Under the pieces are notes generated by a model. That model was not told the origin of the DNA and made no database searches. It saw only the letters and a list, made by a program, of their open reading frames with translations. Of a DNA stretch of 64,000 nt, positions 1 to 64,000 are shown in pieces. The stretch's first letter is position 1; each line of letters starts with the position of its first letter. The stretch spans positions 32,932,651 through 32,996,650 of the forward strand of contig OX424558.1 of the NCBI GenBank assembly GCA_949152475.1, in the 5' to 3' direction. The translations under genes were made by a program, and so were the position numbers. The stretch comes from Terebella lapidaria (lineage: Eukaryota; Annelida; Polychaeta; Terebellida; Terebellidae).

Positions 1-3000
1 ACAGTGATACCATCAGACTTCCCATGTACAAATATTAAAAAATTCTAAATAAAATAAATTTCCTTCTGTGTCTCAAATATCAAAATATTATACTGGCATA
101 CTTGTTTGCTAATTGAGTCTGGTGTACTAGTTCGAAAGTGCAAATTTAATGTAGTACTGATTTTTTTTTATGTAAACTTCCCTAACCTCGAGATGAACAG
201 CAATCTCTGTAAGGTTTTGGAAGTGGATTAATTCCATCCAAGTGGGGAGGTAATACTATTACGGGCATCACGTGTCGTAAAAATGTTACTGCGTTTTGTC
301 TCATTGCACAAACAGAAAGCATGACTGGACCGAAAAGCCGCAGTAATTTCTGGAGTAATCCCATTGCGATGACATCACTGAGGAATAATACCATATTCCT
401 AGCAGTTCATCCACTGAGGATACTGGATTGTGTCGAAAAGCACCTAGTGATATTGTTTTCTGGGGGAACACATGATTTGAACACACACAAAAGTTCACAT
501 AATTTTACATTATGTATTGGACTACTGTCTCGCGTGCATACACGTTGGTTTCCCATGTTGTCTTTTAAGTATAATATATTTTTTTAGCTGGCGGTCACTG
601 ATGTCAAAGGAGGGTTGATATGACCACAAAAGAATAGTTCCTTTTTGGAAACAATGCATCAAAATCTTCAATTTTTGGTTTCCATTATAGATAAATTTCC
701 CTTCACAACTCGAAAGCAATAAATAGCCCACTCTCATCTCGCACACCATATTCGAGGTATGATTCACTAATGGCTCTCACGTAATCCACATCAAATCAAA
801 TTCTACAATATGTATGGCAGTAATATCATTGTATTTGTTCGTGTTCTCTGGTGCAAAATGACATCCGAGGAAGATCTTATACTGTCCTACCATACATTTT
901 CATACCCGTTGCAAAGTATAGATAAAGAAACGGATGTGAAAATTGAAGCACAATTGTAATATGGCGACAAATTATGACAGAATGAGAGAAACAACTACAT
1001 TTCACACACTCTCTGCCCCTGATGACGCCAGTGTGTCTTTCGATGAACTTTTTGGTTGGACATTGTTTCTATGCTATTGTTGGCATCATCAAAATCTAGT
1101 TGTATTGGTAGTAATAGATTGATACTTACGTTTATACATATCTAGCATGTCATCGCTCTTATTTTGTTGTAAAGTCGACTTTAGGTCAACTCTCCCAATT
1201 TATATGACTATAATTATTTTTATTGAATCTTTTTGTCACAGTGATACCATCATTTTTCCCAAGTATAACATTGGAACATCCTAAATAAAATAAATTCCGT
1301 GCTATGTTCCATACATTGAAATCATGCCGTTGTACTTCGAGCGTGTTAGTTTCCATCCAAAAGTGCAAACCTTATGCAGTACTGATTCTTTATATCAACT
1401 TTCCTCTGTAAGGTTTGAAAGAGGAATAATTCCATCGAAGTGGCGAGATAAAACTATTACAGGCATCATGTGTCGCAAAATACTACTGCTTTTGTCTCAT
1501 TGCCCAAACAGAAAGCATGAATGGACCAAGAAGCCGCAGTAATTTCTGGAATAATAATGTTCATATGATTTTACATCACATGATGTTAACATTTGAACAA
1601 AATCAAGTTTCCACGTTGTCATTCAAATATATTCTTCTCCTAATGATGTCAGAGGAGGGTCGATATGACCATGCATCAAAATCTTCAATTTTTGGTTTCC
1701 AGGATAGATAATTTTCCATTCACAACTAGAAGGCAATAAATGGACCTGTCTCTCTGCCAATGCCAGAAAGCTACTAGGAAACAACTATTATCATCATGAG
1801 CTAAATGTGGGACAGAATTCACGAGGTCTGATTCACTAATGGCTCTCACGTAATCCACACGAAATTAGATTGTACATTATTTATTACAATAATGTCTGTG
1901 TACTTTTGTGTTCACTGGTGCAAAAGGGAACTTTGAGGATGGCCTGCTATTACTGATGTTGTATTGATTGGTATGTACTATAAAGTTTAGAGATAAACTG
2001 TCCTACCATGTTTAATATGGTTGCAAAACGTCCTTCAATCAATGGTCTTTGGATGGTCCCTCAGCATGAGATATAAGAGACTGCAAAAGTTCACATTGTT
2101 ATCGAGACAACACAAATCCTGCAGTGTAAAATGCAAATATCAAACTAGAAATAAAGAAATGAATGTTAAACTTTAATTAAAGTTCATTTCTTTTGACGAA
2201 AACAATCTAATGATGATGAAAACACATGACACATGTGCATAATAGTTAGGCACACGGATAAAGTGGAGCAACAAATAATAGGACCTCGTCATATTCACAC
2301 TCAAATAACTGTGATCATAGTTGTACCGAACGAAAAATTAGAAATACATTTATGTATATACATTATGATGGCATAATGCATAAGACCGTGATAACATATA
2401 TTGTATCAGTTTCCGCCGATATTAATCCATACTCATCACTTTCATTAGTTCTGTTACCCATTGGACTTGACGACATTTCTCACTTTGAAAAAAGGGTGTT
2501 TGTTGCTGGAATTTTTTAATTATAGGTAGAAAATACACAGTGGAATTGAAAATGGTTCGAAGTGAGTTGGTAGTTTTCGAGATAAACCTAGAAGTGGCAG
2601 ACCAATTTAATTACAGAAATAATGATACTAGAAACAAATAAGATCTTGTGTATTTCTGGTGACTCTGAATATGACTAGCAGGCTATAAAGAAGTCCCTAC
2701 CCATTAACATCCTCAAGTTTTTTTCTCACTTCAAAACCTCTAAGAACATAATGTTCCATGTTACTACGTTCTACAATTCTGAACAACATATGAAGTGGTA
2801 ATTACGACATCGCCAATGAATCCCTTCTGACACTAACAGCGAGAACACAATAAAATATAAATTAACTGAATAATACGTAACTAATCATGCAAAGGTAATG
2901 AAATAATGCATTTGATGCAAAACGTCCACATTTGTCATTGGTAGATTGCATGCTAGCAGGAATATCGAACACTATATCATACTTATATAAATCTACATAT

Positions 3001-4670
3001 GCCATGAAGGCACCACCCTATGAGGAGAATACTGCAATGGTCGTAACAAGGTACAGTAGAGCTAGTTATTGATATGTATTTGCAATTAGAACTAGACAGT
3101 CTTGAAATTTCAATGTGCATAAAGATGTTTTGTACATTATCATTGTCCATCTTTGGCATTTGTGACAGCAGAAAAGAATCCAAGATTGTATTATGTTTCC
3201 ATCTATGTTCCTCACACATAATTGTCACCATCGCCGTCACTGTCCTCATCCACTGCAGGGTCGCCGTCAAATCCAGCATGTGGAAACAATGCATAGGTCT
3301 ATATTCTGAAAGATCACTCACACTCACTAAGTCTCACCTCACACTCATTGAGTCTCACCTCATCCTCATTAAGTGTAAGTTCGGCCTCAGTAAGTGGAAG
3401 GTCGACTTGTATCTCCAGTTTTTCCTCACGGTCAACGACATTGAGTGATGACAGATATCCAGAACCTGAAACACCCGGCATTACGAAGGCAAATGATTTC
3501 GTGGCTAATGTGGAGTCCAGTTTCGAGGGCCGGCACCGGCGAAAACGGGGCAGGTATACAGAATGGTCAAATGAACTGGAGGCCATGATCGCCAGGCACG
3601 CAGCACAAAATGTCAACCTCATTGCTTGCAAGAAGTTCCAACTGTCGTCAGTGTCGTCAGTGATAAATTACTCAAAAAGCTGTACTTATCCCATGTACTG
3701 TATGGTGAGCCCGAGAAGGCATTTCTTAACAGTCGAGGCAGACCATTACTCCTAGGCAAGCAAATGGATCAGGCAACTATGTTGAAAATCTTCGTTTGAA
3801 AGGGTGCCCTGTCAATAGAAATATTGTCTTTGCTGCTGCCAAAGGCATCGTCACTCCGCAAACCACTGGTCAACTACAGCCAGAATGACTGAATTTGTTG
3901 AATTCATTTTAGTTACTTACTTCAACGCAGTGCGTTCAAGACTGGGACTGCAATCAGATCTGAAATGCCTGCTCATTCTGGACGTATTTGCTGCACACCG
4001 CACACCAAAATTTAGGGAAAAGCTGGCCGAAAGTAACCAGTCTATGTATCAGCAGGAGCGATCTGGGGATTTACAACCACTTGATATCAACGTCAACAGG
4101 AATTTTAAATCTTTGCTGAAGGAGCAGTTCTCGACCTGGTACTCGGATGAAATGGGCAGGCAACTGATGAGTGGCACAGCGATAGACGACGTGGACATTG
4201 ATATCGGCGGTGCAAAAAATCAAGAACATCCATGCGACCAGGGTTATATCAGCAATTGACAAGCTGTCGAGAAATGTAGAGCTCATCACATCAGCTTTAA
4301 CGAAAGCAGGTGTAACTCCTCTAACTCCTCTGTATTGTATTTATCCCGAATCAAAACCATAGCATGAAAATATGGGTCAAATATATACAAAAATAACTCT
4401 GGTACGTGGTACACCTCAAAGGCAATTTAGCTGATAACCCCACACTGAACAACATAATACAAAAAGTGAATAAGGAAGTGAAGTGGGCCAACATGACATT
4501 ATATAACGATTTCGAGTATGATGGAGGTGAAAGAGAAAGAAGAAAAAATCACAGACAGAAGACAAAAGAAATAGGAAGATAAAAACGATGGTCCATGCCA
4601 AAAACCCCACGTAACCCCCATAGTAGACCTATAGCATGTTCAGCATTATTTGTAATCAGTGAAATTGACA
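1..4670 (+). repeat. Tandem unit copy A (right 4.67 kb of a ~5.3-kb unit)
   Basis: This stretch matches copy B at an offset of about 9,485 bases with only scattered substitutions and small indels. Its start lies outside the window. Relative to B it lacks about 100 bp near 4,320. It holds about 3.3 kb of non-coding sequence and then a decayed pogo-type transposase. Within it, about 1-920 and 1,230-2,035 are diverged direct repeats of each other (period about 1.2 kb), each with the same run from a CTGTAAGGTTT motif through a CTCACGTAATCCACA motif. Copy C has only one of these, so the internal duplication came before the A/B split but after the split from C. The unit boundary falls near 4,670, where a LINE is inserted. 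Confidence 0.85.
3348..4316 (+). pseudogene. Decayed pogo-type transposase, copy A
   Basis: The N-terminal part (from about 3,460) reads as a basic helix-turn-helix region around RHRRKRGRYTEWSNELEAMI, followed in another frame by a CENP-B-like block (SRGRPLLLGKQMD, then VENLRLKGCPVNRNI). The C-terminal part (3,885-4,316) is the end of a DDE_1 catalytic domain with LLILDVFAAHRT and LQPLDINVNRNFKSLL. The central piece of the domain, including the first catalytic Asp region that copy C retains (VNIDQT), is deleted; sequence jumps from AAAKGI to HSTNHWS. A frameshift near 4,215 is shared with copy B. Known family: pogo clade of Tc1/mariner. It cannot encode an active enzyme. The shared breaks show the two copies arose by segmental duplication, not independent transposition. 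Confidence 0.8.
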
Positions 4671-5835
4671 TTATCTAAATTTGGAAAAAAAAGTAAACAA
4701 TCAAAAAAGAATTTGAATCAGATTGCAGACAGTAATGGTAAACTGGTTAATTCCAAAAATGGCATATTAGCAGAAGTGGACAAATTTTATAGGAATCTAT
4801 ACAAGGGAAGTAAATGCTTGGAAACTGAAACTGATGAATTGAAGAATACATGTGAAGGGGACATCAGCCTAGAAGAGCTGCAATTTGCATTGACAGATAC
4901 GAAAACCATTACATCACCAGGTATAGATGGGTTTCCATATGAATATGAATTTTTCTGAATTTAATCAGAAAAGGGGGATGATAATACTTCCTGAGCAAAA
5001 TAAAGATATACTGTATTTATTCAATTGGAGACCTATTACACTATTCTGCTGCGACTATAAGTTGCTTTCTAAAGTACTTGCTCAACGACTAAAACCCCTT
5101 TTTCCAAAATTTATTCATTCATCACAAACAAGCTTCGTTACCGGAAGGTATATAGGCGAGAATATAAATACAATTTTAGGAGTCAGCAAATGAATATGAT
5201 CTTCCCGGTGTTATCATTTCAGCAGACTTTGCAAAAGCCTTCGATAATCTAGACTGGGGATACATGGAGTATGTGCTAGAATTTTTCAACTTTGGTCCAT
5301 CATTCAGAAAATGGATTAACCTGTTGAATACAGATATATCTGCAGTTGGTAACGTTAACTGATTGTTCACTTCATATTTTCCCATAGAAAAGGGGGCAAG
5401 ACAAGGGGACGCTATAGTAGCATACTTGTTCATCTTGTGTGCTGAATTAATAGCACAAAATATTCGTGAATATCCTGAGATAGTTGGCATCTCTTTACAA
5501 GGTAATGATTTTAAAATTTGTCAGTTTGTCGATGATACCATCTTACTTCTGAATGGCGAATCCTCCGTAATAAATACAACAATTAAAACTTTACATGATT
5601 TTGCCATGATATCAGGTCTGAAGCTCAACACAAGTAAAACTAAATCACATAAAATTTAAAGCCTCAAAGATAGTGATGTCGACATCCCAACTAATTATTC
5701 CATTGTCTGGACCCAAGAGCCACTAGAGATGCTTGGAATCAAAATCCCTATCCATTTTTTCCTGATGACATATTTTCGATTAACTACGACAGCCAGCTAA
5801 ATAAATTGGAATCTATGTTTGAACAATGGGAAAAA

Positions 5836-7480
5836 GAAAAAAATTAGCTCAAAGGCTAAGAAAGGTTACCCGATATATATGTTTATTTACATGTATTCAA
5901 TTTCAAGGTCAAAAGAATATTCAGCATTTATCACTTCCTATATGTCCACAAATGTTGCTAAGCTGTAAATTCAATATTGGGAAAGATATCAACAAATTTT
6001 CCTGTGGCCTCGAAAACGACGTCAAAGGTGAAACTAATGGTCATCAGAACATTCCACATATATCATTATGAAAGAATTAAAGCATTAATTCTATGGCATT
6101 TTTTGAGACAAATAGACCCTTCACTACAGCACGCAGATTCCGTTCCCAACAACCACCAGTATCCACCCACTGTCCCGACCACCATACACGCCGCTCATTG
6201 GCCGCCCAGTTTATAGGCCGCGCCCCTCTCTCATCCGTCTCACCACCACACTTATCCATCCTCACCATTCTGGATTACGCCCCCGACCGCTCCACACAAA
6301 AAACAACTCTAAATAGTCTGGATATTTTATCAATAATGCCTGTTTGTACAAAATTGATTGTCAAGTTGTCAAGTCCATAATAAGCGACATATTAGCCATT
6401 TCGTCCTCTGATCTTGAAAATGAGGTCAAAGGTCAAATTCAAGGTCATGAAAATATTTGGCATACATCATTTCCTATACAACCACAATTTATTCACAAGC
6501 TGTAAAGTCGATTATACGCGAGATATTAGCCATGTTGTGCTCTGACCTTGAAAATAAGGTCAAAGGTCAAGTTGAAGCCGATGAAAATATTCAGCATATA
6601 TCATTTCCTATATGTGCACAATTCATTCTTAAGCTGTCAAGTCTGAATAAGCGAGATATTAGCCATTTTGTGCTTTGACCTTGAAAATTAGGTCAAGGGT
6701 CAAATTCAAGGTCATGAGATTATTCAGCATATATCATTTCCTATACGATGACAATTGATTCCTAAGCTGTAGAGTCGATAATAAGCGAGATATCAACCAT
6801 TTTGTTCTGCGACCTTGAGAATGAGGTCAAAGGTCAAATTCAAGGTCATGACAATATTCAGCATCTATTATTTCCTATAGGTCCACAATTGACTCCTAAG
6901 CTGTAAAGTGGATAATTATGCGAGATATTAGCCATTTGGTGCTGTGACCTTGAAAATGAGATCAAATTCAAGGTCACGAGAATATCCGGCATATATCATT
7001 ATTATAGGTCCACAATTGATTCCTAATTTCTAATCTCAATATTAAGTGAGATATCAGAAAAAAAGGTTTCCCACCATAAAGCATAGGAGAATTTAGCATG
7101 GGAAAGTGTCATTTTTGGGACCCGTTGTAAAATCAAAATGGCTACCACACGCAGACCGGTGATTCGATGGCAACAAAACTTATACACGTCACAGAGGTAT
7201 ATGAGGGGAAGCTTTTGAAACAAAAATCTCAAATCTGATCAGATAGTTTTGGAGAAAATGACCGACCAAAGCCAAAATTGGCCGTTTTTCATCAAAAAAT
7301 GCCGCCATTTTGAAACAATTGCGAAAATCATAAAACTAAAAAATACCTCCCTCTTGAAATATTTTTAGGTATTTTTGTGCAAAATTTCAGGAAAATCCGA
7401 CTATAAACTTTAAAGATAAAAATGTGGACTATGGACGACGACGGACGCAACAGCATGCCAATAGGTTATCGGACCATTGG
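5836..7480 (-). mobile_element. GGTTACC-family minisatellite-bearing element, copy 1
   Basis: The left end reads AATTAGCTCAAAGGCTAAG then AGGTTACC. The right end holds the family head in reverse (GCATGCCAATAGGTTATCG). Between them are about six reversed copies of the 134-bp minisatellite (5,890-7,050) and the GGCGGCCATTTT body (7,050-7,420). It has no coding capacity and interrupts the Tx1/L1-like LINE. A C-rich block at 6,095-6,330 is a later insertion. The class is uncertain: subterminal inverted motifs plus an internal minisatellite resemble non-autonomous Helentron-like elements, but a hairpin MITE is also possible. Confidence 0.65.
6095..6330. other. C-rich block inside the minisatellite of copy 1
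   Basis: About 235 bp with far higher C content than its surroundings interrupts the 134-bp repeat array. It contains a GCTCATTGGCCG stretch (inverted CCAAT) followed by GTTTATAGGCCGCGCCCC. No reading frame or known repeat is recognised. It could be the 5' fragment of another element or a short promoter-like insert. Confidence 0.4.
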
Positions 7481-7772
7481 CACAGAAGATAGTTTGGATC
7501 AAACGATATATCCCTCTGACCATAATACATGACAATGGGGGAAACTGATACATGGTAAACTCAATTTGTTGGGAGAAAACATATTCAAGCATAATCTCAG
7601 ATATGAATATGTACTGCAACTTGAATTAAATTCGAGATTTTGGAATGATGTTGTAGCATGGTGCAAATTTAATTACGTAGACGTAGTTAGAGAATTGGAT
7701 ATTCCTCGGCAATATCTATTGTTCAATTCGCACATAAGGGTTGATAATAAAATACTCGACACAAGCGACTGT

Positions 7773-8036
7773 TTGAGCAATGGCTTGCGGCAAATTTGGG
7801 ATATTTTTAACGATACTGTTATTACTGTATTGCTTGATAATAACATGATTAATATGAAGGAGATTTATCTGTGATGGATTATAACAGTCTTGTGAGTATG
7901 AGCAAATGTATGAGCAATGGCTTGCGGCAAATTTAGGATATTTCAACGATACTGTTAATACTGTATTGCTTGATAATAACATGATTAATATTATATATGA
8001 AGGAGATTTATCAGTGATGGATCATAACAATCTTGT
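7773..8036 (+). repeat. Direct tandem duplication inside the LINE C-terminus
   Basis: Two copies of about 127 bp (7,773-7,899 and 7,911-8,036) share GAGCAATGGCTTGCGGCAAA, the TGATAATAACATGATTAAT run and a TCTTGTGAGT end. It is a local duplication within the dead LINE and adds to its decay. Confidence 0.7.
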
Positions 8037-9164
8037 GAGTGCCTTCCCGGCAGAGTGGTGGAGATACATGAAGACAAAACAGGGTGGAACGTTGGACTCT
8101 AAAACAATATATAATTAGTTAGTCAGCATATCACAGGAAACGACATATAGATATGCCTATTCCAAAATATTAGACACTAAATCACAGGGTCTAAAACTAT
8201 CGCTTACATGGGAAAACTATATAACTATTTCGATCAAAATGAAATGAACTATAATGACTTGTTTTCGCACATAGATAAAATAACAATACATAACACATTG
8301 AGAAGTTTTCAGTTCAAGGTTCTGCCTAGGATAATCTTCTTCAATGACAAATTATTTGAATTTAAAATAATAGACACTACAAAATGTGAATTGACTTGAG
8401 CACCGATTTTGGGCATGTAATGAAACTCAAGAATTATGGCAGGGCATAATGCGATGGTATTCCAATGTGACTAATAGGGTTCATGATTTATCATACGGGA
8501 CTATTATTGACACTGGCTGCGCTTTGCTTGACATCATTGTGTTGATAATAAAGTACTATATCTATACAACCTTTCTTCGAAAATCTGAACTCAGACTCCA
8601 AAAAGTTATCGATAACATAAAAATTATGAAACAATAGAAAAAGATATTGCAATTCGAAAAGAAAAAATTAAATGACATCCACTCAATTAAATGGTAAACA
8701 ATGTCTACCTTGGAGCGGTAACGTATGTATGGGCATGGTCTGGCAAGGTGTCTTGTGGTTTGGGGCGGGGTTTGGGATGGGTTGTGAGTGTGTGTGCGTG
8801 AATGTGTCTGGGTAAATGAACGTGTATATGCATGTATGGAATAGTTAATCCTTCCTTTTTTCACAACCAATGTCAACTTTATTTTGTATTGAATGAATTG
8901 TTTCGTGAATAATAAAAAAAAATGACGTTCTTTTTCCATTCATCCACAAACTGTCGCCCGTTCGGTGCTTTCGATTGTGTGATATATTACTCTGATGCAT
9001 ATTTCTGAATGACTACACTGATAGTGTAATAGTCCAGCCATATTCATCCACAATAATACCGGTACAAAGACGTCGAGGAATCAAAATTGCTTGGGACTTT
9101 GTGTCATATATCCTACTCTAGGTACAAGTAGGCACAAGTGATATTGGAAAACATTGGTAATTAT

Positions 9165-9330
9165 TATATGTTCAAATATCAGTTTTGTGCGATCATTACC
9201 TTTTGTGTCAGAGGTTTTTACAGTCTGTTGAGACTTCAATCCCACAGCTCAGAACCATATAACTGATATTGGCTTTTGTATTCTCACGCATTTTGCTGTG
9301 GTTCTGAAATAAAATCTATCTATCTATTTA
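9165..9330 (+). mobile_element. Short retroposon tail with ATCT repeats
   Basis: Copy B has about 165 bp that is absent at the same place in copy C (19,745). It ends AATAAAATC followed by three to four CTAT units, the typical 3' end of a CR1-like LINE fragment or SINE. The upstream part (about 9,180-9,310) has no open frame. It must be younger than the split of B from C. Confidence 0.5.
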
Positions 9331-12300
9331 TTCCGATAAAACTTCACTATGCGCTGACTGAACTGTTTAGACATTTCTGACGGTATGTCATCGCTCTCAT
9401 GAAGGAGTTCTTTTTGGGAAAGTCGATTTTAAGTAAGCTATCCAAATTTATATGACTATAATTGTTGTGATTGAATGTTTGTGACACAGTGATACCATCA
9501 GACTTCCCATGTACAAATATTAAAAAATTCTAAATAAAATAAATTTCCTTCTGTGTCTCAAATATCAAAATATTATACTGGCATACTTGTTTGCTAATTG
9601 AGTCTGGCGTACTAGTTCGAAAGTGCAAATTTAATGTAGTACTGATTTTTTTTATGTAAACTTCCCTAACCTCGAGATGAACAGCAATCTCTGTAAGGTT
9701 TTGGAAGTGGATTAATTCCATCCAAGTGGGGAGGTAATACTATTACGGGCATCACGTGTCGTAAAAATGTTACTGCGTTTTGTCTCATTGCACAAACAGA
9801 AAGCATGACTGGACCGAGAAGCCGCAGTAATTTCTGGAGTAATCCCATTGCGATGACATCACTGAGGAATAATACCATTATCCTAGCAGTTCATCCACTG
9901 AGGATACTGGAGTGTTTCGAAAAGCACCTAGTGATATTGTTTTCTGGGGGAACACATGATTTCAACACACACAAAAGTTCACATAATTTTACATTATGTA
10001 TTGGACTACTGTCTCGCGTGCATACACGTTGGTTTCCCATGTTGTCTTATATTTTTTTAGTTGGCGGTCACTAATGTCAAAGGTGGGTTGATATGACCAC
10101 AAAAGAATAGTTCCTTTTTGGAAACAATGCATCAAAATCTTCAATTTTTGGTTTCCATGATAGATAAATTTCCCTTCACAACTCGAAAGCAACAAATAGC
10201 CCACTCTCATCTCGCACACCATATTCGAGGTATGATTCACTAATGGCTCTCACGTAATCCACATCAAATCAAATTCTACAATATGTATGGCAGTAATATC
10301 ATTGTATTAGTTCGTGTTCTCTGGTGCAAAATGACATCCGAGGAAGAACTTATACTGTCCTACCATACATTTTCATACCCGTTGCAAAGTATAAATAAAG
10401 AAACGGATGTGAAAATTGAAGCACAATTGTAATATGGCGACAAATTATGACAGAATGAGAGAAACAACTACATTTCACACACTCTCTGCCCCTGGTGACG
10501 CCAGTGTATCTTTCGATGAACTTTTTGGTTGGACATTGTTTCTATGCTATTGCTGGCATCATCAAAATCTAGTTGTTTTGGTAGTAATAGATTGATACTT
10601 ACGTTTATACATTTCTAGCATGTCATGGCTCTTATTTTGTTGTAAAGTCGACTTTAGGTCAACTCTCCAAATTTATATGACTATAATTATTATTATTGAA
10701 TCTTTTTGTCACAGTGATACCATCATTTTCCCAAGTATAACATTGGAAAATCCTAAATAAAATAAATTCCGTGCTATGTTCCATACATTAAAATCATGCC
10801 GTTGTACTTCGGGCGTGTTAGTTTCCATCCAAAAGTGCAAACCTTATGCAGTACTGATTCTTTATATCAACTTTCCTCTGTAAGGTTTGAAAGGGGATTA
10901 ATTCCATCGAAGTGGCGAGATAAAACTATTACGGGCATCATGTGTCACAAAAATACTACTGCTTTTGTCTCATTGCACAAACAGAAAGCATGAATGGACC
11001 AAGAAGCCGCAGTAATTTCTGGAATAATAATGTTCATATGATTTTACATCACATGATGTTAACATTTGAACAAAATCAAGTTTCCACGTTGTCATTCAAA
11101 TATATTCTTCTCCTAATGATGTCAGAGGAGGGTCGATATGACCATGCATCAAAATCTTCAATTTTTGGTTTCCAGGATAGATAATTTTCCATTCACAACT
11201 AGAAGGCAATAAATGGACCTGTCTCTCTGCCAATGCCAGAAAGCTACTGGGAAACAACTATTATCATCATGAGCTAAATGTGGGACAGAATTTACGAGGG
11301 CTGATTCACTAATGGCTCTCACGTAATCCACACGAAATTAGATTGTACATTATTTATTACAATAATGTCTGTGTACTTTTGTGTTCACTGGTGCAAAAGG
11401 GAACTTTAAGGAAGGCCTGCTATTACTGATGTTGTATTGATTGGTATGTACTATAAAGTTTATAGATAAACTGTCCTACCATGTTTAATATGGTTGCAAA
11501 ACGTCCTTCAATCCATGGTCTTTGGATGGTCCCTCAGCATGAGATATAAGAGACTGCAAACGTTCACATTGTTATCGAGACAACACAAATCCTGCAGTGT
11601 AAAATGCAAATATCAAACTAGAAATAAAGAAATGAATGTTAAACTTTAATTAAAGTTCATTTCTTTTGACGAAAACAATCTAATGATGATGAAAACACAT
11701 GACACATGTGCATAATAGTTAAGCACACGGATAAAGTGGAGCAACAAATAATAGGACCTCGTCATATTCACACTCAAATAACTGTGATCATAGTTGTACC
11801 GAATGAAAAATTAGAAATACATTTATGTATATACATTATGATGGCATTATGCATAAGACCGTGATAACATATATTGTATCAGTTTCCGCCGATATTGATC
11901 CATACTCATCACTTTCATTAGTTCTGTTACCCATTGGACTTGAAGACATTTCTCACTTTGAAAAAAGGGTGTTTGTTGTTGGAATTTTTTTAATTATAGG
12001 TAGAAAATACACAGTGGAAGTGAAAATGGTTCGAAGTGAGTTGGTAGTTTTCGAGATAAACCTAGAAGTGGCAGACCAATTTAATTACAGAAATAATGAT
12101 ACTAGAAACAAATAAGATCTTGTGTATTTCTGGTGACTCTGAATATTACTAGCAGGCTATAAAGAAGTCCCTACCCATTAACATCCCTACCCATTAACAG
12201 TTTTTTTCTCACTTCAAGACCTCTAAGAACATAATGTTCCATGTTACTACGTTCTACAATTCTGAACAACATATGAAGTGGTAATTACGACATCGCCAAT

Positions 12301-12830
12301 GAATCCCTTCTGACACTAACAGTGAGAACACAATAAAATATAAATTAACTGAATAATACGTAACTAATCATGCAAAGGTAATGAAATAATGCATTTGATG
12401 CAAAAAGTCCACATTTGTCATTGGTAGATTGCATGCTAGCAGGAATATCGAACACTATATCATACTTATATAAATCTACATATGCCATGAAGGCACCACC
12501 CTATGAGGAGAATACTGCAATGGTCGTAACAAGGTACAGTAGAGCTAGTCATTGATCTGTATTTGCAATTAGAACTAGACAGTCTTGAAATTTCAATGTG
12601 CATAAAGATGTTTTGTACATTATCATTGTCCATCTTTGGCATTTGTGACAGCAGAAAAGAATCCAAGATTGTATGATGTTTCCATCTATGTTTCTCACAC
12701 ATAATTGTCACCATCGCCGTCACTGTCCTCATCCACTACAGGGTCGCCGTCAAATCCAGCATGTGGAAACAATGCATAGGTCTATATTCTGAAAGCTCAC
12801 TCACACTCACTAAGTCTCACCTCACACTCA

Positions 12831-13803
12831 TTGAGTCTCACCTCATCCTCATTAAGTGTAAGTTCGGCCTCAGTAAGTGGAAGGTCGACTTGTATCTCCA
12901 GTTTTTCCTCACGGTCAACGACATTGAGTGATGACAGATATCCAGAACCTGAAACCCCCGGCATTACGAAGGCAAATGATTTCGTGGCTAATGTGGAGTC
13001 AAGTTTCGAGGGCCGGCACCGGCGAAAACGGGGCAGGTATACAGAATGGTCAAATGAACTGGAGGCCATGATCGCCAGGCACGCAGCACAAAATGTCAAC
13101 CTCATTGCTTGCAAGAAGTTCCAACTGTCGTCAGTGTCGTCAGTGATAAATTACTCAAAAAGCTGTACTTATCCCATGTACTGTATGGTGAGCCCGAGAA
13201 GGCATTTCTTAACAGTCGAGGCAGACCATTACTCCTAGGCAAGCAAATGGATCAGGCAATTATGTTGAAAATCTTCGTTTGAAAGGGTGCCCTGTCAATA
13301 GAAATATTGTCATTGCTGCTGCCAAAGGCATCATCACTCCACAAACCACTGGTCAACTACAGCCAGAATGGCTGAATTTGTTGAATTCATTTTAATTCCT
13401 TACTTCAACGCAGTGCGTTCAAGACTGGGACTGCAATCAGATCTGAAATGCCTGCTCATTCTGGACGTATTTGCTGCACACCGCACACCCAAATTTAGGG
13501 AAAAGCTGGCCGAAAGTAACCAGTCTATGTATCAGCAGGAGCGATCTGGGGATTTACAACCACTTGATATCAGCGTCAACAGGAATTTTAAATCTTTGCT
13601 GAAGGAGCAGTTCTCGACCTGGTACTCGGATGAAATGGGCAGGCAACTGATGAGTGGCACAGCGATAGACGACGTGGACATTGATATCGGCGGTGCAAAA
13701 AATCAAGAACATCCATGCGACCAGGGTTATATCAGCAATTGACAAGCTGTCAAGAAATGTAGAGCTCATCACATCAGCTTTAACGAAAGCAGGTGTAACT
13801 CCT
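12831..13803 (+). pseudogene. Decayed pogo-type transposase, copy B
   Basis: It is the same structure as copy A: a basic N-terminal region with RHRRKRGRYTEWSNELEAMI (about 13,019-13,075), a CENP-B-like segment in a shifted frame, then a DDE_1 C-terminal part from 13,368 with MAEFVEFILIPYFNAVRSRL, LLILDVFAAHRT and LQPLDISVNRNFKSLL. The central catalytic part is deleted at the same point as in copy A, and the frameshift near 13,698 is shared. After it the frame continues through an IDKLSRNVELITSALTKAGV segment, the normal C-terminal tail of this family. It is non-functional. Confidence 0.8.
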
Positions 13804-14164
13804 CTAACCAATGATCAAAACCCAGTACCATAGCCTGACTCACAGCGAACATGTAGTCTCACCCAGGGTTGTTACGCAATATATGTAACGATTTATTAGT
13901 GTATTGTATTTATCCCGAATCAAAATCATAGCAACAAAATAGGGGTCAAATGTATACAAAAATAACTCTGGAACATGGTACACCTCAAAGGCGATTCAGC
14001 CGATAACCCCACACTGAGCAACATAATATACATAGTAATTGAGGAAGTGAAGTGGACCAACATGACATTATATAACGATTTAGGGTAGGATAGAGATGAA
14101 AGAGAAAGGAGAAAAAATCATAGACAGAAGACAAAAGAAATAGGAAAAAAAGATAAAAACATGC

Positions 14165-14194
14165 CATGCCACAAGCCCCACGTATCCCCCATAG
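14165..14194. repeat. Target-site duplication, left copy (3' side of LINE 1)
   Basis: The segment from CATGCCACAAGCCCCACG to CCCCCATAG is repeated with one change and one missing base at 19,481-19,509, immediately beyond the other end of the LINE. The uninterrupted site is visible in copy A near 4,598-4,627. At about 30 bp this is a long duplication for a LINE. Confidence 0.85.
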
Positions 14195-14481
14195 TAAGTA
14201 AGTAAGTAAGTAAGTAAGTTTATTTAGAAAATGTATAATAACAGTCAATCTTACTATCACAAGTACATTTACAAATACATTTCCAAGGACATTACAAGAG
14301 ACAGAGTCTGTAGCCCATACATATACATTTCAGTACATGATAATACAATTACGCGTTCTGTATAGGTTGTAATACCCAAACAAAGAAAAAAAAGAAAGAA
14401 AAAAAAGATACACATTAAGAACGACAAGAAACATATACGAATTTTACAGTGATAATCCAGTGGAATGTGGTAAGTGCGGAC

Positions 14482-17400
14482 TCAGTACTGGCTAAACTTG
14501 TGGTGTTTGAATAACTGTTTGAAAGATTTAACACTTTTCGCGTTTTTAGCTTCATTGGGTAAGTTTGTCTATTTTGCGGGTCCTAAATATAACAGACTGC
14601 GTTTCGCCGTTTCAAATGTTATCAGAGGTATAATCGGGTCATCTCCATGTCGAGTTGTTTGCCTATTCCCCTGTGGGCGATAATAAAATAGGTCTAGGAG
14701 GGCATTAGGCAGTTTCTCATGAACAAATTTGTACATTAATTCATTTATTTGTAGCTCGAAAATATCTGAAAGTTTCAAAATTCCTGAATATCTGAACAAC
14801 GGAGATGAATGGGCATTATAAACAGAATTATTCAAACATCGAATTGTTTTCTTTTGGGCCACTGTAATTTTGTTCAAGTGCTTCTGATATGTGCCTCCCC
14901 ATAGAATACATCCATATGTGAGGTATGGGTGAATGAGGCTATAGTACAATGTTTTCAAATTTTCATACTTCAAGAATGACTTGGCGCTCTTCATCGCATA
15001 AATGCCGCTGGATATTTTTTGTGCACGTGTTCAACATGTGCGTTCCAGCGTAATTGGTCATCGATATGAAGCCCAAGGAACTTAGTAACATTAACCATTT
15101 CCAGTTTATCTCGATCAATATATAATTCATGGGGATCTCCGTTTGTATTCATGTAACACCTGGTGAAAACCATGTATTTGGTTTTAGAAGCATTTACAGA
15201 AAGCCTATTCGCTCTGAACCAATCAGTCAAACTTTTCAAGTCCACATTCATATGCTCATAAAGCTGGGATAAATTTGCACTAGAGTAGTATACAGTAGTA
15301 TCATCGGCAAATAAAACTGTTTTTGCGTATTTGGTGCATTGTGGGATGTCATTAGAATAAAGAACGAATAAAAGTGGACCTAGGACGCTTCCTTGAGGGA
15401 CACCGATATTTACATTGCGATACTCTGACTTTATACCGCTATAGTACACATACTGACGTCGATTTTTTAAGTATGAGGTAAACCACTCGAGAGACTTCCC
15501 TCTAATACCATAATGCGTCAACTTATGTAGAAGGATGTCGTGGTTTAGCGTATCGAACGCTTTCGATAGATCCAAGAATGTACCAAGACAAAATTCGTGT
15601 TTTTCCATTGACTGCAGAACATCCATCGTAAACGTTATGACAGCATCCGTAGTTGAATATCTCGGCCTAAACCCGAATTGTTTACTATAAAGAACATTAT
15701 GTTTTGATATGAACTTGTATACCCTTTTATGAACTACCTTCTCTAAGATCTTAGAAATATTGGGTAACAAAGATATCGGTCTGTAGTTATTAAATAATTC
15801 TTTGCTTTTCCCCTTGTGAATCGGTATTACTTTCGCCAATTTCATGGCGTCATGAAACGTGCCAGTTTCCAATGAAAGATTCACTATATGGGCTATAGGA
15901 GCACTAACCACGTCCACGAGACTTTTTATCAGTTTCATACTGATATTATCATCACCGGCACTTTTCTTATTCTTACATGACTTTATTATATCTGATATTT
16001 CAGATGGATCGGTCGGGGCTAAATATATAGATCCGGGTACAGGTTTGGATGTCATGTAGTGTTCCGGCGAATGATTAGACTTAGGGATTGACTGCGCCGA
16101 TACTTCTCCGATAGTGGAAAAATAAGACACAAATTCATTTGAAATCTTTACTTTGTCAGTTATTTTATGCCCATTTACATTGAAAGTGATAGAAGTATCA
16201 TCTTTCACAATATTACGACCAATCACTGTATTGAGTACACCCCAAGTTTTCCTTATATCTTGCGAGAATTCTTCCAACAGGGATTTGAAATATGTTTGTT
16301 TCGCAAGGCGCTTACATCGATTGAATATATTCCTGTAGTTAGTGTAAGCAACACTCTCTTCACTCCGCTTGTCACGGCCAAGCGACCGTCTGTAAAGAAC
16401 GTCGCAGCGTTTAGAGCATTTTATCAAACTAGGAGTCATCCACTTGTCACGAATAACAGATTTACGTGGTATTCTGCACTCTACCATGGGTGCATATTTG
16501 TCAATGATACAATTAAAATGCGAAATAAATATTTCGTAGCATATGTTTACATTGTTGTCTCTTAGGACTGTTTGCCAGTCAGTCAGTTTCAGTTCATTTG
16601 ATATTTTATGAATTTGCTCATGGCCGAGTTTTCGGTATGTAAATATTAAAGGATCATTCGTCGTAACCAGTGAACGATGTCCCATACATGTTAGTATAGG
16701 GAGATGATCAGATATATTTGATACCATTGTTCTGGACACAATATCATGACAGTTAGTACCATGTCTGACATATATGTTGTCGATAAGTGTTGCAGAAGTA
16801 TCATTAACTCTACTGGGGACGAGCGAAGAAGGTAATATCCCTTCCATGATGAAAATATCTAGCAAGTCAGATGCATATTTGTTGGTATCCACTTTCATGT
16901 AGTCAAAATTTTGGTCTGTTCCAATCATTAAATCACAGTTGGTTTTGCTACAATTAGATATCATTTTCTGGAATCGCTCAAGAGAAACACACTGGTTTGT
17001 ATTTGGCACTCGATATATTTCGGCCAATAATAGATTACCTTTTTTTGATGAGGTCTGCACTTCGGCAACAATGCTTTCGAATTCACCCTGAATATTGACT
17101 GCGATGTCATCCCGTTCAATGAAGTTAAATTGGTCAGCGATATACATAGCCAGTCCTCCACGGGAGAGTGACTTACGATGGCGGAATATAAAGTTATAAC
17201 CGGGAATGTGGAAATTATTCGAGTTCGCCTTAGTTAGAAAAGTTTCACAAAGTATGAAGTGAACATCGACACCTTGTTTATTGAGGTCTGCCAGCATACA
17301 TTTCAACTGTTCAAACTTGCTTGGCAAACTATGTATATTTATGTGTAGACCACAATATTTCGCTTTGCGAAATGAGTTAATTTTTGGATCATGTTTGATG

Positions 17401-17537
17401 TCAATCAAATCGCTATATTTGCTATCGGTACCTAACATTGAAACGCGCTCATCGTTGAAAAGCATATCATCCATCATGGGACTCGCACCATCAATTTGTT
17501 CAGTTTCTGGACACGCGTTGGGAACAATCATTGTCAT
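14482..17537 (-). CDS. LINE 1 ORF2: AP endonuclease and reverse transcriptase
   Basis: About 1,018 codons if read through two breaks. The N-terminal AP-type endonuclease (about residues 45-290) shows HINIHSLPSKF, the glutamate in LCETFL, GTDQNFD in place of the usual GDFN, TLIDNIYV, and SDHLPI. The reverse transcriptase (about 490-800) shows NNYRPISLLPNISKILEKVV, LDLSKAFDTLNHDILL, VPQGSVLGPLLF and the catalytic FADDTTVYY box. The C-terminal thumb/tail (GCILWG, FKQLFKHH) ends at a TGA at 14,482. Loss of one A in a run near 15,018 shifts the frame, and TAG at 14,569 replaces the tryptophan codon expected there. Both are single events, so the copy is only just dead. It would nick the target and prime cDNA synthesis for LINE retrotransposition. 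Jockey superfamily, CR1/L2-like; the exact clade is not assigned. Confidence 0.9.
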
Positions 17538-17968
17538 TGATATAACATGACGTTCTGAATAAACGGATAGCCACTACTAGAAACCACACTTACCAAACCC
17601 TTGGAAAAACATAATGTAAACCACATTATCATCCGCATCTTGGATGGCGTAATTTTCAGAGAAAGTAAAATCAGAATTTTAGGTATACTAGTGCGAAATT
17701 AGACAATATGAGTGCAAAACTGAATGGTTATTGACCTCTATCTACCCTTCATCGCTGAGGCTACAAGTTGCAGCGTATACTGGTGGAGTAGTATAAGACT
17801 ACAAAACTCGATTTCAAGTATATATTTTTTCTTTTTTTACACAGGTACATATCTACATACAGGTTGTGAAATACAGTAACATGCAAACATTTATTACAAT
17901 AGATGCATGGATACTTGTATTGTGAAATCAGTGAATATACTGTATTGCTGTTACAATACACTTCATGT

Positions 17969-19100
17969 TCAGTTAAGATCACCAATAGCTTGTTGACCTA
18001 GTTTCTTCATTATGTCGAACCGTTTCTTTCCTAGATGCTTAAAACCTGGTTCACAATTGCGCATCACAACACAAAGAACATTCACAGAACTATCACCGCG
18101 AAGTATCTTCAGGAGTTCGTGACCCATCCCGTAATCATCGTCCGAGTTGAAGTTTTCGAGGAGTTCAGAATCATTTTTCACCCGATAAGCATAAATGAGG
18201 TGCGAAGCTGTGTCTACATCTGGGAAAGTCATCACTTTGTTGAGACCTGCAGAGACCTCTCCGAGTGAGTTACACGTGACAGCAAAGGAGCGAAACGTGC
18301 TCCCAGACTCTTGCACCTCATCACTTCGGCCGACGTGTTCTACCAAGAAGTCCTCTCTCGGTGGAGGTGCAGGCAGTACAGGGGCGAGGAACTTAGTTTG
18401 AACTTGACCCTTGATGTAAAGTTCACCTTGTTTCAGTTGGGCACGGTTACGTTTGTCAGTTTTCTTGTCATTAAATTCGTCAACTGCAAATTGTCTACGT
18501 TCAGTCGAAGCTGGTGGCCTTTGTCTGGATACTCCATGGCGAGTGTTCCTGAGACGATTGCCATGCTTCAGGACAGTCTCAAGTTGTTTGGCGATTGGAA
18601 ACTTTGCTAGAATAGGCCTGTGGGAATCAAGACGACTGCTCGGAAGTCGATGGGCGACTGGTATGTAATAGGACTGGACATTTGGGATGGACATGACCTC
18701 GCCAAGAAAACGTCTCACGACAGAAATAGAGTCTTCACCTTCTATTTCTTTGACTATATTAGCGAACTTTGGATCATTGTCAAACGTGAAAATCAAGTTG
18801 TATTTCATTTGTTGCTGCTTGAGATCGGTATGTTCATCTTTGAGCCGGGACATTGAAATCTCCATTCTGGACATTTTGGATTTCAAAAGGGAAACAGTTT
18901 CACGGAGCGAATCTTGATCGGATTTCGAAGAATCAGTTGACAAGTTGGATTCAAGTTCAGTCACACGACTCTCTAGCGACTCTAGGCGTTTGATTGTTGA
19001 CTCAGTGTTTTGTTCATTTGACCAGTTTAGCCCATGCTTCAGAGGCGAATCCCGAAGGACACTTATCCTGCTTTTCTGAGCTTCTCAGACCACTTGCCAT
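17969..19100 (-). CDS. LINE 1 ORF1: coiled coil, RRM/CTD and IMPACT-like domain
   Basis: The likely start is the ATG at 19,100 (MASGLRSSEKQ...). A single frameshift near 19,022 separates it from the long open frame that runs to 17,969. Order of parts: a heptad-rich coiled coil (about 18,990-18,800, IKRLESLESRVTELESNL); an L1-ORF1p-like nucleic-acid-binding region (YNLIFTF, then VAHRLPSSRL and RPILAKF, about 18,810-18,520); then an IMPACT/YigZ (UPF0029)-like domain at 18,301-17,984 with STFRSFAV, HLIYAYRV, DDDYGMGHELLKIL and VLCVVMRNCEPGFKHLGKKRF. The last block matches the order of the host family (STFQA, HNIYAYR, DDGE, GGRLLHLM, VVVSRWYGG). ORF1 proteins bind the LINE RNA. An IMPACT-like domain there is unusual. 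Confidence is high for the LINE ORF1 and moderate to high for the domain. Confidence 0.8.
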
Positions 19101-19480
19101 TGTTTACTTTCTGTGGCGGGCGATATTCTGTTACTGTTTATGTTGTTACCTGTGAGTGCAGTATTGATTTTCAAGGCATGTTTCGGTCACTCAAGCGTGA
19201 TAAATGTCCAACTTGCCTTCCCAGTAGCATGCAATAATGGTGAAACATACGACAAACAATTCCACAAAACAGCTCCCGAGTTTAGCTTGAACACGGACAT
19301 TAGTAACGTTCAGGAACCACCAAATATGATCAGTCAATACTTATCCAACTGAATATCCAAGAGAAATTAACTGTAGTTGCCTCATTCTGTGATAATTTCC
19401 CAAGATCTTAGAGGTCTAATAACAGCGTGGTTTCAGCCGTTTGCCATGCTGTGAGGTGAGTCACAGCATAGTAGATGTCA

Positions 19481-19509
19481 CATGCCACCAGCCCACGTAT
19501 CCCCCATAG
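19481..19509. repeat. Target-site duplication, right copy (5' side of LINE 1)
   Basis: CATGCCACCAGCCCACG through CCCCCATAG, the partner of 14,165-14,194. It is followed directly by the remaining end of tandem unit B (TAGACCTATAACATG), which matches copy A at 4,628. Confidence 0.85.
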
Positions 19510-21881
19510 TAGACCTATAACATGTTAAGCATTATTTGTAATGAGTAAAATCAACGTTCCATCCATCCACAAACTGTCGCTCGTTTGGCGCTTTCGACTG
19601 TGCCATATATTACTCTGATGCATATTTGTGTTGACCACACATGAATGATAGTGTAATAATCCTGCCATATTCATCAACAAATATACTGTTATGTCTTATG
19701 TCTCACTCTACTCTATAGGCACAAGTGATATTGGGAAATATTGATAATCAGTTAATCGGATAAAACGTTGCTATGCGCGGACTGAACTGTTTATACATTT
19801 CTGACGGTATGTCATCGCTCTCATGAAGGGAGTTCTTTTTGGGAAAGTCGATTTTAAGTAAGATATCCAAATTTATATGACTATATTATTTTTATGATTG
19901 GATGTTTGTGACACAGTGATACCATCAGACTTCCCATGTATAAATATTAAAAAATTCTAAATAAAATAAATTTTGTTTTGTGTCTCAATCATTGAAATAT
20001 TATGCTGGCATACTTTTTTGCTAATGGAGTCTGGCGTAATTAGTTTCCATTCGAAAGTGCGAACTTAATGCAGTACTGATTTTTTTATATAAACTTTCCT
20101 GACCTCGAGATGAACAGCAATCTCTGTAAGGTTTTGAAGATAGATTAATTCCATCGAAGTGGCGAGATAATACTATTACGGGCATCACGTGTCCTAAAAA
20201 TGCTACTGCGTTTTGTCTCATTGCACAAACAGAAAGCGCGACTGGACCAAGAAGCGGCACTAATTTCTGGAATACTCCCATTGCGATGACATCACTGACA
20301 AATAATACCATTATCCTAGCAATTCATCGACTTGGCTGAAGATACTGGAGTGTTTCGGCGAGCAGGTAGTGATGTTGGTTTTCGAAAGAAAACAGGATTT
20401 CTACCCATAAATTCACATGATTTTGCGTTATGTATTGCAGTAATGTCTCGCGTGCACACACGTTGGCGTCCCATGTTGTCTTTCAAGTATATTATATTTT
20501 TCTGCTGGAGATCACCAATGTCAGAGTAGGCCTCAGAAACAATGCATCAAAATCTTCATTTTTTGGTTTCCAAGATAGATAATTTTCCGTTTGAAACTAG
20601 CAGGCAATAAATAGACCTGTCTCTCCGCCAATGCCAGAAAGCTACTGGGAATCCGCTATTATCCTCATGAGCCAAATGTGGGACAGAATTTACGAGGTCT
20701 GATTCAATAATTATCTCGCGTAATCCACACGAAATTAGATTTTACATTATTTATTACAATAATGTCTGTGTACTTCTGTGTTCTCTGGTGCAAAAAGGAA
20801 CTTTGAGGAGGGTCTGTTATTACTAATGATGTATTGATTGGCATGTACTGTAGAGTTTATGGTCAAACTGTCCGACCATGTTTAATTATTGTTGCAATAC
20901 GTTCTTCAATCCATTGTCTTCGGTTGGTCCCTCAGTATGAGATATAAGAGATTGCAAAAGTTCATATTATAATTGCGGATGAACCACCTAATTTTGTTCG
21001 TGTTTGTTATTGTGTATATTTCATTTTCTTATATTGGAAGAAAAAAAACATCCACTCGTTATCTAGGGAACACACATCATGCAGTGTCAAATGCAAATAT
21101 AAAACTAGAAATGAAGAAATTGAGTGTAAAAAAAATAATTGAAGTACATTTATTTGCAAGACAACACAAACTAATGATGATGAAAACGCATGAAACATGT
21201 GCATAATACTTGAGCACAAGGAAAAAAATGGTGTGATAACAAATGATAGGACCTCGTCATTATACACACTCCAATTACTGTGGCCATAGTTGTACCGAAA
21301 GGAAAATTAGAAATACATACATATATGATGGAATAATGCATAAGACCGTGATAACATATATTGTATCAGATTTCGCAGATATTGACCCATACTCATCACT
21401 TTCATTAGTTCTGTCACCAATTTGACTTGAAGACATGTCTCACGCTGAAAACAAGGTGGTTGTAAATGCTTTGATTATAGGTGGAAAATATACAGTGGAA
21501 TCAAAGAATGATTCAAAAGAACGTGACGTTTCAGCGTTTGCCTAACCAAAACTGTATGTCAGAATCGTTAATCTAATTCAAGTGAATTGGTAATTTTCGA
21601 GATAAACCTAGAAGTGGCAGACCAAGTCAATCACATAAATAATGGTAAAGTTAATTGCATAAATTACTAGAAATAAATAAGATCTTATGTATTTCTTGTG
21701 ACTCTGAATATCACTAGCAGGCTATAAAGAAATCCTCACCCCTCAAATCTCACAGCCAAGTAGAGATAGTGAATGACTCTGTTTTGACGACACCAGAGCA
21801 CAGCAATTTCAACTGAAATGCAGCGGCCTGCTTTGAGTTTTTTCACACGGTCAACGACATAGGCGCCTGCAGGCATACGCA

Positions 21882-21901
21882 CTATACGCACGTGCGTATA
21901 G
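21882..21901. repeat. Perfect 20-bp palindrome at the insert edge
   Basis: CTATACGCAC is followed directly by its reverse complement GTGCGTATAG. It lies 21 bp inside the left end of the 3.65-kb insert, next to a second short palindrome (GCCTGCAGGC). Confidence 0.85.
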
Positions 21902-22265
21902 TAAATATTCAGAAAAAATATCGTTACCAAGATATAATCAGGTGAAAATATCGTAACTGTTTACCAAGTGAATGTGAATACTTAAATTGAATTCATCCCT
22001 CAAATCCAAATAAAATACCACGACTCTTTATGTAACATTGGTGAACTTAAATCTATATTCATTACTTGGAAGGTGTTGATGTGATATTATGGTTGATTAT
22101 TCCTAATGCCCCAAACTCACCATATCAGTCTACACATGCAGGAATTTGAAATTTGATGAGCCTGACATCATCTCAGATGAAAATTTTAATACTTCAGGTA
22201 TTACATTGAGTATTTATTTTACTTGAGACAAAGGAACATTTTTGTAAAAAAAATACCTAAAAACA

Positions 22266-24094
22266 AAAAAAAAATTAGCCCAAAGGCAAAAATAGGTTAC
22301 CGGACAACTTTGGTTTGGAAAATGGAATGTAACAGACCTTGAGATTTATCAATCAAGGTTATCAGTGTGAACATTATGATCAAGTTCAAGGTCAAGTTCA
22401 AGGTCATCATTAGTTGTGCCATATATATCTTCCTATATGTTCCTAATGCAAACATAGGCTTTATCTGCAAGCATTTCATCTATAGAGGCAAATCTGCGCA
22501 TTTTTCGACTAAAAAAATGGCTGTTTTGACCTTTCAAGGTCATCCAAGGTCAAATTCAAGGTCACCACATAAGTCGCCATATATGGCTTTCCATTTGAAA
22601 GTGCCAATTTCTAAGCTCTATCTTCGGGCGTTCTATGAGTACAGTTCTGGCAGCTCCCATTATGAAGGAAAAAAGTGACGAAACTACAAAATTTTTTTCA
22701 AAGGGTGAATTTTTTTCCCCCATGGAAATGGCCCAAAATGGATAGTAATGCGATTTGGAGTGAAAAAAAAAAGTGAAAAAGTTTTTTCGCCGACTCGTGA
22801 ACAATTCAAAAAGGCCGCCACACGCAGACCGGCGATTCAAGGGCAACCAAACTTATACACATCACAGAGGTCCATAAGGGGAATCTTTTGAAACAAAATC
22901 TCAAAACTGTCTGAACAGTTTTTGAGAAAATGGCCGTTAAAGTAACAAGAAAATGCAGCAAACTGCGGAAGACGACATTAGAGCTTGAGCACATCATCAG
23001 CACCACGACAGCTGAATGTAGGCCTATCTTACACAAAGTTACCCCCCCCCCCCTTCCCCCACCTCCAAAGAAAAAAAGAAGCCATAATTTTATCCCCTAC
23101 ATGTTTCCAATTCATTTCCGTATACCAGGATGAAAAACATGGCCTACTTCATTCATATTACTACTAAGTAAACATTTATTCTAAAATCGATCAATGGAAC
23201 AGATACGCCGGAACCTCATTAGAATATCCTCAAAACATTGGAAATTATGAGGAATATCTGCATCTGATATCATCAGATATAGCCTAACATATGCCTTTAC
23301 TGGGCAAATTAAAATACCAGTTAAGACTTCGCAATCCAACACAGAACAGAACACCAGCCTAATTGTCATTTTATAGAATATGTCAAATTACGGTAAATGT
23401 AGCCGTGGCATCGCAGACGAATCGTTGTGTTTACTTCATAACGCCAAAAAATGTCCACACGCAGATGCCCACATCAGCCACATGCATGTATGTATGCACG
23501 AATTGCTGAACAGAAATTGTGTTCCAAAATACGCGTGATTGTGGTAAAATTTGCTTTGCATTCTGGGAACGTCAATTTCCATCGGCTCCGCCATTTGGGG
23601 ACGTTTTTAGATAATTTGAACATTTTACGTAATTTTCTCAAACCTAGCACATCGATTCATGCCTGATATATCTGTGGAATAGTCAAAGTTTCCCATCAAT
23701 TCGAGAGATTTTATGTCAAGGACGAAGAAAATCCTCATTTGAAGTAGGTATCTAAACGTTTACATGCCAAAACGAGCGTCGATAGGTTGGCGTGAAACCT
23801 CCATAAAAAAGTCAGCACATAGACATGTAGAGGGTTTGGGGCTTCGCCCCCAACGCTCTAATGTCAAAAAATTGGGCATTTTTCAACGAAAATGGCCGCC
23901 ATTTCAAGGAAAACGCGAAAATCAAAAAAAAAAACCTTCCTGGGAATATTTTCAGCTATTTTTGTGCAAAATTTCAGAAAGATTCGACCGTAACTTTAGA
24001 GATAAAAATGTGGAGGGACGTACGGACGGACGCTGGACACAACGCCATGCCAATAGATTATCGGACCATAGGTCCAGTAACCTAAAAAGAGAGA
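22266..24094 (-). mobile_element. GGTTACC-family element, copy 2
   Basis: Reverse orientation. The tail end is ATTAGCCCAAAGGC then AGGTTACCGGAC (22,274-22,305); the head end is ATTATCGGACCATAGG then TCCAGTAACCT (24,056-24,094). It carries only about two diverged minisatellite units (22,320-22,570) and the longer body with the GGGTGAA/GGCGGCC blocks. Reading frames here, including one from 23,764, are composition artefacts of the repeat. No coding function is seen. Confidence 0.7.
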
Positions 24095-24496
24095 TATTTC
24101 CATCATACTTTCGACTCAAGCGTGTTTCAATACTAAAACATACTGAATTTAGAACAATTTTGGATAAAAATAATTATTTACGTACACAAAAAAAGCCCAG
24201 TTCAGTAAACCACTGTTTTGTTCTATTATTGGTTTAAAACTTCTGGCTTACGTGAACTTAGTACATAATTCTACTAAGCTAGACCACACATGCACATATG
24301 CCTATGAATATCAACTGTATATTTCAGAAGATTGCAGCTCATCCTATTTGGAACTTGACAATGTTTTGGGCAGTTTTGCATTAAATTGAAGTTTGACGAA
24401 TTTACAATACAAATGTCCAGGTAGCATGGGCGAATACAAACCTCGAACATTCACTTTGTACTTGATTACCGGTGTTTATGTATTTCAGATACTATA

Positions 24497-25055
24497 CACA
24501 AGTTCAACACAAAATCTCATATGATTTTTGTCGATAACTTCGTTTAGGATGGTCGGATCAATTTGAAATTTTATATGTTTCAATTTGGCAAGAAACCATA
24601 TATTTTTTCAGCAAATTTCATACTTCTATTTTGAAAACTGAAAAAGTTGGCAATCTACCCCAATGTGAAATGCTCGACAGGAATTTCAGGAATTCAAGCA
24701 AATTTGGGGATTTCATGATCTTTATTCCGTTAAGAAATATAATATGAGGGTTGTTTTTTAGTCAGAAGAATCATACAGGTGTATTAATAAATTTATCATT
24801 CTTTCCAAGTATTGTGCAATGTGAACATCGAACAACATGCCAAATTCTGTTCAAACTCGCAAATTTCATACTTGATGTGAAATTAAACATTGAAATAGAT
24901 TGTCAACTTTTGTAATTTTCAAGATAGACGTCTGAAATTTGGTAAAAAAATAGGGTTTTCTGTCAAATGGAAACAAACAAAATTTCAAATTGATCCAACC
25001 ATCTTAAACGAAGTTACGGCCAAAAATCATATGAGGGTTTGTGTTGAACTTGACT
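24497..25055. repeat. Imperfect inverted repeat (foldback) of ~190-bp arms
   Basis: The left arm begins AGTTCAACACAAAATCTCAT (24,502) and the right arm is its reverse complement ending near 25,051 (CATATGAGGGTTTGTGTTGA). Both arms share AACTTCGTTTA, GATCAATTTGAAATTTT and CAAATTTCA blocks, with about 165 bp between them. It may form a hairpin; probably a MITE. No flanking duplication was identified. Confidence 0.65.
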
Positions 25056-25526
25056 TTAGTACCTATCTAATGGGATTTGAATTATACTATTTCCATCAAG
25101 CGTACAGTACACGATCAATATTCATTATAATTATATTCATTAAAAGGACTATATGCCCCGGATGATGATTATCACTTCATGTATCTTATTGTCTGTTCAT
25201 ACGTTCATAGCACTGGCAAGGCTGTATAAACAGACACATGTGAGTATTGACTTAGGGCCGACAGACAAGAAATTCACATTTCTCTTACACCAGTGTACAC
25301 ATACATGAGTTATGCGGACACATGATAGAGCATCAATAGTTAGTTGATCATCCATCTCTGTATGAACGTACCTGGCCTAGCATCACAGTAGGGATATGCG
25401 ATAAAATGATGATAAACGTAGGTAACATATAAATATTCCTTGCTATATTCATGGGACTAGGACTGAAAACTCATCGAGTGACTCCCTTCAGTAGTCTCAA
25501 CGAGTGCCCTTGGTCAACGACATTGA

Positions 25527-26390
25527 GTGATGACAGATATCCAGAACCTGAAACGCCCGGCAATACGAAGGCTAATGTGGAGTCGAGTTTCGAGGGCCGG
25601 CACCGGTGGAAACTGGGCAAATATACAGGAAGTTCAAACGAAATCAAGACCAAAATCGCCAGGCACACGGCACAAAATGGCAACTTCAGTGCCTGCAAGA
25701 AATTGCCTGCCAGTCGTCAGTGATAAATTACAAAAAAAACTCTACTTATCCAATCTACTGTATGGTGAGCCTGAGAAGTCATTTTTCAACACTCGAGGCA
25801 TACCATTACTCCTAGGCAAGCAAATAGATCAGCAGATGACCGACTATGTTGAAAATCTTCGTTTGAAAGGGTGCCATGTCAATAGAAATATTGTCATTGC
25901 TGCTGCCAAAGGCATCATGAAGGGATCAAATTTGTCTGTGGTCAACCAGCCTGAGATTGGGCTGAAGTGGGCTGAATCTTTTCTCAAGAGACACGATGTC
26001 ATTAGACGCAAGCGTACATAGGCAGAAAGAATATTCTTAGCAAATTTTGAGGCTGCTAAGCAAGAATTTTTTTATCTTTATCGACAATGTCATTGCAGAA
26101 AATTGCATAATCCATGGTGACTTGATAGTCAATATCGATCAAACTGATCTGAAGCTTGTTCCGGTTTCAGAGTGGACTCAAGGATCCTCTATAATTATAG
26201 CCGATCCTTGGTGGACTCTTGAGAAAGCAGGTAAGCTCAGTACTAACACTTCAGTACTGTGACTTTAATTTCCTCTAAGCAAAACAAAGATGATTTCCTG
26301 CAACTATATGAATTGTTTTCCTTCTAAACAATTATAGGCACACAGGTGGCCATTAAAGGAATTGAGGATAAGCGTGAGATCACATGCAGC
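25527..26390 (+). pseudogene. Pogo-type transposase, copy C, best-preserved N-terminal half with an intron
   Basis: Pieces in order: a basic N-terminal segment (about 25,600-25,700, LGKYTGSSNEIKTKIARHTA); a CENP-B-type DNA-binding domain (25,790-26,019) with TRGIPLLLGKQIDQQMTDYV, NRNIVIAAAKGIM and KWAESFLKRHDVIRRK; then, in another frame, the start of the DDE_1 domain (26,119-26,230) with LIVNIDQTDLKLVPVSEWT, where the Asp of NIDQT is the first catalytic residue. A GT-AG intron (26,231-26,337) joins EKA to GTQVAIKGIEDKREITC in phase. Homology ends near 26,390. Copies A and B lack this middle part. Frameshifts and a stop after KRT make it non-functional. Confidence 0.78.
26231..26337 (+). other. 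Spliceosomal intron in the pogo transposase
   Basis: The donor is GCAG|GTAAGCTC and the acceptor ATTATAG|GCACAC. It is 107 bp with a pyrimidine-rich stretch (TTTTCCTTC) before the acceptor. Splicing restores the family motif of Gly-Ser/Thr-x-Val-x-Ile-x-Gly followed by D-K-R-x-x-T. This is inferred from reading frame and family pattern only. Confidence 0.65.
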
Positions 26391-28905
26391 AGATATATAA
26401 GGGCCTTAAAAATCGTTGTCACCCACAAGGTACTAGTAGTACATGTACTACTATTTACATGTTGTATTCAGCATTGTGTTATCATGTTGTAACACAGTGC
26501 TGAATACTGGTATCAAGCAAAGGTATCATTAAGGCTGGCTATTGCTACAAATATCTGTAGCAATAGCTACAAATACGAGTATCGTCACCATAGTATCTAA
26601 TATTATATCATTGTAAGATAATTCCTGGTCTTAAAAAATTCAATGAAGAAGACGTTTTATCAGTGTTTGTTCAAACACTTCTCGTGTCAATTCTGATGAG
26701 AAAAATCGTTGGACATGGACTGGCATATAAGATATATATATATTATTTGCAGTGAAGTAGTGAATGAATTCCCATAGTCGACACTATGCGTTACAATAGT
26801 GAATGTATCCTTGACTCAGGCGTTACAATAGTCAGCCAAATTTTCACTCGCCGATATCTTGTAGAAAAAGCATATTTTTCAGTAAATTGCATGACTAATT
26901 ATATGCAGCACAGTCCACTTTGTATCATAGACTTCTAAATGCTTCGAAATAGCCTCCGATTGAATTTGTTAAAGTTGAATAATCGGTTTTTGGTTTTCTG
27001 TTTGAAGGTGATCAGTAGCTGTCCCTAGAGCAGTTGCACAATGCAGAAGTTCCAATGTGCACACGGATTTGTTTGAATTTGACATTGAAAATCGTATATT
27101 TAAAAATAGTTTCGCTCGGAGCGGTTCCCATGCAGTGATGCAAAATTAACAAAAATGGCTGAAAATATGGACAAATATACAGCTCTATCACTTCAAACTC
27201 GTATATGTATGGTATATTATAGTGATGGAACCCCAAGTCTTCAGTTCGATTCTTTTGTGTTGCAAATAATGACAATATAGGGAAATTCGTGTCTTTGTTT
27301 ATGTTAGCGCAGATGTAAACAATTTTTGATTGTGGTAATGTGAGCTACCAAAGTCGGTTTCGGCACTGTGGTTGGATAAGCCTGTACTGCACGGAGGGAC
27401 CTATCATTCCACACGAAACCTTTAGGTATATTTTTCCAAAGTACAGTTTTGCATGATGGACAAAATATTTTTGGTTCAACTTGCCCCAAACCAATAATAA
27501 CTATTAACTGTTAATTTATCTGTGATATGCGGATGGGTTTCTGAAAGACAGACAATATCGAAATTTAATCTATCAATCACTTCACTTCCGATATCTTTGT
27601 CGCAATCTGACCAACCGATATATTCCAACTACCACAGGAGAGATTTTGAGTTGAAAATAAATCGTGTGAGTATAAATTGGCCAGCCTTTGTTGCATGTAT
27701 CTGTGAGTGGACAGATATACGCTGATTGTAATAAACATACACAAGGGGAACATAATTTGGCTGCGAAATTATGTTTCCCGTGTTGACTCTACAGGGGAAA
27801 CAGTATTTCGCTGCCAAAAATGTTTCCCTCTGAAGATCAAAGAGGGGGAACTTCGCGTTATACCGGTCTCACCTAGATCTAACTCGAAACATGAAGTATT
27901 TCACATTATAACATTTTGTAGCCTATTGGAATACGGGATTTAACAATAGAATACCCATTCTTACTTGTTTCATTGCATGCCTATCTGGCAAATTATAACG
28001 TTATCTAATAGGCTATTGTGGCAATATGTAGTCCTCACGGTAATTTTGATGAATATGTATAGGATAATGCACAAGGTCGAGTGTCACTTCGCACTCGGTC
28101 ACTATTGGCGAGATACCCGCGTCCACGTGCGTCATCTGACTTAGTGCAGGGGTTCCTATTTGCAGAAAATAGTAACCTGGCGATTCTGAATTATCCATTT
28201 AATTTCAGGCACTGTCAATTTCGATTTGGGAATTAATAATTTCTATTTTGGAATTACCTAATTTATTTTCTGAATTATATACAATTCCAAGATTCATCAA
28301 TTTCGTTTTCCCGAATTAACAGTTTGTATTTTGGAATTACCTAATTTATTTTCTGAATTATATATTGAACTGAACGGAACTGAATTTATTTTCTTCTCCG
28401 ACAAATAATACAAAAGCAATGACAATGTAATGATGCAATACAGGTGCTGGTTAAATAGGGTAAGCAGGGTAAGCTCAGCAAAGCTGTCTTCCAGCTTACT
28501 CTGTTAAATGATAAAAAAATACATAAGAAGAAAAAGTAGGCCTATGTAAAAAAAATTTATGAGCAGACCGAATTCTCGACACCGCCACCGACGGCACTTC
28601 TTCGTCATTCATAAAAAGTCGAATAAATCCATGAAAGAGTTACATGGACCAGATAGGGAAATGATATACTATACATTGCGTTCGAGAATGTACGCGAGGT
28701 GGACACGATTAACGGTACGTATTTGAACAGACAACGGAAGCTTGGTACATTCCAAGATATGATCGTTTTATGTTTTCTTTAAAAAAGGTTTTTAAAAATA
28801 TTTAATTTCAAGAATTATCAATTTCGTTTTCCCGAATTAATAATTTGTGCGCAAGATGTCACGTAACCATTGACAACATACCATACTTCCGTGCATATAA
28901 GCACA
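26391..28905. other. No recognisable gene; AT-rich with simple repeats
   Basis: No coding region is supported here. A short inverted pair of GCTACAAATAC-type motifs lies near 26,545-26,575. A degenerate direct repeat of about 40 bp (TTTTGGAATTACCTAATTTA) occurs at 28,241 and 28,331, with a related TTTCGTTTTCCCGAATTAA at 28,302 and 28,818. GGGGAAACA-type motifs recur at 27,740-27,850. All open frames are short and unconserved in appearance. Confidence 0.5.
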
Positions 28906-28908
28906 TGC

Positions 28909-29030
28909 CAGGGGCGGATCCAGGATTTGACTACCAGGGGGGGGGATTTGGGCGCTGACTTCTGGAGTGAGCGAAACAAGGGAGGTCTGTGGGGTCGGAG
29001 ACTCAGTAAGTGGTGGCCTGACAGTGGTAC
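28909..29030 (+). mobile_element. hAT-type terminal sequence fragment
   Basis: CAGGGGCGGATCCAGGATTT at 28,909 resembles the terminal inverted repeat of widespread hAT-type elements, followed by a G-run typical of them. The matching inverted end was not found, so this is a single end or a solo fragment. Confidence 0.4.
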
Positions 29031-29120
29031 ACATTTTCTGTAAAATTCGAAATTGTTATTATTTAATGTAAATAGCGTGTACATTTCACACTGTCGAATA
29101 AACTTGACTTGACTTGACTC
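29030..29120 (+). mobile_element. LINE/SINE 3' tail with CTTGA repeats
   Basis: A short segment ending GTCGAATAAA followed by ACTTGACTTGACTTGACTC. The AATAAA plus pentamer tail is the usual 3' terminus of CR1/L2-like retroposons. Only about 90 bp is present, consistent with strong 5' truncation. Confidence 0.5.
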
Positions 29121-29239
29121 AGTTAGCCCCCCTACAAAATTTTGCAGTTTGTACTCTCTCGCTCTCTAGCATACGCTCTCTAGCAGCTACCGCGTTGTTG
29201 ATTTGAAAACATTTTAGAACATTTTTTCCTTACACTGAT

Positions 29240-30663
29240 GTAACGTTTGACACCCGCTACCTATGGCGAGAGCGCCCCGTGCGGTGGCAAGGTCACGACG
29301 GGCGTCGTAATTACTTAACTATAACCAGGTGACAATCTGTCCGGACGAATCCGGCCATCATACATCACATCATAACACATCATAGACATACAAAATACAT
29401 TATACATCAGTTATGGTAATTAAGGTAGCCCGTTGTGTGGAGCCCCAGACGCCATCGAAGCGGCGCCCCGGAACCCGCACACGTGGGCGTGTTGCTGGCT
29501 GGCCTCGCTGACGGCACTGCCGTGGGGATAGAACCCCGGACAGCCGACGGTTTGTCAGAGCCTGTGTTGCACCATCTCAGGGCGAGAGACTGGTGATCAC
29601 AGGGCAAGCCCGAATTCAACACAATCTCCCTCCTGGGCCCCCGATTGGAAATGGTCCCCGGGGCTTTATTGGCCCACTTCTAGCCGGACGTAAGGGACGT
29701 GGAGCTCATGGCCGAGGTCACCCGTCGTCCTCTCGCCTTGCTAGCTCTGAGACAACTCCCGAGTAAGCAAAACGGGCTGGCAGTATTCATTCCACCAGCA
29801 CATGAGGGACAAGGGATGACGTAAGACCATTGTTCAGTATACTGGAGCGAGAGAAGGACGGTGAGTCGCCATGACGACTCACGAGCTTCGAACAGAAGCG
29901 GCCAAAACAAGAATAGTGTTAACAACAAGTCTCCTGCCGCAATCTTCGGGCAAAATCGCCACATTTACATTACTACATAGCTCCCTCTGAACTATAAGCA
30001 CCCCTGTGATTACATCACTACAAAGCTCTCTCTGAGCTATAGGCATCCCAGTGCTGTACACCACTACATAGCTCCCTCTGAGCTAGAAACATCCCTGTGG
30101 TTACATCACTACACAGCTCCCTCTGAGCTATAGGCATGCTTGTGCTTTACATTACTACAAAGCTCCCTCTGAGCTTTAAGCACCCTTTGGGCTAATACAT
30201 CACTACAAAGCTCCCTCTGAGCTAATAGGCAGGCTTGTGCTTTACATTACTACATAGCTTCCTCTGAGCCCAAAGCACCCCTTGTGCTTGTTATATTTTC
30301 TCTCTCCGCTCCCTCTGAGCTAATATATGTATCTTTAATTGCATTACATCATTGGGGCACCGCTTGTGCCACAAGAAAGCAAAGAACCACACCATTTTAG
30401 TTCTGGCGTTGTTCTGGTGTATAGCTCCAGTATACGAAACCTACGAATCTTCACTGGTGTTCTGTTTTCCTTGAAAGCTTTAAAGCAAGTGACTCATAAC
30501 AGTGTGTAATCTTATATCTACAGCGACACCAGCCCATGGACTTTGGATACAACTGCATACTGTATATTTTATATGTGTACGGTATACATGTATGAATGTG
30601 ACTGAGCACTGAATAAACCAAACCAAAAAGGAACCCCTACGGTACCCAGTTACTGCTCCTACA
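29240..30663 (+). mobile_element. LTR-like GC-rich repeat, possibly a solo LTR (fossil)
   Basis: The block begins TGTAACGTTTGACACCCG and ends CTGCTCCTACA, so it has TG...CA edges, with an AATAAA signal about 50 bp before the right end (30,611). Its base composition is much richer in GC than its surroundings. It contains a minisatellite (29,965-30,330). A minus-strand stretch near 29,520-29,600 has tRNA-promoter-like boxes (GGTTCTATCCC), so a tRNA-derived SINE is an alternative for that part. No flanking duplication is clear. The family is unassigned. Confidence 0.35.
29965..30330 (+). repeat. Minisatellite, ~45-bp unit, about eight copies
   Basis: The repeated core is ACTACATAGCTCCCTCTGAG followed by CTATAGGCATCCC and a variable TGTG end. 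Each unit contains the near-palindrome GCTCCCTCTGAGC. Unit length varies between about 42 and 50 bp. Confidence 0.8.
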
Positions 30664-30868
30664 TTGTACGCTGGCACAAGCATTGCGAAGTATTTAAAGC
30701 TGGCCTACGCGGAATGAGCAGTATTCCTGGTAAAATGTTAAATTTAACAATTAATGCTTGTTCCAACGTACCATTGTACCGGCATTTAGGAGACATCGGT
30801 GCCCAGTCCCCGTCGGATATGATATCCATATTTGGGATATTATCAGGCAAGAGTTAGGCGTCGGCTGG

Positions 30869-30940
30869 CTTGGCACAGAAGACGCCCGAGCAGCCTAATC
30901 TCTTGTTTGGCACAGAAGACGCCCGAGCAGCCTAATCTCC
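30869..30940 (+). repeat. 37-bp tandem duplication
   Basis: TTGGCACAGAAGACGCCCGA is present at 30,870 and again at 30,907, each followed by GCAGCCTAATCTC. It lies upstream of the TATA-like site at 31,054. Confidence 0.8.
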
Positions 30941-31053
30941 GCGTCGCTCAGGCTGGATACGGAGATCTGGCCTAGCAGCACAGTTCCGGCCTTCACTAGA
31001 CTATATCAGTGGCATGTACAGGCGCAGCCACTGATAGTGTACACAGCCTGCCG

Positions 31054-31158
31054 TATAAAAACACTCCCCCACCCACTCGAGCGAGCCCAGAACTGCAACA
31101 CTTTTTGAACCAGTGACACGTTGCACATTAGGACTCAACATGCAACTGAGATTTCCAA
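31054..31158 (+). promoter_or_regulatory. TATA box with short ATG-bearing exon candidate
   Basis: TATAAAAA at 31,054 sits in a locally GC-richer segment. About 85 bp downstream an ATG at 31,140 opens a six-codon frame that meets a good donor (CCAA|GTAAGTG at 31,159). This could be the promoter and first exon of a gene interrupted by later insertions, or the remains of the Tc1-like element's 5' region. No second exon was recognised, so it is only a candidate. Confidence 0.3.
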
Positions 31159-31200
31159 GTAAGTGAATATTTGGTGATGTAGTGATACATGTACGTTATA

Positions 31201-34200
31201 TTAGTGCATGTTCTTAGCAAAAAATGTTCACACTGTGATAAAAGCATGAAACTTTGCGTATCACTTGCTGATCAATATAAGCTAGGGAGCCATTCTCAAT
31301 ATGGCCGGTGCCGGATATGGCAGCCATTCTTCTTTTTGCAGTAAATCGAATTCAAACGGCCGGTTTGCGAAATTCGTTATTTCTACCTATGCCTGTCAAA
31401 TATTATCCAATATCCACAAAATTGGTATCAAACTGACCGGAAAAACAAGGCCAACTCACTCATAATGAAAAGTGATAATGATAGTAAATGTTCTGCAGCA
31501 TCATGTAAAAAACCCCAGTTTTTGGCTTGAATTTTGACAAATTATTCACGGATCTCATAGTCGGGCATGTAAAATGATGTTCCTTGCATCCTCTCCTCCC
31601 CCTCCCCCCGATGATTCTCTGAATTTTTTTTAGTTATTTTCGAACATATTACTGATTATTGCAGATGTTTCTAGAGACCCATCGCTCTATGGTTTTCTGG
31701 GCCTTTTTCAGAATGGCCGCCGTTGAAATCATGTTTTGGGCTATATCTCAGCTTCTGTTGGAGGTAGAGACATGGTTTTAGTGTCTATACTTATGTTTTT
31801 GATAGTGGGGAATCTAATTTTATCATTGCTGAGTACCTGTGACGGTTGATTGCTTCAGAATTATGAATGGCTGACAATGAAACTGGCGAAAGGCACATTT
31901 CCAACCATGGTGCGACTGATATGAGTAGAAATCCTAAAAGGGGCCAGATTGATAGTAAAAGCAGTTCCATTCCCACACGGCCAACAGATAATTTCTGAAT
32001 TTAAGCAAGGCCTTTGCATAAAAATTACCAGTAATGATAAAACTAAACAATCCAATAATAGACCAGTACGGATCCTGTAATTTCCCTTCTATTGCAATGG
32101 AATCAAGGCACCATATAATGCCATTGAAGGTCACTTCTACCACGTGTTTGTTGATTTCATCAACTGCCATGAACATGGGAAATATCTCTGCCTCAACACC
32201 CATGCACCAGTTTTGTTCCAAGCATGTTCATTGTTGATTGGTTTCCGGTTGACACAGGAGTTGCCCCTTATGTATGATACAGTGATGACATGTGATTTGT
32301 TTGTCCAGAACGCTAAGACAGTTACCTGAAAACTATGCAGTAGCTCAAGATAAATGTTCTATGCCAATGATAGCTTTGACATCTAGTCTCAAGAACGATT
32401 AACCGGAAAATTTGGAATGGCATTTACATGTATACATTCCAAGCTAGACCGTTTGCATCCGCAAAATTGACAAGGGTTTGTGCAATGACATTTGACATCA
32501 AGATCAAAATCATCCCTGATACAAGATATTGTGGTTAACATGGGAAATTTCTTGCCGTCTTTCTCATTCCATCCATGCCCTGTAAGGTTTCGAACAACCC
32601 CTAGTGGTTAATGGGCTCTAGTCCCTGTGCTTACGAGGTCAATGTTGATATCATCAATAATAGATTTAATGAAGGACAGCCCACAGACCAATTGCATCAT
32701 CACTCGTTTCAGCTCAGATGATAATAACATGTGAAGGAGGACGCGCTGTCAGATCCAGTGAATGCATGAAATAGGATCATGAATTTATCACTGATGACAT
32801 CAACGCTGACCTCGTCGGGATGAAGGTTCTCTTTCACAAGATTCATATGTAATGAATTCTTGAAACAAGTGATGTGATAGAAAAACATATCAGAAGATCT
32901 CCAATTAAGGACACCAACTAGAGCCCATTAACCAGTAGGGGCTGTTCAAAACACCACAGACCATGGATGGACTGAAACAGACGACAAAGATGGTTCCCAT
33001 TTAGACCATATTGCATTTTGTCAAGGATGTCTTTGACTTTTGTGTCAAATGCCACTGCACAAAATATAGTTCACCTTGCGAATCCAAAAGATCCAGGTTG
33101 GAATGAACATGAATATGCCATTGCTTATTTGCTGTGTAATCGTTCTTGAGACTAGAGGTCAAGCTTGGATTGGCATAGAATTTGTCGGGAGCTACTGCAT
33201 TGTTTTCCGTTCACTGTCATACCGTGCTGCACAAAACATCACACACATATTTCTGTGCCATACATAAGGGATAATCATTTTTAGGTTACCGGACCTATGG
33301 TCCGATAACCTATTGGCATGGCGTTGCGTCCGTCGTCGTCGGCGTCTGCGTCGTCCGTCCACATTTTTATCTTCAAAGTTTAGGATCGGATCTTTCTGAA
33401 ATTTTGCACAAAAATACTTTAAAATATTTCAAGGTTTTTATTTTGTTTTTCAATTTTCACATTTTTTTTAAATGGCAGCCATTTTTGCCGAAAAACGGCC
33501 AATTTCTGAGTTTGGCGACAATTTTCTCAAAAACTGTTCAGACAGTTTTGAGATTTTTATTTCAAAAGATCTCAAATATCTCTGTGATATGTATTAGTTT
33601 TGTTGCCCCTGAATCGCCGGTCTGCATGTGGCGGCCATTTTCATGTTCTTGAAGGGTCCCAAATAGGACTTTCCCATGTTAAATTCTCCTATGCTTTATA
33701 ATGGGACATATTATGCCTAATATCTCACTTATTATTGAGATTAGAGACTAGGAATCAATCATGGACACATAGGAGATGATATATGCTGATTATTGTCATG
33801 ACATTGAATTTGACCTCATTTTTATCGACTTTACAGCTTAGGAATCAATAAAAATGATATATGCTGAATATTCTCGTGACCTTGAATTTGAACTTTGACC
33901 TCGTTTTCAAGGTCACGGGAAAAATGGCCAATATCTCACTTATTATCGACTTTACAGCTTAGGAACCAATTGTGAACATATAGGAAATGACATATGCCGA
34001 ATATTCTGATGACCTTGAATTTGACCTTTGACCTCATTTTCAAGGTCAAAGAACAAAATGGCTAATATCTCGCTTATTATCGACTTTACAACTTGAGAGT
34101 CAATTGTGGACAGATAGAAAATGTTTTATTCTAAATATACTTTGCCTCAGTTCAAATTTGACCTTTGACCTAAATTTCAAGGTCAGTCAACTTATTTTCA

Positions 34201-35295
34201 AGGTCAGAATACAAAATGGCTTATATCTCGCTTATTATCGAATTTACAGCTCAGGATTCCATAGTGAACATATAAGAAATGATGTATGCTAAATATCTTG
34301 GTGATAGAGAATTTGACCTTTTATCCCATTTCCAAAGTCAGAGAACAAAATGGCTGATATCTCGCTTATTATCGACTTTGCAGCTTAGGAATCAATTGCG
34401 AATATAGAGGAAATGATATATGCTGAATATTTTCATGAACTTGAACTTTGACCTCATTTTAAAGGTCACATCACAGAATGGATAATATCTCACTCATTAT
34501 CGACTTTACAGCTTAGGAATCTATTGTGGACATACTAGAAGTGATATATTTGTTGAATGTTTCATGGCCTTGAATTCATTAATGACCTTATTTTCAAGGT
34601 CACTGGACAAAAGGCTACTATCTGAAATGTATATTGTCCGGTAACCTCTCTTAGCCCTTGGGCTGATTTTCATTGTATTAAGCCATTCAGCACGATTATG
34701 CTACTGTCTCAACAGGAAAGCTTTTCAACAATGACCATGCTTCATTTGCCACGCAGAACAAAACTGGTGGGTGTTGAGGCAGGGACCCTTCCCATGCTCA
34801 TGACAGGTGATGACACGATCAAAGAATGATAGGGAACTTAACTGACTAAAAAAATGATTCCAGATGATCATGCGGGAAGGGGGTGCAGGCACTCCTAGTG
34901 TACATGTCCGACTACGAGATGCATAAACAACTTGTCAAAATTCAAGCAAAAAAACAACATTTTTTTGGACATATAGCTGTAGAGTGTTTGATATAATTAT
35001 GTTTTTCCGCTATAAGTGAGCTGTTTTTCCGGTCAGTTTGATACCAATTTTGTTGATATTTATTAATATTTGACCAATTAGAAAAGGTAGAAATAACCAA
35101 TTTCTCAAACAGGTCATTTTAGGTCGATTTACTGCAAAAAGAAAAATGGCTGCCATATCCACCACAGGCCACATTGAGAATGGCTCCCTAGCTTATATTC
35201 TTCAGTGACTGATACTCTACCCCTCTGCAAAGCTTCATGCTTTTATCACAATGTGAACAACTCGTCCAAAATTATGACCTAAGAACCTGCACTAA
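31201..35295. mobile_element. 4.1-kb giant inverted-repeat (foldback) element
   Basis: The outer ends are TTAGTGCATGTTCTTAG (31,201) and the reverse complement of TTAGTGCAGGTTCTTAG (ending 35,295), each bordered by TA, giving a TA target duplication (31,199-31,200 and 35,296-35,297). The inverted relation continues inward: 31,270-31,620 pairs with 34,850-35,215; 32,170-32,260 with 34,695-34,800; 32,350-32,520 with 33,000-33,190; 32,575-32,640 with 32,915-32,980. Apart from a later GGTTACC-family insert in the right arm, most of the element is thus two arms around a centre near 32,770. No transposase is visible. A TA duplication suggests mobilisation by a Tc1/mariner-type enzyme. Confidence 0.82.
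33278..34670 (+). mobile_element. GGTTACC-family element, copy 3
   Basis: The head is TTTTTAGGTTACCGGACC then TATGGTCCGATAACC, an inverted pair that could fold as a hairpin, followed by GGCATGGCGTTGCGTCC. After the body (ATTTTGCACAAAAAT, GGCAGCCATTTTTG, CTGTTCAGACAGTTTTGAG) come about seven 134-bp minisatellite units (33,700-34,600). The tail is TATTGTCCGGTAACCTC then TTAGCCCTTGGGCTGA. It sits inside the right arm of the foldback element; the left arm (about 32,265) shows the uninterrupted sequence. Confidence 0.8.
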
Positions 35296-35826
35296 TAAAG
35301 AAAACAAGAAGACAGGACCGTTTGTTGATTCGCCTGTGTACTAGTGGCCGTACCATGCCAGCCAGGGCCATGAGTGTACAGTGGCAGAACGCCATACGTA
35401 TACGCGTATCCAGAACACTAGTGAACAGCCGATAGGATCGAGCTGGGTTTTTTACTGCCAGGAGACCATTAAGGAAATCCCAGCTGAGTCAAAGACATCA
35501 TGAGCAACCTCTGCAGTGGGCCAGGGATCACCGCCATTTGGAGCCACATCTTTGGATTCATGTCATATTTAGTGACGAGGCGAGCTGTACCGCCATGATA
35601 GACGCATCCGAGTTCACAGATGAGTTGAAGAACTTTACCATGAACCTGCATACTACCCAGGGTGCAGGCTGGGGGCATTGGGATAACCATATGGAGAGCT
35701 TTCCACGCATGTGGAAAAGTGACCTTGTGATCCTGGACGCAATCTGGATCAACACCAGTACATACGCATCCTAGACCAAACAATGTTGCCATTCGCTCGA
35801 GGGGCTTTCCAGGATAATTTTGTGTA

Positions 35827-37981
35827 CCGTCAGATGGAGTTACTTTGGCCCACTTTTGAAATATTCAGCCCCACAATGAGCTTGTTTAAGACTAAACCAA
35901 TTCTCCTTTTGTAAATAACAGATCCCAGTAAAGTTGTCAAGATGTAGCGTACGTCCATTCGTGCCTCGAAACAAAATATATCAAGATTTACACATGAAAT
36001 TTGAAATCTTCAGAGTTGGGTGACTTTGGCCCACTATCCAAAAAATCATTTCCAGCATCAATTACCATCAAAAGGAATATATAGTTTATTACGGAATAAA
36101 TACTACCTACAAATGTATACTAACAAGTACAATTTACAGTTATTTCATTCATGGAAATTTGACTTTAAGCTTAGTGTCTATTTCACATCCAGTGTTAGAG
36201 AAACTTGTAGCCGGTTCCTGGTTTTCGATGTCTTCAGCTTCCTGGTTTTCGATGTCGATCTCTTCCCAGGGGTTACGTTTTTTTGTTTCTCCGTTTCCTC
36301 TCGAGTTCTGCAGAATCATCACTAACTGCCGCTGGATTCAGTCCGTAAGAAGGCAGTCGCCGCAGCACTTCGTCTCTGTTCAACGGAAAAATGCCTGACT
36401 TCCTGAACTGAACGCATGTACTCTGGACATTTTTTTGACAGACGAGTTGACAGGGTTTTCAGCAATGCACGGAACATGTGTTTCGGTAGAGGCCCAGCGT
36501 CTCATCCTTTACCCTTTTGCTTGCAGTCAGCAAGCACCTTTCGCCAGGCAACTTTCATCGGGTGGAAGTAGGCGATGTCCAGTGGCTGCATCAGGTGGGT
36601 TGAGTTCGGGACCAGGGAGATGAATGAGATGTTGTTCTGCTTGCACTTCTCTATGACATGTGGATTGATGTGAGATGACGAGTTGTCACCGATGAGAGTC
36701 TTTTTTCCTGCTTGTCTCTTCAACCTCGGCAGCACCACTGACAGAAACCAGTCTCCAAAGATCGTGGTATCGAACCACCCGCTCTTTGACCGGTTGTAGC
36801 GAGCGCCATCAGGACCACCTTCTGTCCATGTACTCCACATCGATTCTGCTTTGTACACCACGTACGGGGGCATAACTTCGCCTGCTGCATTCCCACAGTC
36901 AATCAGCGATACTGATGATTTGGTTGATTATCCGTTGTCGGTATTTTGTGCTTCGGTTTTGTGATAACGCTTTTGGAACCAGGGTCATCGGTCAAGTTTG
37001 TCTCATTGTAGTTCCAGATGTTCTCTGGAGAAACACCTTCGTCTTCTTTCTCTATGTGATCGAAGTACGCGTTGACGCTTGATTCTCCAACCTGAGCTCT
37101 GCCCTTTTTTATGTTGCTTGCCAATCTCTCCGTTAACTCCCGGTGTTGACTGATGAACGAACGGGCCCACTCACGTCCCAGAAAATTATTCTGGAAGAGC
37201 CTGAGCTTGAAACTTTTTTTTGGCCAGGTATGCCTTGATGATGAATCGCAGATCCAGCAAATCCACCAGAAATCCGTACTGCGACATCACTGTGATAGAG
37301 TCCACAAACAAGTTTTATTCATCATTAGTGAAAGCTTTCTGACCACCAGCAGATTTGTCATGAGCGTCCGCAAGCTTGTTTTTCAGTGTGCTCCTGAGTA
37401 CTTTGAACTGGCTAGCTGCTTTCCTTTGTGTCAGCTGTCCACTCCTCACAGCTGTCAGTGCTTCCGTCAGTGGTTCATCTGTGTAATCAGAGTAGTGGAG
37501 GTTCCCAGGGCGCCTCTTGTAGACTCTGGGCATCCTAAAGAGTAATACAATTACATGTTCATGCCATATCATCAATATCTCCAAGTGGGCCAAAGACACC
37601 CCATTTTGATATAAACTATTCAATGTCTAGCCTTTGTATTACCTATAACGTCAATAATGTTCAGAACGCTCAATAAATTACACCTACATAAAAATGAATA
37701 CCTGTTGGCTGCTACGGGTCGAATGAAGGCAAGGCAGTTGGGATCTATCGACCACTCCTCAACAAAATTTTGATGTATGTCAAATACACTATTCAGGACA
37801 AAATTTCAATCCTAGGTGATTTGCAGCAGTAAATGATGAAAATAATTCATCACATGTGCATTTCACCTGCACAACTGATTGTTGCAACAAAAAACGTCAT
37901 GAGGTAACTAGACCACACTGCTTTTGTGATGTCACAATCAAACACATTTCTGTTTTGGGCCAACGTCACCCCATCTGACGG
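35827..37981 (-). mobile_element. 2,155-bp pogo-like DNA transposon
   Basis: The ends are CCGTCAGATGGAGTTACTTT (35,827) and, inverted, CCGTCAGATGGGGTGACGTT (ending 37,981); the 26-bp terminal repeats differ at three positions. TA lies on both sides (35,825-35,826; 37,982-37,983), and removing the element plus one TA restores the Tc1 reading NFVYHDDKAPAH, so the insertion is exact. A second copy of the GGGTGACTTTGGCCCAC motif lies inside each end (36,018 and, inverted, 37,573), giving a pair of likely transposase-binding sites per end. One transposase gene is on the minus strand. Confidence 0.9.
36250..37533 (-). pseudogene. Pogo-like transposase (Psq HTH, CENP-B HTH, DDE_1), broken
   Basis: The likely start is MPRVYKRRPGNLHYSDYTDE at 37,533. 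N-terminal pipsqueak-type HTH (about 37,480-37,370, RKAASQFKVLRSTLKNKL); CENP-B-like part near 37,300-37,120 (MSQYGFLVDLLDLRFIIKAY, then NKGRAQ-type stretch with SSVNAYFDHIEKE); DDE_1 start with ENIWNYNETNLTDDPGSK (37,020), where Asn-Glu stands where family members have Asp-Glu; then PPYVVYKAESMW, YNRSKSGWFD, KKTLIGDNSSSHI (second catalytic Asp), LVPNSTHLMQPLDIAYFHPM; C-terminal tail RDEVLRRLPSYGLNPAAV near 36,340. Length is about 400 codons, normal for the family. Several frameshifts and a stop near 36,502 break it; the frame changes at about 37,310, 37,120 and 36,900. Confidence 0.82.
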
Positions 37982-38245
37982 TACCATGATGACAAGGCTC
38001 CTGCACACAGGGCTCGTAGGTGGCCACTTTCCTTCAGGATTAGGGGGTTGAGCACTTAAGATAAGATAAGATAAGATTAGATTTATTTAACGTCGGATCA
38101 ACAAAACATAAAACATTAGCCAATTGGCTATTTACCGACATGATCATAATGAGAATGTACAATGAGAGGAAAATATTTACAAATGAACATACATTAATCA
38201 GTTGTGCATAATATATTTATACACTATAGAAACATCACATGCGCA

Positions 38246-41206
38246 TCACAGCTGGTTCAAAATACAAACTTTGCAGACTGTACAAGCACAGTTTGGGCCT
38301 GTCCATGATTTTATCATTCTTTTGAATGTGTTGTAATTTTCACTAGATTTAATTGTGGTAGGCAGTTTATTCCATAAGGCCGAACCTTGGTATCTAAGAC
38401 TTTCTTTTCCGTAACTTACGTTGTTATACTTGGGTATTTTGACAATACTAGTTCAATCTTTCATATCATATTTTTTCTCCTTCGCATGGAAAAGGTCATC
38501 GATAGGAACATTATGACACAGCGTTTTATATACATGCATCGCTATGAGTTTCAACCTATGTACATACAACAGTGGTTTTTCACATTTCTTTCTCAGTTCT
38601 TCATATGATGACTTAAAATCATTGAAAACATATCGTAGTGCACGTTCTTGTATTTTCTAGATTTTCTTCAAACTAGTTACGCTACAGAAGTGCCAAACTA
38701 GTGGACAGTAGTTGAAGTAAGACAATATAAAACTTTCGAGCAACATAAGTTTCTGCTTTTCCCCCAGTACTTTCGACAGTCTTGCTATTACAGTAAGATT
38801 TCTGCCTGCTTTTTTGCAAATTTCAGACACATGTACATCAAAGTTCAAACTGTGGTCTATGTGAACACCAAGTAGTTTAACACATTTTTGAGGTTCCAGG
38901 GTTATATCACCTATAGTCAGAGGACTATCCATAAACTGTTTGCTGAATGTTATGAATTGGAATTTCGAAGGATTTGCCTGGAGACCATTGTTTTTGAACC
39001 ATTTTATGGCCAAGTTTGCACATTTGGTGATATTATCAATGATATCTTCCAGTTTGGTACCAGTAACACAAATGGTATTGTCATCTGCATAGTTATATAT
39101 ATCACATATGTTTTCCATAAAGTACATTAGATCATTACAATATATGTTGTAGGCAAAAGGACCTATCATTGAGCCTTGAGCTGTGCCTTTTTTTACTGTT
39201 AACCAATCACTTCGATTGTCCCCAAGCTTCACCCTTTGTTTACGTCCACTAAAGTAGTTGCCCAACAACGTGCACGCATCGTCACTAAACCCATATGCAT
39301 CAAGTTTCGCTACCAGTAAACCATGTGATAGGCAGTCAAAAGCTTTTGACAAGTCTGTCATTAGAGCTGAGCATATAAGTTTGTTGTCGAGGGCTTTCTT
39401 ACAATTTTCCATCATATCAATTAGAACAGTTTCGCAGCTATAGCCTTTCCTAAACCCTGACAGTCTATTTGACATCAATGGATTCATACACCGTGACATT
39501 TGATCAATTAGCACAGACTCAAACACTTTGGACAAACATGGTAATACACTAACAGGTCTATAGTTTTCTTTGAGAAGTCTGTCACTTTTCTTGTATATAG
39601 GTCTCACCTCAGCACACTTGAGCTCACTTGGGAATCTGTTAGAGTCAATTGACTTATTGATCAACCCCGTAACAGGAGTGACTAATACAGTTGCACCTAA
39701 TTTCACGAGTTTAGGTGGTATGGCGTCATGCCCAGTGGCTTTGTTTACATTTATACTGCTCAGTTTTTCCAGCACAGCTTCAGGTGTTACATGGCAGAAC
39801 GAGAATACATTCGAGCAATGGTTGTTTTTAATAGATATGACACTTTCATGTCCCTGGTGCTTGCCTATAATGTGCTCTATGGGCTCATCCCCTATTTCAT
39901 CATCAAAACCAATGTCATTGGCAACATTAACATAATAGTTATTAAGAACATTGCATACATCAGATGGGTTGTTGATAATATCATCATTTTCATTCAGACA
40001 GACATGGTCTGTTGATGATTTCATATTATCAGATATTAATGGTTTGACTGTTCTCCAGAAGTCTTTGGGATTTTGCAGATCAGAACATTTATCTTTCAGA
40101 TACAGCATGATGCTTTTTTTCCTGAGTTTTACAACTAGATTTCTGAACCTTCGATAATCTTCCCAGTTTTTGGAAGATTTACATTTATAATATTTTCTTC
40201 TAAACATGTTTCTTATGTTGATACATTTCCGGAGCTCAGAGTTCATATATGGGACCTGGTTATGTTTCACAATTCTTGTTTTGAGAGGTACATGTTCATC
40301 AACAATATTCCTCAGTAATTTTTCACAAAACCAATAGGAGTCATCTATATCTTCAAATATATCACCAACATGGAAAGGGGCTACAGACAAGTCATCTTGA
40401 TAGTTAGATTCATCAAACTTTCTACAGGATCTGTATTGTATTTTCCTTTGTACATTCTTTGGCACATGTTGCCTTGTGGCAAAGCATACCATATGGTGAA
40501 AGTCACTAAGACCAGTATCAATACAGGCTACATGCATAAAACTTCTAGGTATGTCAGTTAGCACTATATCAATGAGAGATGGTTCCTTTCCCTTAAAACA
40601 CGTGGGTTGTTTAACCCTATTGGTAATTCCATGAGTTGCAAGAACATTATTAGAGGTCAGCATATTCACATTGATATCACCACATATCACAAATGGGGAA
40701 TTTTCCTGTTCTATTTTCATCATAAGTTGTTCAGTTTTTTGTTTTACATCTTTCACACATGGCTGCTTATACAAGTTACACAAGAGCAATTTCTTATTTT
40801 GAAGCTTTATCTCCACAACAATATTTTCTACTCTACCTATTTTGCTATTATCTATTTCCAGATCATCTCTGTGACGCTGAGGAATATCACTTCTTATAAA
40901 CATCATTAGTCCACCAGAATTTGACATAACATCTTTTCTGTATACAGTATAGTTTGGTACATTAAATTGGGCAGATGGAAATGTTTCGTCTAGTTTGGTT
41001 TCCTGTAATAACAATACGTCTAACATACTTTCCATCAAGCATGTTTTCAATGGTAGGAATTTGTGCCTGACACTATTTATATTCAAGCTTCCAATTTTCA
41101 AATTAGAAACATTTTGCGAGTAAAAAGCCTTCAGACCATCAATTGTATCACTGGCTTCGTTATCAGAAGGTAATATTCTGGGCATGTCATGTTGATCATT
41201 ATTCAC
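38246..41206 (-). CDS. LINE 2 ORF2: AP endonuclease and reverse transcriptase
   Basis: An 849-codon open frame runs from 41,206 to a TAG at 38,657. The same frame continues past it (KIQERALRYVFNDFKSSYEE), meets a TGA near 38,454, and ends at 38,246 with CACTVCKVCILNQL, the cysteine-rich end usual in this LINE group. Endonuclease (about residues 35-250): KIGSLNINSVRHKF, LLLQETKL, GDINVN, SLIDIVLTD, SDFHHMVC. Reverse transcriptase (about 480-780): ENYRPVSVLPCLSKVFESVL, LSGFRKGYSCE, TDLSKAFDCLSHGLL, AQGSMIGPFAYNIY and YADDNTICV. Total about 986 codons. Only two stop mutations are seen, so the copy is fairly young. It makes the enzyme for target-primed reverse transcription. Confidence 0.9.
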
Positions 41207-41302
41207 AGTATTACTAGAGATAATACAGTCATGGACATTATTATGGTCATTAGCAGTTACATCAATGTTATTATATCCGGCTATTCCTGCATTGCCGTTT
41301 CC

Positions 41303-42690
41303 CTACACATAAAGATGACAAAGTTTGTTCTTATGTCCCATTCGGTTACAGTTACAACAGCGGATAACCCTACCATGTCCACATTGTGCCTTGAGGTGTC
41401 CTTCTTCACCACAGTAGTCACATGGGGTATCCGGGTGGCGATGGGGTTGTCTTTGTCGCTTTCTGTGAACCGTGGTCCAGCCTGTGTTGTCATCGGGGCA
41501 TGTTTGACGCGGAGGTGTGTGGAGATCATGCCGCTGATGTCCTCCACGGATGCCCGTAGTCTTGTGATGTAGGGGTGCCTGGTCTTGCCTGGTAGGAATG
41601 CCCATGCTGGCTAAGACGTCACGGGCTGCATCAGTGATGTGCTGGAATCGTCTCAGACCAAGATGGTGACCACCGTACCATCTGCAGACAACAACAGCTG
41701 TGTCTGTCACGTTGTTCTCGATCAGCAACCGTAGTAGTTTCCCACCAGCTCCAGTTTCGCCGTCATCTACACATGACTCAGCTGGCTCCATCCCTGATAG
41801 GCCAGGATCTTGTGTGTGGCCACGCGGTGTGAGCTGCTGTTCAGCATGTCTTGGAGCTGAGTCACTTCTTCGAGACTGTGAACCTTGGCGCCGAAGGCTT
41901 GAAATGTGCTGCCATTGTCGCTGAATCTTTTCCCAGTCATCACTTTTATTTTCTCCGTTCGCTTTCCTCGTGGGTTTCGTTTCCTGCGTCCATTGCTGCA
42001 GTAGCTGATGGCTGTGTCTTTTCTTTTCAGTCCGAGATTGAGTGCAATCTTCTCTGTTGCTTTTGTTGTCAGGTGAACGCCATCATCCATCAAGAGGGCA
42101 TCGTTGACAGAGTTGTCTCTCAGGATGAATATGTTCGAGTGATCAACAAAACTCACAGCTTTATCTTTGCAGAGTTGCCTGAGTCCTTCATTTGTTTCTA
42201 TGATCTTCTCATTGCAGTCTGTCGGTGTGATTCTGGGACAGATGCTGGACATCACAACATGCTTTGCTCGGGATTTTGCAGTGTCAATGACGTCTGCGAA
42301 GGTGTGGAGAATATCGCTTGTTTCTTCTGCTTCATCTGAGTCACAGTCATTGCCTCCAACTACAACGGATATCGTGCTGTACTGGGCTTTGGGAGCTTCC
42401 TGAAGTGTCTTGTGGATATCCATGACCTTCCCTCCTGGCTTGCACATCACGCGCGTGTTGTCAAGTCTGTGTTCGTCAATGTCACGGATAATGCTGCTTC
42501 CAACCAGTAAGGAGGGGGGAGTGGCCAGTGTGTTCACCACATGTGAACCCCATAGAGAACCCATGGAATGAAGTACATTGTAACCTGTCGGACCAACAAC
42601 CTGGTTCAATATACCCCTGAACACCTTGAGGACCCTGCCTGAGGGTTTGCCCCGCCGTGTGATGGCGGGGGGAGGGGAGGTATTGAACAC
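41303..42690 (-). CDS. LINE 2 ORF1: SGNH esterase, IMPACT-like domain, two zinc knuckles
   Basis: The first frame (42,690-41,767, 307 codons) holds an SGNH/GDSL esterase-like domain: LLVGSSIIRD (nucleophile Ser66), PGGK, VVGGND (Asn114) and MDDGVHLT (Asp203/His206), all catalytic positions kept. It then starts an IMPACT-like domain (STFQAFGAKV, ATHKILAYQ). A one-base frameshift at about 41,790 moves the rest to a second frame (41,791-41,303): DDGETGAGGKLLRLL, then TAVVVCRWYGGHHLGLRRFQ, almost the host IMPACT signature, followed by CDYCGEEGHLKAQC and CCNCNRMGHKNKLC, two CX2CX4HX4C knuckles. Esterase ORF1 proteins and zinc knuckles are known in CR1-group LINEs; an IMPACT domain in one is not something I know as described. 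The frameshift may be a copy-specific lesion or an assembly error. Confidence 0.82.
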
Positions 42691-42720
42691 ACGCGATATT
42701 GAACATTGTTGGTGCTAGAC

Positions 42721-42994
42721 GATATAATGACCCTCAATGTTGTAAAGTTTCATGCATCTGCTGTTGCGTGTTGTTGAGATATTGAATTTGAAACTATAAA
42801 TTATAAATCTATTGTTGGCACAATTTGGCGTTCGGTTGTTTGTTCTGGATCACAGTGTTTAACAGATTGAATATACAAGATAAAGAATGCACTAAGTATG
42901 GGGTTAGATGCTTATGAACGCCAGGCAAGACAAATTTCTTGCAAATAGAAAATAAAAAAAATTGATGAAAATAAAATAATAAAAAATATATTCC
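42721..42994. other. Short unassigned spacer
   Basis: AT-rich DNA between LINE 2 and the next repeat block. Nothing recognisable is seen; the ACAATTTGGCG and TGTTCTGGATCACAG stretches match no family I know. Confidence 0.5.
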
Positions 42995-43790
42995 ATAATA
43001 AATGTCAACCCTGTATAGGAAATGATACATGCTGAATATTCCTATGACCTTGAACTTGACCTCTGACCTTATTTTCAATATCAGAGAACAAACGGGCTAA
43101 AATATCGCTTATTATTGACTTTACAGCTTACAATAAATTGGGGACATATAGGAAATGATATATGCTGAATATTATCATGACCTTGAATGTGACCTTTGAC
43201 CTAATTTTCAAAGTCAGAGCATAAAATGGCTAATACCTTGCTTATTCTCAACTTTACAGCTTAATAATCATATAGTAAACGATATATGCTGAATATTGTC
43301 ATGACTTGAATTTGACCTTTGACCTTATTTTCAAGGTCAAAGCACAAAATGGCTGAAATCTCAATTATTATTGACTTTACAGGTGTGCAATCAATTGACC
43401 TCATATAAGAAATGATATATCTGAATAGTCTCGACCTTGAATTTGACCTATGGCCTTTTTTTCGAGGTCAGACCACAAAATGGGAAATACCTTGCTCATT
43501 ATCGACTTTACAGCTTAGGAATCCACTGTGCACATATAGGAAATGATGCTGAATATTGTCATGGCCTTGAATTTGACCTTAGACCTCATTTTCAAGGTCA
43601 AAGTACAAAATGAGTGATATCTCACTTATAATCGACCTAACCGCTTAGCAATCAATTGTGGACATACTAGAAATTATATATGCTGAATATTCTTGTGCTC
43701 TTGAATTGACCAATGACCTTATTTTCAAGGTCATGGGACAAAGTAGCTAATATCTAAAATTAATGTTGTCCGGTAACCTTCCTCAGCCCT
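42995..43790 (+). mobile_element. GGTTACC-family element, copy 4 (array and tail only)
   Basis: About six diverged 134-bp units with the TGCTGAATATT...GACCTTGAA core run from 43,010 to 43,745 and end in TGTCCGGTAACCTTCC then TCAGCCCTTG at 43,790. The family head is missing, and the next body follows without a gap, so two copies appear fused. Confidence 0.7.
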
Positions 43791-45520
43791 TGCAATCTTT
43801 CTGAAATTTTGGGAAAAGATACCGTAAAATAATTCAAGAAGGTATTATTTTTTAGTTTTTTTAATTTCAAATTTTTTCCATAATGGCGGCCATTTTAGAC
43901 GAAAAATGGTAAATTTCGAATTTTGGCAGCCATTTTTTCAAAAACTGTCTGATCAGTTTTGGGATTTTTGTCTCAAGAGCTTCCCCTCATTTATCTCTGC
44001 GTTGTGTATAAGTTTCGTAGCCCTTGAATCGCCGGTCTGCAAGTGGCGGCCTATTGGAATTTTTGTCGGGTCAGCGAAAAAAATATTCATTTTCCCAAAT
44101 CGCATTACTATCCATTTTTAGCCATTTCTAACTCCCCCCCAAAAAAATTCCCCATTTGAAACAATTTTCAGACAGAAAATTTGCAGCATTTTTCTTTCTT
44201 CAAAATGGGAGCTGCCAATACTGTACTCATAGAACGCCTGAAGATAGAGCGTAGAAATTGGCACTTTCAAATAGGAAGTAAATGGCCCTTAATTCATGCC
44301 CAGAAGGCCTGATATGCACAGAATACCTTTTGAGGCAAAAACACTTGTACATAGGGCTTAGGTTTGTATTATAAGCATTGGGAAGTTATATTTGGTGTAT
44401 CTTTTGGTGACCTTGATGTTGACATGAAATGACCTTGAAGGCTATATTTTAAGGTAACGGGGAGCGGAGAGGTGTAATATGGCCTTTACAGACAAAATGC
44501 TTGAAGACAGAACCAGTAGAATTTCTACTAGTATAAAGTTTTCATGCCTTTCATTATGCCATTAGAAGTTCTACTAGTAGAACAATTCTTCCTACTGGTA
44601 GAACAAATCTTCTACCAGTAGAAATTCTACTGACATAAAGAAGTGCACGGTAGAAGTTCTACGTAATCAATTAGAGGTTGCATATGGGGTCAAAATGGCA
44701 ATGTTATTCAGCACAAAGCAGTGATTCTTCACCGGTTTTTGTTTACACATCGTTGTCATGATGTTTGCATACATGTGTCACATTATGATGTCACAAAATG
44801 CATTGGTATTTATTATTTTCTGTGTTTTCACATATGGTGCAATTTACATCACTAATAGTTTTGATAGAACTTTTTAATTGATTTGTGGTAAGTATTTTGT
44901 CTACCAGTATAAAAAAGTTTTACTAGTAGAATCTCAAAAGTTATACTTTCTACTGGAAACAAACACGCCCATTATGAGCCTATAGGAAGTCGTATATTAG
45001 CACATCCTTTGGTGACTTTGAACCTCAGATGACCTTGAAGGCTGAATCTCAAGGTCATTGGGATCGGAAAAGTGTAATACGGCCTTTACAGATAAACTGC
45101 TTGATGATAGAGCTTATGTTTATTTTTTGAGCATATAGGAAATTTTATATAGAGCAGAGCTTTTGGTGAATTTGAACTTGACCTCAAATGACTTTGAGTG
45201 CTGAATCCCAATGTCACATATGATACAAAATGTGTAAATTGGTCTCTGGTGCTAAAACAATTGCACATAGACCTTTGCATTATGAACATATAGGGAGTAA
45301 TGTATTGTGTTTCTTCTAGTTAGCCTGAGGTTGACCTCAGACGACCTTGAGTCTGACATCTCACCTGATATGTGTTTACTGGACTCAGCGGCACAATAAA
45401 GACAGACGATATATGTTATGGTTTTTTTACGAGCATATAGGGAACCATATATGGTTCATCAGTTGGTGACCTCTGATTTGACTACTGACTACTTGACTCT
45501 GACTACTTTCAGTATTATAG
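43791..45520 (+). mobile_element. GGTTACC-family body with long diverged tail, copy 5
   Basis: The body shows ATCTTTCTGAAATTTTGGGA, ATGGCGGCCATTTTAGACG, AAACTGTCTGATCAG and GAATCGCCGGTCTGCAAG (43,793-44,060), then a GTCAGCGAAAAAAATATTC segment (44,069) and spaced GACCTTGAAGGCT units (44,425-45,200). Within it lies the TTCTACTAGTAGAA cluster. No coding frame. Confidence 0.6.
44505..44950. repeat. Cluster of TTCTACTAGTAGAA-type palindromes
   Basis: The 14-bp palindrome TTCTACTAGTAGAA and close variants (TTCTACCAGTAGAA, CTACTGGTAGAA, half-sites GTAGAA/TTCTAC) recur roughly ten times, densest at 44,509-44,665, with further copies at 44,897-44,965. They are in neither a coding nor a regular tandem arrangement. 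This is clearly unlike the flanking repeat family. Confidence 0.75.
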
Positions 45521-45728
45521 TCTGATACATGTAGCATGTTTGCCGGTAAGCTACTGAACCCTTGGTGCTATGTTTACACGTATATGTTGCATTTCATCTG
45601 TGAGAGTACTCAGAGAATTGTTGTTTTTGAAACTGAACGGATTTATCTTACCAAAAGTGATCATATGTATATACCTTCACATGTATGCTGCATATATTAT
45701 ACTTCCAGGTTAAGTTGTGCAGCCAGAA

Positions 45729-45771
45729 ATGGCGGAAAAGTGTGATGAGGGAGAGAAAGGTGGTGACCAAG
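45729..45771 (+). CDS. Candidate first coding exon of the cGAS-like gene
   Basis: An ATG in good context (CAGAAATGG) opens MAEKCDEGEKGGDQ and meets the donor CCAAG|GTAATATC at 45,772. The exon ends in phase 1 with a G. The large nucleotidyltransferase exon at 57,387 begins in the matching phase (AT|TCA), so the joint gives a GAT codon and reads GGDQDSFTTEIEEQY. An acceptor-like TTATACTTCCAG at 45,697-45,708 suggests an upstream non-coding exon. The acidic, low-complexity N-terminus is ordinary for this family. This rests on phase and context only; the intron would be 11.6 kb and filled with repeats. Confidence 0.45.
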
Positions 45772-45894
45772 GTAATATCACGTCATCTTCGTTGTTATTC
45801 AGGAGGTTTTTTGGCTACAGACATTTGGTTCAATAACCTGTTGGTATGGTGTTGCATCCGTCGTCTGTCTGTTGTCTGTCCATGTGTCCATCTA

Positions 45895-47650
45895 CTTTGT
45901 TATGTTACCGGACCTATGGTCCAATAACTTATTGCCGTGGCGTTGTGTCCGTCGGTCGTCGTCTGTCAGTCGTTTTCTCAAAATCTGTTCAGTAACTGTT
46001 TTTCTTATTGATGCATAATACTCCTCATATATACCCCTGTGACGTGTATAAGTTGCGTTTCCCTTGTATCGCTCGAAGTGGCCCATTTTGGGACCGAACT
46101 CGGCCCAAATGGGACTTTTCCATATTAAATTCTCCTACGCTTTATAATGGGACACATTTTGCCTAATATCTCACTTAATATTGAGATTAGAGTTCATACT
46201 CAATTGTAGACATATAGCAAATGATATATGCTGAATATTCTCGTGACACTGAAGTTGACCTCTGATCTCAGTTTCAAGGTCAGAGCACAAAATGGCGAAT
46301 ACCCGCTTATTATCGACTTTACAGCTTAGAATCAATCGTGGACATATAGGAAATGATATATACTGAATATTGTTGTGACCTTGAATTTGACCTTTGACCC
46401 AATTTTCAAGGTTACTGGACAAAATGGCTAATATCTAGTTGATTATCGACTTTACAGCTTAGGAATCAATTATGAACATATAGGAAATGATATAGTCTGA
46501 AAATTGTCGTGACCTTGAATTTGACTGTTGACCTCATTTTCAAAGTCACAGGACAAAATGGCTAATATCTCACTTATTATCGATTTTATAGCTTCGGGAT
46601 CAATTGTGGACATATAGAAAAATGTTATACGCTGAATATTCTAGTGATCCTGAATTTGACCTCTGACCTCATTTCCAAGGTCAAATGGCTAATATCTCAA
46701 TTATCATCGACTTTACAGCTTAGGAATCAGTTGTGAACATATAGGAAATGATATATTCCTGAATGTTGTCATGACCTTGAATTTAACCTTTGACCTAATT
46801 TTCAATGTGACAGGACAAAATGATCAATATCTCGCTTATCATCAACTTTACAGCTTAGGAATCAATTATGAACATATAGGAAATGATACATACAGATTAT
46901 TGTCGTGACCTTGATTTTGACCTTTGACCTAAATTTCAAGGTCACAGGACAAAATGACTAATATTTCGTTTATTATTGACTTTACAACTCAGGAATCAAT
47001 TGTGAATATATAGAAAATGATATATGCTGAATATTGTCATGACCTTGAATTCAACCTTTCACCTCATTTTCAAAGTCGAAGGACAAAATATCTTGCTCCT
47101 CTGACTTTATGGCTTGGAAACCATTTGGACATATAGAAAATGATATACACTGAATATGTTGATGACCTTGAATTTGACCTTGAACTTATTTTCAAGGTCA
47201 GAGCACACAATGGTTAATAACTCGCTTATTATCGTCTTTGCAGCTGTGGAATCCATAGTGAACATATAAGAAATGAAATAGGCTGAATATTTTAGTGACC
47301 TTGAATTTGCCCTCTAACCTTCCAGGTCAGAAAACAAAATGGTTGATATCTCGCTTATTATCGACTTTACAGCTTAGGAATTATTTGTGAACATAGATGA
47401 AATGATATATGCTGAATAGTTTTCATGATTTTGAACTTGACTTCTGACCTCATGTTCAAGGTCAGAACCCAAAATGGCTAATATGTCACTCATTGTCGAC
47501 TTTACAGCTTAGGAATCAATCATGAACATATTGGAAATGATACATGCTGAACATTCTCATGATGTTGAATTGGCCAATGACCTTATTTTCAAGGTCACAG
47601 GACAAAACGCTAATATCTAAAACATATATTGTCCGGTAACCTTTCCTTTC
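45895..47650 (+). mobile_element. GGTTACC-family element, copy 6 (longest array)
   Basis: The head is ATGTTACCGGACCTATGGTC (45,902), then the GCCGTGGCGTTGTGTCC segment, a shortened body, and about eleven 134-bp minisatellite units from 46,190 to 47,600. The tail is ATATTGTCCGGTAACCTTTCC (47,625). It lies within the proposed large intron of the cGAS-like gene. Confidence 0.8.
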
Positions 47651-48714
47651 ATTTTTAAAGAGTATGGTCCAATCTTTCTGAAAATTTGGGAAAAGATGCA
47701 TCAAAATAAATCAAGAAGGAAATATTATTTTTTATTCTAAATTTTTTCTCAAAGTGGCGGCCGTTTTCGTCAAAAAATGCTCAATTTTGAACTTTGGCAC
47801 CATTTTCTCTAAATGTCTGATCAGTTTTGAGATTTTTGTTTCGAAAGATTCCTCTTATATACTTTTGTGACATGTATAAGTTTTGTTGCCCTTGAATCGC
47901 TGACCTCCAGGTGGCGGCCACTTTGAATTTTTGTCGAGTCAGCGAAAAACAAAAATTCACCCAAAATTGCATTACTATCCATTTGGGCCATTCCCAGGAG
48001 AAACGTTTTTTCACCCTTTGAAAAAAATTATGGACTAAAAATTACGGCTAATTGTTTCCTTGATAATGGGAGGTGCCAGAACTGTACTCAAATAACGCTT
48101 GATGCTAGAGTTTAGAAATTCGCACTTTCAATTGGGAAGTCATATATGGCGATTTGGTGGTGACCTTGAATTTGACCTTTGATGACCTTGAGAGGTCAAA
48201 ACAGTCATTTTGGGGTCAAAAAACGCCCAGATTTGCCCCTACAGATGAAATGTTTATAGATAGAGCTTATGTCTGCATAATAAGAATATGTGAGTCATAT
48301 GGAACAACTGATGATGATCTTGAGCTTGACCTCTTATGACCGTGGAAGCTAAATGGTCGACGTGAAATGTGTAGAATAAACACTTGCATGTACAGGGTAG
48401 GGTTGTGTATAAGCTTACAAGAAGTCATGTATTTATGGTACTTATTTTGGTGACCTTGAACTTGACCTTAAATTACCTTGAAGACCAAATCTCAAAATCT
48501 TGCCTGACCTGGCATGTGTAAATTGGCCTCTACAGACAAAATATTTGTTGATAGAGCTTATATGTTTGTATTATGAACATACATAAAGTCATATGCAGCA
48601 TACCTGATGGTGACATTGCAGTTCACAAAGATGACCTTGATTGGTAAATCTCAAGGTCATATGTCACCTGCAATGCTTAAGACCAAAATTGTCTGGTAAC
48701 CCTTGGGCTAATTT
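47651..48714 (+). mobile_element. GGTTACC-family body, copy 7
   Basis: The body follows the previous tail directly: ATCTTTCTGAAAATTTGGGA, GTGGCGGCCGTTTTCG, TCTGATCAGTTTTGAG, the GTCAGCGAAAAAC segment, then wide-spaced GACCTTGAA motifs. The tail is ATTGTCTGGTAACCCTTGGG at 48,688. Its left head is missing. Confidence 0.65.
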
Positions 48715-49893
48715 TTAGGTTACCATACCTTTGGTTCAATAACCTATTGCCATGGCGTTGCGTCTGTCCACATGTCTGCAATTTTACACAAAAATACCTA
48801 AAATATTCTCAGTATAGACTTTTTTAGTTTGTTAATTTTTGCATTTTTTTTTCAAAATGGCGGCCATTTTCGTCAAAAAATGCCTACTTTTGGACTTTGG
48901 CAGCCATTTTCTCAAAATCTGTTCAGTAACTTTTTTTCTTATTGAAGCATAACATTCCTCATATATACTCCTATGACGTGTGTAAGTTTCGTTGCCTTTG
49001 AATTGCTCGAAGTGGGCCATTTAGGCCCAAACTCGGCTCAAATCGAACTTCCCCATGTGACATTGCAGTTCACAAAGATGACCTTGATTGGTGAATCTCA
49101 AGGTCATATGTCACCTGCATTGTTTGAAGTCATAGTAGCAAGGTACCATTATATGGTTTTATTCCTGTTCAGATAAAGGCATTGTGGACATTTGGTGATA
49201 AAATAGATGTTCGCGTTAATTGGTAAATAATAACAGCGACATATAACCGAGTATATTGAGCCGGTATTGCAATCGCCTGCTCATGCCGATGAAAAAATAG
49301 CTTCGGCAGTTTCCGTAATCGTGACGTCAGTTGAGGCAAAATGTGCTTTGATGGCTGGCCAAAAACGTAAAACACGTAATTTGGGCGGTCAGCTCAAAGA
49401 TAGAAAACCACTCCAAAATACATGAGATTCAAAAGAAATCACGTGAAAACCAACAAATACTGGACATCTTGCAGTTCAACAAACCTCCCTTCTGGGAGAA
49501 TGAATAGTACTGATTCTAAATATCAAGACAAGAAATGCTGTATTCCAACCATCTCACCCGTTCACTTGAATTGTCAAACATACACAACGAGAATGAATAT
49601 ATGTGACATGCAGTTTACCTTGCTGGCTACATGTACTTTCAGTACTGCCTCAAATGACGTCACAAACCACGTGGCCCATACTAAAATCGTGATCAAAATG
49701 TTCGGCAATTTACGGAAGGAGTGCCTATTTGATTCAAAATCTCGAAACCCATTGACTGTATTTGTAAAATTCGTTCGAATTTACAGATAACTATTCATAA
49801 TGGACTAAATGAAAAGCACTTTCATTGGCATGCTACTAGATCTTCAAAACCAAAATTGTCCGGTAACCTATCTTAGCCCTTGGACTAATTAGG
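48715..49893 (+). mobile_element. GGTTACC-family element, copy 8
   Basis: The head is TTTTTAGGTTACCATACC with CAATAACCTATTGCCATGG (48,712-48,755) and the tail TTGTCCGGTAACCTATCTTA then GCCCTTGGACTAA (49,854-49,888). There is no minisatellite array; instead about 800 bp of other AT-rich sequence fills the centre (49,060-49,850). The open frame at 49,422-49,790 in it resembles no family I know. Confidence 0.6.
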
Positions 49894-50715
49894 CATCCCG
49901 ATTGAAAATCGGGAGGCCTTGTCTTTTGTCTGTTTTTTTTTCTTCTGCCGTTGGTTTCCGGGCGATAACTTTAGTTTTGCCTTGATGTTTCCTTGCCAAA
50001 TTTTCACTACTGGTCAGAAATGATATGTGATATGATGATATATAAATATAAAATATAAATATAATAAATGATATATATTCTTTTTGAGCCGGATCCGAGG
50101 TCCGTGAGGTCGGTGAGGATGAAATCTAGGTTGATTCTTGAGACTTAGTTTCCGGACGATAACTCAAAAAGTATTTATGCCATGGCTGCAAATCATTTCA
50201 TAGTGGTTCATATAAAACCAGGGAATAACCCTATTGATTTTGGGATCAATCCGTCAATTGACCTTTGACCTAGAGCTCGAAAGAATTCTTGCTGATTCAT
50301 GTGTGTAGGTAAGAATGAGAGCTCATCAGACAGTTTCTTACCATTCAAAGTTAAGGTTGATCAAAACCACAGTTTCTTATCATCTTGGCATCTTGGCCCA
50401 CCAGATATTTGCCACCCAAAAAGAATGGACAATTAATCAGCCAATATCATTCAGAATACTAGTATACTTAATCAGGATGTTCCGTAATATTCTTCGGGTG
50501 CTCTTGTGAAATGTAAGATGATAGGTAACTATATCGCTCTGTCATCTTGGCCAAATTTTCGATTTCAAAACTTATACAACAATACAGCGGAATTTCCACA
50601 TTCATATTATAAGCAAAGCCAAACGTTTCCCAGCTAACTAAACATTGATGATTTGGTCACTGCATGTGAAAAAGAGTTGAATAACAAAACATTTAAACAA
50701 TACATGTTTCTAAAT
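49894..50715. other. Second repeat family with a terminal hairpin; no gene
   Basis: It starts with a hairpin: GGCATCCCGATT, a four-base loop region, then AATCGGGAGGCC (49,891-49,918). It continues with TTTCCGGGCGATAACTTTAG and, at 50,149, the related TTTCCGGACGATAACTCAAA. GTCAATTGACCTTTGACCTAG lies at 50,252. No coding evidence. Confidence 0.5.
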
Positions 50716-50988
50716 GTACACACATTATGAACAGAGCAAATCATTCCCTAAGCCTGACCAGCACAGCACTAGGCTCCGCCCTCTCAGGCAGCCCTGTTTA
50801 GTCATGCCTGACAAATGATGCAGCTGTGAAGCCATCCTGTCCAGCATTATGCTAGGCTCACATCCATGCACACCCCCTCATCGTCTCATCGTAAGAAAAC
50901 AATAGTTGGTTATATGTAATGAGCCAACATACATCACACAGCAGGCTTAGGGAATGATTTGCCCTGTTCATAATGTGTGTACATTTAC
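50716..50988. repeat. Inverted repeat with ~43-bp arms
   Basis: ACACATTATGAACAGAGCAA... at 50,719-50,758 is the near-perfect reverse complement of GCAGGCTTAGGGAATGATTT... at 50,940-50,984. About 180 bp separates the arms. It borders the 3' side of a gag remnant and could be a foldback MITE or a local inversion. Confidence 0.75.
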
Positions 50989-50991
50989 AAT

Positions 50992-51600
50992 CTATGTCTC
51001 CAACTTCTGTCTTGGTGACCATTGTCTCAGGCGAGCAACGTCGTTGAAACGATTGAACCACACTCTCCATGATTCTTTACCGGTGAACGCAGGTATCTTG
51101 GAATTGACAGTGTTTCTGTTGTTTTGATGCACTGGTCTCCTGTAGTTGTCAGATTCGATGGCTGAATTTTCGCTTCTGTCGGTAGGAACTTCCTCAGAAG
51201 ATGAGCTACTATCTTGATATTGACTGTAACCTCTGCCCTGTCTTCGGCGAAAAGCTGGTGGCCTGTTGTTTACATTCTGTAAAGACAAATTTTCCATCAG
51301 CCTTGTGCTACTCTCGGCATAATGCTGTACTACTTCCATGACGTTTTTCATGTCGGATCGAAGATTCCCAACTGTCTCCTGGATATTCTCTCCACACTCA
51401 TTTGGAATCATTGGTCGGTATTCAGATGTGCGATCCATGCTGGTTTGGTCGCCAGCTGCAGACATTGAAAGTTGGTCACACTCCATTGCTTGCTTGTGTA
51501 CTTTTTTCGACTTTGACCTTGTGCCTATGCCACCCTCCATTCCCAAATTTCAATCACTGGATACCTATCACAATCAAGGTATCCCACTTCTGACACCAGA
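50992..51600 (-). mobile_element. Gypsy-type LTR retrotransposon fragment: primer site and gag (fossil)
   Basis: The primer-binding-like sequence TGGTGTCAGAAGTGGGAT lies at 51,581-51,598 on the minus strand and is directly followed by a gag-like frame (51,546-50,992). That frame has a coiled, acidic N-terminal part and a C-terminal block IPAFTGKESWRVWFNRFNDV, the conserved start of Ty3/Gypsy capsid. No pol domain is present in the window, so it is broken and partial. The family is Ty3/Gypsy; its age cannot be judged without a second LTR. Confidence 0.7.
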
Positions 51601-51614
51601 AAAACTCTATGTAA

Positions 51615-54195
51615 CGACTATGCCGATAAATATAATCTTCTTGGCTATAAATTGAACGTTAATCATCACAGGCAGAGCCCGAGCGTGGTTTTTGTGGAAA
51701 TATAGGGTGGATGTGTGTCTATGTTGGACGAAAGTAGAATTTCTCAAATTTCTGCTCGTTACGGTTTGCGTTATCTTCTCTTTGTTGCTATTCCATCATT
51801 CACAAGCTTTACTCTTTCAATACATATTTGTTCACCAGTTTGAAGTCCATAAAAACAATGTGTGTACAGTTTAATATTTTATTGAACGAACACAACTTCA
51901 CAGTTCCACAACATCAGAATCAGTGGGGCATTACATGCCAGTCAGTACTTATTGTTCAACAAACAAATCAACAATTGGCTCTGATACCCGGGATATAGGG
52001 GCCTAGTGATCAGTTTATGTTACTGATTAACACCATTGAAACTTCACTCGTTATCAAAAATAACACTTGAGATCAATCAATCACTCAAGTTAAATATTAT
52101 TTCTTACTCAGACTAGCTCACAAATAGGTTAATTCTTCACTTGGGATCAATTCAAATCACCCAAGACTTGTTTCACTTCAATTTAGTATAACTATGTGCT
52201 CTGATATAATTCCAGAATAGTTCTATTTGAATTATAATTCTTCACTTGGGATCAATTCAAATCACCCAAGACTTGTTTCACTTCAATTTTAGTATAACTT
52301 TGTGCTCTGATATAATCCCAGAATAGTTCTATTTGAATTATAATTCTTCACTTGGGATCAATTCAAATCACCCAAGACTTGTTTCACTTCAATTTTAGTA
52401 TAACTATGTGCTCTGATATAATTCCAGAATAGTTCTATTTGAATTATAATTCTTCACTTGGGATCAATTCAAATCACCCAAGACTTGTTTCACTTCAATT
52501 TTAGTATAACTATGTGCTCTGATATAATTCCAGAATAGTTCTATTTGAATTATAATTCTTCACTTGGGATCAATTCAAATCACCCAAGACTTGTTTCACT
52601 TCAATTTTAGTATAACTTTGTGCTCTGATATAATTCCAGAATAGTTTTATTTGAATTATAATTCTTCACTTGGGATCAATTCAAATCACCCAAGACTTGT
52701 TTCACTTCAATTTTAGTATAACTTTGTGCTCTGATATAATTCCAGAATAGTTCTATTTGAATTATAATTCTTCACTTGGGATCAATTCAAATCACCCAAG
52801 ACTTGTTTCACTTCAATTTTAGTATAACTTTGTGCTTTGATATGATTCCAGAATAGTTCTATTTGAATTATAATTCTTCACTTGGGATCAATTCAAATCA
52901 CCCAAGACTTGTTTCACATCAATTTTAGTATAACTTTGTGCTCTGATATAATTCCAGAATAGTTCTATTTGAATTATATTTCTTCACTTGGGATCAATTC
53001 AAATCACCCAAGACTTTCAAATATAAATAAGTCTACAACTTCGTGCTCAGATTTATTTCCGAATACAGGAGCCTTACTGCTTCACTCGAGTTCAAACGAA
53101 ATCACTCAAGACTTTGATTGTTAGTCTGTGAATCGATTAATATGTGCTAGAGATCATTATCACTCTGGTGATAGATTTGAATGAAAATACATGATAATTC
53201 TGCACTTTATGAGCTCTTTTACGAGAACTTGCGAGCACTTTACTAGGTCTCCATTGGCAATCAATTAAGGTGCACTAGAGATCATTATCACTCTAGGAAT
53301 GAATTCAATAGAATATGTGAGTCTATATGCCCATTCCGGCTTTGACCAAAACTCCACAAATTCTTCACGAAGACTTTACGAGCACTTTACGAGCACTTTG
53401 CAAGCACTTCATGAGGACATTGCGAGCACTTTAAATAGGCCCCAAGGCTGGGCCTAACTCACGTATACTTTCACCATACAAAATAGTTCCTACTTTGAAA
53501 TTCTTTAAACAGCTGAAAAGCACTTTGTGATTCCTAAATTACATCAAGATCATTCAGAAACACACACAGAAATTGTTTGGTAATACTCTGGTAAAATTAC
53601 AAAGGCAAATAATGATATTTGCCTGAAACCAGTGACTGGACTGCAAAGATTACTACGCAGAGACAAACGTCTGAAATATCCACATTTCAGTCAGTTAAAA
53701 TAGCAATTATACATCGAAATTGCTATAAATTAATATCTCTGGATACATATGAAGACGATATACAGTATTGATCATAACGCGAACGTTACAAACGCGCCCC
53801 AAATCTGAAAAGAATGACATTTCCATGGGTCTGTGAAACAGTCTATCTTCAGGAAGTTGCTTGAATCTGAGCGGCCAGAATGAAAACATGTGGCCCAAAA
53901 TACGTGAAATCGATCTAATTCTACAAGATGCTGAAGATACCACTTGAAATAAACAATATCCGTTGTTGATTTATCAAAACAGAGCACTGTACAATCAGTG
54001 GGTGGTGTTTTAAAGGTGCTGACACGTAGTTAAATGCTAAGTAAACCAGGCGACAAAGGGGTCATTTGTGGTTCGAATGCTTGGGACATTGGAATACATG
54101 AATGACTGTTAGAATACTCGGTCGTGGCCATATGTGCTATTCAAATAAGTTAATTTAAGTTAGTTAAACCCACCAACCAGGCCCTACACACAACA
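51615..54195 (-). mobile_element. Probable long LTR of the Gypsy-type element (fossil)
   Basis: This lies directly upstream of the primer site on the minus strand, where a 5' LTR is expected. The inner edge ends in TTACA near 51,615, and a TGTAGGGCCTGG start lies near 54,190 on the minus strand. At about 2.6 kb it would be long, and it contains the 106-bp minisatellite. The partner LTR is not in the window, so the boundaries are tentative. Confidence 0.35.
52130..53020 (+). repeat. 106-bp minisatellite, about nine copies
   Basis: Each unit contains TTCTTCACTTGGGATCAATT, AATCACCCAAGACTTG, TTTAGTATAACT and GATATAATTCCAGAATAG. Copies differ by only a few bases, so the array is recently homogenised. 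More diverged relatives continue to about 53,450 (ATCACTCAAGACTTT; repeated GCGAGCACTTT and CTAGAGATCATTATCACTC motifs). Confidence 0.92.
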
Positions 54196-54979
54196 AATAC
54201 TGATACACTAACTTTCTAACTCTGAAACTTTGCCAGTACGTGAATTATGACAATATCGCTGGAGAATGCAAAATTGTATGTTACAGGTCTGGATCTATAC
54301 AGTTCTGTCTCAATAGAAACAACATTGCTAAATTTTACAGCTCAATATTGAGCGTCAAGGTCAAAGGAGAGGTCAAAATCAAAGTCGCAATAAATCTGCT
54401 TGTATTATTCATTATTAATTTCTCTTATTAATTTTGTATTTTTCAATAGTCAAGTCCCCGTCATTTGCTATAGGATCAATGGTCATACGATCCAAATTCC
54501 CTATAATAGTCCAAGGTCGACAATGTAAGGATAATCAGTAATGATCACCGATTCATTATATTTCAAGCAGTAGTAATTCCGAAACCACTGGCGATATTCA
54601 ATAGAATATTGAACATACAGTATGCAGTATAAATCTTAGAGAGCTTGCGAAATCAGGTTGGTCAGTACCAAGAATTGACGTTGTGGTCCAAAATAAGGTC
54701 AAAACAGAAAAGTTGCAAGAATCATTACCTTTATCAATTATTATTTCTCCCATGATACATATATTTTTTTATGGCTAATTCCCAATCCTTTGACATATGA
54801 CCAATGGTCGTACGACGAAAATCCCCGATTATCGTCCTGGTCGAAAATGTAAGGGTCATCAGCTTTGTTTTTAGTAACTAACTCTGAAGGGGCGAGGGTC
54901 TGCAATCTCTGATTGTCTCGTTTGGCTTGTTACAGCATGCTGTGAACCCCTTTCATTACTTCTAACTTCAAATCAGAGT
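54196..54979. other. No gene; degenerate direct repeat
   Basis: Two diverged copies about 320 bp apart share TGGTCATACGA/TGGTCGTACGA, then a CCCTATAATAGTCC or CCCGATTATCGTCC run, and AATGTAAGG (about 54,480-54,530 and 54,806-54,855). Nothing coding is seen. Confidence 0.5.
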
Positions 54980-55745
54980 AAAAATAGAAGTTTTAGTGAA
55001 CATTTTGACCCCGCTTCAATTTTATCAATTTCAAATACAGTTTTGGTTAACTTTCAGTTGGAGTTTCAAGTTTGAACCCAATTTGGACCATAATTCGTGT
55101 AAAAACAGAGCTTTTTGTGAAGTTTTTTCTGGCTCCAAGTTCATCATCTTGAAATGCAGTTTTGGTTAACATTCAATTGGAATTTTAACTCTGGACCAAA
55201 CTTGGTATATTTTTGGGGTGAAAATAGAACTTTTGATGAAAAGTTTGATTCTACTTAAATTTCATCATATTCAAATGCAGTTCAACGTTTTGATGTAATT
55301 TTAACTTGAAACCAAATTTGGCACATATTTTGATTGAAAATATAACATATGGTGAAAAATTCAAACTGGCTCCAATTTCGTCATCTTCAGATGCAGTTTT
55401 GGTCAATTTTCACTTGGAATTTCTACTTGGAACCAAGTTTGTCAAATACTTTGAGTAGAAATATAACTTTTGATGAAAGGTTTGATCTGGCTCCAATTTC
55501 GTCATCTTGAGATGCAGTTTTGGTCAACCTTCACTTTGAATTTCAACCTAAAACCAAATCTGGCACATTTTTTTTATGTAAGATAATACTTATGGTGAAA
55601 AGTTCAATCTGGGTCCAATTTCGTCATCTTGAAATGCGGATTTGGTCAGCCTTCACTTGGAATTTCCACTTCAAATTGAATCTGTCAAATATTTTGAGTT
55701 GAAACATAACTTTTGGTGAAAAGTTCGATCTGGCTATACTTTCCA
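54980..55745 (+). repeat. ~120-bp degenerate tandem repeat, about six copies
   Basis: Units share CCAATTTCGTCATCTT, ATGCAGTTTTGGTCAA, TTCACTTGGAATTTC and TTTTGGTGAAAAGTTC blocks at about 120-bp spacing (clear at 55,373, 55,493 and 55,616). They are older and more diverged than the 106-bp array. Confidence 0.8.
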
Positions 55746-57386
55746 TCAACTTATTGAAAATTGTCAAAATAGAAGAAAATGACCTTCAATGACCTTGAAA
55801 GGTCAAAGCAGCAATTTTGGTGAAAAAAAACAAACGGTTGTGGCTAACACTTTACATTTCTCTGGTAGACTTTTTAAACATTTACTATAATTTTTCAGCC
55901 TTATCAGTACTATTTTTGGGGTGAAAGGGATGATAGGGCTGAGGGGACACACCTCATAAGACAACCGGAAAGTGTCTAGCTTTCATACTAAATTGTCTAC
56001 AAACTGGAATCTGTATAGTCTATAAATCACTCAAAGTATTTACTCAAAAATACTCAATAAATATGTCATGTATACGGAGCACGATGAATTAATCTATATT
56101 TTCTAATGAATGATTGTTATTAATACATACAATGGAATATTCAATGATATTTTGTTTGTATTGAACATATTTTTGGCAACAGAGATACACCCACATTGTT
56201 GTCAGTGACTGCAGGGCATCTGTTTGTATAATGAACATATAGAAAGTCTTATGAAACATCTTTCAATCATCTTGAACATGACTTGAGTTGACATTGAGCG
56301 ATGAAATTCAAAGTTATCCCCTTGTGCAAACTGGTCTTTGGATGATTTAATATGGTGATTACTTAGTAATAACGCTTTCCTTATATGGTCAAAATGGAGC
56401 ATCAAAATACAACATTATTTAAAAACTCCCAGTTTCTCTTCCAAATGCACATGTATTACTTTAAAATGTCTCTCTTTTGGTTTGTACAGTTGTAATAGGG
56501 GCATTCTTTTTGTACATGTGAATTTTCATGTTGATTGGAGCTGTTACTGTGCACATGAATTCACATAAACAAACCGGCCCTTTCTGGGAGTTTGCTCCCC
56601 GAGGAATTCGCCTGGTGTCAGCAGCTTATGGTCAAATGCTTGTAGCGTGTGATCTATTCCTACAACATGTGCTGATTTTTTTATATTTTGTAAGTTATAA
56701 ACATTGCTTCAGCATACTGAAATTGTATCAAAATTGATCCTTTTTGAAAATGTTTTCTCTCATAAAACGTTAGAATGGAGTTAAATGGCATTCTTATATA
56801 TGTTCGATAATCTGGTAACCTGTCAATGAGCTACAGTACCCCCCCCCCCCCCTCCTTCGAGAAGAGACGCCCCAACCCCGTAGTGCTAGGCTTAGTTCAA
56901 CATGTAAATGAACCACTCCAGTAAGGCTTCTCCTCCAATGAGACCTCATTTTGTGGCAAAAACGTAGGCCTCATCTGATTCATCTCAGGGAAACCACTGT
57001 ACAATGCCCTTGGTCATGTTCAGATTTTGTGGCACAATGCCTTTCATTTCTCCAGTAACCTCTTTTCTCGCCCTTCGGTTATATTATCTGACAACAAAAA
57101 AGGTCCTGTTAGAATATCAATTAAAATGCAGATATTTCAAATCAAGGTCTTGCTAGACTTGTCTTTTTTCGAGGAAACTTTGGTGTGGTGTCGTAACAAA
57201 AAATTAAGCATGTTGTCACATAAATGTCAAATGTCAAAGGTGTCATGTTACCTAGACAGAATGTTCTACGAAACTTTTGAGAGAAAAAAACAACCACTGT
57301 GGCATATGTCATCACAGCTTTATGTATAAACTTCAGGTTTATAACTCTGCCTGATTGTGCTGTATTTGAAATTAAATATTTTACAG
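55746..57386. other. Repeat-poor end of the large intron; no exon recognised
   Basis: It contains GACCTTGAAAGGTCAAAG at 55,790 and a 15-base C-run at 56,832-56,851. A frame at 56,528-56,737 has no family resemblance. The acceptor of the nucleotidyltransferase exon is at the right edge (ATTAAATATTTTACAG|ATTC). If the first exon at 45.7 kb is correct, this is intron. Confidence 0.5.
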
Positions 57387-58780
57387 ATTCATTTACCACT
57401 GAGATTGAGGAACAGTATAAGAAATCACTTGGAAGTGATTCACTGGATGAGACAATACCAGAAGTTGAGAACTTGCAGGTAGACCAACACAAACGGGAGG
57501 TTTTCAAAGCAATTGCAGAACATGCTGATTTAGAGCCTCGTCAAAAGCGTCTAGTAAGCTATCATGAAGATGATGAAACGGTTGGCGCACTGGAAAAGAC
57601 CACTGATTATATCCTTCGGGAGCTTGATGGAGAGGTTCCATACGCTGGTCATCTGTGTTTTGTCGGAAGTTGTGCGGACGAATGCCGCGTGGGGAGGACG
57701 TCGGAAATGGACACCCTTTATGAAATAATAGGGAGGTATGAATTCGTAAGAGAAGGCAAAAATTCCTTTAGTGTCTATTCCAAAACGGGAGAAAAAATTG
57801 TACCGTCAGAACTCAGGGAGAAGTTCGCAGATGCAGTAGAACAAGCAGTAAAAAGATGTCCACACATTGGGGAAGGCGAGATCTTGTCCCATGGAGGCTA
57901 CAACGCTCCTCGTTTCAGTGGTGTGAGATACAGTGGCCCTGCAATCACCATTCTCCTGCGAACTGCTGGGAAGAAACTGTCAGCACCACGAAAATCTGGA
58001 ATGGAACCAGGAAGAGAAAAAGAAACAGAGCAGCAGTATTTAGACATATCCATTGACATCACGCCAGCCTTCAGGCTTCCAGTTGACCATGATGTGGTAC
58101 AAGACGTCCGTCGCAAAATGCTTCCATTGCAAAAAACCCTTCCCAGGAAATTCATATCGGAGACAGATGTCCATCTGGTACCTGACGTCAAGAGTGACAC
58201 TTGGATGCTGACGACTGCTCTCCTTGAAGCTAAGCTGTTTTCAAGTCTTCCTGACAACTCGTCCCTGAAAATGGCCTTTGCACTGGGTAAAATTATTGGC
58301 TATCACAGCTCAACCACGGATTGTGACGCCAAAACAGGTCTTCAACGAAGAATTATTGAAGAACTGAGCAATATGAAGCAATTGCTTCCACATGACGTCA
58401 AACGTCTTGAATGGAACAGGTGCATGCGATACGCACACAGTTTTTTAGGGAAGAAAGATGCCGTCAGCTTTGGGGAATGTGCAAAACCGGAAGCTACAAC
58501 GAACTCGGCAGCACTAAAACACGTCCTTATCAGGAAAGTGATGGATCAACCATCCTTCTTCAAAGATGCTAAAGATCTTGAAAACGATTTCAAAAAACTG
58601 GTATTGGAAATGTTCCAAACTATTGCTAAATTGCAAACTTCTGAGATACAACATGCATTTCTAGAGAGCTGTAAATTGAATGCATTTTCTCTGTCGAAAA
58701 TGGCTCTTCTTGGAGAACGGAGAATTCAGTTGAAACAGCATGTGAGGGATCAATACAAACTGAGCTACTTGTTTGATGAG
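57387..58780 (+). CDS. cGAS-like / Mab-21 nucleotidyltransferase, main exon
   Basis: A single exon of about 464 codons between a good acceptor (TTTTACAG|AT) and donor (GATGAG|GTATGT). It encodes a nucleotidyltransferase of the Mab-21/cGAS-like receptor family: FVGSCADECRVGRTSEMDTL has the G-S pair followed at the exact cGAS spacing by E-x-D (codons at 57,704 and 57,710), and YLDISIDITPAF supplies the third acidic residue (codon at 58,055). The C-terminal half (WMLTTALLEAKLFSSLP, then SAALKHVLIRKVMD) fits the helical Mab-21 lobe. No cGAS-type zinc thumb (H-x5-CC-x6-C) is seen. Such proteins sense nucleic acid and make cyclic dinucleotides that activate STING, or lack enzymatic activity, as in Mab-21. 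The intact triad favours an active enzyme. Ankyrin exons follow in phase. The frame is open upstream of the acceptor to 57,299, but that part is likely intron. Confidence 0.88.
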
Positions 58781-58965
58781 GTATGTATTATTTCAAATTC
58801 TGGTGTATAACGAAATTCACGAACAATATCTTATTACTTTCCTAATTAACGAAAACGTTGAATATTTAACTAAAGTTAATACACCATTGCAAAACATAAG
58901 GAATTTCTTTACTCACCACTGGTCAAACACTAGCTTAAATTTGCACATATTTCAAAATGATCTAG

Positions 58966-59065
58966 AACAACAAGGAAGAGAGTATCATCTCCACACGAAC
59001 TGCATTACTGCTTCATGCCGCAGAGTGGGGGCAACAGCTGATGGTCAAAATGTTAATAGCAGCAG
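58966..59065 (+). CDS. First ankyrin exon after the nucleotidyltransferase
   Basis: Acceptor GATCTAG|AACAAC, donor GCAGCAG|GTATGA, 100 bp. Its phase (0 in, 1 out) links the preceding GAG codon at 58,780 to the following exon. It reads NNKEESIISTRTALLLHAAE then WGQQLMVKMLIAAG, an ankyrin-type helix pair. It differs in sequence from the repeated exons downstream and acts as the adaptor that changes splice phase. Confidence 0.65.
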
Positions 59066-59238
59066 GTATGACTGCAGTTAAAGTCTACACATCATGCACG
59101 ATGTCTTTGCTTTTATCTGCCAGGCGCATAATTATTGAATTCATGGTGATTGTGAACAGTGTGTAGTCGATAATGATAACATTGGTAAATGTCTCATTTT
59201 ACTTGCCACTTGAGAATAAATGTTCGTTTGCCTAACAG

Positions 59239-60782
59239 GAGCTGTTGTGAATTGTGATGTTGCACTCAAAGACACGCCACTGATGAAGGCCAGCACTGGG
59301 GGTCACCCACACATTGTAGCTCAGCTGCTGGAAGCAGGTCAGAGTCAAGCATTGTAAGACTCAGGACTGAGATGTCAATAGACTACATACAGTGATAACT
59401 TACATTGGATACATTTACCACTCGATTATCTGTTGTTGACTGTCAGGAGCTGACGTGAATGCTGTGGATGCTGACGGTGACACGGTGCTGAGGAATTCCA
59501 GTTTCATGGGTCATACAGACATTGTAGCTCAACTGTTGAAAGCAGGTCAGAGTCGAACATTGAGACTCAGCACTGAGATGTCAATATACTACATACAGTG
59601 ATAAATTACATTGGACAGATTAAATACTTGATTATCTGTTGTTGTTTGTCAGGAGCTGAAGTGAATGCTGTGGATGCTGAAGGTGACACAGCACTGATGA
59701 AGGCCAGTCTCATGGGCCGCACAGACACTGTAGAAGAGCTGCTGAAAGCAGGTCAGAATCATACATTGTTTGACACAGTACTGATGATGACAGATACTGT
59801 GATCACATTGGATACATTTTTGTTTCGTTATCTGTTGTTGTTTGTCAGGAGCTGATGTGAATGTTGTGGATGCTCAGGATCACACGGTGCTGATGAAGGC
59901 CAGTCTCAAGGGTCACACAGACATTGTAGCTCAGCTGCTCAAAGCAGGTTAGAGTCAAACATTGTGACACACAGCACTGGGATGTCAATATACTACAAAC
60001 AGTGATAACTTTATATTAGATACATTTACTACTTGATTGTCTGTTGTTGTCTCTCAGGAGCTGACGTGAATGCTGTGAATGCTGACGGTTACACGGTGCT
60101 GATGAAGGCTAGTAGCTGGGGCCGCACAGACATTGTAGCTCAGCTGCTGGAAGCAGGTCAGAGTCAAACACTGTCAGACACAGCACTGAGATGTCAATAT
60201 ACTACATACATGATAACAGTACATTGGATACATCTACTACTTGATTATCTGTTGTTGTCTGTCAGGAGCTGACGTGAATGCTGTGAATGCTGACGGGTTA
60301 CACGGTGCTGATGAAGGCTAGTAACTGGGGCCGCACAGACACTGTAGCTCAGCTGCTGAAAGCAGGTCAGAGTCAAACACTGTCAGACACAGCACTGAGA
60401 TGTCAAAATACTACATACAGTGATAACAGTACATTGGATACATTTACTACTTGATTATCTGTTGTTGTCTGTCAGGAGCTGACGTGAATGCTGTGGATGA
60501 TAAGGATCGCACGGTGCTGATTAAGGCCAGTGACTGGGGTCACACAGACACTGTAGCTCAGCTGCTGAACGCAGGTTAGAGTTAAACATCTTGAGATTCT
60601 GCACTCAGATGTCAATATACTACATACAGTGATAAATTGCATTGGATACATTTTTTACTTGGTTATCTGTTGTTGTCTGGCAGGAGCTGACGTGAATGCT
60701 GTGGATGCTGAGGGTTACACGGCACTGATTTGGGCTAGTATCAGGGGTCACACAGACATTGTAGCTCAGCTGCTGAAAGTAG
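59239..60782 (+). CDS. Array of eight 99-bp ankyrin exons
   Basis: Exons at 59,239-59,337, 59,447-59,545, 59,653-59,751, 59,849-59,947, 60,058-60,156, 60,266-60,365, 60,476-60,574 and 60,684-60,782. Each runs from CAG|GAGCTG to AAGCAG|GT, starts and ends in phase 1, and encodes one 33-residue ankyrin repeat, typically GADVNAVDADG then TVLMKAS and GHTDIVAQLLKAG. Introns are 97-119 bp and also alike, so exon and intron were copied together. The exon at 60,266 is 100 bp because of one extra G, which shifts the frame. Ankyrin repeats mediate protein binding, so here they probably give the nucleotidyltransferase a partner- or ligand-binding tail. The 3' end of the gene was not found before the window ends. 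Confidence 0.85.
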
Positions 60783-60887
60783 GTCAGTATCAAACATTGT
60801 GAGACACAGCACTGAGCTGTCAATATACTACATATAATGATAAACTGCATTTGATACAATTACCACTCGATTATCTGTTTTCTGTCA

Positions 60888-60925
60888 GGAGTTAAGGTGA
60901 GTTAAACGCAGGTCAAAATGAAATA
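60888..60925 (+). pseudogene. Remnant of a ninth repeated ankyrin exon
   Basis: An acceptor-like TTTTCTGTCAG|GAGTTAAGG followed shortly by GCAGGTCAAAATG, the normal exon end. The central part of the exon is missing. Its spacing (about 206 bp after the last good exon) shows it is a decayed unit of the same array. Confidence 0.65.
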
Positions 60926-61099
60926 TTGTAAAACACAGCACGTACTGTGATGGCAATATTTTATGATCTGTACATACAATGATTGAACCAGTCTATGTAA
61001 TGTGATGCGTTATGTTTGTTAGGTCAATTGTTATGTGTGATGAGTCGAAAGCAAACAATGTATAAGACAGCAATGAGCTGTCAATATCTTGATTACCCT

Positions 61100-61890
61100 C
61101 TCCTTGTGAGAACGGGAAAAAATTTCTGTTTCTCTTTATTCCTTTTTTTTTAAGGAAATAATCTACAGCAGTGTCTAAAGACGTTTTTTTTCAATTTTTT
61201 TTATTGAATGGTTTTTGCCGATTTGGCGACCATCTTTGACGAAAAAATTTCTCAAACTCTCTGATCAGTTTTGGGATTTTTGTTTCAAAACATTCTTCTC
61301 ATGTACCTCTATGACGTGTATAATTTTCATTGCCCTTAATTGCCAGTCTGCGTGTGGTGGCCATTTGGATTTTTTGACAGGTCAGCGATTTTTATTTTTG
61401 CCCCAAATCGAATCACTATTCGTTTTGAGCCACTTGAAGCAAAAAAAAAATTTTCGCCATTGAGAAAATTTTTGTACTTGACCTTAATTTTTTTCGCCGA
61501 GTCGGCATTTTTCATTCTCGTTGTTATCTCAGAAACGGTACTACCTGGAGCAAAACAGACATTAGACATAGTATTAAGTTTGTCCTTCACATGCATGTAT
61601 TTGCATATATGAAGGTCATTGGGACCTTCATCATGTTTTTCCGGAGTCAGCATCTGAAATGCCTCCGAGGTCTAGTTTTTTACAGGCACATATATGATGC
61701 TAAAACCCGGACACCAATCGATTTTGGTTGCCATGGCAACTGAATTGGTCATTTGGGGACATATGCCGAGAAATATTTCGAAAGGGAGATATTTCTTCTG
61801 TTTTTTATTTTCAAAATGACGGCCATTTTTGAGGAAAAACAGCCAATTTCGAACTTTGACGGTAATTTTCTCAAAATCTGTTCAGTAACT
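61100..61890 (+). mobile_element. GGTTACC-family body fragments, copy 9
   Basis: Body motifs are present: CTCTGATCAGTTTTGGG, TTGCCAGTCTGCGTGTGG and GGTCAGCGATTTTTATT (61,260-61,400), then a second partial body (GACGGCCATTTTTGAGG at 61,820). Head and tail are missing. Nothing coding. Confidence 0.6.
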
Positions 61891-62995
61891 TTTTAGGTTA
61901 CCGCGCCTTTGGTCCGTTGCATCCATCGTCCGTCTGCCTGTCCGTCGTTCGTCCGTCCATTCACATTTTTATCTTCCTTGAAACCTCAAGATACCTTTGT
62001 ATAATTCAAGGAGGCATTTTTCAGATTTTATTTTTCTCAAAATGCCGGCCGTTTTGGTCGAAAAACGCTCAATTTTGAACTTTGGCAGCCATTTTCTCAA
62101 AAACTGCCTGATAAGTTTTGAGATTTTTGTTTGAAAAGATTCCTCTTATGTACCTTTGTGACGTGTATAAGTTTAGTTGCCCTTGAATTGCTGGCCTGCG
62201 TGTGGCGATCTAGAATTTTTGACGGGTGGGCGAAAAAAAGAAAATTTGCCCCAAATCTCAATACTATCCATTTTGGGCCATTTCAATTTGTTCACCCTTT
62301 GAAAAAACAATTTGAACAAAAAATGTTTGACATATTTTTCCTTCAAAATGGGAACTGCAAGGATTGTACTCATAGAAAGCTTGCAGATAGAGCTTAGATA
62401 TTGAAAGTTTCAAACAAGAAATCATATATGGTGATTTGTGAGGTGACCTAGAATTTGACCTTTGATGACCTTGAAAGGTCACAACAGTCATTTTTGGGTG
62501 AAAAAATGCCCTCTACAGATGAAATGCATGTAGATAGAGATTAGGTTTATATAGGAAGTCGTATATGGATCAACTGATTATGACTTTGAGCTTGACCTCG
62601 GATGACCTTGAGGCAAAATGTCTGAAATGAAATGTATGAATTAGCCACCGAGGCTTAAATACTTGCCCATACAGGTTAGGATTGTGTATAAGCTTACAAG
62701 AAGTCATGTAATTATGGCACATCTTTTGGTGAATTTGACCTTAAATGACCTTGAAGGCCAAATCTCAAAATCGTGCCTGACCTGACATGTGTAAATTGGC
62801 CTCTACAGACAAAATATTTGTTGATAGGGCTTATATGTTTGTATTATGAACATACATTAAGTCATATGCAGCATACCTGATGGTGACATCGCATTTCACA
62901 AAGAGGACTTTGATTGGTAAATCTCAAGGTCATATGTCACGTGCATGCTTAAGATCAAAATTGTCTGGTAACCTATCTTAGACCTTGGGCTAATT
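61891..62995 (+). mobile_element. GGTTACC-family element, copy 10
   Basis: The head is TTTTTAGGTTACCGCGCC (61,891) with CGTCCGTCTGCCTGTCCG; body ATGCCGGCCGTTTTGG, CTGCCTGATAAGTTTTGAG, CCTGCGTGTGGCG; then spaced GACCTTGAAAGG units; tail AAAATTGTCTGGTAACCTAT then TTAGACCTTGGGCTAA (62,957-62,993). It is very similar in layout to copy 7. Confidence 0.7.
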
Positions 62996-63985
62996 TTTAG
63001 GTTACCGTACTTTTGGTCCAATAACCTATTGCCATGGCGTTGCGTCCGTCATCTTTCCAGATTTTTATCTTTAAAGTCTACAATCAAATCTTTCTGGAAT
63101 TTTACACAAAAACACCCAAAAATGTTCCCAGGATAGACTTTTTTAGTTTTTCAATTTTGGCAATTTTTTTTCAAAATAGCGGCCATTTTCGTCAAAAAAC
63201 GCCTAATTTTGGACTTTGGGGGTCATTTTCTCAAAATCTGTTATGTAACTTTTTTGCTTATTGATGCATGAAACTCTTCATATGTATCCCTGTGACGTGT
63301 GTGAGTTTCGTTGCCCTTGAATTGCTAGAAGTGGGCCATTTAGGCCCAAACTTGGCTCAAATGGGACTTCCCCATGTTGAATTCTCCTATACTTTATAAT
63401 GGGACACATTTTTTCCCCAAATTTCTCACTTAATATTGGGATTAGAAGTCAGTTGTGGACATATGGGAAATGATATATGCTGAATATTCTCGTGACCTTG
63501 AATTTGACCTTTGGCTTAATTTCCAAGGTCACAGGACAAAATGGCTAATATCTCGCTTAGTATCGACTTTACATCTCAGGAGTCAATTGTGAAAATATAG
63601 GAAATGATATATGCTTAATATTGTCATGACCTTGAATTTGACTTTCAACCTAATTTTCAAGGTCAAAGGACGAAATGTATGTCTTGCTCATTATCGACTT
63701 TACAACTTAGGAATCAAATATGAAATGAAGTATGCAGATAATTGTCATGACCTTGAATTTGACCTTCGACCTCATTTCCAAGGTCAGATCAAAAATGGCT
63801 AATATCTCACTTATTATCGACTTTCTGCTTAGAAATCAATTGTGGACATACTAGAAATCATATATGCTGAATATTCTCGTGACCTTAAATTGACTAATGA
63901 TCTTATTTTCAAGGCCACGGAACAAAAGACTAGATCTAAAGTATATATTGTCCGGTAACCTTTCTTAGACCTTGGGCTATTTTTT
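62996..63985 (+). mobile_element. GGTTACC-family element, copy 11
   Basis: The head is TTTTTAGGTTACCGTACTTT (62,994) with GCCATGGCGTTGCGTCC, a full body, about four 134-bp units (63,440-63,930), and the tail TATTGTCCGGTAACCTTTC then TTAGACCTTGGGCTA (63,945-63,982). It is an example with both ends, body and array. Confidence 0.8.
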
Positions 63986-64000
63986 TTATTGATGCATAAC

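What the first reader, a model, noticed from the sequence alone, without database searches (positions are those of the whole stretch)
41650..41915. A second, unrelated LINE carries the same IMPACT-like domain between an esterase and zinc knuckles
LINE 2 ORF1 reads SGNH esterase, then STFQAFGAKV/ATHKILAYQ, then after a one-base frame change DDGETGAGGKLLRLL and TAVVVCRWYGGHHLGLRRFQ, then two CCHC knuckles. The RWYGG block is a near-exact match to host IMPACT proteins. Two LINEs with different ORF1 backbones sharing this domain suggests it is either ancestral in this LINE lineage or has been exchanged between elements. I know of esterase ORF1s in CR1 elements but not of this combination.
Basis: partly seen in the sequence, partly recalled or inferred. 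Interest (0 to 1): 0.9.

Follow-up and report, generated by a model that had tools for sequence, protein, structure and literature searches.

The report
LINE protein carrying an IMPACT domain
A decayed jumping element (LINE) carries, in its first protein, a piece related to the cell's IMPACT protein between an esterase-like domain and two zinc knuckles, and a second, related element in the same stretch carries that piece too; what it does there is not known.

Summary
On the minus strand an ATG frame (42564) holds an SGNH esterase, then the first half of a UPF0029 (IMPACT "ancient") domain; at 41794 homology passes, by a one-base change of frame, to a frame with the second half, two exact CX2CX4HX4C knuckles, a TAG and, in the same frame, ORF2. 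Read across the break with an X, the domain matches UPF0029 end to end (E 2.1e-25); its nearest solved relative is yeast Yih1. LINE 1 of the window has the domain intact in one frame, at the end of a different ORF1 (E 2.7e-10); its model matches Yih1 and YigZ. "Unrelated" is not borne out: the reverse transcriptases of LINE 1, LINE 2 and two LINEs from a mussel-symbiont assembly group together (94/94), though the latter carry a PHD finger instead. Most likely the domain is a real ORF1 module of this LINE group, with the 5' part of ORF1 swapped. Its role (RNA or ribosome docking) is a guess; the domain's cellular function is itself unknown. New variant of a known kind.

The parts
42562..42564 (-). 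first ATG of ORF1 (frame a); true 5' end of the element not found
42037..42507 (-). SGNH (GDSL) esterase domain; GSSII 42501-42487, PGGK 42438-42427, VVGGND 42363-42346, DDGVHLT 42087-42067
   Evidence: Pfam (Lipase_GDSL_2 E 4.5e-8); PDB 4c1b 'ORF1-encoded protein' E 1.4e-4, which PMC3905857 gives as the zebrafish ZfL2-1 esterase; positions
41959..41988 (-). arginine-rich core of the linker between esterase and IMPACT-type domain (the 50 residues around it have pI 11.4)
41794..41913 (-). N-terminal half of UPF0029/IMPACT ancient domain, frame a (profile 2-40)
   Evidence: E 5.9e-4; joined E 2.1e-25
41794..41794 (-). place where homology passes from frame a to frame b (one-base change of frame)
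41612..41785 (-). C-terminal half of UPF0029/IMPACT ancient domain, frame b (profile 47-107), with DDGETGAGG and RWYGGHHLG
   Evidence: E 2.3e-16
41381..41422 (-). CCHC zinc knuckle 1
   Evidence: gag nucleocapsid matches E 0.02-0.06 over both knuckles
41318..41359 (-). CCHC zinc knuckle 2
41303..41305 (-). TAG between ORF1 frame b and ORF2, which share one frame
38657..41302 (-). ORF2, endonuclease (about 41089-40664) and reverse transcriptase (about 39592-38858), open to a stop at 38659-38657
38246..38656 (-). rest of ORF2 C-terminus in the same frame, with a further stop at 38455-38453; ends at 38248-38246
   Evidence: compared by eye with the L002 C-terminus
38057..38082 (-). 3' tail of 5-base repeats (5.2 copies)
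17969..19084 (-). LINE 1 ORF1, UPF0029 in one open frame at its C-terminus (18304-17984)
   Evidence: E 2.7e-10, 40.6 bits; Yih1 E 8.6e-7; model, fold match

Best explanation
LINE 2 is a decayed copy of a LINE of a group that includes LINE 1 and two PHD-type LINEs from a mussel-symbiont assembly. Its ORF1 protein was esterase - basic linker - IMPACT-type (UPF0029) domain - two CCHC knuckles in one frame, broken in this copy by one change of frame. The domain comes from a eukaryotic IMPACT/Yih1 protein, without its RWD part, and is shared with LINE 1, where it ends a different ORF1. The most likely history is that the 3' part of ORF1 (IMPACT domain, next to ORF2) stayed while the 5' part was swapped. 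Most likely mode of action: the esterase brings the RNP to membranes, knuckles and basic linker bind the element's RNA, and the IMPACT domain is an added docking surface of the RNP, most likely for RNA or ribosomes. Shown: anatomy, homology, fold of the LINE 1 domain, RT kinship of the two LINEs. Inferred: one intact ancestral frame, eukaryotic source, direction of swapping. Guessed from family knowledge: the docking role.
For: Complete UPF0029 profile across the break, E 2.1e-25, halves meeting at one point. First half in frame with the esterase, second half in frame with the knuckles and ORF2. Same domain intact and in frame in LINE 1 ORF1; best of five models pLDDT 79.3, pTM 0.75, whose first three PDB matches are Yih1 (E 1.4e-5), TT1547 (1.2e-3, TM 0.73) and 1vi7 = YigZ (3.2e-3, TM 0.77). 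Best sequence match among solved structures is 6bqi = Yih1, 67 bits, against 14 and 12 for the two YigZ-type proteins. Both LINEs and Yih1 read GSTF where the 9 short bacterial proteins that I read have GSKY or GSRY. RT tree groups LINE 1 and LINE 2. Lipid binding by a LINE esterase (PMC3905857, passages) and ORF1 exchange between LINEs (PMC4120745, Discussion) are in print.
Against: One decayed copy of each LINE; no other copy of either in the window and no relative with this ORF1 found: PF01205 absent from the 6 assemblies with RT-core matches (0 of 1; 0 of 5); no close relative of the frame b protein in viral or genome contigs. LINE 1 has lost the YGG motif, so the domain may be eroding there. 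The other four models of the LINE 1 domain had mean pLDDT 71.5 to 48.7. The IMPACT tree rests on long branches. The nearest ORF2 relatives have a PHD finger and no such domain. For docking: the Yih1 region sufficient for ribosome, Gcn1 and actin binding takes in the linker between RWD and ancient domain, and the ancient domain's own function is called unknown.
Confidence: 0.62

Rival explanations
1. A fragment of the host IMPACT mRNA was pasted into this one LINE copy (template switch or processed pseudogene) and is not part of the family's ORF1.
For: Only one copy seen; domain of eukaryotic IMPACT type; no host IMPACT gene was available to compare with.
Against: The fragment would have to land on the right strand, in frame with the esterase before it and with the knuckles after it, without RWD or stop. 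LINE 1 carries the same domain in its ORF1 too.
Confidence: 0.08
2. LINE ORF1 uses the domain to meddle with GCN1/GCN2 stress signalling, as IMPACT does.
For: The domain is homologous to the C-terminal part of Yih1, which inhibits Gcn2 when overproduced (PMC7140605 and PMC4503747, passages).
Against: The Gcn1-competing part is the RWD domain, and no RWD is among the Pfam hits of either ORF1. The ancient domain's own function is stated to be unknown.
Confidence: 0.12
3. The one-base change of frame is a programmed -1 frameshift that sets the ratio of esterase-only to esterase-IMPACT-knuckle protein.
For: The direction equals a -1 slip at 41794.
Against: The change falls inside a folded domain; no classical X XXY YYZ site was seen by eye there (no program was run for this); this copy has other lesions in ORF2; LINE 1 has the domain in one frame.
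Confidence: 0.05
4. LINE 1 and LINE 2 captured IMPACT domains independently from host genes.
For: Different ORF1 backbones; LINE1-LINE2 identity of 28% is below LINE2-Yih1 39%; L002 and L003, nested between them in the RT tree, lack the domain.
Against: IMPACT tree LINE1+LINE2 92/75 (weak) and same RT group; one capture is simpler.
Confidence: 0.3

Closest known systems
Esterase-type ORF1 of LINEs (type IV; ZfL2-1, PDB 4c1b)
   Same: SGNH esterase in ORF1 with the four blocks; 4c1b is its best solved match; an arginine-rich stretch in the protein (ZfL2-1 has one too)
   Different: Esterase begins about 20 residues after the ATG with no room for the N-terminal coiled coil of ZfL2-1 (the 5' end of this copy may be lost); IMPACT-type domain and knuckles follow. 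Among 448 Jockey-superfamily elements the esterase type was found only in two vertebrate groups (PMC4120745); PMC3905857 also lists transposon esterases of cnidarians and sponges, so an esterase outside vertebrates is not new in itself
IMPACT/Yih1 proteins and UPF0029 (YigZ) family
   Same: Whole UPF0029 domain, DDGE and RWYGG motifs in LINE 2; fold of the LINE 1 copy
   Different: No RWD domain; embedded in a retrotransposon ORF1
PHD-type LINEs L002 and L003 (Bathymodiolus brooksi symbiont assembly, taken by me for host DNA)
   Same: Nearest ORF2 found, 37-38% identity over about 850 columns, RT grouping 100/100
   Different: PHD finger before the endonuclease in one frame; no esterase, UPF0029 or CCHC hit
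LINEs that captured other domains (virus-like helicase in Jockey ORF1 and TRAS ORF2)
   Same: An extra, non-LINE domain fixed in a LINE ORF
   Different: Helicase of viral origin; only the abstract was read (PMC5563155)

Membership tests
UPF0029 (PF01205) | score over Pfam cut-off of 27 bits | tested here: met
   60.2 bits frame b alone, 89.2 joined with X, 40.6 LINE 1; the frame a half alone, 20.3 bits, is under it
UPF0029 (PF01205) | fold | tested here: met
   LINE 1 domain model: Yih1 E 1.4e-5, 2cve TM 0.73, 1vi7 TM 0.77; the LINE 2 domain was not folded on its own
IMPACT/Yih1 protein | N-terminal RWD domain | tested here: not met
   no RWD among Pfam hits of either ORF1
Esterase-type (IV) LINE ORF1 | SGNH hydrolase domain with S, G, N, D/H blocks | tested here: met
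   34.2 bits against 32.9 cut-off; blocks located (block names recalled); activity not testable
Esterase-type (IV) LINE ORF1 | N-terminal coiled coil or zf/lz | tested here: inconclusive
   about 20 residues from the ATG to the esterase leave no room; no coiled-coil program was run and 5' truncation of the copy is not excluded
Gag-like CCHC knuckles | CX2CX4HX4C | tested here: met
   two exact motifs; but Pfam zf-CCHC, 13.7 bits, is under its cut-off of 20.8
APE-type LINE of the CR1/L2 kind | ORF2 with endonuclease and RT, 3' simple-repeat tail | tested here: met
APE-type LINE of the CR1/L2 kind | clade name by comparison with Repbase | not testable with these tools
   no Repbase; RT tree only with LINEs that carry no clade name
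APE-type LINE of the CR1/L2 kind | target site duplication | tested here: inconclusive
   none found; 5' end unknown

The most novel reading that the evidence does not exclude
A LINE lineage captured the ancient domain of a translation regulator (IMPACT/Yih1) once, keeps it next to ORF2 while swapping the rest of ORF1 (a different, esterase-less ORF1 in LINE 1, an esterase in LINE 2), and uses it to hold its RNP at ribosomes or translating RNA, thereby tying ORF1 protein to the RNA that encodes it.
Probability: 0.25. Interest if true: 0.85.

Novelty: new variant of a known kind. Interest (0 to 1): 0.62.

Why it matters
ORF1 proteins of LINEs are known as changeable sets of a few modules (RRM, L1-type, PHD, esterase, CCHC). 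A further module of known cellular ancestry, seen in two ORF1 backbones of one RT group, would widen that set, give a natural marker for ORF1 swapping, and offer a handle on what the ancient domain of IMPACT does, which the papers whose passages I saw call unknown.

Tried and rejected
Tried without result: close relatives of LINE 2 ORF1b and ORF2 in viral contigs and of ORF1b in genome contigs; RT alignments in viral contigs; ORF2 in phages; the esterase frame in the 6 assemblies with RT-core matches (no match); ORF1b in 3 genomes of the family of G241. E. coli YigZ relatives in plasmids (100 records) were listed but not used. No second copy of either LINE's proteins in the window by tblastn at E 1e-3, apart from the ORF2s finding each other. 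TSD not found. The IMPACT tree is too long-branched to settle source or sharing. The single-sequence model of LINE 1 ORF1 is useless (pLDDT 39.7), so no RRM is claimed for it.

Literature: all ten searches of open-licence PMC were used. The telling ones are 'IMPACT domain' + retrotransposon + ORF1: 0 papers; UPF0029 + retrotransposon: 0 papers; UPF0029 anywhere: 4 papers, none on retrotransposons by title and abstract. Searches gave capped listings (10 of 51,026; 20 of 2,437; 10 of 12) without such a paper among the rows shown; some searches asked for other things. Subscription papers and preprints are not covered. Kapitonov and Jurka 2003 is not held and was not read.

Considered and rejected: private host insertion (frame on both sides, LINE 1 sharing); GCN2 inhibition by RWD (no RWD); programmed frameshift.

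Rows dropped: only 9 of 13 fetched bacterial loci passed my motif pattern, and only those 9 entered the tree. The RT tree left out the 4 loci of G051, L027 and L030.

Full report
What is there. On the minus strand of the window, from an ATG at 42564, frame a encodes an SGNH esterase and then the first half of a UPF0029 domain (the 'ancient domain' of IMPACT/Yih1). At 41794 the homology passes to frame b, shifted by one base, which encodes the second half, a further basic stretch and two CX2CX4HX4C knuckles, and stops at a TAG (41305-41303). ORF2 (41302 onward) continues in the very same frame with endonuclease and reverse transcriptase. ORF2 has in-frame stops at 38659-38657 and 38455-38453, ends at 38248-38246, and is followed by a 3' tail of 5.2 five-base repeats at 38082-38057. 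It is a decayed LINE copy; its 5' end and any target duplication were not found. The host is not known to me; no whole genome is held for the window.

Is it more than chance? Yes. The two halves match UPF0029 on their own with E 5.9e-4 (20.3 bits, under the cut-off of 27) and 2.3e-16 (60.2 bits); read across the break with an X, the whole profile (2-107 of 107) is matched with E 2.1e-25. Against solved structures the best hit is 6bqi, the translational regulator Yih1 (67 bits, E 1.2e-17), with the two YigZ-type proteins far behind (14 and 12 bits; the title of 6bqi is given). The esterase passes its Pfam cut-off narrowly (34.2 against 32.9 bits) and its best solved match is 4c1b (E 1.4e-4), the esterase of the zebrafish ZfL2-1 ORF1 protein. 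The Pfam knuckle score (13.7) is under its cut-off of 20.8; the case rests on two exact motifs, of 4 in all six frames of the window, the other two being identical and lying in the two copies of a duplicated stretch. Frame a (42564-41794) was open in 0 of 2000 and frame b (41794-41306) in 1 of 2000 dinucleotide shuffles.

LINE 1. Its ORF1 (19084-17969) has UPF0029 at 18304-17984 in one open frame (E 2.7e-10; Yih1 E 8.6e-7). Between the two ORF1s the only BLAST matches with E under 0.1 are the two halves of this domain. The LINE 1 domain, modelled with the two LINE 2 halves as its only alignment rows, gives pLDDT 79.3 and pTM 0.75 for the best of five models (the others 71.5 to 48.7); its top three PDB matches are Yih1 (E 1.4e-5), TT1547 (1.2e-3) and 1vi7 (3.2e-3) (1vi7 is named yigZ). 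It has lost the YGG motif. A model of the larger part of LINE 1 ORF1 failed (pLDDT 39.7), so the nature of its N-terminal part stays unsettled beyond weak hits to coiled-coil-like families. Pfam finds RVT_1 but no endonuclease in LINE 1 ORF2; the endonuclease region is seen only by alignment with LINE 2.

Are the two LINEs unrelated? Not by their reverse transcriptases. A scan of prokaryote contigs with the RT core found two LINE contigs in a Bathymodiolus brooksi gill-symbiont assembly (L002, L003), which I take for host DNA. Each is one frame of PHD, endonuclease and RT; L003 is cut at its 3' end. More RT-core matches came from that assembly (20 places) and from one other of 83 genomes of its family, and from 5 of 369 of its class, that assembly included. 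In an RT tree of 26 rows, LINE 2 joins L002 and L003 (100/100) and LINE 1 joins these three (94/94, just under the tool's star level). ORF2 identity is 37-38% for LINE 2 with L002/L003 and 25% with LINE 1. None of the 6 assemblies with RT-core matches has a UPF0029 match (0 of 1; 0 of 5), so I have no sign that the domain is general in such LINEs; L002 and L003 start close to their single frame, so an upstream ORF1 outside the contigs is not excluded.

Source of the domain. The frame b protein also finds bacterial places (24 of 398 genomes; 3 of 369). Of the 13 fetched, the 9 that I read are short open frames (117-172 aa) with IMPACT-type motifs, but they have GSKY or GSRY where both LINEs and Yih1 read GSTF. 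I therefore favour a eukaryotic IMPACT source. The tree of 14 rows has LINE 1 with LINE 2 at 92/75 and these with Yih1 at 81/81, with LINE 1 on a branch of length 10; it is weak. No animal IMPACT sequence was at hand, so kinship to the host gene is untested.

How it may work. [quoted passage not shown] that protein self-associates through a coiled coil, which is not seen in this copy (PMC3905857, passages). Knuckles and RRMs serve RNA binding in other ORF1s (PMC4120745, Discussion). The ancient domain's function is said to be unknown; its invariant features cluster on one side of the molecule; the Yih1 region sufficient for ribosome, Gcn1 and actin binding takes in the linker before the ancient domain (PMC4503747 and PMC7140605, passages), which speaks against as much as for ribosome docking by the ancient domain itself. 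I still hold RNA or ribosome docking the likeliest single role (0.35); GCN2 control is less likely because the RWD part is missing.

History. Since the domain lies in the 3' part of ORF1 in both LINEs and the 5' parts differ, a swap of the 5' part upstream of the domain is the simplest account, in line with ORF1 exchange described for this superfamily. Independent capture is the main rival, and the lack of the domain in L002 and L003, nested between the two in the RT tree, speaks for it or for a loss there.

Novelty. The part of Metcalfe and Casane that I read (Results part 1 with Table 1, Discussion; 448 elements) lists PHD, RRM, L1-type, CCHC, esterase and zf/lz modules but no IMPACT-type domain, and a word search of its text finds neither IMPACT nor UPF0029. 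Full-text searches of open-licence PMC gave 0 papers for 'IMPACT domain' with retrotransposon and ORF1, 0 for UPF0029 with retrotransposon, and 4 for UPF0029 at all, none on retrotransposons by title and abstract. I rate it a new variant of a known kind, held back by resting on one decayed copy of each LINE.

Noticed in passing
window 1-4325 and 9486-13808: Direct duplication of about 4.3 kb, 97.9% identical; its first copy holds a broken frame with a DDE_1 transposase match, E 1.7e-7.
   Followed up: partly
window 57281-58810 (+): 509-aa open frame with a weak Mab-21 nucleotidyltransferase match, E 1.9e-5.
   Followed up: no
window 36502-37286 (-): Two overlapping open frames of what looks like a broken transposase; the one at 36502-36927 matches DDE_1, E 1.3e-20, the other has no Pfam hit.
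   Followed up: no
window 43014-43483 and 46160-47604: Diverged tandem array of about 133-bp units and dispersed repeats of 76-84% identity across the window.
   Followed up: no
L047, L049, L050, L051, L054-L058: Short bacterial open frames (117-172 aa) with IMPACT-type rather than YigZ-type motifs.
   Followed up: partly
G001 (L002, L003 and others): A gill-symbiont genome assembly holds 20 RT-core matches, all in open frames of 839 aa or more, probably host mussel LINEs.
   Followed up: partly
window 17984-18304 (-): The LINE 1 copy of the domain has lost the RWYGG motif kept in LINE 2.
   Followed up: no
window 25527-26021 (+): Open frame with a Tc5-type transposase DNA-binding match, E 2.8e-6.
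   Followed up: no
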